From Curtobacterium sp. VKM Ac-1393 (GTDB lineage Bacteria; Actinomycetota; Actinomycetes; Actinomycetales; Microbacteriaceae): a DNA stretch of 64,000 bases. The position numbers were made by a program, and so were the translations under genes. Where the stretch lies: NCBI RefSeq assembly GCF_015350995.1, contig NZ_JADKRW010000003.1, positions 248,001 to 312,000 on the forward strand, written 5' to 3'. Position 1 is the stretch's first letter; each line of letters opens with the position of its first letter. The notes below the pieces were generated by a model. That model had not been told where the DNA came from. It was given only the letters and a program-made list of their open reading frames with translations, and did no database searches. This document shows positions 1-64,000 of this stretch, in pieces.

Positions 1-18
1 ACCGAGGGGGCCTTGTCG

Positions 19-1008
19 TTACGCGGTGACCGAGAAGTTCTTGAACGTCGGTCCGTTGCCCACCGCAGCGAGCCCGTGCTGGGTCGCGGTGCTGTTGAAC
101 GAGTCCGTCGCGGTGATGACGGTTGCACCGTTGACCGCCACGGTGACGCTGTCGCTGGCCATGACCACCTTGACGACGTCGCCAGCGACGCCAGCGGCGG
201 CCGAATCCGATCCGACCTGCGTCAGCGTCCCGTTCACGCTCTTGTAGAGCTGGTACTTCCCGGGAACCCCGCCGGTGACACGGAGCTGCACCATCCAGTA
301 GTTGACGCTCGAGTCACCTCGGAACAGCAAGCGTCCGTGGTTCGAGCCAGTGCTGAGAGAGGCGAACTTGGCCTGCACCGTGCCATTCGCTCGTCCGGAC
401 TCAACCGTGACTCGACCGTTCGATCCGGAAAGCATGGACGCGCTCCCGCTGACGATGCCCCAGACAGTCGCGTTCGGCGTCCACGCTTGGCCAGTCTCTG
501 CCGCGCCGAGGGTGGTCGGGTTGTCGGCGCGGTTGAAGGAGTCAGTGACCGCTGGAACGTCACTGGAGGTGAACGATGCGACGGCGCTCGGTGTGCCCAC
601 GCCGCCCGTGTTCATGGCCGACACCCGAACTTCGTACGCCGTGTTCGGGGTCAGTCCTGCCAGCGTGTATGACGAGCCGGCGGCGCTTCCTGCGCGCACC
701 CACGTAGACGAGCCTGCGACGCGGTACTCGATCGCGTAGGCAGTCGCCAGGTTTGTCGCCGTCCAGGTGATCGCTGCAGACGAAGCGGACGGGGTAGCGG
801 CGAGTCCGGCGACCTGCCCGGGAGCTGCTGGCAGGAGAGGGTCGGACGCTCCCGTGGCGATGCGACGCAACGCGTCAAACATCCCTCGGCCGATGCGCCG
901 CTGGGCGTCCGCGTTGTAGTGGCTGCCATCGTTCATGCTGAGGCCGGCAACCCCCTGAGCAAAGCTGGTTCGCTGAACGCGTCCCGGCGTCCCGGCGTTC
1001 GTGCCCAT
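19..1008 (-). pseudogene. 3' remnant of a phage-type SGNH hydrolase / FN3 / LamG-like protein
   Basis: The frame gives 329 residues from an ATG at 1008. Residues about 20-50 (NDGSHYNADAQRRIG...) look like the end of an SGNH/GDSL hydrolase, with the terminal D-x-x-H block that carries the catalytic Asp/His. A fibronectin type III domain follows (about 63-150), then a LamG/concanavalin-like domain (about 155-329). The nucleophile Ser, Gly and Asn blocks of SGNH enzymes are absent. Upstream the frame stays open to a stop near 1131 but holds no start codon and no ribosome binding site. I read this as a 5'-truncated tail-fibre or tail-associated hydrolase. SGNH plus FN3 plus LamG modules are common in actinophage and prophage tail proteins. 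It could instead be a short expressed protein starting at 1008. Confidence 0.6.
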
Positions 1009-1197
1009 GAGGTGGCCTTTCTGGTCAAGTAACGGTTTTCGAGGCTGGTGGCCGCGTACGGCCCTGGGTCCAGCGGAGTGAGATGAGGCCCCGAATTCAG
1101 GCCGAAGGCGGGGAGAAGGAAAGGGGTAGACAGGTCATGCGGGGAAAACCCCAGACCCGTACACGGGGAGAGCCACAGCACCTCTACGACCAGGACG

Positions 1198-1229
1198 GAC
1201 CCGGGGGGAGGGGGTGGTGGCCCCGGGTC
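1198..1229. other. GC-rich hairpin
   Basis: GACCCGGGG (1198-1206) and CCCCGGGTC (1221-1229) form a perfect 9-bp stem with a 14-nt loop. It lies upstream of the truncated SGNH remnant on the minus strand. It could be a terminator remnant. Confidence 0.4.
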
Positions 1230-1755
1230 GGCTGACTGGCGTTGAGCGGGCCGTGGGCGGGTCGTTCGGCCGTGGTTCGGGGTGACGCTCGCGGGGACCG
1301 TTTGTGGTCCTGTCAGCCCGTCGTGCGGCTGGCTGTGCTGCTGCTTCGCGTTGGTGCCGACACGAGGTGATGCGTTGGTGGCCATGACCTCGAGGTGTTC
1401 GTGTTCTTCTTGTTCTTCGTTCATTGCGTGGGCTGGACCCCTCGCCCTCCCCTCCCCCCCCCCCCGGGGTGGGGTCTGCCTGATGTGGTGGGCTGTACCC
1501 GAGGTCGGCGACGGTTGTCGTGGTTGGAGTTGTCGGCCTCGCGTGCTGAGGCTGCGTGGGTGGGCTGCCTACACGCTGCTGGTGTGCGCCCTGGCTGACT
1601 GCCTGCCCTGGTTGTGGTGCTGGGCTGGTGTGCTGGCCGTGTGGCGCTGGGCTGGTGCGGTGGTGGGGCTGGCACCTGCCCAGGTGCTGCAGCGTGGGCG
1701 GGCGTTGGGGGTGCCCGGTGCCCGGGCTGGCACCCCGGGTCTCCGGCATCCCTCC

Positions 1756-1797
1756 CGGCTCAGCAGGCCGGACGGGTACCCGGGTTCCGCTGAGCCG
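1756..1797 (-). terminator. hairpin after the leftward early operon
   Basis: CGGCTCAGC (1756-1764) and GCTGAGCCG (1789-1797) are perfect 9-bp arms. The hairpin begins about 20 nt past the stop codon (1817-1819) of the last gene of the leftward operon. No U-tract follows, which is usual in such GC-rich genomes. Confidence 0.5.
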
Positions 1798-1816
1798 AGA
1801 GAGGGCATCGGGTGGG

Positions 1817-2713
1817 TCAGCGGGCGCGCTTGGCTGATGCCGCTGCGAGCCGCGGGCTGATGCCCTGCGCTTCCCACTCAGCGCGGAGGATCGCGGCGGC
1901 CTCGTCGTCGGCCTGCCGCTGTCGCCAGTGCGCTGCGCGCTGCTCGTCAGGCGTTGCCTTCTTCGCCTTGGTCGACTCGAGCTCGTCGACTTCGGTGATG
2001 GTGAGCAGTCGCGTTTCGCAGTTGATGACCTGGCGGACGGTGGCGAGGATGCCGACGCCGTACGTGTCGATGGCCTGCTGGTAGTCGGCGAAGACGAACA
2101 TCCACGCGTTGTAGTTCTCGAGGTTGCGGCCATCGGTAGCGAACACACCGTTGAGGTACCAGGACTCGATGAGCTGCAGGATGCTGTCCCACCGCTCGAC
2201 GAGGGCCTCGAGGCGCAGCCACTCCGACTCGACTCCGGCGCGGGCGGCGCTGTCGAGGTCGACGACCCCGTCCGGGACGTTGCCCCCATCCCGGATGATG
2301 GCGTCCCGGGTCTCTTCGAACACCCCCCGGATGATGTCGTAGGTCCCCTCCCCTCGGCGTCGGAAGTGGTTGAACGCGCTCTGCGCTGCGGACTCCCTGG
2401 CGAGCGCTGCGATCTGTTGTGCGCGGTCGATGATGGAGGTGTCGGTGGCGATCGCGGCTGTTGCGAGGGTGCTGGCGAAGCTGTCGTAGTCGCCGGCGGT
2501 CTTCATGACGTTCGTCGCTGCGGCGGTGAGGCCCTTGCTCTGGTCGTCACGGAAGCGGAGGTAGTGCTGGTGCAGGGTCCTCTGCTGGTCGAGCAGGCCG
2601 TGTTCCTCCTTGAGCGCCTTGGTCGTGTCGATGCCGAGCTCGTCGAGCGCCTCGATCCAGTCGCCGAGGACGATGCTCTTCTCTTCTTCGCGTGCGCGGG
2701 TGCTGGTGTCCAT
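1817..2713 (-). CDS. element-encoded protein of unknown function, 298 aa
   Basis: I do not recognise this protein. It is a largely helical, charged, soluble protein with no signal peptide or membrane segment. The Ala-rich middle (about 55-110) suggests helical bundles, and the C-terminus is basic and Arg/Ala-rich. The ATG at 2713 was preferred over in-frame codons further upstream because AAGGA lies about 8 nt before it and because the upstream extension is Arg/Pro-rich translation of the preceding small gene. It is the last gene of the leftward operon and follows the 41-aa ORF by 11 nt. Its place next to an initiator-like gene suggests a role in the element's early functions, but that is only position-based inference. 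Confidence 0.75.
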   Translation of the reverse strand: MDTSTRAREEEKSIVLGDWIEALDELGIDTTKALKEEHGLLDQQRTLHQHYLRFRDDQSKGLTAAATNVMKTAGDYDSFASTLATAAIATDTSIIDRAQQIAALARESAAQSAFNHFRRRGEGTYDIIRGVFEETRDAIIRDGGNVPDGVVDLDSAARAGVESEWLRLEALVERWDSILQLIESWYLNGVFATDGRNLENYNAWMFVFADYQQAIDTYGVGILATVRQVINCETRLLTITEVDELESTKAKKATPDEQRAAHWRQRQADDEAAAILRAEWEAQGISPRLAAASAKRAR

Positions 2714-2724
2714 GCGGGGTGTCC

Positions 2725-2850
2725 TTACTTCGCGTTCTTGTCGCGGCCTCGGGCGAGGTTCGCGATCTGCTCGGGGGTGTACTCGTCGGGGTTGTCGTCG
2801 GCGGTGTCGAGCCAATGCTGGATCTGGTCGTCGCTGGGGGGCTGGGGCAT
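2725..2850 (-). CDS. 41-aa hypothetical protein
   Basis: This small acidic ORF (MPQPPSDDQIQHWLD... ending RGRDKNAK) starts at the ATG at 2850. That A is shared with the stop of the upstream coiled-coil gene (TGATG), and AGGA lies 8 nt before the start. The coupling and codon choice support real translation. The central EYTPEQIANL segment could form a single helix. Function unknown. Confidence 0.6.
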   Translation of the reverse strand: MPQPPSDDQIQHWLDTADDNPDEYTPEQIANLARGRDKNAK

Positions 2851-3068
2851 CACGGTTCCTGTCGGTTGAGGCGGGTGGTGAGGTTGTCGAGCTGGTCAGC
2901 GATCGCGTCGAGCTGGTCGACGAGCGAGCTGATGGTGCGGCGGGCGTCGGCGAGCTTGCGTTCCTTCGCCTTGGCTCGCTGCTCCCACCGACGTGCGTGC
3001 CGGCGGTAGCGCTGCAGGCGCACGTCGTAGGGAGTGACGTCGAGGTCGTGGTTGTCCCGGGAGGTCAT
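2850..3068 (-). CDS. small coiled-coil protein, 72 aa
   Basis: Starting at the ATG at 3068, which overlaps the stop of the preceding gene (ATGA), the product is 72 residues. A basic segment (about 15-40, rich in Arg and Lys) is followed by a heptad-like helix (about 40-68, SSLVDQLDAIADQLDNLTTRL) that looks like a coiled coil. A basic patch plus a coiled coil is a common design for small phage DNA-binding or adaptor proteins. No family was recognised. Upstream in-frame codons to 3125 fall inside the neighbouring gene and were not used. Confidence 0.65.
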   Translation of the reverse strand: MTSRDNHDLDVTPYDVRLQRYRRHARRWEQRAKAKERKLADARRTISSLVDQLDAIADQLDNLTTRLNRQEP

Positions 3069-3745
3069 GCGGCCCATCCGTTCTGTGTCCGGTACTTCGT
3101 GTGTTCGTCGTCCTGGGCAGCGCACACCTTCATCGAGTCCGGGTAGTCGGCCATCGAGGTTCCGCAGACGGCGCAGCTCCGACCGATCGGTGACACATCC
3201 CAGGTGGTCACCGAGGACGCAGAGACGGAAGGTGCAGGGTCAGTGATCTCGCCGGTTTCGTCGTTCACGAACCACTTCTCTTGATCCCTGCCTGTCCTTT
3301 CCTGTCCTGTCCTGTCCTCGGGGACACGTCCCCGGGACGTCCCCGGGTAAGGTCCCCCGGTACTGTCCCCGGGTACATCCGAGAAGGAAGGTGAGTCGGT
3401 TGATCCGCCAGCCTTCGCGGCCCGCTGACGCTGCTTCTTCTCTCGCTGCGCTCGGCGCATGTTGTCGAGTACCTCGAGGTCGTGCCGGCTGGTCTGCGTG
3501 TCCGGGAAGTCCGCGATCGACCACCCGTCCCCGTGGGCGATCCACAGGCCACACGCTTCGAGCTTCTGCGCTGTCTCGACCTTCATGAACGGGACCAGCA
3601 GCAGCTCGTCGCTGAGAATCACCCCGTCCGTCCGGTTGGACACGGACCAGATGGTCGCGAACGCCCACCCGCGGAACTCGTCCGCCGAGAGACGCAGCAC
3701 TTTGCGGTCGCTGAGGTAGCGTTCCGGGAATCTCGCGTCGGTCAC
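3065..3745 (-). CDS. phage-type replication initiator / replisome-organizer-like protein
   Basis: This 226-aa protein begins with a winged-helix-like block (MTDARFPERYLSDRKVLRLS, then WAFATIWSVSNRTDG to about residue 85). The same block opens HTH proteins annotated as replication initiators in actinophages. A basic helix (about 95-112) and a low-complexity Gly/Pro/Arg linker (about 113-155) follow. The C-terminus has a CxxC (C191, C194) and C208, a possible zinc site. The GTG start at 3745 has a textbook AAGGAGGTGA upstream. It probably binds the element's origin. Iteron-like repeats lie within its own linker-coding DNA, as in lambda O. Assignment by motif memory only. Confidence 0.6.
   Translation of the reverse strand: MTDARFPERYLSDRKVLRLSADEFRGWAFATIWSVSNRTDGVILSDELLLVPFMKVETAQKLEACGLWIAHGDGWSIADFPDTQTSRHDLEVLDNMRRAQREKKQRQRAAKAGGSTDSPSFSDVPGDSTGGPYPGTSRGRVPEDRTGQERTGRDQEKWFVNDETGEITDPAPSVSASSVTTWDVSPIGRSCAVCGTSMADYPDSMKVCAAQDDEHTKYRTQNGWAA
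3328..3373. repeat. iteron-like GTCCCCGGG repeats inside the initiator gene
   Basis: GTCCCCGGG occurs at 3328-3336, 3339-3347 and 3365-3373, with a variant GTCCCCCGG at 3352-3360. The spacings are 11, 13 and 13 nt. Just upstream, 3291-3317 holds several CCTGTCC repeats. This is a candidate origin of the element, by analogy with phages whose origin lies inside the initiator gene. Confidence 0.4.
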
Positions 3746-3785
3746 CTGGTCACCTCCTTCGTCTTCAGTTGTGTGGTGTGCCCGG

Positions 3786-4034
3786 TCAGCTGACGCGCCG
3801 GACGCGGTTCGCCATCGCGTTGAGCTCAGCCGCGAGACGTTCGGCCTCGGTCGGGGTCATGTGCCGGGCGAGCTCGTGCGTGCCGTCCTCGTTGAGAGTG
3901 AGGAGCACGACGTCGAGGTGACGGGTCCGGGGCTTGCCCTCGCCCTGCGACCACCCGTTCGTCACCTCGACCGCGGACGCGTTCTCGAGAGTCGCTGCGA
4001 CCGGTTCCGGACGGATCGGTGTGATGCCCAACAT
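3786..4034 (-). CDS. hypothetical protein, 82 aa
   Basis: The ATG at 4034 shares its A with the stop of the upstream HTH gene (TGATG), which fixes the start and excludes the longer frame to 4142. The product has a beta-rich N-terminal half (VEVTNGWSQGEGKPRTRHLDVVLLTL) and an amphipathic C-terminal helix (TPTEAERLAAELNAMANRV). The pattern resembles small conserved actinophage proteins of unknown role. It lies 40 nt upstream of the initiator-like gene, with that gene's ribosome binding site in the gap. Confidence 0.6.
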   Translation of the reverse strand: MLGITPIRPEPVAATLENASAVEVTNGWSQGEGKPRTRHLDVVLLTLNEDGTHELARHMTPTEAERLAAELNAMANRVRRVS

Positions 4035-4294
4035 CAGCGGGTCTCCTTCGCACGCGTGCCGGCGAACATGTCGTCGACGCTCATGCCGAGCACGCTTGCG
4101 AGGCGGAACATGTCGGGAACGAATATCTGCTGCCCAGTCCATGCGCGGAGCATGCGGAGGGGCTTCACTCTGGCAGCCTTCATCAGGGCGATTGGCCGGA
4201 CGCCGCTCCGATGCGCGGCGTCTCGGAAGTTGCGACAGATGATTCGACGGTCCTGCGCTTCGGTCTTGCGGGCGATCTTCGTTGTGGTGTTCAC
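4034..4294 (-). CDS. small HTH DNA-binding protein, 86 aa
   Basis: The middle (RIICRNFRDAAHRSGVRPIALMKAARVKPLRML) fits a Cro/C1-type helix-turn-helix. The C-terminal FRLASVLGMSVDDMFAG is the typical end of XRE-family domains. I chose the GTG at 4294 over the ATG at 4345 because a 32-aa ORF upstream ends with a stop overlapping this GTG (GTGA) and CAGGAC precedes it. It may be a second lysogeny or early-gene regulator. Confidence 0.6.
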   Translation of the reverse strand: MNTTTKIARKTEAQDRRIICRNFRDAAHRSGVRPIALMKAARVKPLRMLRAWTGQQIFVPDMFRLASVLGMSVDDMFAGTRAKETR

Positions 4295-4389
4295 TGGTCC
4301 TGTCCGTTCTGGTAGCAGTGCTGGGATTTGGATTCGGCCCCGCATCGGTGTTCCCGCACCACCGGGGCCTTCTTCGTGTCGGCGGTCAT
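4291..4389 (-). CDS. 32-aa hypothetical peptide
   Basis: ATG at 4389 follows directly on the TAG of the excisionase-like gene (TAGATG), and the TGA overlaps the GTG of the next gene. It encodes a basic 32-residue peptide with two Cys (MTADTKKAPVVREHRCGAES... ending YQNGQDQ). Perfect packing between two genes argues for translation, at least as a coupling leader. No function can be assigned. Confidence 0.45.
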   Translation of the reverse strand: MTADTKKAPVVREHRCGAESKSQHCYQNGQDQ

Positions 4390-4593
4390 CTACACGGCCT
4401 CCTGCAGTTCACCTGTCTGCGTCCGTGCTGACGCGTCGATCCATGCCTGCACGTCGGCCTCGCGGTACCGGATCGTCCGAGCGCTTAGGGCTCGGTAGAC
4501 GGGGCCGGTACCGCGGTATCGCATCTGAGCCAGCGCCGGCACGCTGACGCCCGTGATCTCACTGACCGCCTTGGGAGTGAGTAGTACGTCCAT
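4390..4593 (-). CDS. excisionase-like HTH protein
   Basis: This 67-aa protein has the MerR/Xis-like winged helix of the helix_turn_helix_17 type: LLTPKAVSEITGVSVPALAQMR, then the wing GTGPVYRALSARTIRYREADVQAWID. Such proteins next to integrases usually act as recombination directionality factors or small regulators. AAGGAGG lies about 5 nt before the ATG at 4593; the longer frame to 4635 was not used. It is the first gene of the leftward operon and is divergent from the HTH/integrase pair across the 4594-4669 control region. Confidence 0.75.
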   Translation of the reverse strand: MDVLLTPKAVSEITGVSVPALAQMRYRGTGPVYRALSARTIRYREADVQAWIDASARTQTGELQEAV

Positions 4594-4617
4594 GAGGCCT
4601 CCTTGTTCGATGTTGTG

Positions 4618-4640
4618 AGCCAGTGGTGACGCCACTGGCT
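4618..4640. promoter_or_regulatory. operator-like perfect dyad in the divergent control region
   Basis: AGCCAGTGG (4618-4626) and CCACTGGCT (4632-4640) are perfect 9-bp arms around TGACG. A weaker outer pair (CTTGTT near 4600-4606 and AACAAG at 4645-4650) extends the symmetry. It lies between the excisionase-like gene and the HTH/integrase genes, so it is a likely binding site for one of the element's HTH proteins. Confidence 0.6.
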
Positions 4641-4657
4641 TAGCAACAAGGTATGAC

Positions 4658-4663
4658 TATGAT
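4658..4663 (+). promoter_or_regulatory. -10 hexamer TATGAT, leaderless layout
   Basis: TATGAT ends 6 nt before the ATG at 4670, so transcription would start at or next to the start codon of the HTH gene. Confidence 0.5.
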
Positions 4664-4669
4664 GCAGTC

Positions 4670-5197
4670 ATGTCAACACCCGCTCACGAAGACTTTGTCG
4701 CAGTCAAGCCAGGACTGCTCTTCCCCCGGACCATCTCGGGGTTCAGCGAAGGGGTGGAGGTCGTCGACATCGCGCGAGCCGGCCTCTCGGGCACCGAGCC
4801 GTCGCCCTACGGCATCGCCGTCACTGCGACCTGGAGCGAGGAACGATTGGCGTACGAGATCGACAAGCTCGAGGTACGGCGCAACTACTCGAACGAGCCG
4901 ATCACCGCGCTCGGACTTCGGCGCGTTCGCCTGCAGGAGGTATTCCAAGCGGTCGTCATGCGCGACGTCCGCTACTCGGATGGCTCTCCTGTCCCAGTGC
5001 GGATCCTGCCGTCGGACCCGGCGAAGCGAAGGCAAAAGAGCGAGGCAGAACGGCTCCGTATCGCAGCAGAGGTCTATGCCCTAGCTCGCGCTTTCGGCGA
5101 GCGCCCCTTGAAGGCCGTCGCAGAGACGCTTGGTGTCTCTCAGAGCACCGCGACTCGTCTGGCTGCTCGGGCGCGCGAGGAGGGGCTGCTGAGCTAA
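4670..5197 (+). CDS. HTH protein upstream of the integrase (possible immunity regulator)
   Basis: This 175-aa protein has a beta-rich N-terminal two thirds and a C-terminal helix-turn-helix (about 137-173: LKAVAETLGVSQSTATRLAARAREEGLL) resembling the HTH of resolvase- or IclR-type proteins. The N-terminal part is not recognised. Its stop overlaps the integrase ATG (TAATG), so the two are translationally coupled. Small actinobacterial elements often pair a regulator with the integrase in this way. The candidate leaderless promoter and the dyad at 4618-4640 sit just upstream. Confidence 0.65.
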   Translation: MSTPAHEDFVAVKPGLLFPRTISGFSEGVEVVDIARAGLSGTEPSPYGIAVTATWSEERLAYEIDKLEVRRNYSNEPITALGLRRVRLQEVFQAVVMRDVRYSDGSPVPVRILPSDPAKRRQKSEAERLRIAAEVYALARAFGERPLKAVAETLGVSQSTATRLAARAREEGLLS

Positions 5198-6315
5198 TGG
5201 GGTCCGTTGAGCCGTACACGACGAAGGCCGGTCGGCGGTACCGGGTCCGCTACCGCACGCCCGACCGCACGCAGACTGACAAGCGCGGGTTCACGACGAA
5301 GCGCGACGCCGAGCTGTTCCTCGCTTCGGTTGAGGTGTCGAAGGCTCGGGGCGAGTTCGTCCGCCCGGAGGATGCCCGGGAGACGATCGGCGCGCTCGGC
5401 CCGGTCTGGCTGGCGAACCAGACACACCTCAAGCCGTCGTCGTTCCGTCCCCTCGAGATCGCCTGGCGACTCCACGTCGAGCCGGTGTGGGGCGCGAAGA
5501 AGGTGTCCGAGGTGAAGCACAGCGCGGTGCAGACGTGGGTGACGTCGATGAACTCGGCGAGCGCGACGACGGTGATCCGCAACTACGGGGTGCTCGCGAG
5601 CATCCTGGACACCGCGGTGAAGGATCGGCGGATCCTGAGCAACCCTGCGCGCGACGTGAACCTGCCGAGGAAGAAGCGCAAGGAGCACGTCTACCTGACG
5701 CACGAGCAGGTGTCTGACCTCGCGCTCGCTGCAGGTGACCGGGCGACGCTCGTCCTGGTGCTGGCGTACACCGGCCTGCGCTGGGGAGAGGCAGTCGCGC
5801 TCCGGGTGAAGGACGTCGACTTCGCGCGCCGGCGGCTCAACGTGACGGTGAACGCGATCGAGATCGCGAACGTCATCACGGTCGGGACGCCGAAGACGCA
5901 CAAGCGGCGCTCGGTGCCCTTCCCTGCCCTGCTGACTGCGGCGCTCCGAGAGCGCTGCGCCGGGAAGAGCAACGACGAGCTCGTGTTCGCGACGAAGAAC
6001 GGCACGCACGAGCGTCGATGGCACAACGACCACGGGTGGTTCCCGGCGGCGGTGCGGAAGGCGGGCATCCCGTCGACGACGCCGCATGGCCTCCGGCACA
6101 CCGCCGCGAGCCTTGCGGTCAGCGCCGGCGCGAACGTGAAGGCCGTGCAGCGGATGCTCGGCCACGCGTCCGCAGCGATGACACTCGACGTGTACGCCGA
6201 CCTGTTCGAAGACGACCTGGACATCGTTGCGGGCCGCCTCGATGACGGCCTCGCGCAGACGGTTGTGGGCAAGATGTGGGCAGAGGCTGCCCGGAACGAA
6301 GACGAGGCCCGCTAG
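5197..6315 (+). CDS. tyrosine-type site-specific integrase
   Basis: The 372-aa protein has an N-terminal AP2-like arm-binding domain (about 1-45), a SAM-like core-binding domain (about 62-150) and the tyrosine recombinase catalytic domain (about 165-345). The catalytic set is visible: R195 in TGLRWGE, a Lys in the beta-hairpin near 233-236, H297-x-x-R300 in HGLRHTA, H323 in LGHAS and Y333. It is full length and probably active. It ends 36 bp from the CCA end of tRNA-Ser, the classic position for an integrase next to its tRNA attachment site. Confidence 0.95.
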   Translation: MGSVEPYTTKAGRRYRVRYRTPDRTQTDKRGFTTKRDAELFLASVEVSKARGEFVRPEDARETIGALGPVWLANQTHLKPSSFRPLEIAWRLHVEPVWGAKKVSEVKHSAVQTWVTSMNSASATTVIRNYGVLASILDTAVKDRRILSNPARDVNLPRKKRKEHVYLTHEQVSDLALAAGDRATLVLVLAYTGLRWGEAVALRVKDVDFARRRLNVTVNAIEIANVITVGTPKTHKRRSVPFPALLTAALRERCAGKSNDELVFATKNGTHERRWHNDHGWFPAAVRKAGIPSTTPHGLRHTAASLAVSAGANVKAVQRMLGHASAAMTLDVYADLFEDDLDIVAGRLDDGLAQTVVGKMWAEAARNEDEAR

Positions 6316-6336
6316 ATCCGCTTGTTGCTGCGGATC
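6315..6336 (+). terminator. hairpin after the integrase
   Basis: GATCCGC (6315-6321) and GCGGATC (6330-6336) are perfect 7-bp arms with an 8-nt loop, starting at the last base of the integrase stop codon. The hairpin sits between the integrase and the tRNA. Confidence 0.5.
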
Positions 6337-6351
6337 AACGGACCCCGGTAG

Positions 6352-6439
6352 TGGCGGAGGGTGTGGGATTCGAACCCACGAGACATCTCTGCCCACCTGT
6401 TTTCAAGACAGGCTCCATCGGCCGCTCGGACAACCCTCC
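6352..6439 (-). tRNA. tRNA-Ser (anticodon TGA), CCA encoded
   Basis: The minus strand folds into a class II tRNA. The acceptor stem is GGAGGGT/ACCCTCC with discriminator G and an encoded CCA. The anticodon stem-loop is CCTGT-CTTGAAA-ACAGG with anticodon TGA. A long variable arm and a T-arm GTGGGTTCGAATCCCAC follow. The 3' end faces the integrase, so the 3' half (about 6352-6400) is the probable attachment site. The other copy of the att core was not seen within the window, so the element should continue left of base 1. Confidence 0.95.
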
Positions 6440-6485
6440 AGTGACGCGACCACGTGGCGAGACGTGACCGCGTCCCGGGAAGTCT

Positions 6486-6503
6486 AACGGGCCTCCCGTC
6501 CGC
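6486..6503. repeat. half-copy of the dispersed palindrome
   Basis: ACGGGCCTCCCGTCCGC is identical to the right arm of the perfect palindrome at 49862-49910. The left arm is missing. It lies between tRNA-Ser and the HAD gene. Confidence 0.55.
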
Positions 6504-6527
6504 CGTGCGCGTCAGCGCATGCCGGGG

Positions 6528-7391
6528 TCAGCGCGGCAGGGAGTCGAGCGCCGCTGCCAGACCGTCGTCGGACACACCGCCGGTGAGTTCGTTGCCGGCG
6601 TCGACGACGTCGTCGGGCGCCTGCCCCATCACGACGCCACGACCGGAGGTCGACGCCCACCGCAGCATGTCGATGTCGTTGCGGCCGTCGCCCGCGGCGA
6701 AGACGCGCGAGCGCGGGATGTCGAGCCACTCGCGCACGCGTTCCATGGCGGTGGCCTTCGTCACGCCCTCTGGAGCGATGTCGAGCCAGGCGGTCCAGCC
6801 GACCGTGTACGAGACCTTGTGCAGGCCCATGTCCTCGACGATCTGCAGGAACTCCTCGAGCCCGTGCTCCGGCGAGATCACGACGACGCGGGTGGCCTCG
6901 ACCGTGAGTAGCTGGTCGAACGGGACCAGCTCGCCGGCGTTGGTCATGGTGTCCGCGGGGAAGTTCTCGGAGAGCCGGAAGTGGCCGGTCTCGTCCTCGA
7001 CGCCGAAGGCTGCGTTCTCCAGCGCGCCTCGGATGGTCTGCAGGACCTCGCTCGGGTCGAAGTGCTCGACGTGGATGCGCTCGTACGATCCGTCCGGACG
7101 CCGGGCGAGCGTCAGCGCACCGTTGGCGCAGACGAGGTACTTCGGCTCGATGCCGAGAGTGTCGAGCAGCGGAACCGTCATGCCCTCGCTCCGGCCGGTC
7201 GACAGCATGACCTCGTGCCCTGCTGCCTCGGCATCGCGCACGGCGGCGATCACTGCCTCGGTGACGACGCCGTCCTCGCGCATGGTGGTGCCGTCGATGT
7301 CGAGGGCCACCAGCCACCGCTTGGTGCGGGCGGGAGCACCGGCGCCCGCGGCCTGCGCTGCACCGTCCACGAACCGCCCCTGGGAGCTCAT
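6528..7391 (-). CDS. HAD-family (Cof-type) phosphatase
   Basis: This 287-aa protein has the HAD motif I DIDGT (D31, D33), a Cof-type cap domain, and the C-terminal motif [12 protein letters not shown]. Members of this family dephosphorylate sugar phosphates or other small phosphometabolites. The substrate cannot be told from sequence. Its ATG overlaps the serS stop (ATGA, 7388-7391), so it is co-translated with seryl-tRNA synthetase. Confidence 0.85.
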
Positions 7392-8650
7392 CGGGGCTCG
7401 ATCACCTCGACGCCACCGAGGTAGGGGCGCAGCACCTCCGGCACGACGACGGAACCGTCGGCCTGCTGGTGCGTCTCGAGGATCGCCACGATCCAGCGGG
7501 TGGTGGCGAGCGTGCCGTTCAGGGTGGCGACCGGAGCAGTCTTGCCGCTCTCGGTGCGGTACCGGATGTCGAGGCGACGGGCCTGGAACGTCGTGCAGTT
7601 CGAGGTCGAGGTGAGCTCACGGAAGGTGCCCTGCGTCGGGACCCAGGCCTCGATGTCGTACTTCTTCGCCGCGCTCGTGCCGAGGTCACCCGCGGCGACG
7701 TCGATCACGCGGTAGTGCAGCCCGAGGTCCTGCAGCATCTGCTCCTGGTACGACACCAGCTTCTCGTGCTCCGCCTCGGCCTGGTCGGGGTGGACGTACG
7801 TGAACATCTCGAGCTTGTTGAACTGGTGCACGCGCAGGATGCCGCGGTTGTCCTTGCCCGCCGAGCCGGCCTCGCGCCGGTAGCAGGTCGACCAACCGGC
7901 GTAGCGGTGCGCGGTCTTCTCGATGTCGAGGATCTCGTCGGCGTGGAAGCCGGCGAGGGCGACCTCGCTCGTGCCGGTCAGGTACAGGTCGTCGGCCTCG
8001 AGCCGGTAGACCTCGGCCGCGTGCTCGCCGAGGAACCCGGTGCCCGCCATGGTCTCGGGGCGCACGAGCGTCGGGGTGATGAGCGGCTCGAAACCGGCGG
8101 CGATGGCACGGTCGAGCCCGAGCGACATCAGCGCGATCTCGAGCCGGGCGCCGAGGCCCCGCAGGAAGTAGAAGCGCGAGCCGGAGACCTTCACGCCACG
8201 CGGGATGTCGATGATGCCGAGGTGCTCGCCGAGGTCGGCGTGGTCCTTCGGCTCGAAGTCGAACTCGGGCTTGGTACCGACGGTGCGCAGGGTGACGAAG
8301 TCCTCTTCGCCACCGGCAGGGACACCGGGAAGGACGACGTTCGGGATGGCGCGGACGACGGAGTTGAAGGTGTCCTCGGCCGCGGTGACGGCGGCCTGGG
8401 CCTCCTTCACCTGCGCCGAGAGCGCCTGGGCCTGCTGCACGAGCGCGGCTTTCTCGTCCTTCGGGGCCTTGGCGACGGTCTTGCCGAAGGCGTTCTGCTC
8501 GGCACGGAGCGACTCGAACGCGGTGATCGCGGCACGACGGGCGGCATCGGCGGCGACCGCCTCGTCGACGACGGCGACGGACGCGCGGCGGGCCTCCTGC
8601 GAGGCCTTGATGACGTCCGGGTTGTCACGAAGCAGCTGGGGATCGATCAC
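7388..8650 (-). CDS. serS: seryl-tRNA synthetase
   Basis: This 420-aa class II aminoacyl-tRNA synthetase charges tRNA-Ser with serine. The N-terminal arm (about 1-105) is the long antiparallel coiled coil that contacts the tRNA variable arm. Motif 2 ([20 protein letters not shown]) and motif 3 ([15 protein letters not shown]) are present, with the [11 protein letters not shown] block. The start is GTG at 8650. A TAGGAT hexamer ends 6 nt before it, so the mRNA is probably leaderless. Confidence 0.97.
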
Positions 8651-8656
8651 CGCTCC

Positions 8657-8662
8657 ATCCTA
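8657..8662 (-). promoter_or_regulatory. -10 hexamer TAGGAT for serS
   Basis: TAGGAT, 6-nt spacer, then GTG at 8650. Confidence 0.5.
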
Positions 8663-8709
8663 GAGGCGAGGACATGGGGAGGGACCCGACGCTCGCAGCG
8701 TCCGATCGG

Positions 8710-8715
8710 TACCGT
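8710..8715 (+). promoter_or_regulatory. -10 hexamer TACCGT for the DagK-like gene
   Basis: TACCGT, 7-nt spacer, then ATG at 8723. Confidence 0.5.
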
Positions 8716-8722
8716 TGACGGC

Positions 8723-9799
8723 ATGTCGACCCCTTCGGAGACCGCGCCCGCGGACCAGGACGCCCTCCCCACCGAGCAACGGACGGCTGCCGTGGTCTAC
8801 AACCCGGTCAAGGTCCACCTGCCGACCCTCAAGGCCACCATCGAGAAGCACCAGCAAGAAGCCGGCTGGGCCGAGACGCTGTGGTTCGAGACCACCGAGG
8901 AAGACCCGGGCGGCGGGATGGCCCGCGCGGCCCTCGACGCCGGGGCCGACGTCGTCGCGGCTGCGGGTGGCGACGGCACCGTGCGCGCGGTCGCCGAGGT
9001 CGTGCACGGGTCCGGTGCCGCGCTCGCGCTGCTGCCGAGCGGCACCGGCAATCTGCTCGCCCGCAACATGAAGCTGCCCCTCGACGACCTGGCGAGCAGT
9101 GCGCACACGATCTTCTCGGGCCACGACCGCACGATCGACTTCGGGTTGATCGGCGTCGAGCGTCCGGACGGCGCACGCGAGCAGTTCGGCTTCGTCGTGA
9201 TGGCCGGCCTCGGACTCGACGCCCGCATGATCGCGAACACCCGCCCCGAGCTCAAGAAGCGCGTCGGCTGGCTCGCCTACCTCGACTCGCTGCTGCGCTC
9301 CGTGCGCGACGCGGACGGCTTCGAGTTCAAGTACCGCCTGGACGAGTCCGCCCGCAACGGTTCGGTGCGCGCACACTCGGTCATCGTCGGCAACTGCGGC
9401 ATGCTGCAGGCCAACGCGATGCTCCTGCCCGACGCCGAGATCGACGACGGGGTGTTCGACATCGTCGTGATGCGCCCGCGCGGGTTCTTCGGCTGGGTGC
9501 GGATCGGCGCCCGCGTGTTCTGGGAGAACGGGATCCTGCGCTGGTTCCGTCGCTCTGCCTTGTCCGAGACCCTGATCGGCCGCCGCATCACCACGGCCGC
9601 GAAGCAAGAACGACCGTTGCGCTACATGCGCGGCGAGGAGTTCACCCTGCGGCTCGACAAGCCCGACGAGTTCGAGATCGACGGGGACCCGGTGGGCGAG
9701 ATCACGGCGTTCCGTGCGCGGATCGATCCCGGTTCACTGACGGTCAAGGTGCCGACGGTGGAGCCACGACCGAGCTGGGTCCGCGGCCGCAAGCGCTGA
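8723..9799 (+). CDS. diacylglycerol kinase-like lipid kinase
   Basis: This 358-aa protein has the DAGK catalytic fold: nucleotide motif GGDGTVRAVAEV (about 92-103), LPSGTGNLLARN (about 112-123), and a C-terminal beta-sandwich with EFEIDGDPVGE. The family phosphorylates diacylglycerol or related lipids at the membrane, feeding phospholipid recycling. The start at 8723 was chosen because of the leaderless hexamer at 8710 and because the longer in-frame extension upstream is only antisense translation of serS. It is divergent from serS. Confidence 0.9.
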   Translation: MSTPSETAPADQDALPTEQRTAAVVYNPVKVHLPTLKATIEKHQQEAGWAETLWFETTEEDPGGGMARAALDAGADVVAAAGGDGTVRAVAEVVHGSGAALALLPSGTGNLLARNMKLPLDDLASSAHTIFSGHDRTIDFGLIGVERPDGAREQFGFVVMAGLGLDARMIANTRPELKKRVGWLAYLDSLLRSVRDADGFEFKYRLDESARNGSVRAHSVIVGNCGMLQANAMLLPDAEIDDGVFDIVVMRPRGFFGWVRIGARVFWENGILRWFRRSALSETLIGRRITTAAKQERPLRYMRGEEFTLRLDKPDEFEIDGDPVGEITAFRARIDPGSLTVKVPTVEPRPSWVRGRKR

Positions 9800-9860
9800 G
9801 CCGGGAGCTGGCCGCGCTGCACCGTGCGGGGTCGTTCGGCCAGTGCGCGGTTGCACGCTC

Positions 9861-9903
9861 GGTGCGAGGTTGTAACGGCGCACGGAGCGGGCAACCTCGC
9901 ACC
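9861..9903. terminator. perfect hairpin between convergent dagK-like gene and pheA
   Basis: GGTGCGAGGTTG (9861-9872) and CAACCTCGCACC (9892-9903) are perfect 12-bp arms with a 19-nt loop. It is a likely bidirectional terminator, though no U-tract is visible. Confidence 0.5.
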
Positions 9904-9959
9904 GGACGACAGAAGCGGCACCGTGCGGCGGAGCAGCCCGCGCCCCGCGCCAGCCCGCG

Positions 9960-10916
9960 TCAGCCCGCGTCGGGCTCGCCGGACACGATCGCGCGCAGCC
10001 AGTCCCGCGCCTCGACGAACGCGGCGTCCGAGTAGCGCGTCGGCACCTCGGGCTGCGCGCCGTCGGCCCGCGGGTACGACCCGAGGAACGTCACACGAGG
10101 GCTGAACCGTCGCAGACCGAGCAGGGCGTCGGCCACGCGCTCGTCCTGCACGTGCCCGTCCAGGTCGATGACGAACCGGTAGCGACCGAGCTCGTCGCCG
10201 ATCGGCCGCGACGACAGCAGCCCCATGTTGATGCCCCGAGTGGCGAACTGCTCGAGCATGTCGACCAGGGCGCCGGGGTGGTCGGCGGGCAGCTCGACGA
10301 TGACGCTCGTCTTGTCGGCGCCCGTCGGCTCGGGCAGCGCCAGCGTCTTGGACACGAGCACGAAGCGGGTGACGGCCGAGGCGTTGTCGCCGATCGACGA
10401 CGCGAGCACGACGACGTCGTGGTGGTCGGTGATGCCGGGCGGGGCGACGGCGGCGTCGGCGGTGGGGTGCTCGTCGAGCAGGGCCAGGGCGGCGGCGACG
10501 TTCGACGACGCCGGGATGTGGCCGTGGCCGGGCAGGTTCGCCTCGAGCCAGTTGTGGGTCTGCGCGTACGCCACCGGGTGGGCGTTCACGGTGCGGACGT
10601 CGGCGAGCACGGTGCCGGGGCGGGCGACGAGCACGAAGTCGACGGGGACCAGGTACTCCCCCACGATCCGCACGCCGGGGATCCGGGCCAGGGCGTCCTG
10701 CGTGGCGCTGACGCCACCGTCGACGCTGTTCTCGATCGCGATGACCGCGCCGACGGACCGGCCGGACATCACGTCGTCGAGGGCTTCACCGACGTTGTTG
10801 ACGCTCCGCCAGGGCTTGCCGGCCGCGGCCTCGACGAGCTTGAGGGCCGCCTCGGTGAAGGTGCCGGCGGGTCCGAGGTAGGAGTACGTGTCGGACGGCG
10901 CGGCAGGGTCGGTCAT
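9960..10916 (-). CDS. pheA: prephenate dehydratase
   Basis: This 318-aa enzyme converts prephenate to phenylpyruvate in phenylalanine synthesis. The N-terminal catalytic domain starts YSYLGPAGTFTEAAL and holds the conserved TRF motif (AVTRFVLVSKT). A C-terminal ACT domain (about 205-285: HPGALVDMLEQFATRGINM, then SSRPIGDELGRYRF) provides phenylalanine feedback control, with SSRP in place of the common ESRP. A TAGGCT hexamer ends 6 nt before the ATG at 10916. Confidence 0.95.
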   Translation of the reverse strand: MTDPAAPSDTYSYLGPAGTFTEAALKLVEAAAGKPWRSVNNVGEALDDVMSGRSVGAVIAIENSVDGGVSATQDALARIPGVRIVGEYLVPVDFVLVARPGTVLADVRTVNAHPVAYAQTHNWLEANLPGHGHIPASSNVAAALALLDEHPTADAAVAPPGITDHHDVVVLASSIGDNASAVTRFVLVSKTLALPEPTGADKTSVIVELPADHPGALVDMLEQFATRGINMGLLSSRPIGDELGRYRFVIDLDGHVQDERVADALLGLRRFSPRVTFLGSYPRADGAQPEVPTRYSDAAFVEARDWLRAIVSGEPDAG

Positions 10917-10922
10917 GGGCCG

Positions 10923-10928
10923 AGCCTA
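10923..10928 (-). promoter_or_regulatory. -10 hexamer TAGGCT for pheA
   Basis: TAGGCT, 6-nt spacer, then ATG at 10916. Confidence 0.5.
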
Positions 10929-10969
10929 TTGCAACGGCCGCGCCTACAGGCCCGGACGGACAGCGCCGC

Positions 10970-11515
10970 TCAGTCGGCGCTGGCGCCAGTCAGCCGCGCC
11001 TCGCAGATCGCCGTGTCGTCGCCGTCACGCGGGTACGTCAGGGCCGCGAACCGCCCCTCGGGATCGAGTCGCGTGAGGAGCGCCGCAGCGATGCCGTCGA
11101 GCTGCACGACCTGTTCGTCGCTCAGGGCGTCGATCACCACGTGGCGCGCGGTGCGGACGTGGTCGGGTGCGGCCTCGACGATCGTGGCGTACCCGGCGTC
11201 GGTGAGCCGGACGTCGGTGGCCCGGCGGTCCGAGGTGGACGGGCAGCGCGTCACGAGCCCGCGCTTCTCGAGCCGGGACACCACGTGCGACAGCCGGGGC
11301 AGCGAGGCGTTCGTGGCCGAGGCGAGCGCCGACATCCGCAGCGTGCGGGTGTCGGTCTCGGAGAGCATCGCTATGACCATGTAGTCGAAGTGCGTCAGGT
11401 CGGCGTCGCGCTGGAGCTGCTGGTCGAGCGCTGCCGGCAGGAGTTCCATGACGGCCACGAGCTTCATCCACGCGCGCAGCTGCTCGCGGGTGAGCCACGG
11501 GGTCTCGTCGGTCAT
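10970..11515 (-). CDS. MarR-family transcriptional regulator
   Basis: The 181-aa protein has the MarR winged helix: DLTHFDYMVIAMLSE, TLRMSALASATNASLPRLSHVVSRLEKRGLV (recognition helix) and the wing with the conserved D-R (TSDRRATDVRLTDAGY). MarR dimers usually repress efflux or stress genes and respond to small phenolic ligands. It is preceded by the pheA promoter region and followed by the membrane/oxidoreductase operon on the same strand, but the target is unknown. Confidence 0.9.
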   Translation of the reverse strand: MTDETPWLTREQLRAWMKLVAVMELLPAALDQQLQRDADLTHFDYMVIAMLSETDTRTLRMSALASATNASLPRLSHVVSRLEKRGLVTRCPSTSDRRATDVRLTDAGYATIVEAAPDHVRTARHVVIDALSDEQVVQLDGIAAALLTRLDPEGRFAALTYPRDGDDTAICEARLTGASAD

Positions 11516-11521
11516 GGACGC

Positions 11522-11527
11522 ATCCTA
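11522..11527 (-). promoter_or_regulatory. -10 hexamer TAGGAT for the MarR gene
   Basis: TAGGAT, 6-nt spacer, then ATG at 11515. It overlaps the stop codon of the membrane-protein gene upstream. Confidence 0.5.
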
Positions 11528-11974
11528 CCGAATGGTTGTCGGTTTAACCAGTGCCGTCCGCCGCGCCCGAACCACCCCGACGACGAGCACCGTCACCACC
11601 ACGAGCAGCAGCACGCCCTCGACGACGAGCAGCCGCGTGCCGTAGTCGAACGGCAGGATCGTGGGGTTCTTCTGCCCGTGCCGCTTCGCCGCGATCTCCG
11701 GCAGCACCACGAGCGCGAGCACGCTCGCCAGCACGATCGCCGTCTGCACCACCACGAGCACCCAGGCCCGGAGCGTCCGCCCCGCCCGGCGCAGGAGCAG
11801 CCCGGCCCCGACGACGAACGGCGACAGGATCGCGTCGTGCAGGATCACCGCACCGAGCAGCCAGGTCGCCAGCCCGCCGATGCGCTTCGGGGACACCGAC
11901 GTCACCAGGACGTACGCCCCGAACGCGATCACCAGCACGCCGAGGACGACGAGCAGGATCCGCGCGGCCTTCAC
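11525..11974 (-). CDS. small integral membrane protein of the oxidoreductase operon
   Basis: This 149-aa protein has about four hydrophobic helices (near 5-25, 33-55, 68-90, 115-138) and a short basic tail. No family was recognised. The GTG start at 11974 overlaps the stop of the cytochrome b/Moco oxidoreductase (GTGA), so the two are co-translated. It is a plausible accessory or electron-transfer partner subunit of that enzyme. Confidence 0.7.
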   Translation of the reverse strand: MKAARILLVVLGVLVIAFGAYVLVTSVSPKRIGGLATWLLGAVILHDAILSPFVVGAGLLLRRAGRTLRAWVLVVVQTAIVLASVLALVVLPEIAAKRHGQKNPTILPFDYGTRLLVVEGVLLLVVVTVLVVGVVRARRTALVKPTTIR

Positions 11975-13353
11975 CGCAGCACCTCGATCTTCTCGATCCA
12001 CTTGGTCTGCAGCACGCCGGGCCGTCCGGGAGCGATGATCCGCGCCGGGAACCCGTGGTCCAGGTCGAGCGTCGCGCCGTTGAGTTCGAGGGCGACCAGG
12101 GTGGTCGGGTCCTCGGCGTACTCCGGTCCCATGTCCATGATCCGGTAGCCACCGTGCCGTTCCAGGCTCGTGACCCGCACGTGCGATCCGGGTTCGGCCT
12201 GCACGGCGCCGAGCAGGTCGCGCATCCGCACGCCCTTCCAGCTGCCCATCTGGCTCCATCCCTCGACGCACGAGATCGGCAGGTCGACCTCGGTGGTGCC
12301 GAGCGCGACGAGTTCGGCGCGCACGAAGGTGCGGGTCACGTCGTGTCCGACGACGGTCAGGGTCCAGTCGGCGGCGGTCGCGCTCGCGAGCACCCCCGCG
12401 GCGCGTGCGGTGCGGTTGACGGGCAGGTCGTTCGGCCCGATCCCGCGCTGGCGCGCTCCGAACACGTTGAACGGTTCGGCGAGCTTCGAGGACTGCCCCG
12501 CCGTCAGGGCGACGACGCCGACGACCGCGGCCGTCACGCCGCCGAAGAAGCCGCGTCGCGCGATCCGCTCACGTCGGCCCTGTGCGCGCTCCTCGACCGA
12601 CCGGGAGGCCCGGGTCGGCTCCGGCGCATCGGCCACCGGTTCGTCCGGCGCTGCGTCGACCGCGTCGACGCCGTCGATCCAGCGGAACACGCGGCCGAGC
12701 AGGCCGGGGGCCGTGGACTGGGCCGTCTCGGCACCCGCAGCCGGCGGGGCGGACGCGGGGCGGGCCTCCCGTACCGGGGGAAGCAGCTCGCTGCCGGACG
12801 CGGGGTCCGCGATGAACCGCCCCTGCTCGTCGTAGGAATCGCGCTTCCGCCAGTAGCGGGCGATGACCGGCAGCTTCGACGCGACGTGGATGATGAGCGA
12901 CCCGATGATCACGTACGCCATTGCGTTGTGCACCTGGCGGAACGGGAACGGCCACGGGTACCACTGGTACGTGTTGAGCAGGCCGGTCGTGACCTGGATG
13001 ATCGAGGCCGACACGAGCACGGCGATCGACAGCCGCTCGAGCAGGTGCAGCACGCCGCGGATCGGCGGGGTCTGCACCAGCGCCGGCATGACGGTGTTGA
13101 GCTTCGCCAGCAGCAGCGGGATGATCGCGATGCCGGTGGTGATGTGCAGGCCCTGCGTGAACTGGTAGAGCTGCGTCGGCCGGGTCGGGAACCGCATCCA
13201 GCCGAGGGGCTCCTGCAACAGGTGACTGTAGATGCCGGTACCGAAGCAGACCACGAAGGCGATGCCGAGCAGCCGCCCGAGCACGACCGCGGAGCGCGCG
13301 TTCCGGTTCGGCGAGGCCAGCGCGGCCCGTGCCTCGAACAGCAGGTGCCGCAC
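11971..13353 (-). CDS. cytochrome b561-like / molybdopterin (sulfite oxidase-fold) oxidoreductase fusion
   Basis: The 460-aa protein has an N-terminal four-helix membrane domain (about 22-165) with candidate haem b ligands H44, H70, H142 and H156. An acidic linker, an internal twin-arginine-like helix (IARRGFFGG..., about 264-287) and a C-terminal sulfite-oxidase-type Moco domain (about 300-460) follow, with the cofactor cysteine C362 in ISCVEGWS. I infer a membrane-anchored Moco enzyme facing outward, fed through haem b. Dual Sec/Tat insertion is known for actinobacterial Rieske proteins and five-helix Moco proteins. The substrate is unknown. It lies next to moaA, moaD-like and mod genes. 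GTG at 13353 is chosen; longer upstream frames enter the divergent gene. Confidence 0.85.
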   Translation of the reverse strand: MRHLLFEARAALASPNRNARSAVVLGRLLGIAFVVCFGTGIYSHLLQEPLGWMRFPTRPTQLYQFTQGLHITTGIAIIPLLLAKLNTVMPALVQTPPIRGVLHLLERLSIAVLVSASIIQVTTGLLNTYQWYPWPFPFRQVHNAMAYVIIGSLIIHVASKLPVIARYWRKRDSYDEQGRFIADPASGSELLPPVREARPASAPPAAGAETAQSTAPGLLGRVFRWIDGVDAVDAAPDEPVADAPEPTRASRSVEERAQGRRERIARRGFFGGVTAAVVGVVALTAGQSSKLAEPFNVFGARQRGIGPNDLPVNRTARAAGVLASATAADWTLTVVGHDVTRTFVRAELVALGTTEVDLPISCVEGWSQMGSWKGVRMRDLLGAVQAEPGSHVRVTSLERHGGYRIMDMGPEYAEDPTTLVALELNGATLDLDHGFPARIIAPGRPGVLQTKWIEKIEVLR

Positions 13354-13359
13354 GCCCGC

Positions 13360-13365
13360 TAGCCT
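13360..13365 (+). promoter_or_regulatory. -10 hexamer TAGCCT for the GT87-like gene
   Basis: TAGCCT, 9-nt spacer, then ATG at 13375. The divergent oxidoreductase starts at 13353, so the two promoters overlap. Confidence 0.4.
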
Positions 13366-13374
13366 CGACGGACC

Positions 13375-14814
13375 ATGAGCGACCGACTGCGTGCCGTCCG
13401 ACCGTCCCTCGCCGTCGGCCGGACTCCCCTGCTCGCCGTCGTGCTGGCGGTCGTCGGGGTACTCGCCCTGGCGGGCGTCATCCTGTTCGGCGTCACGCAT
13501 CTGGGCTTCCTCCGATCCGACACTCGTGGTTCATTCGTTGCGTGGACGCTGATCGCTTGGACGGTGTTCGTGATCGCCGTGCTCGCGCTGCGCTTCGTGC
13601 CCGCCCGGTGGATGACCGCCGTGGTCATGGTCGGAGCGGTGGTGGTCGGTCTCGCGGCGTTGGCCGGCCCCCCGAGCACGAGCACCGACTCGGCACGGTA
13701 CGCGTGGGACGGCATCGTCCAGCATGCCGGAGTCTCACCGTACGCGCACACCCCCCAGTCCACGGCACTGTCCGCGTTGCGACCCGAGTGGCTGTTCCCG
13801 GACAAGGTGAACGGCACCTGCGACGACCTCAAGCCGCGGTTCCGCGGTCTCGGTGACGGCGCGGACGGCCACTGCACCCCGATCAACCGCCCCGACGTGG
13901 TCACGATCTACCCGCCGATGGCGCAGCTCTGGTTCGCCGGGGTCCGGGCCTTCGTACCGGCCACCGCGCAGTACATGCCGTTCCAGGTCGCCGGGCTGCT
14001 GCTGTCGCTCCTCGTGACCATCGCCCTGATCGTGGTGCTCCGGAAGACCGGGCGTCCGACCTGGTGGGCCGCGCTCTGGGCCTGGTCGCCGCTCGTCGCG
14101 TCCGAGGCCGTGACGAACTCGCACGTCGACGCCCTGGGCGCGGCGCTCGCGACCGCGGGTGCGGTGCTCGTCGCGTTCGGCCGGCCGATCTGGGGCGGGA
14201 TCGCGCTCGGTGCCGCGACGGCGACGAAGCTCATCCCGGCGATCGTGTACCCGCCGTTGCTCGGCCGGTGGCGAGCGTGGTGGGCGATCCCGGTCGGCAT
14301 CGCCGTGTTCGGGCTGCTCTACGTGCCCTACGTGCTGACGACCGGGCTCGACGTGCTCGGGTACCTGCCCGGCTACCTGAGCGAGGAGGGCTACGAGGAC
14401 GGCTCCCGGTTCGCCCTGGTGTCGATGGTCTTCCGGGGCGACGCCGCGACCGTGGTGGTCGGGCTCGCCGTGCTGCTCGCCGCGTTCGTGGCGTGGCGGC
14501 TGTCCGACCCGTCGCGGCCGTGGTCCGGCGAGGTCCTGATGATCGGCGTGACGTTCCTGGCCGTGACCCCGCGGTACCCCTGGTACGCGCTGCTGCTCAT
14601 CCCGTTCGTGGTGCTGTCCGGCCGGTGGGAGTGGTTGTCGATCGGGCTCGCGATCGCCCTGCGCGGGGTGTGGCCTTCCACCGACGCGTACCGGTGGTGG
14701 CTGCTCGCCGCCGTGGCGATCGTGCTGGTCGTCACCCTCGTCCGCACCAGCCGGTCCGACTGGCAGCGGTGGTGGGAGCGGTTGACGTTCCGTCGGGTCG
14801 AGCACGTACGCTGA
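13375..14814 (+). CDS. GT87/DUF2029-like polyprenol-dependent glycosyltransferase
   Basis: This 479-aa protein has about ten to twelve transmembrane helices. An extracytoplasmic loop early in the protein (about 100-180) holds two Cys (GTCDDLKP, GHCTPINRP) and RPDVVTIYPP. The TNSHVDALGAALATAG and ATATKLIPAIVYP motifs fit GT-C mannosyltransferases of the DUF2029/GT87 type, which use polyprenyl-phosphate mannose. It probably adds sugar to an envelope glycan. It sits between the Moco oxidoreductase and moaA with no evident functional link. Confidence 0.8.
   Translation: MSDRLRAVRPSLAVGRTPLLAVVLAVVGVLALAGVILFGVTHLGFLRSDTRGSFVAWTLIAWTVFVIAVLALRFVPARWMTAVVMVGAVVVGLAALAGPPSTSTDSARYAWDGIVQHAGVSPYAHTPQSTALSALRPEWLFPDKVNGTCDDLKPRFRGLGDGADGHCTPINRPDVVTIYPPMAQLWFAGVRAFVPATAQYMPFQVAGLLLSLLVTIALIVVLRKTGRPTWWAALWAWSPLVASEAVTNSHVDALGAALATAGAVLVAFGRPIWGGIALGAATATKLIPAIVYPPLLGRWRAWWAIPVGIAVFGLLYVPYVLTTGLDVLGYLPGYLSEEGYEDGSRFALVSMVFRGDAATVVVGLAVLLAAFVAWRLSDPSRPWSGEVLMIGVTFLAVTPRYPWYALLLIPFVVLSGRWEWLSIGLAIALRGVWPSTDAYRWWLLAAVAIVLVVTLVRTSRSDWQRWWERLTFRRVEHVR
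14807..14812 (+). promoter_or_regulatory. -10 hexamer TACGCT for moaA
   Basis: TACGCT lies in the last codons of the upstream gene and ends 7 nt before the ATG at 14820, giving moaA its own leaderless start. Confidence 0.5.
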
Positions 14815-14819
14815 CCCGC

Positions 14820-15893
14820 ATGGCACCCGCGACCCTGCTCGGCACGAACGGTGGTCTCGCCGACCCGGCGTCCGCCGGGCTCGTGGACCGCTTCGGTCGC
14901 CGTGCGATCGACCTGCGGGTGTCGCTGACCGAGCGGTGCAACCTGCGCTGCACCTACTGCATGCCCGCCGCGGGGCTGCCGTTCGCCCCCGACGACGCCC
15001 TGATGACCGCTGCCGAGATCGAGCGGCTCGTCCGCATCGGCTCCGCGCGGTTCGGCGTCCGCAAGGTGCGCTTCACCGGTGGCGAGCCGATGCTCCGGCA
15101 CGACCTGGTCGACGTCATCGCCCGCTGCGCCGCACTGCCCGACGCCCCGGAGCTGTCGCTCACCACGAACGCAATCGGCCTGGCCCACCGTGCCCAGGCC
15201 CTGTACGACGCCGGGCTGCGGCGTGTGAACGTGTCGCTCGACACCGTCGACCCCGACGTCTTCACCACCGTGACCCGCCGCCCGTTCCTGGACAAGGTGA
15301 TCGCCGGGCTGTCCGCCGCGCACGACGCGGGGCTCGACATCAAGGTCAACGCGGTGCTGCTCCGTGGCGTCAACGACGAGGCCGCTCCGGAGCTGCTCCG
15401 CTGGTGCCTCGAGCGCGGGTACGAGCTGCGGTTCATCGAGCAGATGCCGCTCGACCCCGACCACGCCTGGGACCGCACCGAGATGGTGACCGCCGCCGAG
15501 ACCCGTGCGCTGCTGGCGACGTCGTTCGTGCTGACGCCGGACGACGCCCCGCGCGACGGCGCCCCGGCCGAGCGGTACCGGGTGCACGCCCGCGACACCG
15601 CCGCGCCGTCGGGCGTCGGCGAGCGGCTCGGCACCGTGGGGATCATCGCGAGCATCACCGAGTCGTTCTGCGCCGACTGCACCCGCACCCGCCTGACCGC
15701 CGACGGCCACGTCCGGAGCTGCCTGTTCTCCGACGACGAGACCGACGTGCTCGGCCCGATGCGCTCCGGGAACTCCGACGACGACGTGGCCGAGCTGTGG
15801 CGCCGCGCGATGTGGGCGAAGCCGCGCGACCACGGCGACGACAGCGACGAGCTCGTGCACCCGACGCGCGGCATGAGTGCGATCGGTGGCTGA
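14820..15893 (+). CDS. moaA: GTP 3',8-cyclase, molybdenum cofactor synthesis
   Basis: This 357-aa radical-SAM enzyme has the N-terminal cluster C40-x3-C44-x2-C47 (ERCNLRCTYC), the FTGGEPMLR motif, and the C-terminal cluster CADCTRTRLTADGHVRSC. It ends in the conserved Gly-Gly (SAIGG). It converts GTP to the 3',8-cyclo intermediate for cyclic pyranopterin monophosphate. moaC is not in the window, so the pathway genes are split in this genome. Confidence 0.96.
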   Translation: MAPATLLGTNGGLADPASAGLVDRFGRRAIDLRVSLTERCNLRCTYCMPAAGLPFAPDDALMTAAEIERLVRIGSARFGVRKVRFTGGEPMLRHDLVDVIARCAALPDAPELSLTTNAIGLAHRAQALYDAGLRRVNVSLDTVDPDVFTTVTRRPFLDKVIAGLSAAHDAGLDIKVNAVLLRGVNDEAAPELLRWCLERGYELRFIEQMPLDPDHAWDRTEMVTAAETRALLATSFVLTPDDAPRDGAPAERYRVHARDTAAPSGVGERLGTVGIIASITESFCADCTRTRLTADGHVRSCLFSDDETDVLGPMRSGNSDDDVAELWRRAMWAKPRDHGDDSDELVHPTRGMSAIGG

Positions 15894-15896
15894 GCG

Positions 15897-16136
15897 GTGA
15901 CCACGATGCGGTTCTTCGCCGCTGCCCGGGCCGCGGTCGGCATCGACGAGCTGTCGACGACGGCAGCGACGATCGACGGAGCACTGCGCGAGGTCGCCGC
16001 CGCCGATCCGTCGCGCTGGCGTGCGTTGCAGGAGCGGTGCTCGTACCTCGTCGACGGTGTGACCACCCGCGACCGAGCCACCGCGCTGTCCGGCGTCGCG
16101 GTCGTCGACGTCATGCCCCCCTTCGCCGGGGGCTGA
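15897..16136 (+). CDS. MoaD/ThiS-family sulfur carrier
   Basis: The 79-aa protein has the ubiquitin-like beta-grasp pattern (MRFFAAARAAVGID..., DVMPPFAGG) and ends in Gly-Gly, the site of adenylation and thiocarboxylation. It starts with GTG at 15897, 3 nt after the moaA stop. It is most likely the small subunit of molybdopterin synthase, activated by the MoeB-like protein at 20495-21559. The large subunit moaE is not in the window. Confidence 0.9.
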   Translation: MTTMRFFAAARAAVGIDELSTTAATIDGALREVAAADPSRWRALQERCSYLVDGVTTRDRATALSGVAVVDVMPPFAGG

Positions 16137-16181
16137 CCCGCGCCCGTTCTTTCCCAGAACGCATGCGATGCCTGGTGTTTC

Positions 16182-16220
16182 CGGGCGTACCTGGTCGAAA
16201 CTTCCGACCAGGTACGCCCG
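16182..16220. terminator. perfect 16-bp hairpin between convergent genes
   Basis: CGGGCGTACCTGGTCG (16182-16197) and CGACCAGGTACGCCCG (16205-16220) pair perfectly around a 7-nt loop. A smaller GTTCT/AGAAC hairpin lies at 16146-16160. The position between the moaD-like gene and chaA suits a bidirectional terminator. Confidence 0.55.
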
Positions 16221-16279
16221 ATCCGACCATGTACGCCGCCGCGCTGCCGCTGCCGCTGCAGCGCCGCGCCGCGCCTCCG

Positions 16280-17380
16280 CTACGGCGAGACGGACAGCAC
16301 GATGAACGCGGCGAAGATCACCAGGTGCACCCCGCCCTGCAGTCGCGTCGCACGCCCCGGCAGCACCGTGAGCACCGCGGCGACGATCGTCAGGGCGAGC
16401 AGCACGATCTGCGACGACCCGAGGCCGAGCAGCAGCGTGCCGGGCATGAACAGCGACGCCACCGCGATCGACGGGATCGTCAGACCGATCGACGCCATCG
16501 CCGACCCCATCGCCAGGTTCAGGCTCGTCTGGATCCGGTTGCGGGCAGCGGCCTTCGACGCCGCGATCCCCTCGGGCAGCAGGATGAGCAGCGCGATCAC
16601 GACGCCGACGAACGAGGGCGGGAACCCGACCGCGGCGACACCGGCCTCGATCGCGGGCGACTCGACCTTGGCGAGCCCGACCACCGCGACCAGGGCGACG
16701 ACGAGCAGCGCGAGCGACACCAGGGTGGTGCGACCGGACGGGCGTGCGGCGTGGGCGTCCTCGGACTCGACGAGCACCCCGCCGGACCGGTTGACCGGCA
16801 GGAAGAAGTCGCGGTGGGCCACGGTCTGCGTGACGACGAACAACCCGTAGAGCACGAGCGACGCCACCGCCACGAAGACCAGCTGGGTGCCGGTGAAGGA
16901 CGCGTCGTCGGTTCCGGTGGTGAACGTCGGCAGCACCAGGGTCAGCACGGCGAGCGCGGCCACCGTCATCGTCGCGGCGCTCGCGCCCTCTTGGTTGAAC
17001 CGGACGGTGTTGTGCCGCAGGGTGCCGATCAGGATCGCGAGGCCGACCAGCCCGTTCATGGTGATCATCACGGCCGAGAACACCGTGTCGCGCGCCAGGG
17101 TCTCGGCCTGGGCGCCGCCGGAGCTCGACAGCGAGATGATCAGCGCGACCTCGATGATCGTGACCGCGACGGCGAGCACGAGGGAGCCGAACGGCTCCCC
17201 GACCCGGTGCGCGACGACCTCGGCGTGGTGCACCGCGGCGAGGACGGTGGCGGCGAGCACCACCGCGACGATCACCACGACCGCGGTGCCGAGTCCGTAC
17301 CGGCCGTACGAGAACGCGAGCACGACGGCCGCCAGGATCGGGATGGCCACGGGCCACGCCTTGGGGAACCAGGAGGTCAT
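16280..17380 (-). CDS. chaA: Ca2+/H+ (Na+/H+) antiporter, ChaA type
   Basis: The 366-aa protein has about eleven membrane helices in two homologous halves typical of the CaCA family. Each half has an acidic helix: GSLVLAVAVTIIEVALIIS near residues 60-80, and LPEGIAASKAAARNRIQTSLNLAMGSAMASIGLTIP near 265-305. It exchanges cytoplasmic Ca2+ or Na+ for protons. It is full length. A GACAAT hexamer ends 6 nt before its ATG at 17380. It interrupts the molybdenum cluster without an obvious link to it. Confidence 0.9.
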   Translation of the reverse strand: MTSWFPKAWPVAIPILAAVVLAFSYGRYGLGTAVVVIVAVVLAATVLAAVHHAEVVAHRVGEPFGSLVLAVAVTIIEVALIISLSSSGGAQAETLARDTVFSAVMITMNGLVGLAILIGTLRHNTVRFNQEGASAATMTVAALAVLTLVLPTFTTGTDDASFTGTQLVFVAVASLVLYGLFVVTQTVAHRDFFLPVNRSGGVLVESEDAHAARPSGRTTLVSLALLVVALVAVVGLAKVESPAIEAGVAAVGFPPSFVGVVIALLILLPEGIAASKAAARNRIQTSLNLAMGSAMASIGLTIPSIAVASLFMPGTLLLGLGSSQIVLLALTIVAAVLTVLPGRATRLQGGVHLVIFAAFIVLSVSP

Positions 17381-17392
17381 CCGCCCATTGTC

Positions 17393-18418
17393 TCAACCGC
17401 GGGGCGCGTACACCGCCAGTTCGGTCGCGGGCACGTCGATCCGGACCGTGTCGCCGGGTGCGATCCCGAGCGCCGTGACCCGCGCGAGCGTCAGGTCCGC
17501 CACCAGGTCGCCGGTACGGACCCGCACCAGACCGTCCCGTGGTTCCAGCGAGGTCACCGTGCGCTCCGGTCCGGCGCCGTCCAGCGTCAGCCGCGCGGCC
17601 GTCGGGTGGAAGGCGGCCAGGGCGGGCCGACCGGGAGGCACGGTGTGCGTCCCCGACGCCAGCTCGCCGCCGCCGTCCATCGCGATCCCACCCCCGGTGG
17701 CGGTCCCGCGTACGAGCGCGAGTCCGGAGAACGCCGCCGCGAACGCACTCGTCGGGCGGCCGAGCACCGCGGCGGGGGTACCGTCCTCGACGATCCGGCC
17801 GCGCTCGACGACGACGACCCGGTCGGCCAGGGCGACGACCTCGACCGGGTCGTGCGTGACCAGGACGCTCGGTCGTCCGGCGATCGCGGTGCGGAGTGCG
17901 GCACGGACCTCGTCGCGCGCGGCGACGTCGAGCGCCGAGGTCGGTTCGTCGAGCAGCAGGACCGCCGGGTCGGTGGCCAGTGCGCGGGCGATCGCGACGC
18001 GTTGGGCCTGGCCGCCGGACAACGTGCCGGGAGCCCGGTCCGCCAGGTCGCCGACACCGACCGCGGCCAGGGCACGGAGCGCACGATCGCGTGCAGCGGC
18101 GCGTCCGGCCCCGGCAGCTCGGGGACCGAAGGCGACGTTGCCGACGACGTCGAGGAACGGGAACAGGTCGGGGCGCTGGGCGACGAGTCCGATGCGCCGA
18201 CGGTGAGCGGGGACGGTGCGACGCGCGTCCGACACGACGGTGCCGCCGAGCACCACCTGACCGGCGTCGATCGGCAGCAGGCCGGCGAGCACCTCGACGA
18301 CGGTGGACTTGCCGGCGCCGTTCGGACCGACCACGGCGACGCACTCCCCCGCCGCGACCTCGAGGGCGACGTCGACCCCGCGCTGTTCGACGACGATCCG
18401 CGCGGAGACCCCGGTCAC
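17393..18418 (-). CDS. modC: molybdate ABC transporter ATP-binding protein
   Basis: This 341-aa ATPase has Walker [10 protein letters not shown], the signature [15 protein letters not shown], Walker B VLLLDEP and the H-loop THD. A C-terminal TOBE-like region (about 230-341) is expected for ModC-type subunits and can bind oxyanion. It powers ModB. Its start overlaps the modB stop (18415-18418). Only context separates it from a sulfate or thiosulfate ATPase. Confidence 0.9.
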
Positions 18419-19215
18419 GCGGTCACCCCGCGGGTCCGGAGCGACGAGGCGCCGATGACCACGACGGCGACGACGACGAGGACGACCGCCAGGGCCACGG
18501 CCGTGTCCGGGTCGACCTCGCGCTGCAGGTAGATCTCAAGCGGCAGGGTCCGGGTCACGCCCTGCAGGCTGCCCGCGAAGGTCAGCGTGGCGCCGAACTC
18601 GCCGAGTGCCCGGGCGAAGCAGAGCACCAGCCCGGAGACGATGCCGGGCAGGACCCGGGGGGTCGTGACGGTCAGGAACGTACGGGTCGGGCCGGCGCCG
18701 AGCGTGGCGGCCACCCGCTCGAATCGGTCCCCCTCGACGCGGAGCGCCCCCTCGATCGACGACACCAGGAACGGCATCGCGACGAACGTCTGCGCGATGA
18801 CGACCGCCGTGGTGGTGAACGCGATGTGCAGCCCGTGGTCGTCGAGGAACGCCCCGACCACACCGATCCGGCCGAACGCCGCGAGCAGCGCGAGCCCGCC
18901 GACCACCGGCGGCAGCACGAGTGGCAGGAGCACGACGGCGCGGGCGATCCCCACCCATCGTGAGCGGGACCGGGCGAACAGCACGGCGAGCGGGTACCCG
19001 AGGACGAACGCGACGGCCGTGGCGGTCAGGGCCGTCCCGAGGCTCAGGCCGAGGGCGGTCAGCGACGCCGTCGAGGTGACGAGGGCGACGAACGACGACC
19101 AGTCGACGCGACCGAGCATCGCGAGCACGGGCACGACGACGAACAGGCCGCCGAGCACCGCCGGCAGCGGGAGCCACCAGGCGACCGGCGGCCGTCCGTC
19201 AGCCCGCGAGGACAC
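18415..19215 (-). CDS. modB: molybdate ABC transporter permease
   Basis: The 266-aa membrane protein has five to six helices and the permease EAA-like loop ([27 protein letters not shown]), typical of ModB/CysT-type permeases. The length is normal for ModB. It lies 3 nt downstream of modA and overlaps modC, forming one operon. Confidence 0.92.
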
Positions 19216-19218
19216 GGG

Positions 19219-20031
19219 TCACGGCTTCCCGAAGCCGGCGGCGGTGAGCACCTTCTGGCCGGTGGCGGACCGGACGTAGTCCGAGAACGCCTGCGCGAGC
19301 TCGGGGTCTCCGGATTCCTTGAGCACGCCGATCGGGTACGTGTTGACGGCCTTGCTCGACTCGTCGAACGGCACACCGTCGACCTTGCCGTCGGCACCCT
19401 GCACGTCGGTCACGTAGACCAGCCCGGCGTCGGCCTGTCCGGACTCGACCTTGCCGAGCACGTCGGTGACGGACTGCTCCTCGCTGACGGGCCGCAGGTC
19501 GACGCCCGAGGCGGACTCGACCTTCGCCGTCGCGGCGCCGCACGGCACCGGGGCGGCGCACGTGACGAGCTGCACGCCCGAACCGGTCAGGTCATCGAGG
19601 CCGGTGATGCCCTTCGGGTTGCCCGGGGCGACGGCGATCTCGAGGACGTTCGTGGCGAAGTCCTGCGGCGAGCCGCTCGCCAGGTCGGTCGAGGACAGCT
19701 TGGCCATGTTCGCTTCGTCGGCGGAGGCGAACACGTCGGCGGGAGCACCGTTCTGGATCTGCGTGACCAGGTCGCTCGAGCCCGCGAACGAGAACTCGAT
19801 CGAGGCGCCGGGGTGCGCGAGCTCGAAGTCCTTGCCGAGCGTGGTGAAGGTCTTCTGGAGCGACGCGGCGGCGAACACCGTGATCGAGCCCGACACGTCG
19901 GCATCCGCGCTCGACGACGAGGACGGCGACGACGACCCCGCCGGAGCGTCGGTGGTGGAGCACGCCGCCAGGCCGAGCGCTGCGACGACGGCGAGGGACA
20001 CGAGCATTGAGCGGGAACGGCGACGGATCAT
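19219..20031 (-). CDS. modA: molybdate-binding lipoprotein
   Basis: The 270-aa precursor has a basic N-terminus, a hydrophobic helix and the lipobox LAAC with C24 as the lipidated residue. A Ser-rich linker precedes the type II periplasmic-binding fold. The oxyanion-site segments ITVFAAASLQKTF and FSFAGSSDLVTQI with GAPADVFASAD are typical of ModA. Start ATG at 20031 overlaps the stop of the HTH-TOBE gene (ATGA). Confidence 0.95.
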   Translation of the reverse strand: MIRRRSRSMLVSLAVVAALGLAACSTTDAPAGSSSPSSSSSADADVSGSITVFAAASLQKTFTTLGKDFELAHPGASIEFSFAGSSDLVTQIQNGAPADVFASADEANMAKLSSTDLASGSPQDFATNVLEIAVAPGNPKGITGLDDLTGSGVQLVTCAAPVPCGAATAKVESASGVDLRPVSEEQSVTDVLGKVESGQADAGLVYVTDVQGADGKVDGVPFDESSKAVNTYPIGVLKESGDPELAQAFSDYVRSATGQKVLTAAGFGKP

Positions 20032-20444
20032 CGGGGGTCCTCCTGGTGGGTGGGCGCCTCGACGGTGACCATCGTGGCCTTGACGGACGCCACGGCGACG
20101 GACCCGACCTCGAGCCCGAGGTCGCGCACCGCCTCGGCGCTCATGAGCGAGACGACCCGGTGCGGGCCGCACTGCAGTTCGACCTGGGCCATCACCGTGT
20201 CGACGACCAGGTCGGTGACGATGCCGACGAAGCGGTTCCGCGCCGAGCTCTTCACGCCGGTGTCCGGGGCGGTCAGCTCGGTGCTCCGTGCCCGGGCGTA
20301 CTCGGCGACCTGTCGACCGTCGACGACGGCGCGTCCGGCCGCGTCGGTGGCCCGGGTGAAGGTGCCCCCGTCGACGAGTCGGCGCACCGTGTCGTCGCTC
20401 ACCCCGAGGAAGGCAGCAGCTTCGCGAATCCGCAGTTGCGTCAT
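20028..20444 (-). CDS. HTH-TOBE molybdenum-responsive regulator-like protein
   Basis: The 138-aa protein has an N-terminal MerR/excisionase-type HTH (LRIREAAAFLGVSDDTVRRLVDGG..., 1-50) and a C-terminal single TOBE/Mop domain (about 68-130: SARNRFVGIVTDLVVDTVMAQVELQCG). TOBE domains bind molybdate. The combination resembles a short ModE-like sensor or a Mop storage protein with a DNA-binding head. As first gene of the modABC operon it probably autoregulates molybdate uptake. A TAGGAT hexamer ends 9 nt before the ATG. Confidence 0.85.
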   Translation of the reverse strand: MTQLRIREAAAFLGVSDDTVRRLVDGGTFTRATDAAGRAVVDGRQVAEYARARSTELTAPDTGVKSSARNRFVGIVTDLVVDTVMAQVELQCGPHRVVSLMSAEAVRDLGLEVGSVAVASVKATMVTVEAPTHQEDPR

Positions 20445-20453
20445 GATGCAACG

Positions 20454-20459
20454 ATCCTA
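20454..20459 (-). promoter_or_regulatory. -10 hexamer TAGGAT for the mod operon
   Basis: TAGGAT, 9-nt spacer, then ATG at 20444. This is the only promoter-like signal seen for mop-modABC. Confidence 0.45.
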
Positions 20460-20494
20460 GCCGCGGAAGCGGCTTTGTGCCCGCCAGCGTCGGA

Positions 20495-21559
20495 TCAGGA
20501 CATGCGCCCGATCGCCACGGGCAACCCTTCGCGGCGCCAAGCCTCGAACCCGCCGTCGAGGACGGCCACGTGCCTCCCGGCCGGTTGTCCGGCAGCCCAT
20601 GCATCCGCACGCGGACCACGGGCGCAGTACACGACCACGTCCGCCGCGTCGGCGATGGCCACGTCGTCGGTGACGGCGCCGGCGACCACCCCGTCCGCGC
20701 GTTCGGCGTCGGTGCGCACGTCGACCACGACGACCGGATCGGCTGGGTCGGCCAGGCGTGCGGCGAGCGCCGCCGGGGCGATCCGGTCGGTCCGGGTGAG
20801 CACGACCGCGCGCGGGCGGTGCGATGCCGGACCGCGTCGGACCGGACTCTCGGTCCACCGCCAGCGGCGCGCGTCGACGGTCAGGACGCGTCCGAGCAGC
20901 GGGTCGCCCGTGCCGGTGACCAGGGCGAGGACCTGCGCGGCCATCACCGCTCCGACGGCCCCGCACAGTGCCGGCACGACCCCGTCGAGGGCGCAGGAGC
21001 CCTCGTCGGGCAGGGCCTCGGGGTGCAGGTCGTGGAAGTCGACGCCGTCCGGTCCGGCGTCGCGGAAGACGCTGACCTGACCGTCGTGGCCGAGGACGGT
21101 ACCCCACACGAACGGCACGCCGGCGTCGGCGCAGGCGTCCGAGACGGCGCGGGTGACCAGGACCGAGTCCGCCGCGTCGACGACGACGTCGTGGCCGGCG
21201 ACGAGCTCCGGGGTGAAGGACCCGACCACGGCGACGGCGTCGAGTTCCGGGTCGACCGCCAGGGCGCGGGCCACGGCGACCGCGGCCTTCGGCGATCCGA
21301 CGTCGGCGGCGGTGAAGAGCGTCTGGCGCGCGAGGTTCGAGGCGTCGACCGCGTCCGGGTCGACGACCGTGAGGCGTCCGACGCCCGCGAGGTACGCGAC
21401 GACCGGGGCACCGAGGCCGCCCGCTCCGACGACCAGGATGCGCGAAGCGGCCAGGCGACGGAGCCCGACGGCGCCGACGTCGGCCAGCGCCGCCGTGCGA
21501 GCACCGAGCCGTGTCCGCCACGGGGAGAGCGTGTCGACGGGGGCGACGAGGGGGTCCAT
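20495..21559 (-). CDS. MoeB/ThiF-family adenylyltransferase fused to a rhodanese domain
   Basis: This 354-aa protein has an N-terminal E1-like domain (VVGAGGLGAPVVAYLAGVG nucleotide motif, DASNLARQ, the catalytic D in VDAADSV) and a C-terminal rhodanese domain (about 250-354) with a putative catalytic Cys in VVVYCARG. It should adenylate and help thiocarboxylate the Gly-Gly end of the MoaD-like carrier. The two zinc-binding CxxC pairs of classical MoeB are not evident. The ATG at 21559 was chosen because CAGAAT ends 6 nt before it; an in-frame ATG at 21595 is the alternative. Confidence 0.88.
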   Translation of the reverse strand: MDPLVAPVDTLSPWRTRLGARTAALADVGAVGLRRLAASRILVVGAGGLGAPVVAYLAGVGRLTVVDPDAVDASNLARQTLFTAADVGSPKAAVAVARALAVDPELDAVAVVGSFTPELVAGHDVVVDAADSVLVTRAVSDACADAGVPFVWGTVLGHDGQVSVFRDAGPDGVDFHDLHPEALPDEGSCALDGVVPALCGAVGAVMAAQVLALVTGTGDPLLGRVLTVDARRWRWTESPVRRGPASHRPRAVVLTRTDRIAPAALAARLADPADPVVVVDVRTDAERADGVVAGAVTDDVAIADAADVVVYCARGPRADAWAAGQPAGRHVAVLDGGFEAWRREGLPVAIGRMS

Positions 21560-21641
21560 CCCGTCATTCTGTCCGGTCGCGCCGAATCCCTGCATGTGAA
21601 TGCTCAGCGGATGGACGCGGCGGATGCTCAGAGCCGCTGGG

Positions 21642-21647
21642 TACGGT
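21642..21647 (+). promoter_or_regulatory. -10 hexamer TACGGT for the GT39-like gene
   Basis: TACGGT, 7-nt spacer, then GTG at 21655. Confidence 0.5.
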
Positions 21648-21654
21648 CGCGGGC

Positions 21655-23307
21655 GTGAGTTCCCCCCGCACCGGCACCGTGACCGTTCGACGCCCCACGT
21701 CGGACACGTCGTTGCGCGCACGGTTGCGAGCGCTGGCGCTGACGGCCGTCCGTGCCCTCGCCCGGACGCCCGAGATCACGATCGGCGCGCTCGGCGTCGT
21801 CGTCGCCGCGGCGTTCACGTGGGTGCCGTCGGTCTGGTACGACGAGGCCGCCACCCTCACCAGCGCGCAGCGCAGCTGGCCAGCACTGTGGGCGGAACTG
21901 CAGAACGTCGACGCCGTGCACGGCCTGTACTACGCGCTCATGCACGTCTGGCTCGCGCTCGTCGGGTACACCCCGTTCACGCTCCGGTTCCCCAGCGCCC
22001 TGGCGATCGGTGTCGCCGCCGGGCTGCTGGTGGCGCTCGGTCGTCGGCTCGGCGGGGTCCGGCTCGGGGTCGTCTCCGGCGTGGTGTTCCTGCTGCTGCC
22101 CCGTGTCGCCTGGGCCGGCACCGAGGGACGCCCCTACGCGACCGTCACCACGTTCGCGGTGCTGCTCACCCTGGTCGGGCTGACCGCGGTCCGACGCACC
22201 CGGACCGGGCACCACGTGACCCGGTGGTGGGTGGTCTACGGCGTGCTGGCTGCCGTCGCCGTGCTCTTCAACGTCTACCTGTCGCTGGCCGTCGTGGCGC
22301 ACGGCGTCGTGCTCGCGTGGACCGGGGCCGCTGACCGTGCCGCCCGTCGCCAGGCCGCGGTGACCGAACGCACCGGCTCCGTGCCGGCGGCGTTGGTCGG
22401 CCGCGGCGTCGTCGTGCGCTGGAGCGTCGCGGCCGCCGCCGCGGCCGTGGTGGTGCTCCCGTTCATCGGACTCGCCGCCGGGCAGGCCAAGCAGGTCGGC
22501 TGGATCACCGGTATCGAGTGGGCCACCCTGCGACAGGTCTTCGCGACCGCCTGGTTCGGCGTCGTCTACCCGTACGCGACCCTCGGCTGGGTGCTGATGG
22601 TCGTCGCCGTCGTGCTGGCGGTGCGCGCAGTCCGACGCCCGACGCCCGGAGCGCGTGACCTGCTGCGGATGCAGGCCGTCCGGGTGGCAGTGCCGTTGAC
22701 GATCCTGCCCACCGCGCTGCTGATCGCCGCGACGGCCGCCGGTGAACACCTGTACTCGCCGAAGTACGCGAGCATGAGCCTGCCGTTCGTCGCGCTCCTG
22801 ATCGGCCTGGCGATCACCGCCATCCGCCCACGGCGCTGGATCGCGGTGGCCGTGCTGGCCATGGTCCTGGTGTCCGTGCCGACCTCGACGATCGTGCGGT
22901 TGCCGCACGCCAAGCAGCAGTCGCACTGGGCGAACGCCGCGGCCCTCATCGAGCGCGAGCGGAACGTGGCCACCGACGCCGACGAGGGCGTCGTCTTCGG
23001 CAGCGTCTACGGACACCCGACCGCGACCGCGCAGGTCATCGCCGACGCCTACCCCGAGGCCTTCGCCGGCATGCGGGACCTCGCCGTCACGAGCACGGGC
23101 GCCGAACGCGGCGAGCTCTGGAACACGAACGGCGACATCGCCACGACGGTGCCGGCACGACTGGACGACATCGACACCGTGTGGTTCGTCGGTGCGACGT
23201 CGCGGAACATCCGCCCGGCGGTGTCCGAGACGCTGAAGGACCAGGGGTTCCACGTCGTGCGCTGGTGGCACGAGGACACGGTCATCCTCTGGAAGTACAG
23301 CCGCTGA
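21655..23307 (+). CDS. GT39/ArnT-like membrane glycosyltransferase
   Basis: The 550-aa polytopic protein has the first-loop motif VWYDEAATL (the metal/donor Asp-Glu of GT-C enzymes), HGLYYALMHVW and LRFPSALAIGV, and about eleven helices. A soluble C-terminal domain of about 120 residues (from about 425) follows. It probably transfers a sugar from a polyprenyl-phosphate donor to an envelope acceptor. GTG start at 21655 is set by the leaderless hexamer. Confidence 0.82.
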   Translation: MSSPRTGTVTVRRPTSDTSLRARLRALALTAVRALARTPEITIGALGVVVAAAFTWVPSVWYDEAATLTSAQRSWPALWAELQNVDAVHGLYYALMHVWLALVGYTPFTLRFPSALAIGVAAGLLVALGRRLGGVRLGVVSGVVFLLLPRVAWAGTEGRPYATVTTFAVLLTLVGLTAVRRTRTGHHVTRWWVVYGVLAAVAVLFNVYLSLAVVAHGVVLAWTGAADRAARRQAAVTERTGSVPAALVGRGVVVRWSVAAAAAAVVVLPFIGLAAGQAKQVGWITGIEWATLRQVFATAWFGVVYPYATLGWVLMVVAVVLAVRAVRRPTPGARDLLRMQAVRVAVPLTILPTALLIAATAAGEHLYSPKYASMSLPFVALLIGLAITAIRPRRWIAVAVLAMVLVSVPTSTIVRLPHAKQQSHWANAAALIERERNVATDADEGVVFGSVYGHPTATAQVIADAYPEAFAGMRDLAVTSTGAERGELWNTNGDIATTVPARLDDIDTVWFVGATSRNIRPAVSETLKDQGFHVVRWWHEDTVILWKYSR

Positions 23308-23340
23308 CCCTCCGGCCGGCGCACCGCGCGACGACGGTGA

Positions 23341-23370
23341 CGGTGTCGGTGTCGGTGTCGGTGTCGGTGT
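23341..23370. repeat. five tandem CGGTGT hexamers
   Basis: Five perfect copies of CGGTGT, preceded by CGGTGA, lie between the convergent GT39-like gene and ispE, 6 nt from the ispE stop. Copy number may vary between strains. Confidence 0.9.
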
Positions 23371-23376
23371 GGGGTG

Positions 23377-24309
23377 TCAGTGCACCACCCGGGCGCCGTG
23401 CACCGGGCCGGTGGCACGGAGCGCGACCAGCCCGGCGGCACTGAGTTCGACCTGCAGCTCGAGCGCGGCGTCACGGTCACCGACCAGGAACGCCACCGTC
23501 GGACCGCTGCCGGACACCAGGCCCGCGAGGGCCCCGGCCTTCTCGCCGAGCTCCAGGGTCGACGCGAGGCCGGGCTGCAACCGCATCGCCGGAGCCTGCA
23601 GGTCGTTGTGGACGCAGTCGGCGAGCAGGTCCGGGTCGCCGGCGCGGAGCGCCTGCAGCACGTTCGTCTCCACCACGGGGTGCGACGGCGCCGGCGCGAT
23701 GTCGGCGCGGTACCGCTCCCGGTGTTCGTCGAGCGCACGGTAGACGGCGGGGGTCGACAGGCCGTCGTCGCTCAGTGCGAGCACCCAGTGGAACTCGCCC
23801 TTCGCCAGCGCCGGGCTGAGTTCGTCGCCACGGCCGGTGCCCAGCGCCGTGCCCCCCGAGAACGCGAAGGGCACGTCCGCACCGAGCTGCGCGGCCAGGC
23901 GGAGCAGTTCTTCGCGACCGAGTGCGGTGCCCCAGAGCGTGTCGACGGCGAGCAGCGTGGCCGCGGCGTCCGCCGACCCTCCGCCCATCCCACCGGCGAC
24001 GGGCACCTGTTTGTCGATCGTCAGCCGCACACCGCCACGGTGCCCCGCGGTGTCGGCCACGAGCCGCGCTGCGCGGATCGCCAGGTTCGATTCGTCGACC
24101 GGAACGTCCGACGTGTCGATCGGACCGGTGAACGTCACCGAGAAGTCATCGGCGTGCTCGGCGGTGACGTCCTCGTACAGGGACACCGCCTGGTACGCGG
24201 TCGCCACGTCGTGGTAGCCGTCGTCCTGCAGCGCCCCGACGGACAGGAACACGTTGATCTTGCCGGGGGCGCGCGTCCGCACGCGGGTCGGGGCGGCCAA
24301 CGTGGTCAT
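23377..24309 (-). CDS. ispE: 4-diphosphocytidyl-2-C-methyl-D-erythritol kinase
   Basis: The 310-aa GHMP kinase phosphorylates CDP-methylerythritol in the MEP isoprenoid pathway. It shows [12 protein letters not shown] at the N-terminus, the ATP loop [17 protein letters not shown] (about 97-113) and the C-terminal GSGPTVAFL motif. A TAGGTT hexamer ends 6 nt before its ATG, giving it its own promoter. In many actinobacteria ispE directly follows rsmA; here rsmA is about 6.9 kb away. Confidence 0.96.
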
Positions 24310-24315
24310 GCCCCC

Positions 24316-24321
24316 AACCTA
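24316..24321 (-). promoter_or_regulatory. -10 hexamer TAGGTT for ispE
   Basis: TAGGTT, 6-nt spacer, then ATG at 24309. It overlaps the stop of the MetY gene. Confidence 0.5.
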
Positions 24322-25638
24322 TCCCGCTGCGGCTGCCGTGAAGCCCCGCGCCAGGTCGGCGAGCACGTCGTCGATGTGCTCGAGACCGATCGACAGCCGG
24401 ATGAGCCCGTCCCCGACTCCGGCGGCGGCGCGCTCCGACGAGGTCATCTGCACGTGGGTCGTCGACGCGGGGTGCACGACGAGCGACCGGACGTCGCCGA
24501 TGTTCGACACGTGGTCGAACAGTTCGAGGGCCGCCACGAACCGGCGCCCGGCGTCGACCCCGCCGTCCAGGTCGAACGCGAGGACCGCCGACGGACCCTT
24601 CGGCACGTAGCGCTGCTGCAGGTGGTGCCACGGCGACGACGGCAGCCCGGCGTAGTGCACGCCGAGCACCTGGTCGTGCGCGTCGAGCCACGTCGCGACG
24701 GCCGCAGCGTTCGACACGTGGCGGTCCATCCGGAGGGACAGGGTCTGGATGCCCTGCAGCACCAGGAAGGCGTTGAAGGGTGCGATCGCGGGCCCGAGGT
24801 CGGCGGAGAGCTTCGATCGGGTGCGTTGGATGAACGCGCGCCGGCCGAACTTCTCGGCGAAGTTCGTGTTCGCGAAGCCCGACTGCTCGGTGGTCGCGAG
24901 CTGCGGGAACCGGTCGGCGTGCGCCGCCCAGTCGAAGTTGCCGCTGTCGACGATGAGTCCGGCGATGGCGCTGCCGTGCCCGGCCAGGTACTTGGTCGCG
25001 GAGTGCACGACGATGTCGGCGCCGTGCTCGATCGGCCGGACCAGGTACGGCGTCGCGATGGTGTTGTCGACGATGAGCGGGACGCCGGCGTCGTGCGCGA
25101 CCCCGGCCGCCCCGGCGAAGTCCAGGACGTCGCCGCGCGGGTTCGGGATCGACTCCCCGAAGAACGCCTTCGTCTCCGGACGGACCGCCGCGGCCCACTC
25201 GTCCAGGTCCGTGGGGTCCTGCACGAAGGTGAACGCGATGCCGAGGTCGCGCAGCGTCGACGCGAACAGCGTGTACGTGGCGCCGTACAGCGACGCACTC
25301 GACACGACGTGGTCACCGGCGCGGGCGACACCGAGCACGGCCAGCGACGTGGCCGCCTGACCGGACGCCAACGCGAGGCCGGCGACCCCGCCCTCGAGGT
25401 CCGCGATGCGACGCTCGAGCGCGGCCGCCGACGGGTTGTTCACCCGCGAGTACGTGTGCCCCGGCGCGTTGAGCATGAACCGGTCGGCCGCGTCCTCACC
25501 CGACGGGTACACGAACGCCGCGGTCTGCGCGATCGGCGGGACGTTGCCGCCGAACCCCGGGTCGGCCTTGAAGCCGGCACGGATCTGCCGGGTCTCGAAC
25601 GCCCAGCCGTCCTCGGCGCTGGTCTCCGCGGCACCCAT
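24319..25638 (-). CDS. O-acetylhomoserine sulfhydrylase-like PLP enzyme (MetY type)
   Basis: This 439-aa Cys/Met metabolism PLP enzyme has SVYGATYTLF-like and SRVNNPSAAALERRIADLEGG motifs and the PLP lysine in VHSATKYLAGHGS. Its length fits O-acetylhomoserine sulfhydrylases, longer than the 380-400 aa of MetB/MetC. It would form homocysteine from O-acetylhomoserine and sulfide. Start ATG at 25638 shares its base with the stop of the flavin monooxygenase (TGATG). The context suggests that the sulfide comes from an organosulfur donor. Confidence 0.9.
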   Translation of the reverse strand: MGAAETSAEDGWAFETRQIRAGFKADPGFGGNVPPIAQTAAFVYPSGEDAADRFMLNAPGHTYSRVNNPSAAALERRIADLEGGVAGLALASGQAATSLAVLGVARAGDHVVSSASLYGATYTLFASTLRDLGIAFTFVQDPTDLDEWAAAVRPETKAFFGESIPNPRGDVLDFAGAAGVAHDAGVPLIVDNTIATPYLVRPIEHGADIVVHSATKYLAGHGSAIAGLIVDSGNFDWAAHADRFPQLATTEQSGFANTNFAEKFGRRAFIQRTRSKLSADLGPAIAPFNAFLVLQGIQTLSLRMDRHVSNAAAVATWLDAHDQVLGVHYAGLPSSPWHHLQQRYVPKGPSAVLAFDLDGGVDAGRRFVAALELFDHVSNIGDVRSLVVHPASTTHVQMTSSERAAAGVGDGLIRLSIGLEHIDDVLADLARGFTAAAAG

Positions 25639-26678
25639 CAGGACTGCGCGCCGACGGTCGGGCGGACGAGCGGGATGACCTGCTCGCCGAAGCGGTCCAT
25701 CTCCTCGAGCTGCGGCGAGAACTGCAGCAGCAGCGTGTCCACCCCGGCGTCCTCGAACTCCTTGATGCGGGCAGCCACCTGCGCAGGCGTCCCGACGAAC
25801 CCGGGGCGCAGGCCACGGTTCGACACCGAGTAGTCCTCGAGCGAGGGGACGTGCTCGAGCTGCGACTTCGAGATGAAGTCCTGGTAGGACTCGTACGCGT
25901 TGCCGTGCTGCACGTCGGTGATCCGCGCGAGCTCGGCCTGCGCCGCTTCCTCGGTCTCGCGGACGATGACGTAGGCGGCCATGCCGAACGCCTCGAAGGG
26001 CGGCAGCCCGGCATCGACCCGACGCTGCTTCATCTCGGCGATCTTCGTCCGGAGTTCCTCGACCGTGCCGCCGTGGGTGACGTAGGCGTCGGCGTACCCC
26101 GTGATCGCGGCCTTGCCGGCCTCGCTCTCGCCGCCGGCGTAGATGCGCGGGGTCACGCGGGGCTTCGGCTCGAGGTGGGCGTTCTGGATGTCGTAGTACT
26201 CGCCCGAGAACGAGAACGGGGTCTCCCGCCACATCCCCTTCATGACCTCGACGAACTCGGCGGTCCGCTTGTACCGGTCGTCGTGCTCCGAGAAGATCCC
26301 GCCGTACTGCTTCGCCTCTTCGGCCCACCACGCGCTCACCACGTTGAACGTGAACCGGCCGCACGAGATGTCGTCGATCGTCGCCGCCTGCTTCGCCGTC
26401 ACCGCGGGCAGGTGGTACCCGGGGCGCATGGCCGCCATGATCTCGAGCCGTTCGGTCGTCGCCGCGATGGCCGCGGCGAGGGACCAGGCCTCGAGCGACG
26501 GCGCCGCCGTGCCCTTGATGTCGTTGAGGTTGAGCTCCGGCACGAGCGTCAGGTCGAAGCCGATCCGCTCGGCGCGCTGCGCCAGCCGCTTCACGTAGTC
26601 GAAGGTGACCGGCATGTTCTCGTTGTCGACGTTGCGCAGCCAGCCGCCGAAGAGCGGGGTCCAGTATCCGAATCGCAC
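25638..26678 (-). CDS. LLM-class flavin-dependent monooxygenase (SsuD/SfnG-like)
   Basis: The 346-aa TIM-barrel protein has family features of FMNH2-dependent alkanesulfonate or dimethylsulfone monooxygenases: FGYWTPLFGGWLRN at the N-terminus, LPAVTAKQAATIDDISCGRFTFNVVSAWW, HDDRYKRTAEF and the late LVGTPAQVAARI-like stretch. These enzymes release sulfite from organosulfur compounds. The flavin reductase partner is not in the window. GTG start at 26678 with AAGGA about 8 nt before it. Confidence 0.88.
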   Translation of the reverse strand: MRFGYWTPLFGGWLRNVDNENMPVTFDYVKRLAQRAERIGFDLTLVPELNLNDIKGTAAPSLEAWSLAAAIAATTERLEIMAAMRPGYHLPAVTAKQAATIDDISCGRFTFNVVSAWWAEEAKQYGGIFSEHDDRYKRTAEFVEVMKGMWRETPFSFSGEYYDIQNAHLEPKPRVTPRIYAGGESEAGKAAITGYADAYVTHGGTVEELRTKIAEMKQRRVDAGLPPFEAFGMAAYVIVRETEEAAQAELARITDVQHGNAYESYQDFISKSQLEHVPSLEDYSVSNRGLRPGFVGTPAQVAARIKEFEDAGVDTLLLQFSPQLEEMDRFGEQVIPLVRPTVGAQS

Positions 26679-26728
26679 GGGGTGAGTTCCTTGGGGAGGT
26701 GGGGTTCGCCCTGATGGGGCGTCGGAGC

Positions 26729-26770
26729 GGACTGGAGGCTCGTGGCGGGCCCGCCACGGGCCTCCAGTCC
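26729..26770. repeat. copy of the dispersed palindrome
   Basis: GGACTGGAGGCTCGTGGCGG (26729-26748) faces CCGCCACGGGCCTCCAGTCC (26751-26770): one mismatch and two central bases. It lies between the flavin monooxygenase and the ATP-grasp gene, which share a strand. Confidence 0.8.
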
Positions 26771-26786
26771 GGTGGGTCTTGCGTTC

Positions 26787-27785
26787 TCAGGCCGTCAGTT
26801 GCGCTGCGTACTGCGTCTCCAGCAGGCCACCGAGGTACTTCGCGATGGAGCGCGGGCCGGAGGCCGGCGCCGATTCCTCGACCGCGGGGTTGTAGTTCGT
26901 GTTCGTGTTGATGTCGTAGACGACGGTGCGGCCGTCCGTCGTCTCCATGAACTCGACGCCCGCGATGGTGATGCGCTGGTCGGCCAGGAAGGTGCGGAGC
27001 TGCTGGACGAGCGGGTGCTCGGCGGTGATCTCGGTCCGGACGCTGAACGCCGCGGGTGCTCCGGCGGTCTCGGTGCCGGGGACGTCGCAGACTGCCCCAG
27101 CGATGACCTGCGGGACCTCGCACGCGTCGGCGGGGCACAGCTCGAAGCTGCCGGCGCTCGTGTCGACGCGGACGGCGTAGACGAACTCGCCGCCGACGAA
27201 CTCGACACGGGTGATGAAGGGCTCGCGGGCCGTCAGGTACTCCTGCAGCAGCGTGATGCCGTCGACCGGCGCCTCGAACTCTGGCGAGTCGACGTAGGCG
27301 TCGAACTCGGCGAGCGAGTCGAACCGGCGGACGCCCAGGCCCTTGCCGCCCTGGTTGTGCTTCGTGATGAACGGGATGTCACGGCCGTTCGTGAAGTCCT
27401 TTGCCGCCTGCTTGAGCGTCGTCGTGCCGAACACCGCGGTGGTCCGGGGCACGTCGAAGCCGGCCTGCTGCAGGAGACCGTGCTGGGCGACCTTCGAGAC
27501 CTCGAGCTCGAGGACGTGGCTACCGCCGACGACCTGGCGGCCGGCACGCTCGAGCCAGCCGAGGATCGCCCGGGTGTACTCCTTGCTGTGCTCGTGCCCG
27601 CGGGTGTGGCTCGACGCCGACATGCGCGACCAGTACACACCGGGCTCCGGCTCGGCACCGAGGTCGATCTGCCCCTCGGTCAGCAGGATCTCCTGCACCG
27701 GGACACCCTCGGCCTCGAACGCGGCGGCGAGCGGCGGGAACCACTCGGGGTTCTCGTGGATGACGTACACGCGGGGAGTGCTCAC
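26787..27785 (-). CDS. RimK-like ATP-grasp ligase, function unknown
   Basis: This 332-aa protein has the ATP-grasp plan: an N-terminal Rossmann-like part (about 1-100), a central ATP-binding part (FITKHNQGGKGLGVRRF, about 140-160; ITLLQEYL, about 185) and a C-terminal Mg site (GVEFMETTDG..., VVYDINTNTNYNPAVE, about 290-312, with the D-x-N-x-N pattern). The family couples ATP hydrolysis to carboxylate-amine or carboxylate-thiol ligation. GTG start at 27785 after a TAGGGT hexamer. It is the first gene of the cassette with the flavin monooxygenase and MetY-like enzyme. The ligation substrate is unknown. Confidence 0.75.
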   Translation of the reverse strand: MSTPRVYVIHENPEWFPPLAAAFEAEGVPVQEILLTEGQIDLGAEPEPGVYWSRMSASSHTRGHEHSKEYTRAILGWLERAGRQVVGGSHVLELEVSKVAQHGLLQQAGFDVPRTTAVFGTTTLKQAAKDFTNGRDIPFITKHNQGGKGLGVRRFDSLAEFDAYVDSPEFEAPVDGITLLQEYLTAREPFITRVEFVGGEFVYAVRVDTSAGSFELCPADACEVPQVIAGAVCDVPGTETAGAPAAFSVRTEITAEHPLVQQLRTFLADQRITIAGVEFMETTDGRTVVYDINTNTNYNPAVEESAPASGPRSIAKYLGGLLETQYAAQLTA

Positions 27786-27791
27786 ACGCCC

Positions 27792-27797
27792 ACCCTA
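27792..27797 (-). promoter_or_regulatory. -10 hexamer TAGGGT for the ATP-grasp operon
   Basis: TAGGGT, 6-nt spacer, then GTG at 27785. Confidence 0.5.
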
Positions 27798-27918
27798 GGC
27801 ACGGTATACCGCACGTGACCAAGTGTGTGACGCGCGGTTGCTTCGTGTGGGTGTTCGGGCGGTCAGGCGGGGCGGAGGAGGGTCGCACGGGTCGTGCGGA
27901 CCTGCACCGTGCGCCGCG

Positions 27919-28761
27919 TCAGCCCGCGAACGACTGCTGGCCGACGACGCCGAGGAGCTCGAGCTTCTGCGCGTCCTCGGATCCTGGGGGTGCGGTGAAC
28001 AACAGCAGCGCCTGGGCCTGGTCGTCGGTGTGCAGGACCTGACAGTCGACGGTGATCCGGCCGAGCTGGGGCTGCACGATCGTCTTGTTGTCCGACCAGC
28101 GGGTGGCCACCTCGTGCTTCGCCCAGAGGCCGCGGAACTCAGGACTCCGTTCCTCGAGCTCGGCGATGAGCTCGGTCGCGCGTCGGTCCCCCGGTCCGGC
28201 CAGCCCCACCGCCGCCCGCAGCGACGCCACCACGACCCGGGCCAGTCGCTCGTGCTGTTCCGGCGCGTACTTCGCGAGCTCGTCCCCGGTGACGAACCAC
28301 CGCCACGCCTGGTACCGCTCGTTGCCGGGCAGGCCGACGGACGATCCGAGCAGCGCCGCCGCGAGCCGGTTCTCGACCAGCGTCTCGCCCAGGTGGCTGA
28401 CCACGATCGCGGGGGTGTCCTCGAGCCGGTCGAGCACGCGGAGGATCGCCGGGTCGACGTGGTCGGCTCGGTGCAACCGGGTCGGTGCGTTCTGCCCGGC
28501 CAGGTGGAACAGGTGATCCCGCTCGTCGAGGCTGCAGCGGAGCGCCCGGGCGATCGCGGCGAGCATCTGCTCGGACGGCTGCGGTCCACGCTGCTGTTCG
28601 AGACGCGTGTAGTAGTCGACCGACATCCCCGCGAGTGCGGCCACCTCTTCGCGCCGGAGGCCGGGAGTACGGCGCCGTGGTCCCTGGCCGAGACCGACGT
28701 CCTCGGGGCGCAGCAGCTCGCGGCGACGACGGAGGAAGTCGGCGAGTGCGGCACGGTCCAT
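27919..28761 (-). CDS. XRE-family regulator with MmyB-like ligand domain
   Basis: The 280-aa protein has an N-terminal Cro/C1 HTH (LADFLRRRRELL... RRTPGLRREEVAALAGMSVDYYTRLEQQRG) and a C-terminal PAS-like MmyB domain (about 105-270). MmyB-type domains bind fatty-acid-like ligands. The family is abundant in actinobacteria and often sits divergently from an SDR gene that it controls. Here the SDR at 28864 is 102 nt away and divergent. ATG at 28761 with GACAAT 7 nt upstream. Confidence 0.92.
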   Translation of the reverse strand: MDRAALADFLRRRRELLRPEDVGLGQGPRRRTPGLRREEVAALAGMSVDYYTRLEQQRGPQPSEQMLAAIARALRCSLDERDHLFHLAGQNAPTRLHRADHVDPAILRVLDRLEDTPAIVVSHLGETLVENRLAAALLGSSVGLPGNERYQAWRWFVTGDELAKYAPEQHERLARVVVASLRAAVGLAGPGDRRATELIAELEERSPEFRGLWAKHEVATRWSDNKTIVQPQLGRITVDCQVLHTDDQAQALLLFTAPPGSEDAQKLELLGVVGQQSFAG

Positions 28762-28863
28762 GGTCCCGATTGTCGTCCGGTTCCCGCCGCCGTGCCAGGG
28801 ATCGCGGATCCCCCGATGAGCGAGGTCTGGATGACACACCGGCTGCGGCGCATGGTGGTGCAC

Positions 28864-29604
28864 ATGGACATCACGAACTCCACCGTCTTCATCCCCGGCG
28901 CGACCTCCGGTATCGGCCTCGCCCTGGCCCAGCGGCTGCAGGCCGCCGGCAGCACCGTCGTCATCGGCGGGCGTCGGCAGGCGCTGCTCGACTCGCTCGC
29001 CGCGGAGCACGGCTTCGGCACCGTGCAGATCGACGTCGCCGACGCCACCTCGATCGAGACTGCTGCCGCCTCGGTGCTCGAGGCGTACCCGTCGCTGAAC
29101 GCTCTCATCACCATGTCCGGGATCATGCGCGACGAGGACCTCCGCGATCCCGAGCACATCCACGACGCCCTGGAACTCGTCCAGACGAACCTGGTCGGCA
29201 CGATCCGGCTCATCGACGCATTCCTGCCGCACCTGCTCGCCCAGCCCTCGGCCGCCCTGATGACCGTCACGTCCGGGCTCGCGTTCGTCCCGCTCACCGC
29301 CTCGCCGACGTACAGCGCGACGAAGGCCGCCGTGCACGCCTACACGCAGGCCCTCCGTCAGCAGCTCGTCGGTTCGTCGCTCGAGGTCCTCGAGCTCGCC
29401 CCGCCGGCCGTGATGACCGACCTGATGGGTGGTGCCGACTTCGGCGGGATGCCGCTCGACGCCTTCGCCGACGAGGTCATCGCCCTCGTCGAGTCCGGCG
29501 CTGCCCCGGAGATCCTGGTGCAGAACGTGCACCCGCTGCGCTTCGCCGAACGCAACGGCAACCACCAGCAGATCCTCGAGATGATGGCGTCCCGCGAGCA
29601 CTGA
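28864..29604 (+). CDS. short-chain dehydrogenase/reductase (DltE-like)
   Basis: The 246-aa classical SDR has the cofactor motif GATSGIGLALA (about 12-22), N-S-Y-K type catalytic residues (SGLAF with Ser; Y-S-A-T-K in TYSATKAAVHAY) and a C-terminal TDLMGG segment. It oxidises or reduces an unknown alcohol/carbonyl using NAD(P). The ATG at 28864 aligns with the start of the fold; an upstream in-frame ATG at 28816 is possible. The target is probably set by the divergent XRE regulator. Confidence 0.9.
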   Translation: MDITNSTVFIPGATSGIGLALAQRLQAAGSTVVIGGRRQALLDSLAAEHGFGTVQIDVADATSIETAAASVLEAYPSLNALITMSGIMRDEDLRDPEHIHDALELVQTNLVGTIRLIDAFLPHLLAQPSAALMTVTSGLAFVPLTASPTYSATKAAVHAYTQALRQQLVGSSLEVLELAPPAVMTDLMGGADFGGMPLDAFADEVIALVESGAAPEILVQNVHPLRFAERNGNHQQILEMMASREH

Positions 29605-29615
29605 CACACGGCGAC

Positions 29616-29642
29616 GCGCCCCCTGCACGGCGCGAGGGGCGC
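29616..29642. terminator. hairpin between SDR and small membrane protein
   Basis: GCGCCCC (29616-29622) and GGGGCGC (29636-29642) are perfect 7-bp arms in a convergent intergenic space. Confidence 0.45.
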
Positions 29643-29643
29643 A

Positions 29644-30072
29644 TCAGTCGTCAGCGCCGTCGGTCTGCTCACCGCGGCGGCGCGCGAGCCGGCCGAGCGC
29701 ACGGCTCGCCAGTGGCAGCGCCGAGGCGACCACGGCGCTGTACAACGCCGAGTCGAGGGGCTTGTGGTGCAAGCGTGTCGCCGCCCAGGACGCGGTGAAC
29801 GCGGTCACGGCCAGTGCTCCCTCGGCTACTCGACCACGTCGGTCGAGGCGCTCCGGCTGTCGGAAGTCGTCGTCATCGACGTCTTCCGGATCGTCTCGGA
29901 AGGCTGAGACCGTGACCCCGAACACGGGCAGCGCGACCCCGAGCAGCACTCCCGCCCATGCCGCGTCGTTCTGCAGGTCGCGCACGACTGCTGGCACGGC
30001 GAAGAACTCGATGACGAACCCGCCGAGCACGGCGACGATCGCCAGCCACCGGGAGAAGGTGTTGCGAGGCAC
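29644..30072 (-). CDS. small membrane protein of unknown function
   Basis: From the GTG at 30072 the product has 142 residues. There are two N-terminal helices (about 8-30, 38-55), an acidic stretch (DDPEDVDDDDFRQPERLDRRGRV) and one or two further hydrophobic segments before a basic tail. No family is recognised. The longer frame to 30261 is low-complexity and runs through the heptamer repeat, so it was not used. Confidence 0.55.
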   Translation of the reverse strand: MPRNTFSRWLAIVAVLGGFVIEFFAVPAVVRDLQNDAAWAGVLLGVALPVFGVTVSAFRDDPEDVDDDDFRQPERLDRRGRVAEGALAVTAFTASWAATRLHHKPLDSALYSAVVASALPLASRALGRLARRRGEQTDGADD

Positions 30073-30164
30073 CCGCCGATCGTAGGGGTCCGCGGGTCCT
30101 GCGCGCGCACCCCCGTTCGCGGCGTCAGAGGCCGACTGGCGCTCACCACGACGCGCTCGCGGCG

Positions 30165-30192
30165 TGCTCGATGCTCGATGCTCGATGCTCGA
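30165..30192. repeat. four tandem TGCTCGA heptamers
   Basis: Four perfect copies of TGCTCGA lie about 95 nt upstream of the membrane-protein start, in a stretch without genes (30073-30295). Nothing else was seen there. Confidence 0.9.
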
Positions 30193-30295
30193 TGCACCAG
30201 CCGCGACGAAACGATTCGCCGCCATCCCCTGCGCGTGCGAGCGAACCGTTCCGTCGGTCATGCCGTCATCGGTCGTGGTCTACCGTCGTCGCGGA

Positions 30296-30829
30296 TCAGG
30301 GCCGGGAACCGGCACGCAGGCGACGCGCCAGCTGAGCGCCCTCGGCGTCGATGATCAGCGGGAGGCGCTCCTTGTCGACGACCCCGAACGCAGGATCGAC
30401 CGTCACGAAGCCGTCGACTTCCCAATGCCGAGCTGTTGCGACGTGCAATGCACCCGAGACGGTCAGGCCGAACTCTTCCATGAGGTCTGGGACCTCATCG
30501 CTGACGGCATCGACCCCGACCCAGTGCAGTTGCGTCGACCGCAACAACTCCCGCCACGCGGTGACATGGCGACGAGCGGCTTCCGTGGCCATGCCGTGAG
30601 CAGCTCGCAGGACTTCGAACTCCGTGAAGGCGCTGTACATCATCTCCGTGCCCGCGAGGTCGAGGTGGTCGAGGAACGCGACCGCCTCCACCCTGTGACG
30701 CCCGGTCCGGCGCAGCGCGCTCCGGATGAAGCTCGAGTCGACGAGGACGACGTCAGGGCGGGCGGCGCAGTCGTCGAACTTGAGAACCCGGTGCTCGTCG
30801 AAATGCTGAGGCGTGAGTCGCTCGAACAC
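30296..30829 (-). CDS. PIN-domain protein, toxin-like but missing a usual acidic residue
   Basis: This 177-aa protein has the PIN start VVLVDSSFI (D31), FTEFEVLR (E70) and late TVDPAF (D145). The helix that normally reads DALHLA or DALIAA reads SGALHVA, so the usual third acid is G126. PIN toxins of VapC type cleave RNA with four acidic residues holding Mg2+. The change could reduce or abolish nuclease activity. GTG start at 30829, 2 nt after the stop of the small upstream gene, as in vapBC operons. Confidence 0.75.
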   Translation of the reverse strand: MFERLTPQHFDEHRVLKFDDCAARPDVVLVDSSFIRSALRRTGRHRVEAVAFLDHLDLAGTEMMYSAFTEFEVLRAAHGMATEAARRHVTAWRELLRSTQLHWVGVDAVSDEVPDLMEEFGLTVSGALHVATARHWEVDGFVTVDPAFGVVDKERLPLIIDAEGAQLARRLRAGSRP

Positions 30830-30831
30830 GG

Positions 30832-31104
30832 TCAGGGAAGCGTGTGGAACGAGACGGTCGGCTCAACCCAGAAGTCCGGATCGATCGACTCGATCGCGCG
30901 TCGTCGGCGTTCGCGGCGTTCTTCGAACGTACCTTCAGGTCGAGGCGTCCGAGCGAACAGCGCTTGCCGTTCGGCTTCGGTGAAGATCCTCGGCCCCCTC
31001 GGCCGACCGGGATCCGCGCTGAGCAGGGCGCGACGACGTCCCGCTGTGAGCTGTTCCTCGGTCAGGCCGCGGCGGATCGGTCGGCGTGGTTCGGTCGGCT
31101 GCAT
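30832..31104 (-). CDS. putative antitoxin partner of the PIN protein
   Basis: The 90-aa, very basic protein has two copies of an R-R-R-A motif (GRRRALLSADPGRP and RRRRAIESIDPDFW). It does not match AbrB, RHH or Phd antitoxins that I know. The second ATG (31104) is preferred because AAGGAGG is too close to the first (31107). A dyad overlaps the promoter, as expected for an autoregulated toxin-antitoxin operon. Antitoxin identity rests on position and size only. Confidence 0.5.
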   Translation of the reverse strand: MQPTEPRRPIRRGLTEEQLTAGRRRALLSADPGRPRGPRIFTEAERQALFARTPRPEGTFEERRERRRRAIESIDPDFWVEPTVSFHTLP

Positions 31105-31115
31105 CATGCCTCCTT

Positions 31116-31135
31116 GGTCGATGCGATCAACCGTA
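31116..31135 (-). promoter_or_regulatory. dyad and -10 hexamer of the PIN operon
   Basis: GGTCGAT (31116-31122) and ATCAACC (31126-31132) form a dyad with one mismatch. On the minus strand TACGGT (31130-31135) overlaps it. A bound repressor would block transcription. Confidence 0.4.
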
Positions 31136-31196
31136 GGAGAATCGAACGGACAGCGCCGAACATTCTGTATTTCGCAGGCGATCGGCGGGAGGCGAG

Positions 31197-32048
31197 CTAC
31201 TCCGCAGCAGCCAGGACCGTCCGACCGAGCCGCACGAAGTCGTCCACGCCGATCGCCTCACCCCGGGCCGTCGGGTCGATGCCCGCCGCTGTCAGGAGCT
31301 CTGACGCGTGGGTGCTGCCACCGAGCACACCGGACAGGCTCTGCCGCAGCATCTTCCGCCGCTGCTGGAACGCCGCATCCACCAGGGTGAACACTCGCGA
31401 CCGCAACTGCTCGTCCCCCGGGGGCTCGTGCCGGTCGAACGCCACCAGGACACTGTCGACGTTCGGGACGGGCCAGAACACCTGGCGGCTGACGAGTCCG
31501 GCGGTGCTCCACGAGCCGTACCAGGCGGCCTTGACGCTCGGCGAACCGTAGACCTTGCTGCCCGGACCAGCGGCGAGCCGGTACCCGACCTCGGCCTGCA
31601 CCATCACGAGCGACCGCTCGATCGACGGGAAGGTCGCGAGCAGGTGCAAGAGCACGGGAACCGAGATGTTGTAGGGCAGGTTCGCGACGAGGTGGGTCGG
31701 CTCGGCGTCGAGGTCCGACGCGGCGACGGTCATCGCGTCCTGCTGCACGACCGTCAGCGACGCCCCTGGCTGCAGCGCGCTCACCGTCGACGGCAACCGC
31801 GCCGCGAGACGCTTGTCGATCTCGACGGCGGTGACGGGTGCTCCGGTCTCGGTGAGCCCGAGCGTCAGGGAGCCGAGGCCCGGCCCGATCTCGAGGACCC
31901 GGGACGAGGGCGTCACACCGGCGACGGTCACGATGCGTCGGACGGTGTTGGCGTCGTGCACGAAGTTCTGCCCGAGCTTCTTCGTCGGGGTGACGTCGAG
32001 TTCGGCGGCGAGCTGGCGGATCTCGGACGGACCGAGCAGCGCGCCCAC
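31197..32048 (-). CDS. rsmA: 16S rRNA dimethyladenosine transferase
   Basis: The 283-aa SAM-dependent enzyme dimethylates the two adjacent adenosines near the 3' end of 16S rRNA. It shows [10 protein letters not shown], the SAM loop [12 protein letters not shown] and the catalytic NLPYNIS. GTG at 32048 shares its base with the tatD stop (TAGTG), which fixes the start. It is the last gene of the metG-tatD-rsmA operon. Confidence 0.97.
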
Positions 32049-32956
32049 TACTCGTCCACCGTCACGGGCTCGGCGTCCCACGCACCGTAGACGAGCTCGG
32101 TGTTCGAGGCGATCTGCGCGGCGAGCATCGAGGGGTCGGTGCCGAGGGTCTCCGCCATCGACCGCAGGGTGAGCGGGATGAGGTACGGGGCGTTCGGCCG
32201 GCCGCGGTACGGGGTCGGCGTCAGGAACGGCGCGTCGGTCTCGATCATGATCAGGCGCCGGGGTGCGACGAGCAGGGCTTCACGCAGCGGCGCCGCGTTC
32301 TTGAACGTCACCGTGCCGGCGAACGACATGTACCACCCGCGCTCGGCGCAGAGGCGGGCCAGGTCGGGGCCACCGGAGAAGCAGTGGAACACCGTGCGCT
32401 CCGGCGCCCCGACGCGGTCGAGCACCTCGACCACGGCATCGTGCGCATCGCGGTCGTGGATGGTCAGCGCGAGGTCGTGCTCCTTCGCGATGCGGATGTG
32501 TTCCTCGAAGGACCGGACCTGGGCATCGCGGCCGTCGTCACCGGTGCGGAAGAAGTCGAGCCCGGTCTCGCCGATCGCCCGGACGCGGGGCAACGCCGCG
32601 AGGGCTTCGATGCCGGCGAGGTGCTCGTCGAGCAGCCCCTGCTCCTGCAGCGCAGGTGCCTCGTTCGGGTGCAGTGCGACCGCCGCGAGGACACGGGGCT
32701 CACGGGCGGCGATCGATGCGGACCACTGCGAGGTCGCGAGGTCGGTGCCGACCTGCACGACTCCGCGGACGCCGACGCTGGAGGCACGGCCGAGGTGCTC
32801 GCGGTAGTCGAGCGCCCCGTCGCCACCGTCGGCGATCTCCATGTGCGTGTGGTTGTCGTAGACCGGGACGACGAGCGCCTCGGGCAACGGCGGGTAGGTC
32901 AGGTCGCGCTTGGAGCCGTCCCCGTCGCCGCGGGACCGGAGGTGGGCCTCGGTCAC
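32048..32956 (-). CDS. tatD: TatD-family metal-dependent deoxyribonuclease
   Basis: The 302-aa TIM-barrel hydrolase has the metal motif DNHTHMEI (H-x-H), [15 protein letters not shown] and the late ETDAPFLTP. TatD enzymes are 3'-5' nucleases linked to DNA repair and RNA quality control. GTG at 32956 overlaps the metG stop (GTGA). Between metG and rsmA is its usual place in actinobacteria. Confidence 0.93.
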
Positions 32957-34530
32957 GCGGCGCCCTGCTCCGCCTGCTCGATCCGCGGGAACAGTCCGCT
33001 CTCGAGCGCCACGACGTGCGCAGCACCCTGCCACTCGAACGCACGGTCGACGCGCTGCTCGGCGATCGAGCCACCGGCACCGATCGAGGCCCAGAGCTTC
33101 TCGGTGGCCTTCGGCATCACCGGCGAGAGCAGCACGGCGACGGTGCCGAGGCCACGCAGGGCCGTGGTCAGGACGGTGCCGAGCCGCTCGCGGTTCGCGT
33201 CGTCCTTCGCCAGCGCCCACGGCTGCTGCTCGGTGATGTACCCGTTCAGGGCGTCGACGAGTTCCCACACGGCGGCGATCGCCTCGTGCGGGGCGAAGGC
33301 CGCGATGGCCGCGTCGGCACGCTCGGTGACCGACACCGCCAGGGCATCGATCGCCTCGTCCGACTCGGTCAGCGACCCGCGCGACTGCACCGCGCCGTCG
33401 AAGTACTTCTGCAGCATCGCGACCAGGCGCGACGCCAGGTTGCCGAAGCCGTTCGCGAGCTCGGCCTGGTACCGCGCCGAGATGTCCTCCCAGCTGAAGT
33501 TGCCGTCCTGCCCGAAGGTGATGGCGCGCAGGAAGTAGTAGCGGAAGGCGTCGGACCCGAAGGTGTCGGTGATCTCCGACGGCGCGATGCCGGTCAGCTT
33601 CGACTTGGACATCTTCTCGCCGCCGACGAGCAGCCAGCCGTGGCCGAAGACGCGCTCCGGTACCGGCAGCCCGGCGGCCATGAGCATCGCCGGCCAGATG
33701 ACGGCGTGGAAGCGGGCGATGTCCTTGCCGACGATGTGCACGCTCGGCCACAGGCGCTGGAAGGCCTCGTCGTCCTCGGTGCCGTAGCCCAGCGCCGTGA
33801 CGTAGTTGAGCAGGGCGTCGAACCACACGTACAGGACGTGGTCGCTGTCCCACGGGATCGTGATGCCCCAGTCGAAGCTGGACCGCGAGATCGACAGGTC
33901 GCGCAGGCCCTGCTTCACGAACGAGATGATCTCGTTGCGGACGCTCTCCGGCTGGATGAACAGCGGGTTCGACTCGTACAGGTCGAGCAGGCGCTGCTCG
34001 AAGTCCGACATGCGGAAGAAGTAGTTGCGCTCGGACAGCACCTCGACCGGGATCGAGTGGATGGCGCAGACCTGCTGTCCCTCGTACGCTCCGGTGCCGG
34101 CGACCAGGTCGCTCGGCTGCTTGTACTCCTCGCACCCCACGCAGTAGAAGCCCTCGAACTCGCCGGCGTAGATGTAGCCGTCGTCGTAGAGCTTCTGCAG
34201 GAACGCCGTCACGCCGCGCTCGTGGCGCTCGTCGGTGGTGCGGATGAAGTCGTCGTTGGCCACGTCGACGGTGTCGAGCAGCGGCTTCCACGCATCGGTC
34301 ACGAGACGGTCGGCCCACTCCTGGGGCGTGACGTCGTTCGCCGAGGCGGTGCGCAGGATCTTCTGTCCGTGCTCGTCGGTGCCGGTGAGCAGCCAGGTGT
34401 CGTCACCCCGCTGCCGGTGCCAGCGCGCGAGGACGTCCGCGGCGACCTCGGTGTAGGCGTGCCCGATGTGGGGCACGTCGTTCACGTAGAAGATCGGCGT
34501 GGTGATGCTGAACGAGGACCCGTCGGACAT
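32953..34530 (-). CDS. metG: methionyl-tRNA synthetase
   Basis: The 525-aa class I synthetase has the HIGH motif (PHIGHAYTEV), the KMSKS loop (GGEKMSKSKL), a single-knuckle Cys pair (CVGCEEYK) and the C-terminal anticodon-binding helices. It lacks the extra tRNA-binding domain of E. coli MetG, as usual in actinobacteria. ATG at 34530 lies 7 nt after a TAGGAT hexamer. Confidence 0.97.
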   Translation of the reverse strand: MSDGSSFSITTPIFYVNDVPHIGHAYTEVAADVLARWHRQRGDDTWLLTGTDEHGQKILRTASANDVTPQEWADRLVTDAWKPLLDTVDVANDDFIRTTDERHERGVTAFLQKLYDDGYIYAGEFEGFYCVGCEEYKQPSDLVAGTGAYEGQQVCAIHSIPVEVLSERNYFFRMSDFEQRLLDLYESNPLFIQPESVRNEIISFVKQGLRDLSISRSSFDWGITIPWDSDHVLYVWFDALLNYVTALGYGTEDDEAFQRLWPSVHIVGKDIARFHAVIWPAMLMAAGLPVPERVFGHGWLLVGGEKMSKSKLTGIAPSEITDTFGSDAFRYYFLRAITFGQDGNFSWEDISARYQAELANGFGNLASRLVAMLQKYFDGAVQSRGSLTESDEAIDALAVSVTERADAAIAAFAPHEAIAAVWELVDALNGYITEQQPWALAKDDANRERLGTVLTTALRGLGTVAVLLSPVMPKATEKLWASIGAGGSIAEQRVDRAFEWQGAAHVVALESGLFPRIEQAEQGAA

Positions 34531-34537
34531 GCGGACC

Positions 34538-34543
34538 ATCCTA
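34538..34543 (-). promoter_or_regulatory. -10 hexamer TAGGAT for metG-tatD-rsmA
   Basis: TAGGAT, 7-nt spacer, then ATG at 34530. Confidence 0.5.
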
Positions 34544-34591
34544 CGGGCGCACGGAACCCGGATGACGCGCGCGGCGGTGGACTGTGGAGAA

Positions 34592-34639
34592 CCGGATCCG
34601 GGAGGCCCGTGGCGGGCCCGCCCCGCGCCTCCCGTCCGG
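34592..34639. repeat. copy of the dispersed palindrome
   Basis: The copy holds GGGAGGCCCGTGGCGGGCCC (34600-34619), opposed by CGCGCCTCCCGTCCGG on the right. The arms are imperfect. It lies between the metG start and the rsmI stop. Confidence 0.75.
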
Positions 34640-34651
34640 CACTGCCGTCGT

Positions 34652-35473
34652 CTACCGCGCCGCGAGCGCGCCTTCGTACAGGTCGCGTTTCGACAGGCCG
34701 GTCGCATCAGCGACCGCCGCTGCGGCCTCCTTCATGCGCATGCCGGCGGCCACCCGCTCGAGCACGAGGCGGACCCCGTCGTCCAGCGTCGCTTCCTCCG
34801 TGGCCTCGGCCGCCCCGGCGACGACGATGCAGATCTCGCCCTTGACTCCTTCGGCGGCCCAGGAGGTGAGCTCGTCGAGCGGCCCACGACGGACCTCTTC
34901 GTAGAGCTTCGTGAGCTCGCGGCAGACCGCGGCTCGTCGGTCGCCCCCGAACCCCACGGCCATGTCGGCGAGCGTCTCGGCCAACCGGTGCGGCGACTCG
35001 AAGAAGACCATCGTGCGCTGCTCCCCCGCGAGCGCCTGGAATGCACGGCGGCGTTCCCCGCCCTTGCGCGTCGGGAACCCCTCGAAGGTGAACCGGTCCG
35101 TCGGCAGGCCCGAGACCGCGAGCGCCATGAGCACCGCCGACGGGCCGGGCAGCGCCGTGACGGTGACACCCGCGGCGGCCGCGGCCTCGACGAGCGGGAA
35201 GCCGGGGTCGCTGATCGCGGGCATGCCGGCGTCGGTGAGGACCACGACGTCCTGGTCGCGCGCGAGCTCGACGACCTCGGACGCCTTCGCCCGCTCGTTG
35301 TGCTCGTGCAGGGCGATGAGCCGCGGACGGTTCTCGATGCCGAGGGCGCGCATGAGGTGGATGGCGGTCCTGGTGTCCTCGGCCGCGACGACCGTGGCGT
35401 TGGAGAGGGTCTCGACGAGACGGCGCGAGGCGTCCCCGAGGTTGCCGATGGGCGTTGCTGCGAGGACGATCAC
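34652..35473 (-). CDS. rsmI: 16S rRNA 2'-O-ribose C1402 methyltransferase
   Basis: This 273-aa tetrapyrrole-methylase-fold enzyme 2'-O-methylates C1402 of 16S rRNA. It shows LAATPIGNLGDAS at the N-terminus, the AEDTRT motif, LTDAGMPAISDPG and the ALPGPSA loop. Start GTG at 35473, with GACAAT 6 nt upstream. It is divergent from the protein mannosyltransferase gene, the common arrangement in actinobacteria. Confidence 0.95.
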   Translation of the reverse strand: MIVLAATPIGNLGDASRRLVETLSNATVVAAEDTRTAIHLMRALGIENRPRLIALHEHNERAKASEVVELARDQDVVVLTDAGMPAISDPGFPLVEAAAAAGVTVTALPGPSAVLMALAVSGLPTDRFTFEGFPTRKGGERRRAFQALAGEQRTMVFFESPHRLAETLADMAVGFGGDRRAAVCRELTKLYEEVRRGPLDELTSWAAEGVKGEICIVVAGAAEATEEATLDDGVRLVLERVAAGMRMKEAAAAVADATGLSKRDLYEGALAAR

Positions 35474-35557
35474 GCCCCCATTGTCCCCGCACGGCGATGC
35501 CGGCGCGGCCACGCGGCGCGAGCACCGCGGTCGCAGCGCGGACATACCCCCGATCCG

Positions 35558-35563
35558 TAGGAT
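35558..35563 (+). promoter_or_regulatory. -10 hexamer TAGGAT for pmt
   Basis: TAGGAT, 8-nt spacer, then ATG at 35572. Confidence 0.5.
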
Positions 35564-35571
35564 GCTCAGCG

Positions 35572-37203
35572 ATGACCAGCGAGCTGACCGACGACCGCAC
35601 GGCCGTGCCCGACGGGCCGGTCGGCTCGCGGCTCGACGACTGGTGGGGGCGGGTGCTCTCCACCGCGCAGCGCGTCGCGGTGTGGCGCTGGGCCGGACCG
35701 ATCGCGGTGACGCTGCTCGCCGCCGTGCTCCGCCTGGCGAACCTCGGGAACCCGCACTCGCTCGTGTTCGACGAGACCTACTACGTCAAGGACGGCTGGT
35801 CGATCGTCCACCTCGGCTACGAGGGCACCTGGCCGGCGAACCCGAGCAGCGACTCCGCCCCGACGACCGACGACCGGTTCTCGAGCGGTGAGACGGACAT
35901 CTTCACCAGCGCCGCGGAGTTCATCGCGCACCCGCCGCTCGGCAAGTACCTGATCGGGCTCGGCATGCTCCTGTTCGGGGCGGACAACTCGTTCGGCTGG
36001 CGGTTCGCCGTCGCCGTGCTCGGCATCGCGACGGTCTTCCTGACCGCGGTGATCGCCCGCTCGCTGTTCCGCTCGACCCTGGTCGGCACCCTCGCCGGCG
36101 GCCTGCTCGCCGTCGACGGGCAGGCGATCGTGATGTCCCGCGTGACGCTGCTCGACGGCATCCTGACGTTCTTCGTCGTGCTCGGGTTCGGGGCGCTCCT
36201 GTTCGACCGGCGCCAGAGTCAGCGGCGGCTCGACGACTGGGTCGCGGAGCGGATCGCTGCCGGCCGGGACACCCTGTGGGGGCCCGTGCTCTGGTGGCGT
36301 CCGTGGCTGTTCGCGATGGGCCTGACGATGGGGCTGGCCACCGCGACGAAGTGGTCGGGGATGTACTTCCTGGCGTTCTTCGCCGTCTACTCGGTGCTGA
36401 GCGACATGATGATGCGCCGCCGTGCGGGCGTGGAGTTCTGGTCGTCGAGTGCGCTGCTGCAGCAGGCTCCGGTGTCGTTCCTGCTCACCGTGCCGATCGC
36501 CGCCGTCACCTACGTCGCGTCGTGGACGGGCTGGTTCGTGTCGAAGGACGGCTGGGACCGGAACTGGCTGGCCTCCGGCGGGGAACGCTGGACCGGTCTG
36601 CTCGGACGGGTGCCGGACAGCCTGCAGAACTGGTGGCACTACCAGTCGGAGATCTACAACTTCAACATCGGCCTGCACACGCCGCACTCGTACCAGGCGA
36701 ACCCACTGCTCTGGCTCGTGATGCAGCGCCCCACGTCGATGTTCTACGTCGGCACCGACGCCGGGCAGGACGGCTGCTCGGCCAGTCGCTGCGGTGAGGC
36801 CATCACCGGCGTCGCGAACCCGTTCATCTGGTACGCGGCGGTCATCGCGACGGTGGCGCTGCTCGTGCTCTGGATCCTGCGCCGGCAGTGGCAGTACGGC
36901 TTCGTGCTGCTCGGCGTCGCCGCGGGCTACCTGCCGTGGCTGATGTACGTCAACCGGACGGTCTTCCAGTTCTACACGATCGCCTTCGAGCCCTTCATGG
37001 TGATGGCGCTGGCTGCCGCGATCGGGTTGCTGCTGGGGTCACGGACGGACCCACGGCCCCGACGGACCCGCGCGATCGTCTGGGTCGGCGTGTACCTGGT
37101 CGTGGTCGTGCTCGCATCGGCGTACTGGTACCCGATGTGGACGGCGATCCAGGTGCCGTGGGACTTCATCCGGTCGCACTACTGGCTGCCGAGCTGGCTG
37201 TAG
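35572..37203 (+). CDS. pmt: polyprenyl-phosphate-mannose protein O-mannosyltransferase
   Basis: The 543-aa GT39 protein has the Asp-Glu motif in the first loop (LVFDETYYVKDGWS) and AHPPLGKYLIGLG. About ten helices follow, and the C-terminal half carries the conserved YNFNIGLHTPHSYQANPLLW block. It mannosylates secreted proteins at Ser/Thr, using polyprenyl-phosphate-mannose outside the membrane. It is full length for actinobacterial Pmt. Confidence 0.95.
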   Translation: MTSELTDDRTAVPDGPVGSRLDDWWGRVLSTAQRVAVWRWAGPIAVTLLAAVLRLANLGNPHSLVFDETYYVKDGWSIVHLGYEGTWPANPSSDSAPTTDDRFSSGETDIFTSAAEFIAHPPLGKYLIGLGMLLFGADNSFGWRFAVAVLGIATVFLTAVIARSLFRSTLVGTLAGGLLAVDGQAIVMSRVTLLDGILTFFVVLGFGALLFDRRQSQRRLDDWVAERIAAGRDTLWGPVLWWRPWLFAMGLTMGLATATKWSGMYFLAFFAVYSVLSDMMMRRRAGVEFWSSSALLQQAPVSFLLTVPIAAVTYVASWTGWFVSKDGWDRNWLASGGERWTGLLGRVPDSLQNWWHYQSEIYNFNIGLHTPHSYQANPLLWLVMQRPTSMFYVGTDAGQDGCSASRCGEAITGVANPFIWYAAVIATVALLVLWILRRQWQYGFVLLGVAAGYLPWLMYVNRTVFQFYTIAFEPFMVMALAAAIGLLLGSRTDPRPRRTRAIVWVGVYLVVVVLASAYWYPMWTAIQVPWDFIRSHYWLPSWL

Positions 37204-37251
37204 CGCGCGTCGGGTGTCGGCCCGGCGCCGTGGTCGCGACCGGTCCGGCGC

Positions 37252-37267
37252 TCTGGTCGTGACCAGA
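37252..37267. terminator. short perfect palindrome downstream of pmt
   Basis: TCTGGTC (37252-37258), GT, GACCAGA (37261-37267). It is followed within 6 nt by a copy of the dispersed palindrome, between convergent pmt and the TetR gene. Confidence 0.4.
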
Positions 37268-37272
37268 CCGTC

Positions 37273-37314
37273 GGACGGGAGGCGTGGGTCGGCACCGCCA
37301 CGGGCCTCCGGTCC
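37273..37314. repeat. copy of the dispersed palindrome
   Basis: GGACGGGAGGCGTGGGTCGG (37273-37292) faces CCGCCACGGGCCTCCGGTCC (37295-37314), with a few mismatches. Confidence 0.75.
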
Positions 37315-37358
37315 GGAGGCGGCTCGGACCACGGCCCGGCCCGAGTCGCCGGGACGCG

Positions 37359-38027
37359 TCAGGACTGCGCGTGCAGCGCGCGCTCGATGGACTCGCGGTC
37401 GAGCGGGTCGCCGACCATGCTCGCGGCGGTCGCGCTCTCGGTCTGCGGCAGGACGCCCTCGATGAGGAGTTCGGCGTACCGGCGCCAGGCGTTCGGGTCG
37501 TGCTCGCGGGTGGCGTCCGCGACGGCGCCCACCATGGCGGTGAGCATCGGCAGGTCGCGGTAGTCGAACCCGGCCCGGACGACCCCCGCGGTATCGGCAC
37601 GACCGATGATCGCGGAGACCTGGCGCTCGAGCCGGTCCCGCTCCTGCACGATCGACGGACGGGCCTTGCCGGCGCGCACGATGGCGTCGGCGAGCGCACG
37701 GTCGCGCGCCCGGAACTCGAACACACCGGTGAGGTAGACGCGCAGCGCCTCACGCGGATCCACGACTTCGGCTGCACGGGCCGCGGCGTCGTTCATCGCC
37801 TCGAACTTGGTTGCGAGCAGCGCCTCGATCAAGGAGTCCTTGTCGGCGAAGCGGCGGTAGACGGTGCCGACGCCGACGCCGGCTTCGTGCGCGATGTCGT
37901 TGAGGGTGACCGACAAGCCGCGCTCCGCGAAGCACTTGCGAGCCGTCTGCAGGATCAACTCGCGGTTGCGTGCCGCATCGGCGCGCAGCGGGCGCTCGAG
38001 GTCGGGCGCGGACTCGGTGGTGCTCAC
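37359..38027 (-). CDS. TetR-family repressor
   Basis: The 222-aa protein has the TetR HTH (RELILQTARKCFAERGLSVTLNDIAHEAGVGVGTVYRRFADKDSLIEAL, about 22-70) and an all-helical ligand domain. It is divergent from an MFS efflux gene, so it probably represses the pump and itself until a drug-like ligand binds. GTG start at 38027. Confidence 0.92.
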   Translation of the reverse strand: MSTTESAPDLERPLRADAARNRELILQTARKCFAERGLSVTLNDIAHEAGVGVGTVYRRFADKDSLIEALLATKFEAMNDAAARAAEVVDPREALRVYLTGVFEFRARDRALADAIVRAGKARPSIVQERDRLERQVSAIIGRADTAGVVRAGFDYRDLPMLTAMVGAVADATREHDPNAWRRYAELLIEGVLPQTESATAASMVGDPLDRESIERALHAQS

Positions 38028-38086
38028 GGTGCCGAACCTAGTTGAACTTTCTGGGAATAAGTGGATGCGGACCTTCCGTTTCGGTC

Positions 38087-38118
38087 TACACTGTCCACAA
38101 ACGGATGCCGTGCATCCG
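38087..38118 (+). promoter_or_regulatory. promoter and operator of the MFS pump
   Basis: TACACT (38087-38092) can serve as -10 for the pump. CGGATGC (38102-38108) and GCATCCG (38112-38118) form a perfect 7-bp dyad over the expected transcript start. A related GGATGC lies at 38063-38068. This is a plausible TetR operator. Confidence 0.5.
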
Positions 38119-38195
38119 CTTGGATCCTCCCTCTTCGAAACGCCCGACGGCGCGCGCTTCGTGCTCCCCCTCCAACCTTCTCGAAGGAGGCTGCC

Positions 38196-39737
38196 GTGAC
38201 GGCAGAACACACCGTGCCGACCCCCACCGGGGCCGCACCCACGACCACTGGCACCACCCCCGCCAAGCCCAACCACCGTTGGATCGCCCTGGCGGTCATC
38301 GCCCTCGCGCAGCTGATGGTCGTGCTCGACGCCACCATCGTGAACATCGCGCTCCCCTCGGCCCAGGCCGACCTGGGGTTCGGCACCGACCAGCGCCAGT
38401 GGATCGTCACCGCGTACTCGCTGGCGTTCGGCTCGCTCCTGCTGCTCGGCGGACGCCTCGGCGACCTGTTCGGGCGGAAGAACACCTTCATCATCGGTCT
38501 GGTCGGCTTCGCCGTCGCATCGGTCCTCGGTGGTCTCGCCGACTCGTTCGGTCTGCTCGTCGCCGCCCGGGCACTGCAGGGTGTGTTCGGCGCGCTCCTC
38601 GCCCCGAGCGCCCTCGGCATGCTGACCACGACCTTCCGCGACCCGAAGGAGCGCGGTCGTGCGTTCGGCATCTTCGGGTCCATCGCCGGTTCCGGTGCGG
38701 CCATCGGCCTGCTGCTCGGCGGCGTGCTGACCGAGTACGCCTCGTGGCGCTGGTGCCTCTACGTCAACGTGGTCTTCGCCGTGCTCGGCGTGATCGGTGC
38801 GCTCGTCTTCATGGAGAAGCCGCCGAAGGTCGACCGTCCGCGCATCGACGTCCTCGGGGTCATCACGATCACCGCTGGTCTGGTCGGCGTCGTCTACGGG
38901 TTCTCGAATGCCGAGACGAACGGCTGGGACTCCCCCGTCACCATCGCGATGCTCGCCGCCGGCGTGCTGCTGATCGCCGCGTTCGTGTTCATCGAGACGC
39001 GCGTGGCGCACCCGCTGCTCCCCCTGCGGGTCGTGCTCGACCGCGACCGTGGCGGATCGTTCATCGCCATCGGCCTGGTGGCGATCGGCATGTTCGGCAT
39101 CTTCCTGTTCCTGACCTACTACCTCGAGCAGACCCTCGGGTTCAGCTCGCTGCAGACCGGTCTGGCGTTCCTGCCGATGCCGCTGTCGATCATGGTCTCG
39201 GCGACGCAGATCGGTGGGCGACTGCTGCCCCGCGTCGGCCCGAAGATCCTGATCTTCGCCGGTGGCCTGGTCGCCGCGATCGGCCTGCTCCTGCTGCTGC
39301 GCACCGACCTCGACAGCTCCTACGCAGGAACCGTCCTGCCGGCACTGATCGTCATCGGTCTCGGCATGGGCACGATCTTCTCGTCCGCGATGAACACCGC
39401 GACGACCGGGGTCGCCCGTGCCGACGCCGGTGTGGCCTCGGCGACGGTCAACACCATGCAGCAGATCGGCGGCTCGATCGGCACGGCACTCCTGTCGACG
39501 ATCTTCGCCGACGTCGTGAAGAACAGCCTGTCCGGGCTGTCGGCGGCGCCCACGAAGCTGCAGCAGGCGCAGGCCACGCTCGACGGGTACCACGTGGCGT
39601 TCGGCATCTCGGCCGGGGTGCTCGTGCTCGTCGCCCTCGCCGGTGGCCTGCTCATCAACCGGCAGTCGGTGCGGCTCGACCGGCTTGCACACGCTGCGTC
39701 CACGACGACCGGGAGCATCCCCGCCGCCGCACACTGA
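38196..39737 (+). CDS. MFS drug efflux transporter (DHA2, 14-helix type)
   Basis: The 513-aa transporter has about fourteen helices, the motif A-like GGRLGDLFGRKN, and the DHA2 signatures LDATIVNIALPS and QWIVTAYSLAFGSLLLLGG. These pumps export drugs or toxic compounds using the proton gradient. GTG at 38196 has AAGGAGG 5 nt upstream. It is divergent from its likely regulator. Confidence 0.93.
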   Translation: MTAEHTVPTPTGAAPTTTGTTPAKPNHRWIALAVIALAQLMVVLDATIVNIALPSAQADLGFGTDQRQWIVTAYSLAFGSLLLLGGRLGDLFGRKNTFIIGLVGFAVASVLGGLADSFGLLVAARALQGVFGALLAPSALGMLTTTFRDPKERGRAFGIFGSIAGSGAAIGLLLGGVLTEYASWRWCLYVNVVFAVLGVIGALVFMEKPPKVDRPRIDVLGVITITAGLVGVVYGFSNAETNGWDSPVTIAMLAAGVLLIAAFVFIETRVAHPLLPLRVVLDRDRGGSFIAIGLVAIGMFGIFLFLTYYLEQTLGFSSLQTGLAFLPMPLSIMVSATQIGGRLLPRVGPKILIFAGGLVAAIGLLLLLRTDLDSSYAGTVLPALIVIGLGMGTIFSSAMNTATTGVARADAGVASATVNTMQQIGGSIGTALLSTIFADVVKNSLSGLSAAPTKLQQAQATLDGYHVAFGISAGVLVLVALAGGLLINRQSVRLDRLAHAASTTTGSIPAAAH

Positions 39738-39884
39738 CGCGTCAGCGGGGCGGTGCCGACTCGATCCGACGATCGCGATGTCGTGCGACGACCACCATGT
39801 CGTTCCGAGTCGACGCACAAGCCTCCACACGCGCCCCGGTTGCGCAGTGTGTCGGTTTCCCTGTCACCCGTCAGTGGTCCGCAT

Positions 39885-39890
39885 TATCGT
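39885..39890 (+). promoter_or_regulatory. -10 hexamer TATCGT for the sulfurtransferase gene
   Basis: TATCGT, 7-nt spacer, then ATG at 39898. Confidence 0.45.
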
Positions 39891-39897
39891 GTGCGGC

Positions 39898-40770
39898 ATG
39901 GCCCCCGTCCTGACCTCGCCGCTCGTGTCGACGCAGTGGCTCGCCGACCACCTCGGTGGTGACGAGCTCGTCGTCCTCGACGCTTCGGTACACACGGTGG
40001 GGACCGGCCTCGAGACGACGTGGCGCTCCGCGGTCGACTCCTACGAGCGGCGTGGACACGTCCCCGGAGCCCGGTTCGCCGACCTCGTGGACGAGTTCTC
40101 CACACCCGGTGCCGAGGTGCCCTTCACCCGGCCGAGTGCCGAGCGGTTCGAAACCGCCGCCGGTGACCTGGGCGTGACGAACGCCTCGACGGTCGTGGTC
40201 TACGACGACCGCGTCGGCGAGTGGTCGGCACGGCTGTGGTGGATCTTCCGGTCGTTCGGGTTCGACTCGGTCGCGGTCCTCGACGGCGGCTTCACGAAGT
40301 GGCGCGACGAGGGCCGCCCGGTCCGCGTCGGAGCCCTCCGCCAGGCAGCTGGTGCAGCGAAGGCGCCCGACGACGACAGCGCCTTCCTCGCCGGTGAAGA
40401 GCGCCCGCTGTGGGCCGACCGCGCCCGGGTCCGCCGTGCCGTGACGGGCGACGAGCCGGCGGCCCTGGTGTTCGCCGCGCCCGAGGCCTCACTCGGCACC
40501 GACCACGCACCGATCATCCCCGGCAGCACCCCGATCACGGTGGACACCCTGGTCGACCCGGAGACGAACGCGTACCTGCGCGGACCGAAACTGGCCGCGG
40601 CGTTCGCAGCCGTCGTCGGCGAGGACGAGATCGTCACCTACTGCGGGGTCGGCAGCGCTGCGTGCGTCGATGCGTTGGCACTCACGGTGCTCGGCCACGA
40701 CAACGTCACCGTGTACGACGGCTCGCTGCTGGACTGGTGGCGACACGAACCCGAGGCGCTGGCGTCCTGA
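39898..40770 (+). CDS. thiosulfate/mercaptopyruvate sulfurtransferase (tandem rhodanese)
   Basis: The 290-aa protein has two rhodanese domains (about 8-140 and 165-285). The C-terminal one has the active-site loop YCGVGSAAC, with Cys as persulfide carrier. The loop lacks the CRxGxxR of classical thiosulfate sulfurtransferases and is closer to the mercaptopyruvate type. VYDDRVGEWSARLWWIFRSFG is typical of the inactive N-terminal domain. Confidence 0.9.
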   Translation: MAPVLTSPLVSTQWLADHLGGDELVVLDASVHTVGTGLETTWRSAVDSYERRGHVPGARFADLVDEFSTPGAEVPFTRPSAERFETAAGDLGVTNASTVVVYDDRVGEWSARLWWIFRSFGFDSVAVLDGGFTKWRDEGRPVRVGALRQAAGAAKAPDDDSAFLAGEERPLWADRARVRRAVTGDEPAALVFAAPEASLGTDHAPIIPGSTPITVDTLVDPETNAYLRGPKLAAAFAAVVGEDEIVTYCGVGSAACVDALALTVLGHDNVTVYDGSLLDWWRHEPEALAS

Positions 40771-40798
40771 CGACACCGACCGCCGGGGACCGTCCCGC

Positions 40799-40804
40799 TA
40801 GCGT
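40799..40804 (+). promoter_or_regulatory. -10 hexamer TAGCGT for the epimerase-like gene
   Basis: TAGCGT, 6-nt spacer, then ATG at 40811. Confidence 0.5.
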
Positions 40805-40810
40805 TGGCGC

Positions 40811-41878
40811 ATGAGCTCCAGACGCGCGGTCATCCTCGGCGGCACCGGCGGGATCGGTTCGGCCGTCGCACGTGAACTCCTCGACGCCTCCGGCCGGGGC
40901 GGCGACGACTGGCAGGTCGACGTCCTCGCTCGTCGTGGCGGCCCGGCAGCCGATGCCCTCACCGCCCGTGGCGTGACGTTCACCGCGGGTGACCGCCGCG
41001 ACACGAGCACCCTGCGTGATCTGCTCCGCCCCGGCGCGGACCTGCTCGTCGACACCGTCGGCCTGACCCGCGACGACGCGACGCAGCTCCTGCCGTTCCT
41101 CGACGACGTCGGCTCCACGGCGTTCGTCTCCTCGCGCGCCGTCTACGCGGACGAGCAGGGCCGGCACGCGAACTCCGTGGACAAGCCGGTCTTCGGTGCT
41201 GCCGTCACCGAGATCCAGCCGACGGTGCCCGCAGGCGACGGCGACCCGACCAGCCGCGAGGGCTACGGCGCCGCGAAGGTGGCCGCCGAGCAGGTCCTCC
41301 TCGACCACGGCGCTCCGGTCACGGTCCTGCGCCCGTCGAAGGTGTACGGCGTCGGCATCGGTCGTCCGCGCGAGTGGTTCGTGGTCCGCCGCGTGCTGGA
41401 CGGCCGCGAGCGGATCCTGCTCGCCGACCACGGCCGTGGCGTCGACCACACGACCGCGGCGAGCGGCATCGGCTCGCTCGTGCGCCTGGTCGCGGATGCT
41501 CCCGATCGCCGCATCCTCAACGTCGCCGACGAGTCAGCCCCGACCGCGCTCGAGATCGTGCGCACCATCGCCGGGCACCTCGATCACCGCTTCGACGAGG
41601 TCCTGCTCGACGCGGACGCCCCAGCCTTCGTCGGGACCACGCCGTGGTCGTCGCCGGCACCGTTCGTGCTCGACACCACGGCGGCGCGAGCGCTCGGGTG
41701 GCAGCCGCCGACCTTCGCGACCGCCGTCGTGCCCGAGCTCGACTGGCTGATGGAGACCGCGCAGTCCACACCGGCGGACGGCGACGTGCCGTGGGCCGAC
41801 GACCCGTTCTGGGAGCACCTGTTCGACTACGGGCCCGAGGACGCCGCGCTCGCGCTCCTCTCGCTCGGCCTCGGCTGA
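40811..41878 (+). CDS. NAD-dependent epimerase/dehydratase-like extended SDR
   Basis: The 355-aa protein has the Rossmann motif GGTGGIGSAVA (about 10-20) and a Y-x3-K-like GYGAAKVAAEQ segment (Y near 157). It also has the PSKVYGVGIGRPREWF region of the extended SDR fold. The substrate is unknown; sugar-nucleotide or hydroxysteroid-type substrates are possible. It is followed after 11 nt by a P-loop kinase gene. Confidence 0.85.
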   Translation: MSSRRAVILGGTGGIGSAVARELLDASGRGGDDWQVDVLARRGGPAADALTARGVTFTAGDRRDTSTLRDLLRPGADLLVDTVGLTRDDATQLLPFLDDVGSTAFVSSRAVYADEQGRHANSVDKPVFGAAVTEIQPTVPAGDGDPTSREGYGAAKVAAEQVLLDHGAPVTVLRPSKVYGVGIGRPREWFVVRRVLDGRERILLADHGRGVDHTTAASGIGSLVRLVADAPDRRILNVADESAPTALEIVRTIAGHLDHRFDEVLLDADAPAFVGTTPWSSPAPFVLDTTAARALGWQPPTFATAVVPELDWLMETAQSTPADGDVPWADDPFWEHLFDYGPEDAALALLSLGLG

Positions 41879-41889
41879 CGGCGCCGAGC

Positions 41890-42420
41890 ATGCCCCGCTC
41901 CGAGGTCCTGTTCATCGGCGGTCGCTCCGGCGTCGGCAAGTCCACCGCTGCCGAGGCCCTGCACGACCTGCTCGTCGCTGCGGACGTCCGGCACGCGGTG
42001 ATCGAGGGCGACCTGCTCGACCTCGCGCATCCGGCGCCGCACGTCGAGCACCCCGAGGCGCACCTGGCCGAGCGGAACCTCGCGGCGATGTGGCGGGCCT
42101 ACCGCGAGCTCGGACACCACCGGCTGGTCTACACGAACACCGTTTCCGCGCTCGAACACGAGCGTCTGGCCGCCGCCATGGGCGACGACCCCGTGGTCAC
42201 GACGGTCCTGCTGCGAGCGGCAGACGGTCCCACCGCCGAGAGGCTGGCCCGACGGGCAGGTGGCGATGTCCCGCAGGCGCAGCTCGCGCACAGCACGCGG
42301 ACGGCCGGGAGGCTCGACTCGGCTTCCGGGGACACCGTCACCCGGGTGGACACGGACGATCTCACCCCCGCCCAGGTCGCGCAGCGTCTCGCCGCGTTGA
42401 TGGGATGGCTCCCCCGCTGA
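41890..42420 (+). CDS. small P-loop kinase-like ATPase
   Basis: The 176-aa protein has Walker [14 protein letters not shown] (about 9-21) and an acidic switch [10 protein letters not shown] (about 41-50). It matches small AAA_33/zeta-type kinase-like proteins that phosphorylate small molecules, but the substrate is unknown. It shares an operon with the epimerase upstream. Confidence 0.75.
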
Positions 42421-42511
42421 CCTGGCGACCGGCAGCTGTGGACATCGACGATCCGTCCACAGATCGCGTCCGTCGCCGGCCCGCTCAGTCGCCACGGGGC
42501 ACGCTGGAGGC

Positions 42512-44356
42512 ATGAACGACAACCGGCTCGGCACCTCGGTCAGTCCGTACCTCCGCCTGCACGCCGACAACCCGGTCGACTGGCGCGAGTGGGGGCCCGA
42601 AGCGTTCGCCGAGGCACGGGAGCGCGGCGCCCCCGTCCTGGTGTCGGTCGGCTACGCCACGTGCCACTGGTGCCACGTCATGGCGCGCGAGAGCTTCGCG
42701 GACCCGGAGATCGGTTCACTGCTCCGCCAGGACTTCGTCGCCGTCAAGGTCGATCGCGAGGAACGTCCCGACGTCGACGCCAGCCTGATGGCCGCCGCGA
42801 GCGCGTTCACCCAGCAGCTCGGGTGGCCCCTGACCACGTTCCTGACGCCCGACGGTCACGTGTTCTTCGCCGGCACCTACTTCCCGCCGACCCCGGTGGG
42901 CCAGGTGCCGGCGTTCCGGCAGATCCTGGCGGCGGTGCTCGACGCCTGGACCGAGCGGCGGCACGAGGTCGACGCGAACGCCGCTGCCATCGCGACAGCG
43001 ATCCGGCAGGGGGCCGAGGCGGACGCGACCGCCCGCGCCGGCGAGGGTGCTGGCGGACCCACCACGGGCCTCCCGTCCGTCGACAGCATCCGGGCCGTCA
43101 CCGGCCAGCTGTCGCAAGCCGAGGACACCACCTACGGGGGTTTCGGCGGCGCGCCGAAGTTCCCCAGCACGCCGTTGCTCGAGTTCCTCGCCGATGCTGC
43201 GGCCGACGGCGACGCCGAAGCCGACGGCTTGCTCGACCGGTCGCTGCACGCGATCCGGGCCTCCGAGCTGACCGATGCCGACGGCGGCGTGTTCCGGTAC
43301 GCGACCAAGCGCGACTGGAGCGTGCCGCACTACGAGCGGATGCTCTACGACAACGCAGGGCTGCTCGCGGTCGCCGGGGCCGAGCAGGCACGCGGCATCG
43401 CCGACTTCCTGCGCGACACCCTGCGGCAGCGCGACGGCGCGTTCGTCGCCGCACAGGACAGCGAGTCCACGATCGACGGCCAGCGGGTCGAGGGCGAGTG
43501 GTACCGACGGCCGCTGTCCGAACGAGTGCACCTCGACCCGCCACCCCTCGACGGCCAGGTACTGACCGGCTGGAACGGCCTGGCGATCCGCGGGCTGGCG
43601 ATCGCCGGAGCACGCCACGACGACCACGAGATGATCGACCTCGCGCGCGCGGCGGCCGACGCGCTGCTCGACTCGCACGTGCGCGACGGACACGTCGTGG
43701 TCCGCTCGAGCACGTCCCGCGGGCCGTCGGCGGCACCAGCGACCATCGAGGACGTCGGGCTGCTGGCCGAGGGGTTGCTCGAACTCGCGCTGGCGACCGG
43801 CGAGGTCTCGTACGCCGTGACCGCTCGCTCCCTGGTCGACGACGGTCTCGCAGGCCGGTTCGACGTCGACCCCGTGCTCGCCGGAGCCGGGACCGCGACC
43901 GGCGAGCAGCCGCAGACCGCGATGCGCTCCGGCACGGCGGCGTTGGCGTCCGCGGCAGCCGCGCTCGCAGCGCTGACCGGTGACTCCGCGTACCGCGCGG
44001 CCGCCGGTCGGCTCGTGGCTGACCGAGCGCGGACCGGGACGGAACGGCCGCTCGGCCACGCGGATGCCCTGGGTGTGGCACTCGCCCTGCATCGGCCCTC
44101 TCGTGAGGTCGTGGTCGTGACGTCGGACCCGCACGACCCACTCCGCGATGCCGTCCGCGCCACGCGCCGACCCGGCACGGTCATCGCGACCGTGACCCCG
44201 ACGCAGGCTGCGGAGTGGGCGGCCGCGGGGTTCGAGCTGTTCGCAGCACGGGACACGCTCGACCCGGCGGCCTACGTCTGCCACGACCGTGTGTGCGCCC
44301 TGCCGGCACGGTCGGCAGCGGACCTCGCCGCCGGGCTCGCAGCACCGACGGCGTGA
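42512..44356 (+). CDS. DUF255 thioredoxin-fold / glycosidase-like (YyaL) protein
   Basis: The 614-aa protein has the N-terminal DUF255 thioredoxin-like domain with C51-HW-C54 ([10 protein letters not shown]), the [22 protein letters not shown] block, and an (alpha/alpha)6-barrel-like second half with [15 protein letters not shown] and [14 protein letters not shown]. The biochemical role of this conserved family is unsettled. About 20-50 residues between the linker and the barrel look shortened compared with larger relatives. A half-copy of the dispersed palindrome is read through near residues 181-190. Confidence 0.88.
43052..43079. repeat. half-copy of the dispersed palindrome inside a coding region
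   Basis: The stretch contains GGCGGACCCACCACGGGCCT (43052-43071) and continues CCCGTCCG, nearly identical to 49881-49908. It encodes [10 protein letters not shown] in frame in the DUF255 gene. Confidence 0.7.
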
Positions 44357-44373
44357 CGTATCCTGGAATGCTC

Positions 44374-47300
44374 ATGTCTCCCACGCCGCCAGTCATCACG
44401 TACCCGCCCGAACTGCCGGTGTCGCAGCGGCGGGACGACATCGCGGCTGCCATCCGTGACAACCAGGTCGTCATCGTCGCTGGCGCCACCGGCTCGGGCA
44501 AGACCACCCAGCTGCCGAAGATCTGCCTCGAACTGGGGCGCGAGAACATCGGACACACGCAGCCCCGACGGATCGCCGCTCGCACCATCGCCGAGCGCGT
44601 CTCCGAAGAACTCGGCAGCGAGCTCGGTGACCTGGTCGGCTACCAGGTCCGGTTCACCGACAAGGTGTCGTCGAAGACCCGCATCAAGCTGATGACCGAC
44701 GGCATCCTGCTCAACGAGATCCACTTCGACCGCGACCTGAAGCGCTACGACACGATCATCATCGACGAGGCGCACGAGCGGTCGCTGACGATCGACTTCC
44801 TGCTCGGCTACCTCAAGCGGCTGCTCGTCCGGCGCCCCGACCTCAAGCTCATCATCACGAGTGCCACGATCGACCCCGAGTCGTTCTCGAAGCACTTCGG
44901 CGACGCCCCGATCATCGAGGTCTCCGGGCGGAACTACCCGGTCGAGATCCGGTACCGCCCGCTCGTGTCCGAGGACGCCGACGACACCGACGAGGACGAC
45001 GAGACCGACTCGCGCACCGCCGACCGTGGCGCGGCGAACAGCGCCGACGACCGCGACACCCTGCAGGGGATCACCGACGCACTCGACGAGCTCGCGCGCG
45101 AAGACCCGGGCGACGTGCTCGTCTTCCTGTCCGGCGAGAACGAGATCCGCGACGCGCAGGACGCCATCGAGGGCAAGCGGTACCAGGGCACCGAGGTCCT
45201 GCCCCTGTACGGCCGGCTCTCCGCCGCCGATCAGCACCGCGTCTTCGACCGCCGCACCACGCCGGGGATCCGCCGACGCGTGGTGCTCGCCACGAACGTC
45301 GCTGAGACCTCGCTGACGGTGCCCGGCATCAAGTACGTCATCGACACCGGCACCGCACGCATCTCGCGGTACTCGCCGCGCGCCAAGGTCCAGCGCCTGC
45401 CCATCGAGGCGATCTCGCAGGCCAGCGCGAACCAGCGTTCGGGTCGAGCGGGCCGCACGAGCGCCGGCATCGCGATCCGGCTCTACTCCGAAGACGACTT
45501 CGAGCGCCGTGACGAGTTCACCGACCCCGAGATCCTGCGGACCAACCTCGCCGCGGTGATCCTGCAGATGATCTCCCTCGGGTTCGGCGACATCGAGTCC
45601 TTCCCGTTCCTGCAACCGCCGGACTCCCGCGGCGTGAAGGACGGCCTCGACCTGCTCCGCGAGCTCCGCGCCGTCGACAAGGACGGCCGGATCACGAAGT
45701 CCGGCCGACAGCTCACCCGACTGCCGATCGATCCGCGGCTCGGCCGGATGGTGCTCGAGGCCGGGCGCCAGGGCGTCGGGCGCGAGGTCGTCGCTGTCGT
45801 CAGCGCCCTGAGCATCCAGGACCCCCGCGAACGCCCGCTCGAGAAGCGCGCCCACGCCGACCAGATGCACGCCCGCTTCGCCGACCCGACGAGCGACTTC
45901 CTGACCCTGCTCGCGCTGTGGAACTACATCGAGGACAAGCAGGACGAGCTGTCGTCGAGCGCGTTCCGCCGGCTCTGCAAGGCCGAGTTCCTCAACTACC
46001 TGCGCATCCGCGAGTGGCAGGACCTGTACCGCCAGCTCTCCCGCGCCGCGAAGCAGGTCGACGTCCGCGTCGGGCAGTCCCGCTCCGATGACGGCGACGC
46101 GGTGCACCGGTCCCTGCTCGCCGGTCTACTCAGCCAGATCGGGCTGCGCGACCGCGAAAAGCGCGACTACCTCGGCTCGCGGAACACCCGGTTCGTGGTG
46201 TTCCCGGGCAGTGTGCTCGCGAAGAAGCAGCCCGACGCGGTGATGGCGGCCGAACTCGTCGAGACCAGCCGGTTGTTCGCACGGACCGTCGGCCGGATCG
46301 ACCCCGCGTGGGTCGAGCCCCTCGCCGGTGATCTGCTCAAGCGCACCTACGGTGAACCGCACTGGGAGAAGAAGCAGGGCGCGGTCGTCGCGTACGAGCG
46401 CGTGACCCTGTTCGGCGTCCCGATCGTGCAGCGCCGGAGCGTGCAGTACGCCCGGATCGACCCGGAACACTCTCGCGAGCTCTTCATTCGGCATGCCCTG
46501 GTCGAGGGCGAGTGGGAGTCGCAGCAAGCCTTCGACCGCTCGAACCGGAAGCTCCGCAAGGAGCTCGAGCAGCTCGAAGAGCGCACGCGCCGCCGTGACA
46601 TCCTGCTCGACGACGAGAACGTCTACGAGTTCTACGACGCCCGCATCCCCGCGGACATCGCGACGACCCGTGACTTCGAGGGGTGGTGGCGGACGACGCG
46701 CCGCCACCAACCGGACCTGCTCACGATGCGCCGGGGGGACCTGCTGGACGAATCCGCTGCCGAGGCGGCAGAGGACGACGCCGAGTACCCGACCCAGTGG
46801 CGGAGCGGCGACCAGCGGCTCGCGATCCAGTACCGCTTCGAGCCGGGCGCGCAAGACGACGGCGTGAGCGTGCAGGTGCCGCTCGCGCTCCTCCCCCGCA
46901 TGCGCGAGGAGGGCTTCGACTGGCAGGTCCGCGGCCTGCGCAAGGAGCTCGTGACCGCCCTCATCAAGTCGTTGCCGAAGCAGATCCGCAAGAACGTCGT
47001 CCCCGCGGCGGACTGGGCCGAGAAGATCGTCGCCGAGCTGCCGGACGACGCCCCGACCGAGCCGACCGAGTCGTTCCGCTCCACCCTGGCCAAGGCGATC
47101 CAGCGGATGACCTACGTGCCGGTGTCGGAGTCCGACTTCGACCTGTCCCGCGTGCCCTCGCACCTGCTGCCGACGTGGGCGGTCGTCGACGAACGCGGTC
47201 GCCGCGTCGAGGCGGGCAAGGACCTGTCGGCTCTGCAGACCAAACTCAAGGACCGCACCCAGCAGAGTGTCGCCTCCGCCACGGTGCGGGCTGCGGGGCG

Positions 47301-48231
47301 ACCGGGAGGCGCGGCTCGCGTCGCCGCTGCCGGTGGCGGTGCCGGGGTGGAACAGTCCGGCTTGACCACGTGGCCGGCCCAGGACCTGCCACAGACCCTC
47401 GACACCAAGCAGGCCGGCGGTGTCATCCGCGCCTACCCGTCCCTGGTGGAAGAGGGCACCGGCCCGAAGGCGACCGTCGGGGTGCAGTTGCTCGCGACGC
47501 CGTCCGACCGGCAGGTCCGCATGCCCACCGGGGTCCGTCGCCTGGTGATGCTCGCGGTGCCGTCCCCGGTGTCGTACATCCAGTCGCACCTGACCGCGCA
47601 GGAGAAGCTCGCACTCGCGGCGAGCCCGTACGCCTCGACGAACGCGTTGTTCGACGACGTGCTCGCGGCCGTCGTCGACGCGGTGATCCGCCGAGCCCAC
47701 CCGGACGGTCTCGTGTTCACGAAGGCCGCGTTCGAAGCGGTCCGTGACGCCGTGTCGGCGACGGTGGTCGACACGATGTTCACGGCGGTGTCCGAGCTCG
47801 CTGCCGTGCTCCTCGCCCAACGGTCCACCGAACGAGCACTCAAGCAGGCGAACTCGATGTCCCTGCTCGGTGCGCTGACCGACATGCGGCAGCAGATGGA
47901 GCGTCTCGTGAACCCGGGATTCGTCTCCGTCGCCGGGCTCGACCGGCTCCGGCGGATCCGGGTGTACCTGCAGGGCATCGAGGCGCGCGTGCAGAAGCTG
48001 CTGCAGAACCCCGGGCGCGACGCCACCTGGATGCGCGAGGTCACCGTCGCCACCGACCGCTACGTCGACGCGGGCGGCACCTTCCCGCCGTCGGTCGGCG
48101 CGCACCCCGAGCTCGTGCACGCGCGGTGGATGCTCGAGGAGTTCCGCCTCAGCCTGTTCGCGCAGGAGCTCGGGACCGCCGAGACGGTGTCGTTGCAGCG
48201 GATCACGAAGGCCCTGACCGCGGCGCGCTGA
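44374..48231 (+). CDS. hrpA: ATP-dependent RNA helicase, HrpA type
   Basis: The 1285-aa DEAH-box helicase has Walker A GATGSGKTT (about 36-44), DEAH in IIIDEAHERS (about 130), SAT in IITSATIDPES, motif VI QRSGRAGRTSAG, and the HA2, OB-fold and long C-terminal DUF3418 regions of HrpA. It unwinds or remodels RNA and is linked to rescue of stalled ribosomes in other bacteria. The ATG at 44374 was chosen by spacing to a weak TGGA; ATG at 44368 is the alternative. Confidence 0.95.
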   Translation: MSPTPPVITYPPELPVSQRRDDIAAAIRDNQVVIVAGATGSGKTTQLPKICLELGRENIGHTQPRRIAARTIAERVSEELGSELGDLVGYQVRFTDKVSSKTRIKLMTDGILLNEIHFDRDLKRYDTIIIDEAHERSLTIDFLLGYLKRLLVRRPDLKLIITSATIDPESFSKHFGDAPIIEVSGRNYPVEIRYRPLVSEDADDTDEDDETDSRTADRGAANSADDRDTLQGITDALDELAREDPGDVLVFLSGENEIRDAQDAIEGKRYQGTEVLPLYGRLSAADQHRVFDRRTTPGIRRRVVLATNVAETSLTVPGIKYVIDTGTARISRYSPRAKVQRLPIEAISQASANQRSGRAGRTSAGIAIRLYSEDDFERRDEFTDPEILRTNLAAVILQMISLGFGDIESFPFLQPPDSRGVKDGLDLLRELRAVDKDGRITKSGRQLTRLPIDPRLGRMVLEAGRQGVGREVVAVVSALSIQDPRERPLEKRAHADQMHARFADPTSDFLTLLALWNYIEDKQDELSSSAFRRLCKAEFLNYLRIREWQDLYRQLSRAAKQVDVRVGQSRSDDGDAVHRSLLAGLLSQIGLRDREKRDYLGSRNTRFVVFPGSVLAKKQPDAVMAAELVETSRLFARTVGRIDPAWVEPLAGDLLKRTYGEPHWEKKQGAVVAYERVTLFGVPIVQRRSVQYARIDPEHSRELFIRHALVEGEWESQQAFDRSNRKLRKELEQLEERTRRRDILLDDENVYEFYDARIPADIATTRDFEGWWRTTRRHQPDLLTMRRGDLLDESAAEAAEDDAEYPTQWRSGDQRLAIQYRFEPGAQDDGVSVQVPLALLPRMREEGFDWQVRGLRKELVTALIKSLPKQIRKNVVPAADWAEKIVAELPDDAPTEPTESFRSTLAKAIQRMTYVPVSESDFDLSRVPSHLLPTWAVVDERGRRVEAGKDLSALQTKLKDRTQQSVASATVRAAGRPGGAARVAAAGGGAGVEQSGLTTWPAQDLPQTLDTKQAGGVIRAYPSLVEEGTGPKATVGVQLLATPSDRQVRMPTGVRRLVMLAVPSPVSYIQSHLTAQEKLALAASPYASTNALFDDVLAAVVDAVIRRAHPDGLVFTKAAFEAVRDAVSATVVDTMFTAVSELAAVLLAQRSTERALKQANSMSLLGALTDMRQQMERLVNPGFVSVAGLDRLRRIRVYLQGIEARVQKLLQNPGRDATWMREVTVATDRYVDAGGTFPPSVGAHPELVHARWMLEEFRLSLFAQELGTAETVSLQRITKALTAAR

Positions 48232-48237
48232 TCGGTC

Positions 48238-48243
48238 TACCGT
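48238..48243 (+). promoter_or_regulatory. -10 hexamer TACCGT for the VOC gene
   Basis: TACCGT, 7-nt spacer, then ATG at 48251. It favours this ATG over the GTG at 48242, which overlaps the hexamer. Confidence 0.5.
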
Positions 48244-48250
48244 GTCGGCC

Positions 48251-48619
48251 ATGATCGGCACACTCGACATGGTCGTCCTGGACTGCGCAGACCCTCGCGG
48301 CCTGGCACGCTTCTACGCGGAGCTGCTCGGCGGCGAGATCGTCGGCTTCGACGAGGACTGGGCCGAGGTCGCGCTCCCCTTCACCGACCAGCGGCCACTC
48401 CTGGCGTTCCAGCAGGTCGAGGGCTACCGCGCACCGGAGTGGCCCGGCCAGCTCGTCCCGCAGCAGAGCCACCTCGACGTGAAGGTCGATGACCTCGACG
48501 ACGGCGAGGCAGCGGTCCTGGCGATCGGTGCGACCGCCACGGGATCGGCGACGGACACATTCCGCGTCTACCTCGACCCGGCGGGCCACCCGTTCTGCCT
48601 CATCCGCCCGAACGACTGA
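48251..48619 (+). CDS. VOC/glyoxalase-family protein
   Basis: The 122-aa single-domain VOC protein has the beta-alpha-beta-beta-beta halves: LDMVVLDCADPRGLARFYAELLGG and HLDVKVDDLDDGEAAV... with DPAGHPFCLIRP at the end. Metal-ligand-like His and Glu positions are only partly kept. The family includes dioxygenases, antibiotic-binding proteins and lyases, so the role cannot be set. Its TGA abuts the reverse-strand TCA of the YbaK-like gene with no gap. Confidence 0.85.
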   Translation: MIGTLDMVVLDCADPRGLARFYAELLGGEIVGFDEDWAEVALPFTDQRPLLAFQQVEGYRAPEWPGQLVPQQSHLDVKVDDLDDGEAAVLAIGATATGSATDTFRVYLDPAGHPFCLIRPND

Positions 48620-49159
48620 TCAGCCTTCGGTCGCCAGGCCCTCGACGACCTGCACACCCGGCAGCGCTCCGAGTACGGAGCCGGTCAGGAACACCTTCGC
48701 GCCGCGGCGGCCTGCCCCGATCACCGCGTCCGGTGCATCGAGCACACGGGAATCGATGTACACGGGCCACGCGGAGGGCAGCCCGATCGGGGTGATCCCG
48801 CCGTACTCCATGCCCGTCAGCTCCACGGCCTGGTCCATCGGCGCGAAGCTCGCCTTCCGCACGTCGAGCAGCTTCCGGACGACACGGTTCACGTCGAGGC
48901 GGGTGTGGGCGAGCACGACGCACGCGGCGAACCGGACGTCCTCGCCGCGCTTGCCCGCGACGACGATGCAGTTCGCCCCGCCGTCGAGCGGGAAGCCGTA
49001 GGCCTCCGAGAACGCGGCGGTGTCGGCCAGGTCGGGATCGATCGCGGCGACGTCGATCCGTGCTGCGACGTCGCCGGGCAACGCGGCGAGCGCCGCGGCG
49101 ACGGGTGCGGCCAGCAGTTCGGGAGCGGTCAGGGCGGGAACCCGTTCGAGCGTCGGCAT
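48620..49159 (-). CDS. YbaK/EbsC-family aminoacyl-tRNA deacylase-like protein
   Basis: The 179-aa protein has the YbaK fold signatures: a central basic segment LDVNRVVRKLLDVRKASFAP (substrate-binding Lys), VELTGMEYGGITPIGLP and late GAGRRGAKVFLTG. These proteins hydrolyse mischarged aminoacyl-tRNAs, such as Cys-tRNA-Pro, in trans. ATG at 49159 lies 6 nt after a TAGTGT hexamer. Confidence 0.9.
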   Translation of the reverse strand: MPTLERVPALTAPELLAAPVAAALAALPGDVAARIDVAAIDPDLADTAAFSEAYGFPLDGGANCIVVAGKRGEDVRFAACVVLAHTRLDVNRVVRKLLDVRKASFAPMDQAVELTGMEYGGITPIGLPSAWPVYIDSRVLDAPDAVIGAGRRGAKVFLTGSVLGALPGVQVVEGLATEG

Positions 49160-49165
49160 GGCTCC

Positions 49166-49171
49166 ACACTA
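49166..49171 (-). promoter_or_regulatory. -10 hexamer TAGTGT for the YbaK-like gene
   Basis: TAGTGT, 6-nt spacer, then ATG at 49159. Confidence 0.5.
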
Positions 49172-49201
49172 GGCACTGCCCGTTCGAGCGAGACTGACGG
49201 C

Positions 49202-49855
49202 ATGACGGAGCTCCGACCGATCGACCTGGACACCTGGCCCCGACGCGAGCACTTCGAGCACTACCGGCAGCGTGTGCAGTGCTCCTACGAGGTGACCGTC
49301 GACGTCGACGTCACGGCGTTCGTCGCGGCGGTCCGCACGAGCGCGGCGAAGACCTACGCGTCCCAGATCTGGGCGATCGCGACCGTGGTCAACCGGCACG
49401 CCGAGTTCCGGATGCAGTTGCTCGACGACGGCTCCCCCGGCGTCTGGGACGTCGTGCACCCGATGTTCACGGTGTTCCACCCGGACACGGAGACCTTCTC
49501 GGCGTTGGTGGTGCCCTACGACGAGGACCCCGGCCGGTTCCACGCCGCCGCGGTCGAGACGATGGAGCGGTACCGGGACGACGTCCGGATGTTCCCGCAG
49601 GACGACCGGCCCCGGAACGTGTTCGACGTCTCCACCTTCCCCCGCACGTCGTTCACGGGGTTCGCGCTGCACGTCCGCGACGGGTACGACCACCTGTTGC
49701 CGATCATCACGCTCTGCAGGTACCGGGCGGACGGTGACCGCACGGTGATGCCGCTGGCGCTGCAGATCAACCACGCGGCGGCCGACGGTTTCCACACCTC
49801 GCGGATGGTCCAGGAGCTCGAGGACCTGTTCGCCGACCCGTCGTGGTTGGCGTGA
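49202..49855 (+). CDS. chloramphenicol acetyltransferase-like protein (type A)
   Basis: The 217-aa protein aligns in layout with CatA: WPRREHFEHYR near the N-terminus, trimer-core strands, and the catalytic motif NHAAADGFH with the His at about 191 (H-x3-D-G). It may acetylate chloramphenicol or another acyl-CoA acceptor. Chromosomal homologues do not always confer resistance, so the phenotype is uncertain. No transposon or integron signs are near it. Confidence 0.85.
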   Translation: MTELRPIDLDTWPRREHFEHYRQRVQCSYEVTVDVDVTAFVAAVRTSAAKTYASQIWAIATVVNRHAEFRMQLLDDGSPGVWDVVHPMFTVFHPDTETFSALVVPYDEDPGRFHAAAVETMERYRDDVRMFPQDDRPRNVFDVSTFPRTSFTGFALHVRDGYDHLLPIITLCRYRADGDRTVMPLALQINHAAADGFHTSRMVQELEDLFADPSWLA

Positions 49856-49861
49856 CCGCGT

Positions 49862-49910
49862 AGCGGACGGGAGGCCCGTGGCGGACCCCGCCACGGGCCT
49901 CCCGTCCGCT
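49862..49910. repeat. perfect copy of the dispersed palindrome
   Basis: Two perfect 23-bp arms (49862-49884 and 49888-49910, beginning AGCGGACGGGAGGCCCGTGG) flank a 3-nt centre. It starts 7 nt after the CAT-like gene's stop codon, in a convergent intergenic space. Confidence 0.9.
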
Positions 49911-49930
49911 CGCCCCGAGTCCAAGGCCAC

Positions 49931-50015
49931 GCAAGACGCCGTCGTGTGCGCGAGACGCCGCGGAATTGCGCGGCGTCTCGGAGACATGGAGGCGTCTTGC
50001 CAAGACGACGGCGTC
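49931..50015. repeat. nested inverted repeats built from RAGACGCC
   Basis: The inner hairpin is CGAGACGCCGCG (49951-49962) / CGCGGCGTCTCG (49969-49980). The outer pair is GCAAGACGCC (49931-49940) / GGCGTCTTGC (49991-50000). A third pairing is GACGCCGTCGT (49935-49945) / ACGACGGCGTC (50005-50015). It ends at the stop codon of the solute-binding protein gene. Confidence 0.85.
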
Positions 50016-51648
50016 ACGCGCCGGCGCGTGCCTCCAGGGCTTGCTCGAACTCGCGCCGCATCGCGTCGCCGCCCCGGCGGCGCCAGTCCCGCACGACGGC
50101 CTTCCACCCCGACACCGGCGCGCGGCCGAGCAGCACGTCGTTGATCGCACTCGTGGCGGCGGTGCCGATGGCCGGCCCCTTGGTCGAGTTCGTCGGCGAG
50201 TACAACCCGTAAGTGGGGTTCGTGATCCCGTCGTCCAACCACGAGGACAGCGACTCGTAGACGACGTCCGTCATCTCCGGGGCACCCGAGTAGAAGAGCG
50301 GCAGCGGGCACTCCGTGAAGTACTGCAGTGGGAACTCACCGAGCGCGGTCTCGCTGTTGCCCGTCTTGGTGAGGACCGGGGCGCCGTCGCGCAGGTCGAA
50401 GTCCCGGCCCTCGATGCCGAACTTCCGGTACATCCAGGCCTCGGTCCCGAACGGCGACGCACACCAGTTCAGGACGCCGAGCAGCATGCGGATGCGCTCC
50501 TCGGACCCGGCCGCGAGCGCGGTGATCGCGTTGTTCGGGTCCCCGAGCCACGGCTTCGGCTTCGCGCCGCCCGGACCGACGAACGGAGCCATGGTCATGC
50601 GGAACCCGCTGCCCGGCTCGGCCTGCTGCAACAGGCCGGGGATCGCGCTGTAGCTGTCCTGGAGCATCAGCGCCGAGCCCTGCACGAACCACACCTTGCC
50701 GTTGTAGGCGGTGACGCTGTCCGGGTGGACGAGCCCGTCTGCCAGGAGCTTCCGCGACGCCTCGAGCATGTCCTGGTAGGCGTCGACCTCGTACATGTGG
50801 GTCAGGCGGCCGCCCTGCTCCTCCCATTGGTTGGGCACACCGAACATCGACGCCAGGATGTTGGTCGGCACGGAGCCGAGGGCCCAGCGATTGCGCTGCG
50901 GGTCGGAGACCTCGCGGCAGAGCGCCTCGAACTCGTCGAGGTCGCCGAAGGACGGGTCGACGCCGAGCTGCTCGAACAGGTCCTGCCGTCGGTGCAGCAC
51001 GCCGGTGGTCAGGGGCCCACGGGGCACGGGGACGCCGTAGATGCCGCCCGAGAACACGGTGCCGCGCCAGGACGCGGTGGGCAGGTTGGCGAGGTAGGGG
51101 TAGTCCCGGACGCCGCTGCCGGAGAGGATCTCGGTGAGGTTCGCCGCCTTGGCCTCGAGGAACTGCGGCAGGTACGAGAACGTGCCGAACACCGTGAACA
51201 CGTCGCCGAGGGTGTCGCCCGCGACCTGCGTGGCGAACTTGTTGCCCCAGTCGGCGTTCGGCGTGATGGTCAGGTCGAGGTCGACGCCCATCCGCTCGTC
51301 GAGGCCCTGCCAGTACGGGTTGCTGCCCTTCGACGGCGGGACGGGCGAGTTCGTCGGGACGCTGCCGTGCAGCGTCGACCCGTCGCCGGGCACCCGGTCC
51401 GTCGGAACCAGGTCCGACGGGATCCTTCGGAACGCGGACGGCATGAGCGCACTGGTCTTCGGGAGCACCGGGTCCGGCCCGCCGGCCCACGGCACGTAGT
51501 CCGGCAGCGTGACGGCCCGGTTGATCGCCTTCACGTCGGTGGAACGGGTGACGGTGTCACAACCGCCCAGGAGGCCCGTGGCCGCGATCCCGAGACCGCC
51601 AGCGATCAGGCCGCGGCGGCTGATGCCCCGTGGTGCGTTGGTCGTCAT
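50014..51648 (-). CDS. extracellular solute-binding lipoprotein (LplA-type, family 1)
   Basis: The 544-aa precursor has a twin-arginine-type signal (ISRRGLIAGG, R11-R12) and a lipobox LLGGC with C30. The mature part is a large carbohydrate-binding ABC receptor of the LplA type (TFSYLPQFLEAKAANLTEIL, YGVPVPRG). It should bind an oligosaccharide and deliver it to the two permeases upstream. The ligand is unknown. Confidence 0.9.
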   Translation of the reverse strand: MTTNAPRGISRRGLIAGGLGIAATGLLGGCDTVTRSTDVKAINRAVTLPDYVPWAGGPDPVLPKTSALMPSAFRRIPSDLVPTDRVPGDGSTLHGSVPTNSPVPPSKGSNPYWQGLDERMGVDLDLTITPNADWGNKFATQVAGDTLGDVFTVFGTFSYLPQFLEAKAANLTEILSGSGVRDYPYLANLPTASWRGTVFSGGIYGVPVPRGPLTTGVLHRRQDLFEQLGVDPSFGDLDEFEALCREVSDPQRNRWALGSVPTNILASMFGVPNQWEEQGGRLTHMYEVDAYQDMLEASRKLLADGLVHPDSVTAYNGKVWFVQGSALMLQDSYSAIPGLLQQAEPGSGFRMTMAPFVGPGGAKPKPWLGDPNNAITALAAGSEERIRMLLGVLNWCASPFGTEAWMYRKFGIEGRDFDLRDGAPVLTKTGNSETALGEFPLQYFTECPLPLFYSGAPEMTDVVYESLSSWLDDGITNPTYGLYSPTNSTKGPAIGTAATSAINDVLLGRAPVSGWKAVVRDWRRRGGDAMRREFEQALEARAGA

Positions 51649-51652
51649 GGTG

Positions 51653-52579
51653 TCAGCCCTTCACGGCGCCGGTCAGGACACCCTTGGCGAAGTGCCGCTG
51701 CAGGAACGGGTAGAGGATGAGGATGGGGACGATCGAGACGACGAGGATCGCCATCTGGATAGACGCCTGCGGGGGCAGCGCGTCGGAGCTCGTGCCGAGG
51801 TCGGCGCCGCCGAGCTGCGCGTTGTTGATCACGTAGGTGCGGAGGACCAGCTGCAGCGGCCACTTCGCGGTGTCGTTGATGTAGAGCAGGGCGTTGAAGA
51901 AGGCGTTCCAGTAGCCGACCGCGTAGAACAGCCCGATGACGGCGAGGACGGCCTTCGACAGCGGGAGCACGATCCGCAGGAAGACGCCGAAGTCACCGGC
52001 GCCGTCGATGCGGGCGCTCTCGATGAGCTCTCGCGGGATCGCCATGAAGAACGAGCGCATCACGATCACGTTGAACGCGCTGAGCGCCGTCGGCAGGATG
52101 AGCGCCCAGTAGGAGTCGAGCAGGCCGAACTGCTTGACCACGAGGTAGTTCGGGATGAGCCCCGGCGCGAACAGCAGGCTGACCAGCACGAGACCCAGGA
52201 CCACGCCGTGTCCGTAGGATCCCGGCCGGCTCAGCGCGTACGCCAGCATCGCGGTGACGAACAGGCTGATCAGGGTGCCGACCGTGGTGATGCCGACACT
52301 GACGAGCAGTGCCCGGGTGACGACGCCACCGGCGAAGATGCTCTCGTAGGCACTGAAGTCGAGCCCGGTCGGCCACATCACGAAGCCTCCGGCGCCGTTG
52401 ACCTGGCTGGAGGACGCGACGCTCGTCGAGACGATACCGAGGAACGGCAGCAGGACGACCAGGCAGATCACGAGCAGGACGAACCCGGTCAGCAGCCGAC
52501 CGGGCAGCGGTGGGGCGTCCAGCGGGCGGTGCTTCCGGGTGGTCCCCGCGGGCACGGTCACGCTCCGGGTGGCGCTCAT
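51653..52579 (-). CDS. carbohydrate ABC permease (LplC/YtcP type)
   Basis: The 308-aa permease has six helices and the EAA loop ELIESARIDGAGDFGVFLRIVLPLSKAV. The C-terminal FLQRHFAKGVLTGAVKG is the hallmark of LplC-like permeases. ATG at 52579 overlaps the stop of the partner permease (ATGA). No ATPase gene is nearby; such importers usually share one MsiK-like ATPase. Confidence 0.93.
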   Translation of the reverse strand: MSATRSVTVPAGTTRKHRPLDAPPLPGRLLTGFVLLVICLVVLLPFLGIVSTSVASSSQVNGAGGFVMWPTGLDFSAYESIFAGGVVTRALLVSVGITTVGTLISLFVTAMLAYALSRPGSYGHGVVLGLVLVSLLFAPGLIPNYLVVKQFGLLDSYWALILPTALSAFNVIVMRSFFMAIPRELIESARIDGAGDFGVFLRIVLPLSKAVLAVIGLFYAVGYWNAFFNALLYINDTAKWPLQLVLRTYVINNAQLGGADLGTSSDALPPQASIQMAILVVSIVPILILYPFLQRHFAKGVLTGAVKG

Positions 52580-53565
52580 CGCGACTCCTTCTGGTAGACG
52601 CCCGCTTCGCCGAAGACGTGCGCGAGCTTGTTGGCGCCGAGGACGAGCAGCACGCCGACGACGCCCTTGACGAGCCCGACGGCCGCGGCGACACCCCACT
52701 GCCCGCCGAGCACACCGTTGTTGTAGACGTACGTGTCGAGGACCTCGCTGGCCGCACGACCGACCGCGGCCTGCTGCAAGAGAATCTGCTCGAACCCGAC
52801 GGTGAGCGAGTCACCGAGACGCAGGATGAGCAGCAGGATGATGATGCCGCGCATGCCCGGCAGCGTGACGTGCCAGAGCTGCCGCCAGCGCGAAGCGCCG
52901 TCCATCTTCGCCGCCTCGTACAGGCTGGCGTCGATCGAGCTGAGGACGGCGAGGAACAGGATCGTCGCCCAGCCGGTGTCCTTCCAGATCACCTGGCTGG
53001 TGAGCAGGGCGATGAACCCTCCGGGGTTGCCGAGGAAGTCGATCGCGTCACCGCCCGCGGCACGGATCGCGTTGTTCACGAGCCCGGAACCGCCGAGGAT
53101 CTGCTGGAACACGGCGACGACGATCACCCACGACAGGAAGTGCGGCAGGTACAGGATCGACTGCACGACGCCCTTGATCCGCTCGGACAGCAGCGAGTTG
53201 AGCATGAGCGCCAGGATGATCGGCGCGGGGAACACGAACACGACCTGCACGAGGGTGATCACGAGGGTGTTCCGGAGCGCCCCGAGGAACTCGCCGTTGC
53301 CGTCGAACACCACCGAGAAGTTCTCGAACCCGACCCAGGGGCTGCGGCCGAGCGGGACGAACGGCAGGTACTCCTGGAACGCGATGAGGTTCCCGAGCAG
53401 CGGCAGGTAGTGGAACCCGAGCAGCAGGGCGACTCCCGGCAGGCCCATCAGCAGCAGCACCCGGTCGCGGCGGATCCGCTGCCACGTGCTCCGTCGGCGG
53501 AGCCCGGGGTCGGGTGGTGGTGCGGTGTGCGCGGTGGTCGTCGCGCGGACGTCGAGCTTCGTCAC
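52576..53565 (-). CDS. carbohydrate ABC permease (LplB type)
   Basis: The 329-aa permease has the long N-terminus, PGVALLLGFHYLPLLGNLIAFQEY, and the EAA loop SLYEAAKMDGASRWRQLWHVTLPGM. It pairs with the LplC-type permease. GTG at 53565 has GGAGGAGG upstream. A LacI-type operator lies 60-90 nt before its start, so the divergent LacI regulator probably controls it. Confidence 0.93.
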   Translation of the reverse strand: MTKLDVRATTTAHTAPPPDPGLRRRSTWQRIRRDRVLLLMGLPGVALLLGFHYLPLLGNLIAFQEYLPFVPLGRSPWVGFENFSVVFDGNGEFLGALRNTLVITLVQVVFVFPAPIILALMLNSLLSERIKGVVQSILYLPHFLSWVIVVAVFQQILGGSGLVNNAIRAAGGDAIDFLGNPGGFIALLTSQVIWKDTGWATILFLAVLSSIDASLYEAAKMDGASRWRQLWHVTLPGMRGIIILLLILRLGDSLTVGFEQILLQQAAVGRAASEVLDTYVYNNGVLGGQWGVAAAVGLVKGVVGVLLVLGANKLAHVFGEAGVYQKESR

Positions 53566-53621
53566 TCGGTGGCCTCCTCCGTTGGATTCCTGCAGCGACC
53601 CTGGCGTGCGGAGTTGCAACG

Positions 53622-53648
53622 TGGCAATCCGTTGCCAAACGTTTCCAT
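53622..53648. promoter_or_regulatory. LacI-type operator between the importer and its regulator
   Basis: TGGCAATCCGTTGCCA (53622-53637) is a perfect 6-bp dyad. The overlapping TGCCAAACGTTTCCAT (53633-53648) fits the LacI/GalR operator shape with a central CG. GTTGCAAC (53613-53620) is another small palindrome. Confidence 0.6.
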
Positions 53649-53716
53649 CGTTGTAACGCTCCAGTGAGCGCACACCCGCGGCCACGCACGACGACTCCAC
53701 CGGAGACCGGCCGCGC

Positions 53717-53722
53717 TACGCT
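53717..53722 (+). promoter_or_regulatory. -10 hexamer TACGCT for the LacI gene
   Basis: TACGCT, 7-nt spacer, then ATG at 53730. Confidence 0.5.
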
Positions 53723-53729
53723 CGTCCCG

Positions 53730-54737
53730 ATGCGCGCAACCGTGCGGGACGTGGCCACCCTCGCCGGGGTGTCGCCGAAGACCGTCTCCAACGTCATCAA
53801 CGGCGGCGTCGTGGTGCGCCCGGAGACCCGCGAGCGCGTCGAGCGGGCCGTCGCCGAACTCGACTACGTGCCGAACCTGTCCGCCCGCGGGCTGCGGAAC
53901 GGCCGCTCCGGTGCGATTGCCCTGACCCTTCCCGAGATGGGCAGCGCCTACTCCGCCGAACTCGCGCAGTGGTTCGTCGAACTCGCCCGCGAGCGCGGAT
54001 GGGTCGTCCAGCTCGACCAGACCGGCAACGACCCGGCCCGCGAGCGCGAACTCGTCTCACGAGCCCGCGCCCACCTCGTCGACGGCCTCGTGCTCAACCC
54101 GGTGTCGCTCAGCGCGAGCGTCCTGGCCTCGACCGAGGGGCTGCCGCCGACCGTCGTGATCGGTGAGGTCGAGCCCGAGCACGTCGACCAGGTGCACGTC
54201 GACAGCCGGGCCGCCGCCGAGCAGGTCACCGCCTACCTGGTGTCCCGGGGCCACCGCCGGATCGCCGTCGTCGGTGCCGCCCGGGCATCAGAGCCCACCG
54301 CCACCAGCGAGCTGCGGGAGCGCGGGTACCTCGCTGCACTCGCCACTGCCGGGATCGAACCGGACCCGGCGCTGCGGGTGCCGCTGCCGTCCTGGACCAC
54401 GAGTTCGGCGGCGACGGCGTTCGCGGCCTGGCTCGACGAGCACCCCCTGCCCGACGCCGTGTTCGCGTTCACGGACTCGATCGCCTTCGGCGTGCTGCAC
54501 GTCCTGGCCGCCCGAGGTGTCCGCGTCCCCGAGGACGTCAGCGTCATCGGGTTCGACGACATCGACGGTGCGGCGTACGCGATCCCCGCGCTCAGCACGG
54601 TGTCGTTCGACCGGCGGGCGTTCGCGACGGCAGCGCTCGACCTGCTGACCCGACGGATCGAGGACCGGAGCCTGCCACCGGAGACCGTGGTGGTGCCGCA
54701 CCGCATCGTCGAGCGCGCGAGCGTCGCTGACCGCTGA
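53730..54737 (+). CDS. LacI-family transcriptional regulator
   Basis: The 335-aa protein has the LacI HTH and hinge (TVRDVATLAGVSPKTVSNVINGG, about 4-26, and the hinge near PNLSARGLR). A periplasmic-binding-like sugar-sensing domain follows (VSVIGFDDIDGAAYAIPALSTVSFDRRA). It probably represses the divergent Lpl-type importer until the sugar ligand binds. Confidence 0.94.
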   Translation: MRATVRDVATLAGVSPKTVSNVINGGVVVRPETRERVERAVAELDYVPNLSARGLRNGRSGAIALTLPEMGSAYSAELAQWFVELARERGWVVQLDQTGNDPARERELVSRARAHLVDGLVLNPVSLSASVLASTEGLPPTVVIGEVEPEHVDQVHVDSRAAAEQVTAYLVSRGHRRIAVVGAARASEPTATSELRERGYLAALATAGIEPDPALRVPLPSWTTSSAATAFAAWLDEHPLPDAVFAFTDSIAFGVLHVLAARGVRVPEDVSVIGFDDIDGAAYAIPALSTVSFDRRAFATAALDLLTRRIEDRSLPPETVVVPHRIVERASVADR

Positions 54738-54784
54738 CCTGCGTTGCTCCGCCCGGGGTTCCACAACTCGCCGCGTGCGCATCG

Positions 54785-54842
54785 CCGAGGTTCCGAACCG
54801 CGGCGATCCGAGCGCCGACTTGCCGAGATTTCGGAACCTCGG
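54785..54842. terminator. perfect hairpin between convergent lacI and hydrolase genes
   Basis: CCGAGGTTCCGAA (54785-54797) and TTCGGAACCTCGG (54830-54842) are perfect 13-bp arms with a 32-nt loop. Confidence 0.5.
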
Positions 54843-54874
54843 GGACAGGGACGGGCCGGGCGCGGCGCGGCGCC

Positions 54875-55606
54875 TCAGGCCGGGTCGGCGGCCGCCAGGA
54901 CCGCGTCGCGCGTGCGGGCGTCACCGAGGATCCGGAAGTGCCCGCCCACCGGCAGCCGCACGTTCGTCGCCCCGGACAGTTCACTGCCCTCGGGGATGAG
55001 CGTGTCGAACACCCCGTAGACCGAGGTGATGCGGGCGTTCGCGTCGAGCTCCCGCGCCAGTCCGGCCAGCACGGGGTCGGCCGCCCGGAACACCCGCAGG
55101 TGCCGTACCGGAGCCAGTCGCGCGTAGCCCGACCCGGCGAACGGCGTCGACACGGCGACCATGCGGTCGATGCGGCCGTGGTCGTCGAGCTGGGTCATCG
55201 CGTACTTCCCGATGAGCCCGCCCTTGCTGTGCGCGAGCACGAGCACGTTCCGCAGGCCGTGCTGCTCGAGGTACGCGAACACGTCGCGCGCCGAGTCCGG
55301 CACCGGCCGCAGGTTGTGCCGCAGCACCGGCAGCACGTGCACCGGGTGCCCGCGGTCGTGCAGGGCGTCCATGAGCGGCCGCATGAAGTGCCAGGTCTCG
55401 TAGACGCCGGGGATCACGACGACGGGCTGGCCGTCGCCGGTCCGGTAGTCGTCAGCGGTGGTGGGCCCGAGGCTCCGGACCTGCCACGAGATCGCGTACC
55501 ACCAGTCGAGTGCGGCCCACCTCGCGCGTCGCACCAGCGGGATGCCGGGAGGCACGGGTCGACCCGTGCGCGTCGGCCCCGTCGCCGAGGTGGTCGGCTC
55601 GGTCAT
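54875..55606 (-). CDS. alpha/beta-hydrolase, lipase-like
   Basis: The 243-aa protein has VVVIPGVYETWHFMRPLM, a nucleophile elbow AHSKGG (a G-x-S-x-G variant), SVYGVFDTLIP for the acid and a late GGHF His. It resembles small triacylglycerol lipase- or esterase-type hydrolases. There is no signal peptide. GGAGGGCC precedes the ATG at 55606, which overlaps the stop of the second hydrolase (ATGA). Confidence 0.82.
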   Translation of the reverse strand: MTEPTTSATGPTRTGRPVPPGIPLVRRARWAALDWWYAISWQVRSLGPTTADDYRTGDGQPVVVIPGVYETWHFMRPLMDALHDRGHPVHVLPVLRHNLRPVPDSARDVFAYLEQHGLRNVLVLAHSKGGLIGKYAMTQLDDHGRIDRMVAVSTPFAGSGYARLAPVRHLRVFRAADPVLAGLARELDANARITSVYGVFDTLIPEGSELSGATNVRLPVGGHFRILGDARTRDAVLAAADPA

Positions 55607-56376
55607 CGGAGGCCCTCCATCGTCTGGGAGCGTCGGAACTCGCCGACGAGTCGGGCGAACGCGACGGGGTGCCGCTCCTGCACGTGGTGCGGCCCCGGGA
55701 GTTCGACGAACGATCCTCGCGGTGCGCGGGCTGCCACGCCGACGGCCCAGTCGCGGCGCACGATCGGATCCTCGGCGCCCCGGACGACGAGGACGGGTCG
55801 GCGCACTTCGGCGATCGTGTCCTCCAGCCGGTACCGGAGCATCGGGGGGAGCTCACGGAGGTACTGCCGCAGGCTCCGCAGGTAGTCGGTGACGAGCACG
55901 CCGTTCATCCGGAGCCCCTCGCCCGCCCCGTCGCGGAACAGGTCCGACGCCACCAACGGCAATGAGCGACGCTCCACCGGGATCACCGGGCTGACCAGCA
56001 CGACGGACCCGACCGACGCGGGGTGCTGCCGGGCGGCCTCGGTCACGACCTGCGCGCCCATCGACTGTCCGACGAGCACGAGGTCGTCGGCTCCCCGCGA
56101 ACGGACAGCCCGGACGACCAGGTCGCCGAGCTCGGCCATCGACAGCGACCGTCCGGCCGACGGCAGTCCGCCGAACCCGGGCAGGTCGACGCTGACCGTG
56201 CGGTGGGTCGCGGCGAGGGCGTGCTGCGACCGCGCGAACGAGCGGTGGGACATGCCGATGCCGTGGACCAGCACGACCGTGGGGAGGAGGTCGCTGCGCA
56301 GGCGTCCTGCGGGGGCCGCCGTGTGCAGGCGCACGGACAAGCCATCGATCCGGATCGTCTCCACCTTGGCGCGCAC
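55603..56376 (-). CDS. alpha/beta-hydrolase
   Basis: The 257-aa protein has the oxyanion loop VLVHGIGMSHRSF, the elbow GQSMGAQ, D in GAEDPI and H in PGPHHVQE. This is a complete Ser-Asp-His triad of the HGxx-type family. It probably is a cytosolic esterase or carboxylesterase; the substrate is unknown. GTG at 56376 is preceded by TAGCCT and a 6-nt spacer. Confidence 0.88.
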   Translation of the reverse strand: MRAKVETIRIDGLSVRLHTAAPAGRLRSDLLPTVVLVHGIGMSHRSFARSQHALAATHRTVSVDLPGFGGLPSAGRSLSMAELGDLVVRAVRSRGADDLVLVGQSMGAQVVTEAARQHPASVGSVVLVSPVIPVERRSLPLVASDLFRDGAGEGLRMNGVLVTDYLRSLRQYLRELPPMLRYRLEDTIAEVRRPVLVVRGAEDPIVRRDWAVGVAARAPRGSFVELPGPHHVQERHPVAFARLVGEFRRSQTMEGLR

Positions 56377-56382
56377 GAACCG

Positions 56383-56388
56383 AGGCTA
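56383..56388 (-). promoter_or_regulatory. -10 hexamer TAGCCT for the hydrolase pair
   Basis: TAGCCT, 6-nt spacer, then GTG at 56376. Confidence 0.5.
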
Positions 56389-56459
56389 CGCGGCAGTTCG
56401 CAGCACCGGATCAGCGTCGTCATCGGCCGCCCACAGACACGGGGTGTGCACTGCCTTCC

Positions 56460-56972
56460 ATGAGCGACACCACTCCCCCGAACGGCCACGAGCCGGGCGA
56501 CGCCGCCCGCACTCCCCCGGCAGCGGCACCGGCCGGCTGGGGTTCGGCCCCGACGCCGACCTCGACCGCCACCCTCGACGCGCCAGCACCCGCACCGAAC
56601 CAGTACGCCCAGCAGCCCTACCGGGCCGACGCAGGTTCCTGGAACGCCGTCGACCCGAACGGCACCACCCCCTGGTACGGCGCCTCGGCCCCGACGAACC
56701 GGAAGAGCGCACCGAAACCGCCGTGGTTCTGGCCGGTCCTGGCTGCGATCGTCGGACTCGCAGCGCTGCTCGTCGGCGGTGGCATCGGCTTCGCCATCGG
56801 TCATGCGATCGGTGGGAACCAGTCCCAGTCGACCACGCAGGTACCCGGCACGAACGGCGGGACGAACGGCGGCACGAACCAGTTCCCGGGCAACGGCACC
56901 GGGCAGCTCCCCGGGTACGGATCCGGCAGCGGCACGGACGGCAGCAGCAGCGACAGCGGCACCGGCAGCTGA
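56460..56972 (+). CDS. Pro/Ala-rich single-pass membrane protein
   Basis: The 170-aa protein has a disordered Pro/Ala/Thr N-terminus (1-80, with WYGAS-type motifs), one helix (about 88-118, WFWPVLAAIVGLAALLVGGGIGFAIGHAIG) and a Gly/Ser/Thr/Asn-rich tail (TNGG repeats). Low-complexity ends around one helix are common in actinobacterial envelope proteins of unknown role. No domain is recognised. Confidence 0.7.
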   Translation: MSDTTPPNGHEPGDAARTPPAAAPAGWGSAPTPTSTATLDAPAPAPNQYAQQPYRADAGSWNAVDPNGTTPWYGASAPTNRKSAPKPPWFWPVLAAIVGLAALLVGGGIGFAIGHAIGGNQSQSTTQVPGTNGGTNGGTNQFPGNGTGQLPGYGSGSGTDGSSSDSGTGS

Positions 56973-56979
56973 TCCGCAG

Positions 56980-56985
56980 TACGCT
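56980..56985 (+). promoter_or_regulatory. -10 hexamer TACGCT for the RibD/DHFR-like gene
   Basis: TACGCT, 6-nt spacer, then ATG at 56992. Confidence 0.5.
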
Positions 56986-56991
56986 CCGGCC

Positions 56992-57540
56992 ATGCGCAAG
57001 GTCACCGCAGGGCTGTTCACGTCGGTCGACGGCGTCGTGCAGGACCCGTACGAGTTCCAGTACGACAGCTTCGACGACGAGCTCGGGGCCGGGATGGGCG
57101 CCTTCATGGCCCGCACCGACACCGTCCTGCTCGGCCGGAACAGCTACCTCGAGTGGGCCGAGTGGTGGCCCGCGCACCCGGACGACCCGTTCGGGCAGTG
57201 GATCAACCCGATCGAGAAGTACGTGGCCTCCACGACGCTCGGCGACGACCTGACGTGGCAGAACACCACCAGGATCCCCGGCGACCTCGACACCTTCGTC
57301 CGCGAGCTCAAGGAACGCGACGGCGCCGACATCGCGGTGTGCGGCAGCGTGAGCGTCGTCCGGCACCTGCTGTTCGCGGGACTCCTGGACGAACTGCAGC
57401 TGATGGTGCACCCGGCAATCGCCGGCGCCGGCCGGAAGCTCTTCGAGCCGACCGACCCGGCCACGCGTCTGCGGCTGGTCGACAGCACCGTGACGAGCAA
57501 GGGGAACGTCGTGAGCACCTACGCACGGCTCGACGCCTGA
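56992..57540 (+). CDS. DHFR-fold reductase, RibD C-terminal type
   Basis: The 182-aa protein has the RibD_C/DHFR-like start KVTAGLFTSVDGVVQDP, LLGRNSYLEWAEWWP, a Gly-rich nucleotide stretch DIAVCGSVSVVRHLL and the late LDELQLMVHPAIAGAGRKLF. These stand-alone proteins are NADPH-dependent reductases of unsettled substrate. Confidence 0.88.
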   Translation: MRKVTAGLFTSVDGVVQDPYEFQYDSFDDELGAGMGAFMARTDTVLLGRNSYLEWAEWWPAHPDDPFGQWINPIEKYVASTTLGDDLTWQNTTRIPGDLDTFVRELKERDGADIAVCGSVSVVRHLLFAGLLDELQLMVHPAIAGAGRKLFEPTDPATRLRLVDSTVTSKGNVVSTYARLDA

Positions 57541-57643
57541 CGGAGCCGACCCGGGCCTCCCGGTCGGCAGTGGACGGGAGCGGTCCACAGCGCGCGTACC
57601 CTCGTGGGTGACCACCTCACGAACCGAAGAAAGCCGGATCAGC

Positions 57644-58942
57644 ATGCCCCAGGACACCCGCCCGCACGTCGTCATCGTCGGCGGTGGATTCGCCGGTGTC
57701 GCTGCCATGCGCGAGCTGGCGGACGCTCCCGTCCGGGTGACGCTCGTCGACCGGCACGTCTACAACATGTTCCAGCCCCTCATGTACCAGGTGGCGACGG
57801 GCGGACTGAACGCCGGCGACGTGACGTACTTCCTGCGCAGCCTGCGCGCCAAGCAGGACAACGCCGAGTTCCGGCACGGCCTGCTCACCGGCATCCGGAC
57901 CGACGAACGCATCGCCGAGATGTCCGACGGCGAGCACCTGCACTACGACTACCTCGTGCTCGCGAACGGCGTGAACACGAGCTACTTCGGCACCCCGGGC
58001 GCCTACGAGTACGCGTACTCGATGTACTCCCGCTCGCAGGCCCTGCGCATCCGCGACGAGCTGTTCACCCGTTTGGAAGAAGCCGCGGCGAACCAGGGCC
58101 CCGACGAGATCAAGATCGTCATCGTCGGCGGCGGCGCGACCGGCGTCGAGATGGCCGGCGCGCTCGCGGAGCTCCGCGACCAGGCACTCGAGGGTGCCTA
58201 CCCCGAACTCGACAAGGGCGCCATCACGATCACGCTCGTGCACCGCAGCGGCGAACTGCTCAAGCCGTTCGCCCCGCGCCTGCGCCGGTACGCGGCCAAG
58301 GTCCTGCGGAAACGCGGCGTCGTCCTCCGGCTGAACACCGGCGTCTCCGAGGTCAAGACCGACGGCGTGATGACGGCCGACGGCGAGTTCATCCCCGCCT
58401 CGCAGGTCATCTGGGCCACCGGAGTCGCCGCCCACAAGGAGGTCTCGGGCTGGGGCCTGCCGCAGACCAGCGGCGGACGCATCCAGGTCGGCGACGACCT
58501 GCGCGTCAACGGTGCCGAGCGGATCTTCTCGGCCGGCGACATCGCGGCGCAGTCCGAGGCCCTCGCACAGCTGGCCCAGCCGGCGCTGCAGGGTGGACGG
58601 CACGTCGCGAAGCAGATCAAGCGTCTGCTCGAGGGCAAGCCCACCGAGCACTTCAAGTACTTCGACAAGGGCACGATGGCGACCATCGGCACGAACGCCG
58701 CGGTCGCGCAGCTGCGGGGTGGCATCACGCTCGTCGGGCCGGTCGCGTGGCTGGCGTGGGTGGCGGTGCACATCGCGTCGCTGCTCGGCAACGGCAACCG
58801 GCTGTCGACGCTGTCGCACTTCTTCGTCCGCTACCTGTGGTTCATGCGAAAGCGTGCGATCCCGATCGTCGGCGACGTCCGGCCCGTGCGCCCGAACGGC
58901 GACCGCGAGCCGGAGCCGTGGCAGATGCAGAAGTCCGAGTAG
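57644..58942 (+). CDS. NADH dehydrogenase-like FAD oxidoreductase (NDH-2 type)
   Basis: The 432-aa protein has two dinucleotide motifs: HVVIVGGGFAGVAAM at the N-terminus for FAD and KIVIVGGGATGVEMAG at about 155 for NAD(P)H. It has the FAD-binding IFSAGDIA and a C-terminal amphipathic membrane-association stretch. NDH-2 enzymes pass electrons from NADH to quinone without pumping protons. The ATG at 57644 matches the fold; a leaderless GTG at 57608 (TACCCT, 5-nt spacer) would add 12 residues. Confidence 0.9.
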   Translation: MPQDTRPHVVIVGGGFAGVAAMRELADAPVRVTLVDRHVYNMFQPLMYQVATGGLNAGDVTYFLRSLRAKQDNAEFRHGLLTGIRTDERIAEMSDGEHLHYDYLVLANGVNTSYFGTPGAYEYAYSMYSRSQALRIRDELFTRLEEAAANQGPDEIKIVIVGGGATGVEMAGALAELRDQALEGAYPELDKGAITITLVHRSGELLKPFAPRLRRYAAKVLRKRGVVLRLNTGVSEVKTDGVMTADGEFIPASQVIWATGVAAHKEVSGWGLPQTSGGRIQVGDDLRVNGAERIFSAGDIAAQSEALAQLAQPALQGGRHVAKQIKRLLEGKPTEHFKYFDKGTMATIGTNAAVAQLRGGITLVGPVAWLAWVAVHIASLLGNGNRLSTLSHFFVRYLWFMRKRAIPIVGDVRPVRPNGDREPEPWQMQKSE

Positions 58943-59028
58943 GCGAAACTCCGTTTCACGACGGCGCTCCGGCTGAAAACGACATTCGCCGTTCACCTCC
59001 GGAGGCCGCCCCGTTCACCATCGCTGCA

Positions 59029-59034
59029 TAGCGT
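59029..59034 (+). promoter_or_regulatory. -10 hexamer TAGCGT for the RpiR gene
   Basis: TAGCGT, 6-nt spacer, then GTG-ATG at 59041. Confidence 0.5.
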
Positions 59035-59040
59035 TGCAGC

Positions 59041-59931
59041 GTGATGAAAATCAGTTCCGCCGCACCGGCAGACGTGAACACGACGTCCAACGCCACCGGC
59101 ATCGTCGAGCGCATCCGCGCCGAGCTCCCACGCTTCAGCCCGGCGGAGCGTCGGGTCGCCGACGTCGTGCTCCGCGACCCGCTCGACGTGATCCACCGGT
59201 CCGTCAGCGAGCTCGCCGCCGACGCCGACACCTCGCCGGCCACCGTCGTCCGCCTCTGCGCGAGCGTCGGGCTGCGCGGGTACCAGGAACTCAAGATCAC
59301 CCTGGCGAGCGAGTCCATCCCCGGCGAGCGCCGCGTGCTCGGTGACGTCGCCCCCGGGGACACCGTGGCGGACATCACCCACAAGGTGATGGACGGCACC
59401 GCCCGTGCCGTCGAGACGGCCTCGCGCGCAGTCGACACGGCGGCGCTCGAGCGCATCGCACGCCTGCTGCTCGGCGCGCGCCGGGTGGTGTTCGGCGCGG
59501 TCGGCACGTCCGCACCGCTCGCCCTCGACACCGCCTACCGCTTCGTCACCGTCGGCATCGACGCATCGTTCGCGCCCGACGTGCACACGCAGCACGTGAC
59601 CGCGCGGATGCTCGGTGCCGGTGACGTGTTCTTCGCGATCAGCCACACCGGATCGACCTTCGAGACGCTCGCGACCGCGCGCGCCGCGACGGCCGCCGGG
59701 GCCACGACGGTCGCGCTGACGAGCTTCTCGCGCTCCCCGCTCACCGAGCTCGCCGACGTGACCGTGGTCGCCGGGAGCGCTGAGACGAACTACCGGGTCG
59801 AGGCGATGGCGAGCCGCATCGTGCACCTCGCGGTCCTGGACGCACTGTTCGTCGTCCTGTCCCAGCTCGGTCCGACGAGCGAGTCCCGTCTCGCACTCAC
59901 CGAGGACGTCCTCATCGAGCACCGCATCTAG
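59041..59931 (+). CDS. MurR/RpiR-family regulator
   Basis: The 296-aa protein has the N-terminal HTH_6 (RIRAELPRFSPAERRVADVVLRDP, SVSELAADADTSPATVVRLCASVGLRGYQELKI; about 20-85) and a C-terminal SIS domain (about 130-260, FGAVGTSAPLALDTAYRF, FFAISHTGSTFETLATARAA). SIS domains sense phosphosugars. It lies 117 nt upstream of the phosphoesterase operon on the same strand and is its likely regulator, sensing a phosphorylated sugar or polyol. Confidence 0.93.
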   Translation: MMKISSAAPADVNTTSNATGIVERIRAELPRFSPAERRVADVVLRDPLDVIHRSVSELAADADTSPATVVRLCASVGLRGYQELKITLASESIPGERRVLGDVAPGDTVADITHKVMDGTARAVETASRAVDTAALERIARLLLGARRVVFGAVGTSAPLALDTAYRFVTVGIDASFAPDVHTQHVTARMLGAGDVFFAISHTGSTFETLATARAATAAGATTVALTSFSRSPLTELADVTVVAGSAETNYRVEAMASRIVHLAVLDALFVVLSQLGPTSESRLALTEDVLIEHRI

Positions 59932-60048
59932 CCCTCCTCCGCTCGCCCCTCCCGCCCCACCTGCGCCAGGCCCGCGGCACCCCGCCACCGGGTCGGTCCG
60001 GCGCGCCCGGAACCCGTCCCCTCCGCCCCCCACCACAGGAGCCTCCCC

Positions 60049-62268
60049 ATGCACGGAATCGTCGTCCACCACGACGGCCGCCCCGCCGAAGGCATCGCCG
60101 TCTCGACCGGCGCAGTCGTCACCACGACCGGCGCCGACGGCCGCTTCACCCTCGACCGCCAGCCCGAGCACGGCGCGTTCGTCGTGCTGTCCCGTCCGAC
60201 CGGGTCCACCGCCACCCCCTGGTGGCACCGCACCCCCGCGGACGACGACACCGAGCTGCGCTTCGTGCTCGTGCCCGAGGACCAGCCGCTGCCGTACGAG
60301 TTCGTCCACCTCACCGACACCCACATGACCACCCCGGAGGTCGTCGCCTCCGGCCGCGACGACTTCGGTCTGTACCGCGAGGGCAGCCTGCCCGCGCAGG
60401 TCCGCTCCTTCCTCGCCGCGCTGCCCGAGCGCGCGCCGCTCGCCCGCCGGGTGTTCGTGACCGGAGACCTGGTCGACCACGGGCTGCCCGAGGAGTACGC
60501 GGCGTTCACCGAGGTGCTCGCCGAGTCCCCGGTCCCCGTGCACGTCGTCCCCGGCAACCACGACCACATGAACGGCCGGCACGGCAGCGTCGTCAGCCGG
60601 AACGACTACCTGACGAACACCGGCGACCCCGCGCTCTACGAGGAGTGGATCGGTCCCCGTTGGTACAGCTTCGACGTCGCCGGACTCCACGTCGTCGCGA
60701 TGGACTGGCACTCGCACGAGCTCGGCATCGACCACGAGGTCCAAAACGCCTGGGTGCGCGCCGACCTCGCGCGTCTCGAGCACGGTTCGCCGTACATCCT
60801 GCTGTTCCACGACCAGCCGGCGCATTCGCTCGTCGACGAACTCCCGTGGCAGCCCGTCGCCGCGTTCTCGGGGCACTGGCACACCAGCCGCGTGGTCGAC
60901 GTCGACGGCACGCTGCACGTCAACAGCCCGACCTCGTTCTTTGCGAGCCTCGACTACGGCCCGCCGGCGTTCCGGCACGTGACCTGGGACGGCGCGGGCA
61001 TCACGCTCCGCACCGAGACCGTCGTCGACGGCCCCGTCCCCACGGCCCTGGCCGACGTCCGCACGGCGACGTTCGCCGCGGCGTCGGTACGGTCCGACGA
61101 CGACGCGCTGCTGTGGTCCGCCACGTCCGCCGGAGCCGGTCACCGGCAGCCGGCGGCCGTGCAGGGCGACACCCTGTTCGTCGGCGGTCAGGTCGAGGAC
61201 CGCGCTGCCGGCTGGGTCGAGGCCTTCGACCTGGTGACCGGCGCGCTCCGCTGGCGCACCGCGACCGGGGCCGCCGTGAAGACCGCCCCGGCACCGGCCG
61301 GCGACGTGGTCGTGGCCGCCGAGGTGTCGGGCGACCTCGTCGGTCTCGACGCCGACACCGGGGCGGAGCGCTGGCGGTTGCCCTCGAGCGACCCGTACCG
61401 CCGGTTCGCGTGGGGCGCACCGACCGTGCGCGACGGTGTCGTGTTCCTCGGCGACCAGTCCGACCTGCGCGCCGTCGACGTGCACACCGGCGAGAAGCTG
61501 TGGCACCGCACGGACCTGTCGCCCCACCACAACCTGGTCAACCACGCCGCACCGCTCGTCGTCGGCGACCTGCTCGTGATGGGCTTCTGGCCGACGCCGA
61601 CCGACCCGATCGGTCTCGACGCACGCACCGGCGCCGACGTCTGGCACCGCGGTGAGCTCGACGGCGACGACCCGTTCACGGCCCTGAAGCGGCTGCTCAT
61701 CATGGGCACCGCCGCGTTCGACGCCGGTCGCGACGCGGTCCTGATGCCGGCCCATGGACACACCACCGCGCTCGACCGCGCCACCGGACGCACCCGGTGG
61801 ACCGCCGCGCACGAGGGCGGTTTCAGCCCGGCAACCCCGGTCGTCACCGACCGCGGGTACGTCGTGACGGTGACCGGTCACGGCATCCGCATGGTCGACC
61901 CGGACGACGGCAGCACGGTCTGGGACGCTCCCGTCACGGGGGATGCACCGTTCCCGATGGGCTCGTACACGAAGGCCCCGCACCCGGTCATCGCGCCGCC
62001 GGTGCTCGTCGGCGACCAGCTGCTGCTGCCGGGGCTCGACGGCACGGTCCGTCGCTTCGACCTGGACGGTGTCGAGGTCGGCCGGAGCCAGCTCGCCTCT
62101 CCGATCGCCGCGCCGCTCGTGGTCGTCGGCGACCGGGTGGTGGCCGTGGCGACCGACGGGACGGTCATGGCCTTCGACGCCGCACGGCTCGCCACCGCGA
62201 CGACCGTGCCGTCCGTCCCCGCCGCGGCGGGCTCCACGCGCGCACCGGACGCCGAGGTGGCACGGTGA
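60049..62268 (+). CDS. metallophosphoesterase fused to a PQQ-like beta-propeller
   Basis: The 739-aa protein has three parts. An N-terminal beta-sandwich of Metallophos_N type (about 1-75). A calcineurin-like phosphoesterase (about 83-310) with every metal motif: D90-x-H92, GD(139-140), GNHD (169-172), H254 in LLFHD and GHWH (275-278). A PQQ-type propeller (about 340-720) with repeats such as FDLVTGALRWRT, LDADTGAERWRL, LDARTGADVWHR and LDRATGRTRWTA. There is no signal peptide or membrane helix, so a cytoplasmic place is predicted, which is unusual for PQQ-like propellers. AGGAG precedes the ATG. It overlaps the permease gene (GTGA) in a presumed uptake operon and may hydrolyse an imported phosphate ester. 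Confidence 0.88.
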   Translation: MHGIVVHHDGRPAEGIAVSTGAVVTTTGADGRFTLDRQPEHGAFVVLSRPTGSTATPWWHRTPADDDTELRFVLVPEDQPLPYEFVHLTDTHMTTPEVVASGRDDFGLYREGSLPAQVRSFLAALPERAPLARRVFVTGDLVDHGLPEEYAAFTEVLAESPVPVHVVPGNHDHMNGRHGSVVSRNDYLTNTGDPALYEEWIGPRWYSFDVAGLHVVAMDWHSHELGIDHEVQNAWVRADLARLEHGSPYILLFHDQPAHSLVDELPWQPVAAFSGHWHTSRVVDVDGTLHVNSPTSFFASLDYGPPAFRHVTWDGAGITLRTETVVDGPVPTALADVRTATFAAASVRSDDDALLWSATSAGAGHRQPAAVQGDTLFVGGQVEDRAAGWVEAFDLVTGALRWRTATGAAVKTAPAPAGDVVVAAEVSGDLVGLDADTGAERWRLPSSDPYRRFAWGAPTVRDGVVFLGDQSDLRAVDVHTGEKLWHRTDLSPHHNLVNHAAPLVVGDLLVMGFWPTPTDPIGLDARTGADVWHRGELDGDDPFTALKRLLIMGTAAFDAGRDAVLMPAHGHTTALDRATGRTRWTAAHEGGFSPATPVVTDRGYVVTVTGHGIRMVDPDDGSTVWDAPVTGDAPFPMGSYTKAPHPVIAPPVLVGDQLLLPGLDGTVRRFDLDGVEVGRSQLASPIAAPLVVVGDRVVAVATDGTVMAFDAARLATATTVPSVPAAAGSTRAPDAEVAR

Positions 62269-63203
62269 CCGCCGTGGTGGAGGCGACCACCGCCGCACCG
62301 CGACCCGACGCGCCGGAGGTGCGCCGCGCCTCCCGGTCGACGCGCCGCCGCTCCCTGACACCGGTCCTGTTCCTGCTGCCCGCCGGGACCGCGATGACGG
62401 TCTTCGTCATCGTGCCGGCGCTGCTGTCCTTCGTGGCGAGCTTCTTCTCGGTGCCGCTCGCCGGCGGTGCCTGGCGGTTCGTCGGACTCGACAACTACCT
62501 GCGCATCGCGACCGACACGACGGTGCAGCGGGCGATCGTGAACACCGTCGCCTACGCCGCCATGACGATCGTGCCGAGCCTCGTCATCGGACTCGTGCTC
62601 GCACTGCTCGCCGAGTCGGTGTCCCGCGGCCGCCCCTTCGTCCGCACCGCGCTGTTCCTGCCGATGACCGCCAACCTGGTCGCGATGGCCGTCGTGTTCC
62701 GCTGGGTCTTCGCGTACCAGGGCGGATTCGTGAACCAGGTGCTCGGCGTCGTCGGCGTCGAACCGGTGAACTGGCTCGGCGACACGCACACCTCACTGGT
62801 CACGGTTGCCCTGGTGGGCGTCTGGCGCAGCGCCTCGTTCAGCATGATGATCTTCATCGCCGGCTTCGCGACCATCCCCGGCAGCGTGCAGGAGGCCGCG
62901 CGCGCCGAGGGCATCCGCGGGTTCCGGAAACTCCGGCACATCACGCTCCCGATGATGCGCCCGACCGTCGTGTTCGCGACCGTGCTGGCGATCCTCGGCT
63001 CCGTGCAGGTCTTCGACACCATCAACGTGATGACCCAGGGCGGCCCGCTCTACTCGACCGAGACGATCCTGACCGAGACGTACAAGCTCGGCTTCCAGTA
63101 CTTCGACCTCGGGTCGGCGTCCGCGCTGTCCTTCCTGCTGCTGGTCGTGCTCGTCGCGATCGGCCTCGTGCAGCGCCGGGTCCTCGCCGGGGGCGACCGA
63201 TGA
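62265..63203 (+). CDS. ABC sugar/phosphodiester importer permease (UgpA/MalF type)
   Basis: The 312-aa permease has six helices, LFLLPAGTAMTVFVIVPALLSF at the N-terminus and the EAA loop SVQEAARAEGIRGFRKLRHITLPMM. GTG at 62265 overlaps the phosphoesterase stop. The UgpA-like type suits glycerol-phosphate or sugar uptake. The solute-binding protein would lie right of the window. Confidence 0.92.
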   Translation: MTAVVEATTAAPRPDAPEVRRASRSTRRRSLTPVLFLLPAGTAMTVFVIVPALLSFVASFFSVPLAGGAWRFVGLDNYLRIATDTTVQRAIVNTVAYAAMTIVPSLVIGLVLALLAESVSRGRPFVRTALFLPMTANLVAMAVVFRWVFAYQGGFVNQVLGVVGVEPVNWLGDTHTSLVTVALVGVWRSASFSMMIFIAGFATIPGSVQEAARAEGIRGFRKLRHITLPMMRPTVVFATVLAILGSVQVFDTINVMTQGGPLYSTETILTETYKLGFQYFDLGSASALSFLLLVVLVAIGLVQRRVLAGGDR

Positions 63204-64000
63204 GCGCCGCGGTCCGGTCCCTCAAGTGGGTCCTCGTCGTCCTCGCGGTGGCGATCAGCCTGTTCCCGTTCTACTGGATGCTCCGCACCGCGCTCGCCCC
63301 GGCGACCGAGGTGTACGCCGACGGCATCTCGTTCCTGCCGACGTCGATCGACGGCTCGGCGTTCGTCCGGGCCTTCGAGCAGGCCGGGCTCGGCCGGGCC
63401 GTCGTCACCGGGGCGATCGTCACCGTCGCGATCCTCGTGCTGCAACTCATCACCTGCGTGCCCGCCGCCTACGTCCTGGCGAAGGTGCGGATGCGCGGCG
63501 CGGGCACCGGACTCGCGATCGTCCTCGGCTGCCTGCTCGTCCCGACCCAGGTCACCCTCGTGCCGCTGTTCGTCGGGGTGAACGTCGCCGGGCTCGGCGA
63601 CAGCATCGTCGGCCTCGTCCTGCCCTTCGCGACGAGCGCGTTCGGCATCTTCCTGCTGCGGCAGCAGATGCTCGCGATCCCGGACACCCTGCTCGAAGCG
63701 GCCCGCACCGACGGGCTCGGGCACTGGCAGGTCCTGCGCAAGGTGGTCGTGCCGATGGCCGGTCCCGGGATCGCCGCGTTCTCGGTCTTCTCGGTGTTCA
63801 CGCACTGGAACGACTACATGTGGCCGCTGCTGGTGTCCCGCTCCGCGTCGACCGTCACCCCGCCGCTCGCGCTGGCGCAGTTCCAGCAGGCCGACACCGG
63901 CATCGACTTCTCGGCCCTGGCCGCCGGCGCCGTGATCGTCACCGCCCCGGTCGTCATCCTCTTCCTCGTCGCCCAGCGCCGCTTCGTCCAGGGCATGAGC
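63200..64000 (+). CDS. ABC importer permease (UgpE/MalG type), 3' end cut by window
   Basis: ATG at 63200 overlaps the stop of the upstream permease (ATGA). The frame is open to the last base, giving 267 residues without a stop. It starts MSAAVRSLKWVLVVLAVAIS and has the EAA loop TLLEAARTDGLGHWQVLRKVVVPM. It ends ...AQRRFVQGMS, so only the last few residues of a normal 270-280 aa permease are missing. Confidence 0.9.
   Translation, partial: MSAAVRSLKWVLVVLAVAISLFPFYWMLRTALAPATEVYADGISFLPTSIDGSAFVRAFEQAGLGRAVVTGAIVTVAILVLQLITCVPAAYVLAKVRMRGAGTGLAIVLGCLLVPTQVTLVPLFVGVNVAGLGDSIVGLVLPFATSAFGIFLLRQQMLAIPDTLLEAARTDGLGHWQVLRKVVVPMAGPGIAAFSVFSVFTHWNDYMWPLLVSRSASTVTPPLALAQFQQADTGIDFSALAAGAVIVTAPVVILFLVAQRRFVQGMS

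Follow-up and report, generated by a model that had tools for sequence, protein, structure and literature searches.

What is handled by an operon in which an RpiR-type regulator precedes a phosphoesterase fused to a propeller, and in which this fusion is followed by the genes of an importer? We addressed this question for a locus at the right edge of the window, i.e. the whole stretch of 64,000 nucleotides that was analyzed. On balance we favor the reading that the operon serves scavenging under phosphate starvation: the cassette would take up a single organophosphorus diester, which most likely bears a sugar or polyol side.

Gene order and conservation of the cassette

The operon comprises seven genes in the order RpiR / MPE-propeller / UgpA / UgpE / SBP / UgpC / HAD. 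The SBP, ATPase and HAD genes lie beyond the right edge of the window and are given in its numbering.

59041..59931, + strand: RpiR/MurR-family regulator (HTH_6 and SIS; SIS loop SHTGST)
60049..62268, + strand: metallophosphoesterase (MPE) / predicted eight-bladed propeller fusion, 739 aa, cytoplasmic (Metallophos, PQQ_2, fold matches)
62265..63203, + strand: UgpA-like ABC permease (PF00528; 4-bp overlap with the MPE-propeller gene)
63200..64021, + strand: UgpE-like ABC permease, crossing the window end at 64000 (PF00528)
64088-65392, right of the window: SBP lipoprotein
65389-66483, right of the window: UgpC-like ATPase
66480-67130, right of the window: HAD hydrolase

The genes overlap by 4 bp at four of the six junctions; the other two have gaps of 117 bp (RpiR-MPE) and 66 bp (UgpE-SBP). 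These overlaps and the gene positions bear out the original prediction that the fusion is co-translated with UgpA/UgpE-like permeases and that an RpiR gene precedes them. The genes read to the right of the window add the SBP, the UgpC-like ATPase and the HAD hydrolase and no additional catabolic genes; the seven-gene cassette holds no further catabolic gene, no glycosidase gene and no recognized gene for C-P cleavage.

The complete gene order is present in 15 of 17 distinct close loci, the window included; the remaining two are cut by the end of a contig (L017) or have different neighbors (L010). Fusion genes occur at 15 loci in 14 records, all with actinobacterial names in the record titles, and additional genomes agree. 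These two sets of loci rule out an assembly artefact, so that the fusion of both parts in one chain is genuine, as had been proposed. Two fusion loci contain frame breaks (L023, and L024 near its end); both were left unrepaired and out of the protein alignments, yet they are included in the operator, cassette-order and PHO-box counts. A propeller-only match (L025) was dropped before counting. Part of the gene calls came from a home-made codon-usage script; it overlooked one cassette (L022), which tblastn recovered. Among the best 25 listed, no neighbor outside the cassette recurs at more than 4 of 16 close loci and the others recur at two each, mostly in the pair L020/L023; this count covers only genes called by the script, minus anything resembling cassette genes. 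The cassette is found in none of the six other genomes of the same genus that were listed, which indicates an accessory distribution. The gene set is self-contained and apparently transferable. We also looked for operons that have the SBP and lack the MPE. SBP matches were obtained in 2 of 396 genomes, both of which carry the fusion as well, and this search provided no new context.

The phosphoesterase-propeller fusion

The fusion protein is made up of three parts:

60049..60282, + strand: N-terminal beta domain, residues 1-78, MetallophosN-like (PF16371, 5.4e-7; 30.2 bits, under the gathering score of 35.6)
60292..61023, + strand: calcineurin-like phosphoesterase domain, residues 82-325, with a class III PDE-type metal site (PF00149, 2.7e-10)
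61099..62181, + strand: BamB/PQQ-type propeller, predicted eight-bladed, residues 351-711 (PF13360, 2e-37; model and fold matches)

The original prediction that all metal ligands are present agrees with the alignment: D90, H92, D140, N170, H254, H276 and H278 show no variation among all 16 N-terminal regions compared (aligned without L012, L023, L024, L029 and L042-L044). The closest solved chains are 2dxl/2zo9 (1.5e-7), which we take to be the glycerophosphodiesterase GpdQ, followed by 3ib7 (9.1e-6) and 2hy1 (Rv0805; 1.2e-5), with best stretches of about 90-110 residues; the domain also resembles the cyclic nucleotide PDEs Rv0805 and SpdA. From its metal ligands and its similarity to solved members the fusion is predicted to be a class III metallophosphodiesterase of the GpdQ-like type. 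The class III metal motif D-x-H / GD / GNHD / H / GH-x-H is common to the fusion and to GpdQ, Rv0805 and PdeM (PMC4320098, excerpt), but the fusion has an additional N-terminal beta domain and a C-terminal eight-bladed propeller.

The protein carries no export signal, and this part of the prediction also held after the start codon had been checked. There is no in-frame start further upstream, and the in-frame upstream stretch is rich in Pro and Arg. The start is common to 14 of 15 loci, the exception being L024 with an ATG five codons upstream. The peak hydrophobicity (15-residue window, first 60 residues) is 1.18, whereas the SBP, a lipoprotein encoded in this operon, reaches 2.21. Together, these results rule out a missed signal peptide.

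The propeller had been expected to have about seven blades; strand counting on a structure model of the fusion predicts eight instead, and the closest folds are eight-bladed. The fold list is headed by eight-bladed designs, BamB and tetrathionate hydrolase, with top Z values of about 34-37. PQQ-dependent dehydrogenases have a vicinal cysteine disulfide at the PQQ site. The 739 residues of the fusion include no cysteine, and this, together with the fold list, speaks against a PQQ dehydrogenase, a reading that we rejected. The protein is not BamB either: it has no signal or lipobox and scores 89 bits against a BamB cut-off of 285. By prediction the propeller shares the eight-bladed PQQ-repeat fold with BamB and PQQ-fold propellers, but unlike these it is cytoplasmic, joined to an enzyme and devoid of a lipobox.

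A predicted compound promoter

The regulator belongs to the RpiR/MurR family by its domains (HTH_6 2.5e-18, SIS 1.7e-16), and the SIS loop SH(T/S)GxT is present in 15 of 15 aligned RpiR proteins. Upstream of its gene two RpiR-type operators 30 bp apart are followed by a PHO-type box and a putative -10 element:

58944..58958, + strand: predicted RpiR-type operator site 1 (CGAAACTCCGTTTCA), conserved motif TGAAA-N5-TTTCA
58974..58988, + strand: RpiR-type operator site 2 (TGAAAACGACATTCG), the aligned second site 30 bp downstream of site 1; degenerate, with two mismatches, and weaker
58991..59023, + strand: PHO-type box with a degenerate middle unit among its three units of 11 bp; GTTCACC heptamers occupy 58991-58997 and 59013-59019 (22-bp spacing)
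59029..59034, + strand: putative -10 element TAGCGT, 9 nt after the second heptamer

By eye, the 9-nt spacing to the -10 element matches that after the last unit before pstS. The operon transcript would be nearly leaderless, judged from the putative -10 element.

Of 14 cassettes, 13 have a TGAAA-gap-TTTCA site with at most one mismatch upstream of RpiR, compared with 11 of 2511 random windows; the 14 promoters are related, not independent, and all motif patterns were defined after the sequences had been viewed. Genome-wide, the operator pattern gives four sites, compared with one for the reversed control. The PHO-type geometry, which was counted on its own defining sequences, occurs in 12 of 14 cassettes with at most two mismatches (the pattern is missed in L014 and L021) and in none of 2524 random windows even when three are allowed. 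In the genome, an exact match to GTTCAYC-N4-GTTMAYC (11-bp repeat) is found only before pstSCAB, and an exact GTTCACC pair with 22-bp spacing only before the MPE-propeller operon. The combination of RpiR operators with a Pho-type box is, as a prediction, a compound promoter that is new here.

Function, substrate and relation to known systems

Phosphorus scavenging is favored because the operon has its own SBP, ATPase and HAD hydrolase together with a predicted Pho-type promoter. We infer each biochemical step, as well as the substrate and the direction in which RpiR acts. The intact diester would be carried inward by the SBP lipoprotein together with the UgpA/UgpE/UgpC importer, and the two-metal phosphoesterase domain would cleave it in the cytoplasm, while the propeller probably recognizes the non-phosphate part of the molecule. 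The phosphorylated half would be the signal for the SIS domain of RpiR, and the HAD protein would perhaps dephosphorylate the released half to phosphate and ordinary alcohols. Transcription would have two inputs, phosphate hunger through the Pho-type box next to the -10 element and the presence of substrate through the two upstream RpiR operators. RpiR regulators serve plain carbon catabolism too, an observation that we counted against phosphorus scavenging.

A profile search with the HAD protein found ordinary HAD phosphatases and, weakly, phosphonoacetaldehyde hydrolase; a single-sequence search of the PDB with it gave no match. An Asn occupies the place of the second Asp of canonical HAD phosphatases (DWNGT, without variation in 12 of 12), and the protein could therefore be a slow enzyme, work in another way or be no phosphatase.

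Four of seven more distant fusions have phosphorus genes nearby (PhnY/PhnZ-like genes twice, an importer closest to aminoethylphosphonate models, and PhoX), which we counted in favor of phosphorus scavenging; some of them also bear on a different route. On two plasmids the MPE and RpiR genes form a pair divergent to PhnY/PhnZ-like genes. A TGAAA-N5-TTTCA site (at most one mismatch) lies upstream of MPE in both of these clusters, with a weaker second operator-like site about 31 bp from the first (by eye); no GTTCACC pair was seen in the two upstream regions. On this alternative route the fusion would hydrolyze phosphonate monoesters, e.g. of sugars, with the product passing to HAD here and to PhnY/PhnZ on the plasmids. 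The class III PDE PdeM does have phosphonate-ester hydrolase activity (PMC4320098, excerpt). In favor of this route, too, the HAD protein has a weak PhnX-like match (36 bits; cut-off 219). We nevertheless regard this route as unlikely. The PhnY/PhnZ-like matches are below their cut-offs, sequence identity with the plasmid fusions amounts to just 28% (24% in the propeller), and the cassette is without a recognized C-P cleaving gene. The sole invariant lysine of HAD, K139, is assigned to motif III; PhnX, in contrast, works through a Schiff-base lysine. The aminoethylphosphonate context of L042 is weak: its importer is below all the respective cut-offs, and its HAD scores above that of a histidinol-phosphatase model. 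A third plasmid fusion (L029) has no PhnY/PhnZ match in its stretch and, like L041 and L044, no clear phosphorus neighbor; these three fusions count against phosphorus scavenging. The L029 fusion is annotated only in part and adjoins an IS3 transposase. L041 has a Liv-type ATPase upstream of the fusion and a Peripla_BP_6 protein downstream, with an uncertain link. The OmpR-type response regulator, CYTH-CHAD and MutT1-like genes at L044 were not counted as phosphorus context.

The importer raises the question of a Ugp-type system, in which glycerophosphodiesters are imported, glycerol-3-phosphate is released and the propeller is a passive addition. The nearest solved phosphoesterase, presumably GpdQ, would fit such a system. 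Both permeases contain PF00528, and the ATPase matches the UgpC model best, although at 330 bits it stays under the cut-off of 432. UgpB structures also head the fold list of the SBP (Z 34.8 and 34.7), but they are tied with sugar-binding proteins, so that its ligand may be an uncharged sugar. On the UgpB model, whose cut-off is 411, the SBP obtains 21 bits, which rejects it as UgpB; another locus of the genome reaches 157 bits, also below the cut-off. Plain glycerophosphodiesters are therefore less likely substrates, and a HAD enzyme would be superfluous for glycerol-3-phosphate. We judge a Ugp-type system to be quite improbable. The gene arrangement fits the predicted uptake of a phospho(di)ester and its cleavage inside the cell under RpiR; glycerophosphodiesters have lost ground as candidates.

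Fifty-one polar or aromatic residues of the propeller are invariant in 14 close homologues. The propeller could hold a short, teichoic-acid-like glycosyl-phosphate oligomer of actinobacterial wall polymers while the MPE domain trims it. The actinobacterial titles of all 15 fusion loci, the RpiR regulator and the similarity of the SBP to sugar-binding proteins are in line with wall recycling; however, the six genomes of the same genus that lack the fusion all have walls and the cassette has no glycosidase, and we give this idea little chance. Least probable is that the MPE domain, which resembles Rv0805 and SpdA and is co-translated with permeases, is a nucleotide-signalling phosphodiesterase or importer regulator with the propeller as sensor or scaffold: propellers often mediate protein contacts, but the family is accompanied by importers of different types (Ugp-like, aminoethylphosphonate-like) and the two plasmid phosphonate clusters have no annotated ABC importer beside the fusion.

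By analogy, the best explanation likens the action of the scavenging cassette to that of Agrobacterium acc or E. coli ugp, though its enzymes are different ones. The acc (agrocinopine) operon encodes an importer, the phosphodiesterase AccF, a putative phosphatase AccG and the regulator AccR, which senses the released sugar phosphate (PMC4526662, excerpt). Likened by gene types and predicted roles, it matches the cassette in its ABC importer, intracellular phosphodiesterase, putative phosphatase and regulator; the cassette differs in its CUT1/Ugp-type importer, RpiR/SIS regulator, MPE-propeller and predicted Pho-type box. Ugp (ugpBAEC with UgpQ/GlpQ) likewise joins a UgpA/E/C-like importer to a linked phosphodiesterase under phosphate-limitation control (PMC7866108 and PMC4415409, excerpts), a control that is predicted for the cassette, which has MPE-propeller for the GDPD-type enzyme, an SBP far from UgpB, and RpiR and HAD in addition. 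Xanthosan XanT/XanP also imports and cleaves a sugar phosphodiester intracellularly as nutrition, but with a TonB-dependent transporter, a 2H-phosphoesterase and a ROK regulator (PMC12807533, excerpt); this likeness is functional and we claim no sequence relation. A search of titles and abstract openings of open-licence papers gave no description of the MPE-propeller architecture or of the cassette, which is weak evidence of absence and agrees with the original remark that no characterized pathway of this architecture was known.

If the favored reading is true, the cassette would be a self-contained way for bacteria to draw phosphorus from intact diesters, and its two-input promoter (phosphate hunger plus product sensing) is directly testable. 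That the fusion also occurs beside phosphonate-oxidation-like genes points to a broader family on the border between phosphate and phosphonate. More tentatively, and with doubt prevailing, we propose a new family of propeller-gated phospho-/phosphonate-diesterases, in which the propeller would capture an imported sugar-bearing ester and the MPE domain would free phosphate or phosphonate. One RpiR/operator module would then serve different downstream chemistries (HAD, or PhnY/PhnZ-like oxidation) and may open an unrecognized pool of ester-linked phosphorus to actinobacteria.

Gene order and distribution of the cassette

The fusion of a metallophosphoesterase (MPE) to a PQQ/BamB-type propeller is the second gene of an operon with the following layout (window numbering):

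59041-59931, forward strand: RpiR regulator, the operon's first gene
60049-62268, forward strand: MPE-propeller fusion
62265-63203, forward strand: UgpA-like permease
63200-64021, forward strand: UgpE-like permease, running beyond the window end
64088-65392, right of the window: solute-binding protein (SBP), a lipoprotein
65389-66483, right of the window: UgpC-like ATPase
66480-67130, right of the window: HAD-family hydrolase

The last three genes answer the call of the original prediction to look to the right of the window for a solute-binding protein and further catabolic genes. Four junctions (fusion/UgpA, UgpA/UgpE, SBP/ATPase and ATPase/HAD) are 4-bp overlaps. Elsewhere in the window (51653-54737), the ORF list shows a further pair of apparent sugar-type permeases adjoining a LacI-like regulator.

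The search for relatives resulted in 16 matches: one to the propeller alone, and 15 loci with the fusion, spread over 14 records. Together with the window and locus L045, and with duplicates removed, the fusion loci make up 17 distinct close loci. L038 and L040, two loci from the family of the window organism, are identical, over the 2.6 kb compared, to L016 and L022, from the Mycetocola lacteus and Leucobacter salsicius records; the organism thus shares a family with these two species, the Microbacteriaceae. All seven genes were found in order by tblastn in 15 of the 17, and one of the two incomplete loci, L017, is cut by a contig end. Cryobacterium Y11 has a cassette (L013) and also a second copy of the fusion (L010), whose neighbours are instead an RpiR and a UgpB-like importer in convergent orientation. 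Among the non-cassette neighbours listed, none recurs in more than four of 16 close loci. The cassette and its fusion are an accessory trait: with the window genome counted, positives were 2/297 genomes in the order (E <= 1e-20), 5/299 in the family and 5/396 in the phylum (both E <= 1e-60), and none of the six other genomes listed from the same genus was positive (E <= 1e-60).

The fusion, the binding protein and a possible mechanism

Pfam identified Metallophos (2.7e-10) and PQQ_2 (2e-37) in the fusion, with a MetallophosN-like N-terminal start that scored under the cut-off. Among solved chains the N-terminal profile matched 2dxl/2zo9 (GpdQ; 1.5e-7) and Rv0805-type chains (about 1e-5). The complete set of metal ligands predicted from the sequence is present: D90, H92, D140, N170, H254, H276 and H278 are invariant in all 16 aligned sequences; no export signal was found in the fusion, again as expected. 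The AlphaFold2 model (mean pLDDT 80.0, pTM 0.83) contains the anticipated propeller at residues ~351 to 711, but a strand count gives eight blades rather than about seven. A VIA-align fold search, covering mainly residues 325-713, placed near the top tetrathionate hydrolase (Z 37.4, rmsd 2.2, 326 aligned), the designed Cake8 (Z 37.0, rmsd 2.2, 311 aligned) and BamB (4xga; Z 35.8, rmsd 2.3, 320 aligned). PQQ dehydrogenases have a vicinal disulfide, which cannot form in the fusion because it has no cysteine. The window protein and two aligned plasmid homologues are 33-34% identical in the MPE domain and 24% in the propeller; the propeller thus diverges faster, a behaviour that a specificity part might show.

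The predicted SBP structure (mean pLDDT 77.7) aligned with E. coli UgpB (Z 34.8, rmsd 2.9, 372 aligned) and with glycerophosphocholine-bound UgpB of M. tuberculosis (Z 34.7, rmsd 2.8, 368 aligned); a cyclic maltosyl-maltose protein (Z 34.2, rmsd 3.2, 368 aligned) is tied with UgpB within 1. When PDB is searched with the sequence profile, proteins that bind sugars or dinucleotides come first and E. coli UgpB ranks much lower (0.0027), and the UgpB model scores 157 bits at a locus on another contig, C18, versus 21 bits for the cassette SBP. As candidate ligand we prefer a sugar-bearing diester.

The C18 locus (L066:390-6292, C18 ~34389-40291) brings together a 2H-type phosphoesterase (2_5_RNA_ligase2), an inositol-monophosphatase family gene and a UgpA/E/B-like importer, which includes the genome's best UgpB match. 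By eye, GTTCACC and neighbouring repeat-like units precede the 2H gene. From its gene content this looks like a second diester-scavenging set made of other enzymes. Beside it (L066:6424-12001) are a GFO/IDH/MocA oxidoreductase, a ThuA-like gene and another importer with a regulator-like start.

By analogy, the closest working precedent for the cassette would be the acc operon, which consists of an importer, AccF, AccG and AccR; according to PMC4526662, AccR answers to the released sugar phosphate and not to the diester. The RpiR would likewise read the released phosphorylated product, and the SIS loop, kept in 15/15 aligned RpiR sequences, fits this. The HAD protein is the weak point of the proposed import-and-cleave mechanism: Asn occupies the position of the second Asp in 12/12 aligned sequences. 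Asp is canonical there in HAD phosphatases, and the aligned phosphatase 3mc1 has it.

Predicted operators and PHO-type repeats upstream of RpiR

We searched for TGAAA-N-TTTCA with a gap of 4-8 and at most one mismatch; in every match the gap was 5. A predicted operator lies upstream of RpiR in 13 of 14 cassettes (all but L020; L022 and L017 are left out of this set) and upstream of the fusion in both plasmid clusters examined. The pattern occurred in 11/2511 random 153-bp windows. The whole window genome has four sites, one of them at RpiR, against a single site for the reversed control. Another copy, in which two bases mismatch, follows 30 bp downstream, and the two together cover 45 bp (58944-58988); in the plasmid clusters a weaker partner is seen by eye ~31 bp away. 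For the RpiR-family regulator MurR of E. coli, bridging of two sites across 47 bp has been proposed, and the sequence bound by Streptococcus NanR, TCTGAAAGTACTTTTAGA, lies upstream of the polymerase site (both PMC12713135, a preprint).

The operators are followed by two GTTCACC heptamers at a spacing of 22 bp, and TAGCGT comes 9 nt after the second heptamer. This geometry (spacing 22 or 23, <=2 mismatches) occurs in 12 of 14 cassettes, the misses being L014 and L021, and at <=3 mismatches in 0/2524 random windows; L022 resembles the PHO-type layout by eye. GTTCACC is described as the most conserved PHO motif of Streptomyces coelicolor, and PHO boxes consist of 11-nt direct repeats (PMC4415409); the glpQ promoters of Streptomyces have PhoP units that overlap the -35 (PMC7866108). 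Independently of the cassette alignment, the sole exact GTTCAYC-N4-GTTMAYC in the window genome lies upstream of pstS, pstC, pstA and pstB, each called above its curated-model cut-off. By eye, a further degenerate unit in the pstS box is again 9 nt ahead of TAnnnT. The cassette has the genome's only exact 22-bp-spaced GTTCACC pair, with eight one-mismatch sites elsewhere and zero matches in the reversed control. The predicted -10 is only 6 nt upstream of the RpiR start codon (window 59029-59041), which would leave the transcript with almost no leader; most aligned cassettes have similar spacing.

Distant fusions and the standing of the operon

Judged by sequence matches, a putative phosphorus gene stands beside the fusion in four of the seven distant loci examined (L028, L029, L030 and L041-L044), in one of the four weakly. 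On plasmids of Rhodococcus sp. NJ-530 (L028) and Dietzia (L030) the fusion is followed by an RpiR 42-43% identical to that of the window, and divergent to it are a MetE-like gene, a 2OG oxygenase, a YaaH transporter, a PhyH protein and an HD protein. The L028 PhyH and HD proteins hit models for methylphosphonate hydroxylase and Phn-HD, in every case under the curated cut-off, the Phn-HD match just missing (213.8 vs 214.6); the HD protein also matches PhnZ and TmpB structures. The two plasmids share this gene set (L028:5456-12996, L030:5482-12996), with PhnY and PhnZ 80-85% identical, and in it the PhnY/PhnZ-like genes are accompanied by the MetE-like enzyme and by a further 2OG oxygenase. PhnY/PhnZ were not found in the stretch of a third plasmid fusion, L029, which lies amid insertion sequences.

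In L042 a shorter fusion follows an importer; for the SBP and ATPase of this importer, aminoethylphosphonate models are the nearest matches, under cut-offs; the adjacent HAD exceeds the histidinol-phosphatase cut-off and therefore may be unrelated. PhoX adjoins the fusion in L043, and Liv-type importer parts are near it in L041. In L044 (2-4877) the neighbours are an OmpR-type response regulator, a CYTH-CHAD protein and a MutT1-like gene; genes of these kinds are often associated with polyphosphate. On a plasmid of the alphaproteobacterium Sulfitobacter pontiacus (L031:8079-14046), a propeller-less MPE, an SBP, two permeases, a tyrosine-phosphatase-like Y_phosphatase3 and UgpC form one run; from its predicted genes, this set follows the same logic as the cassette with other parts.

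The operon is real, conserved and coherent. No description of it was found in the literature searched, and by its predicted functions it would be a variant among the known phosphodiester import-and-cleave operons.
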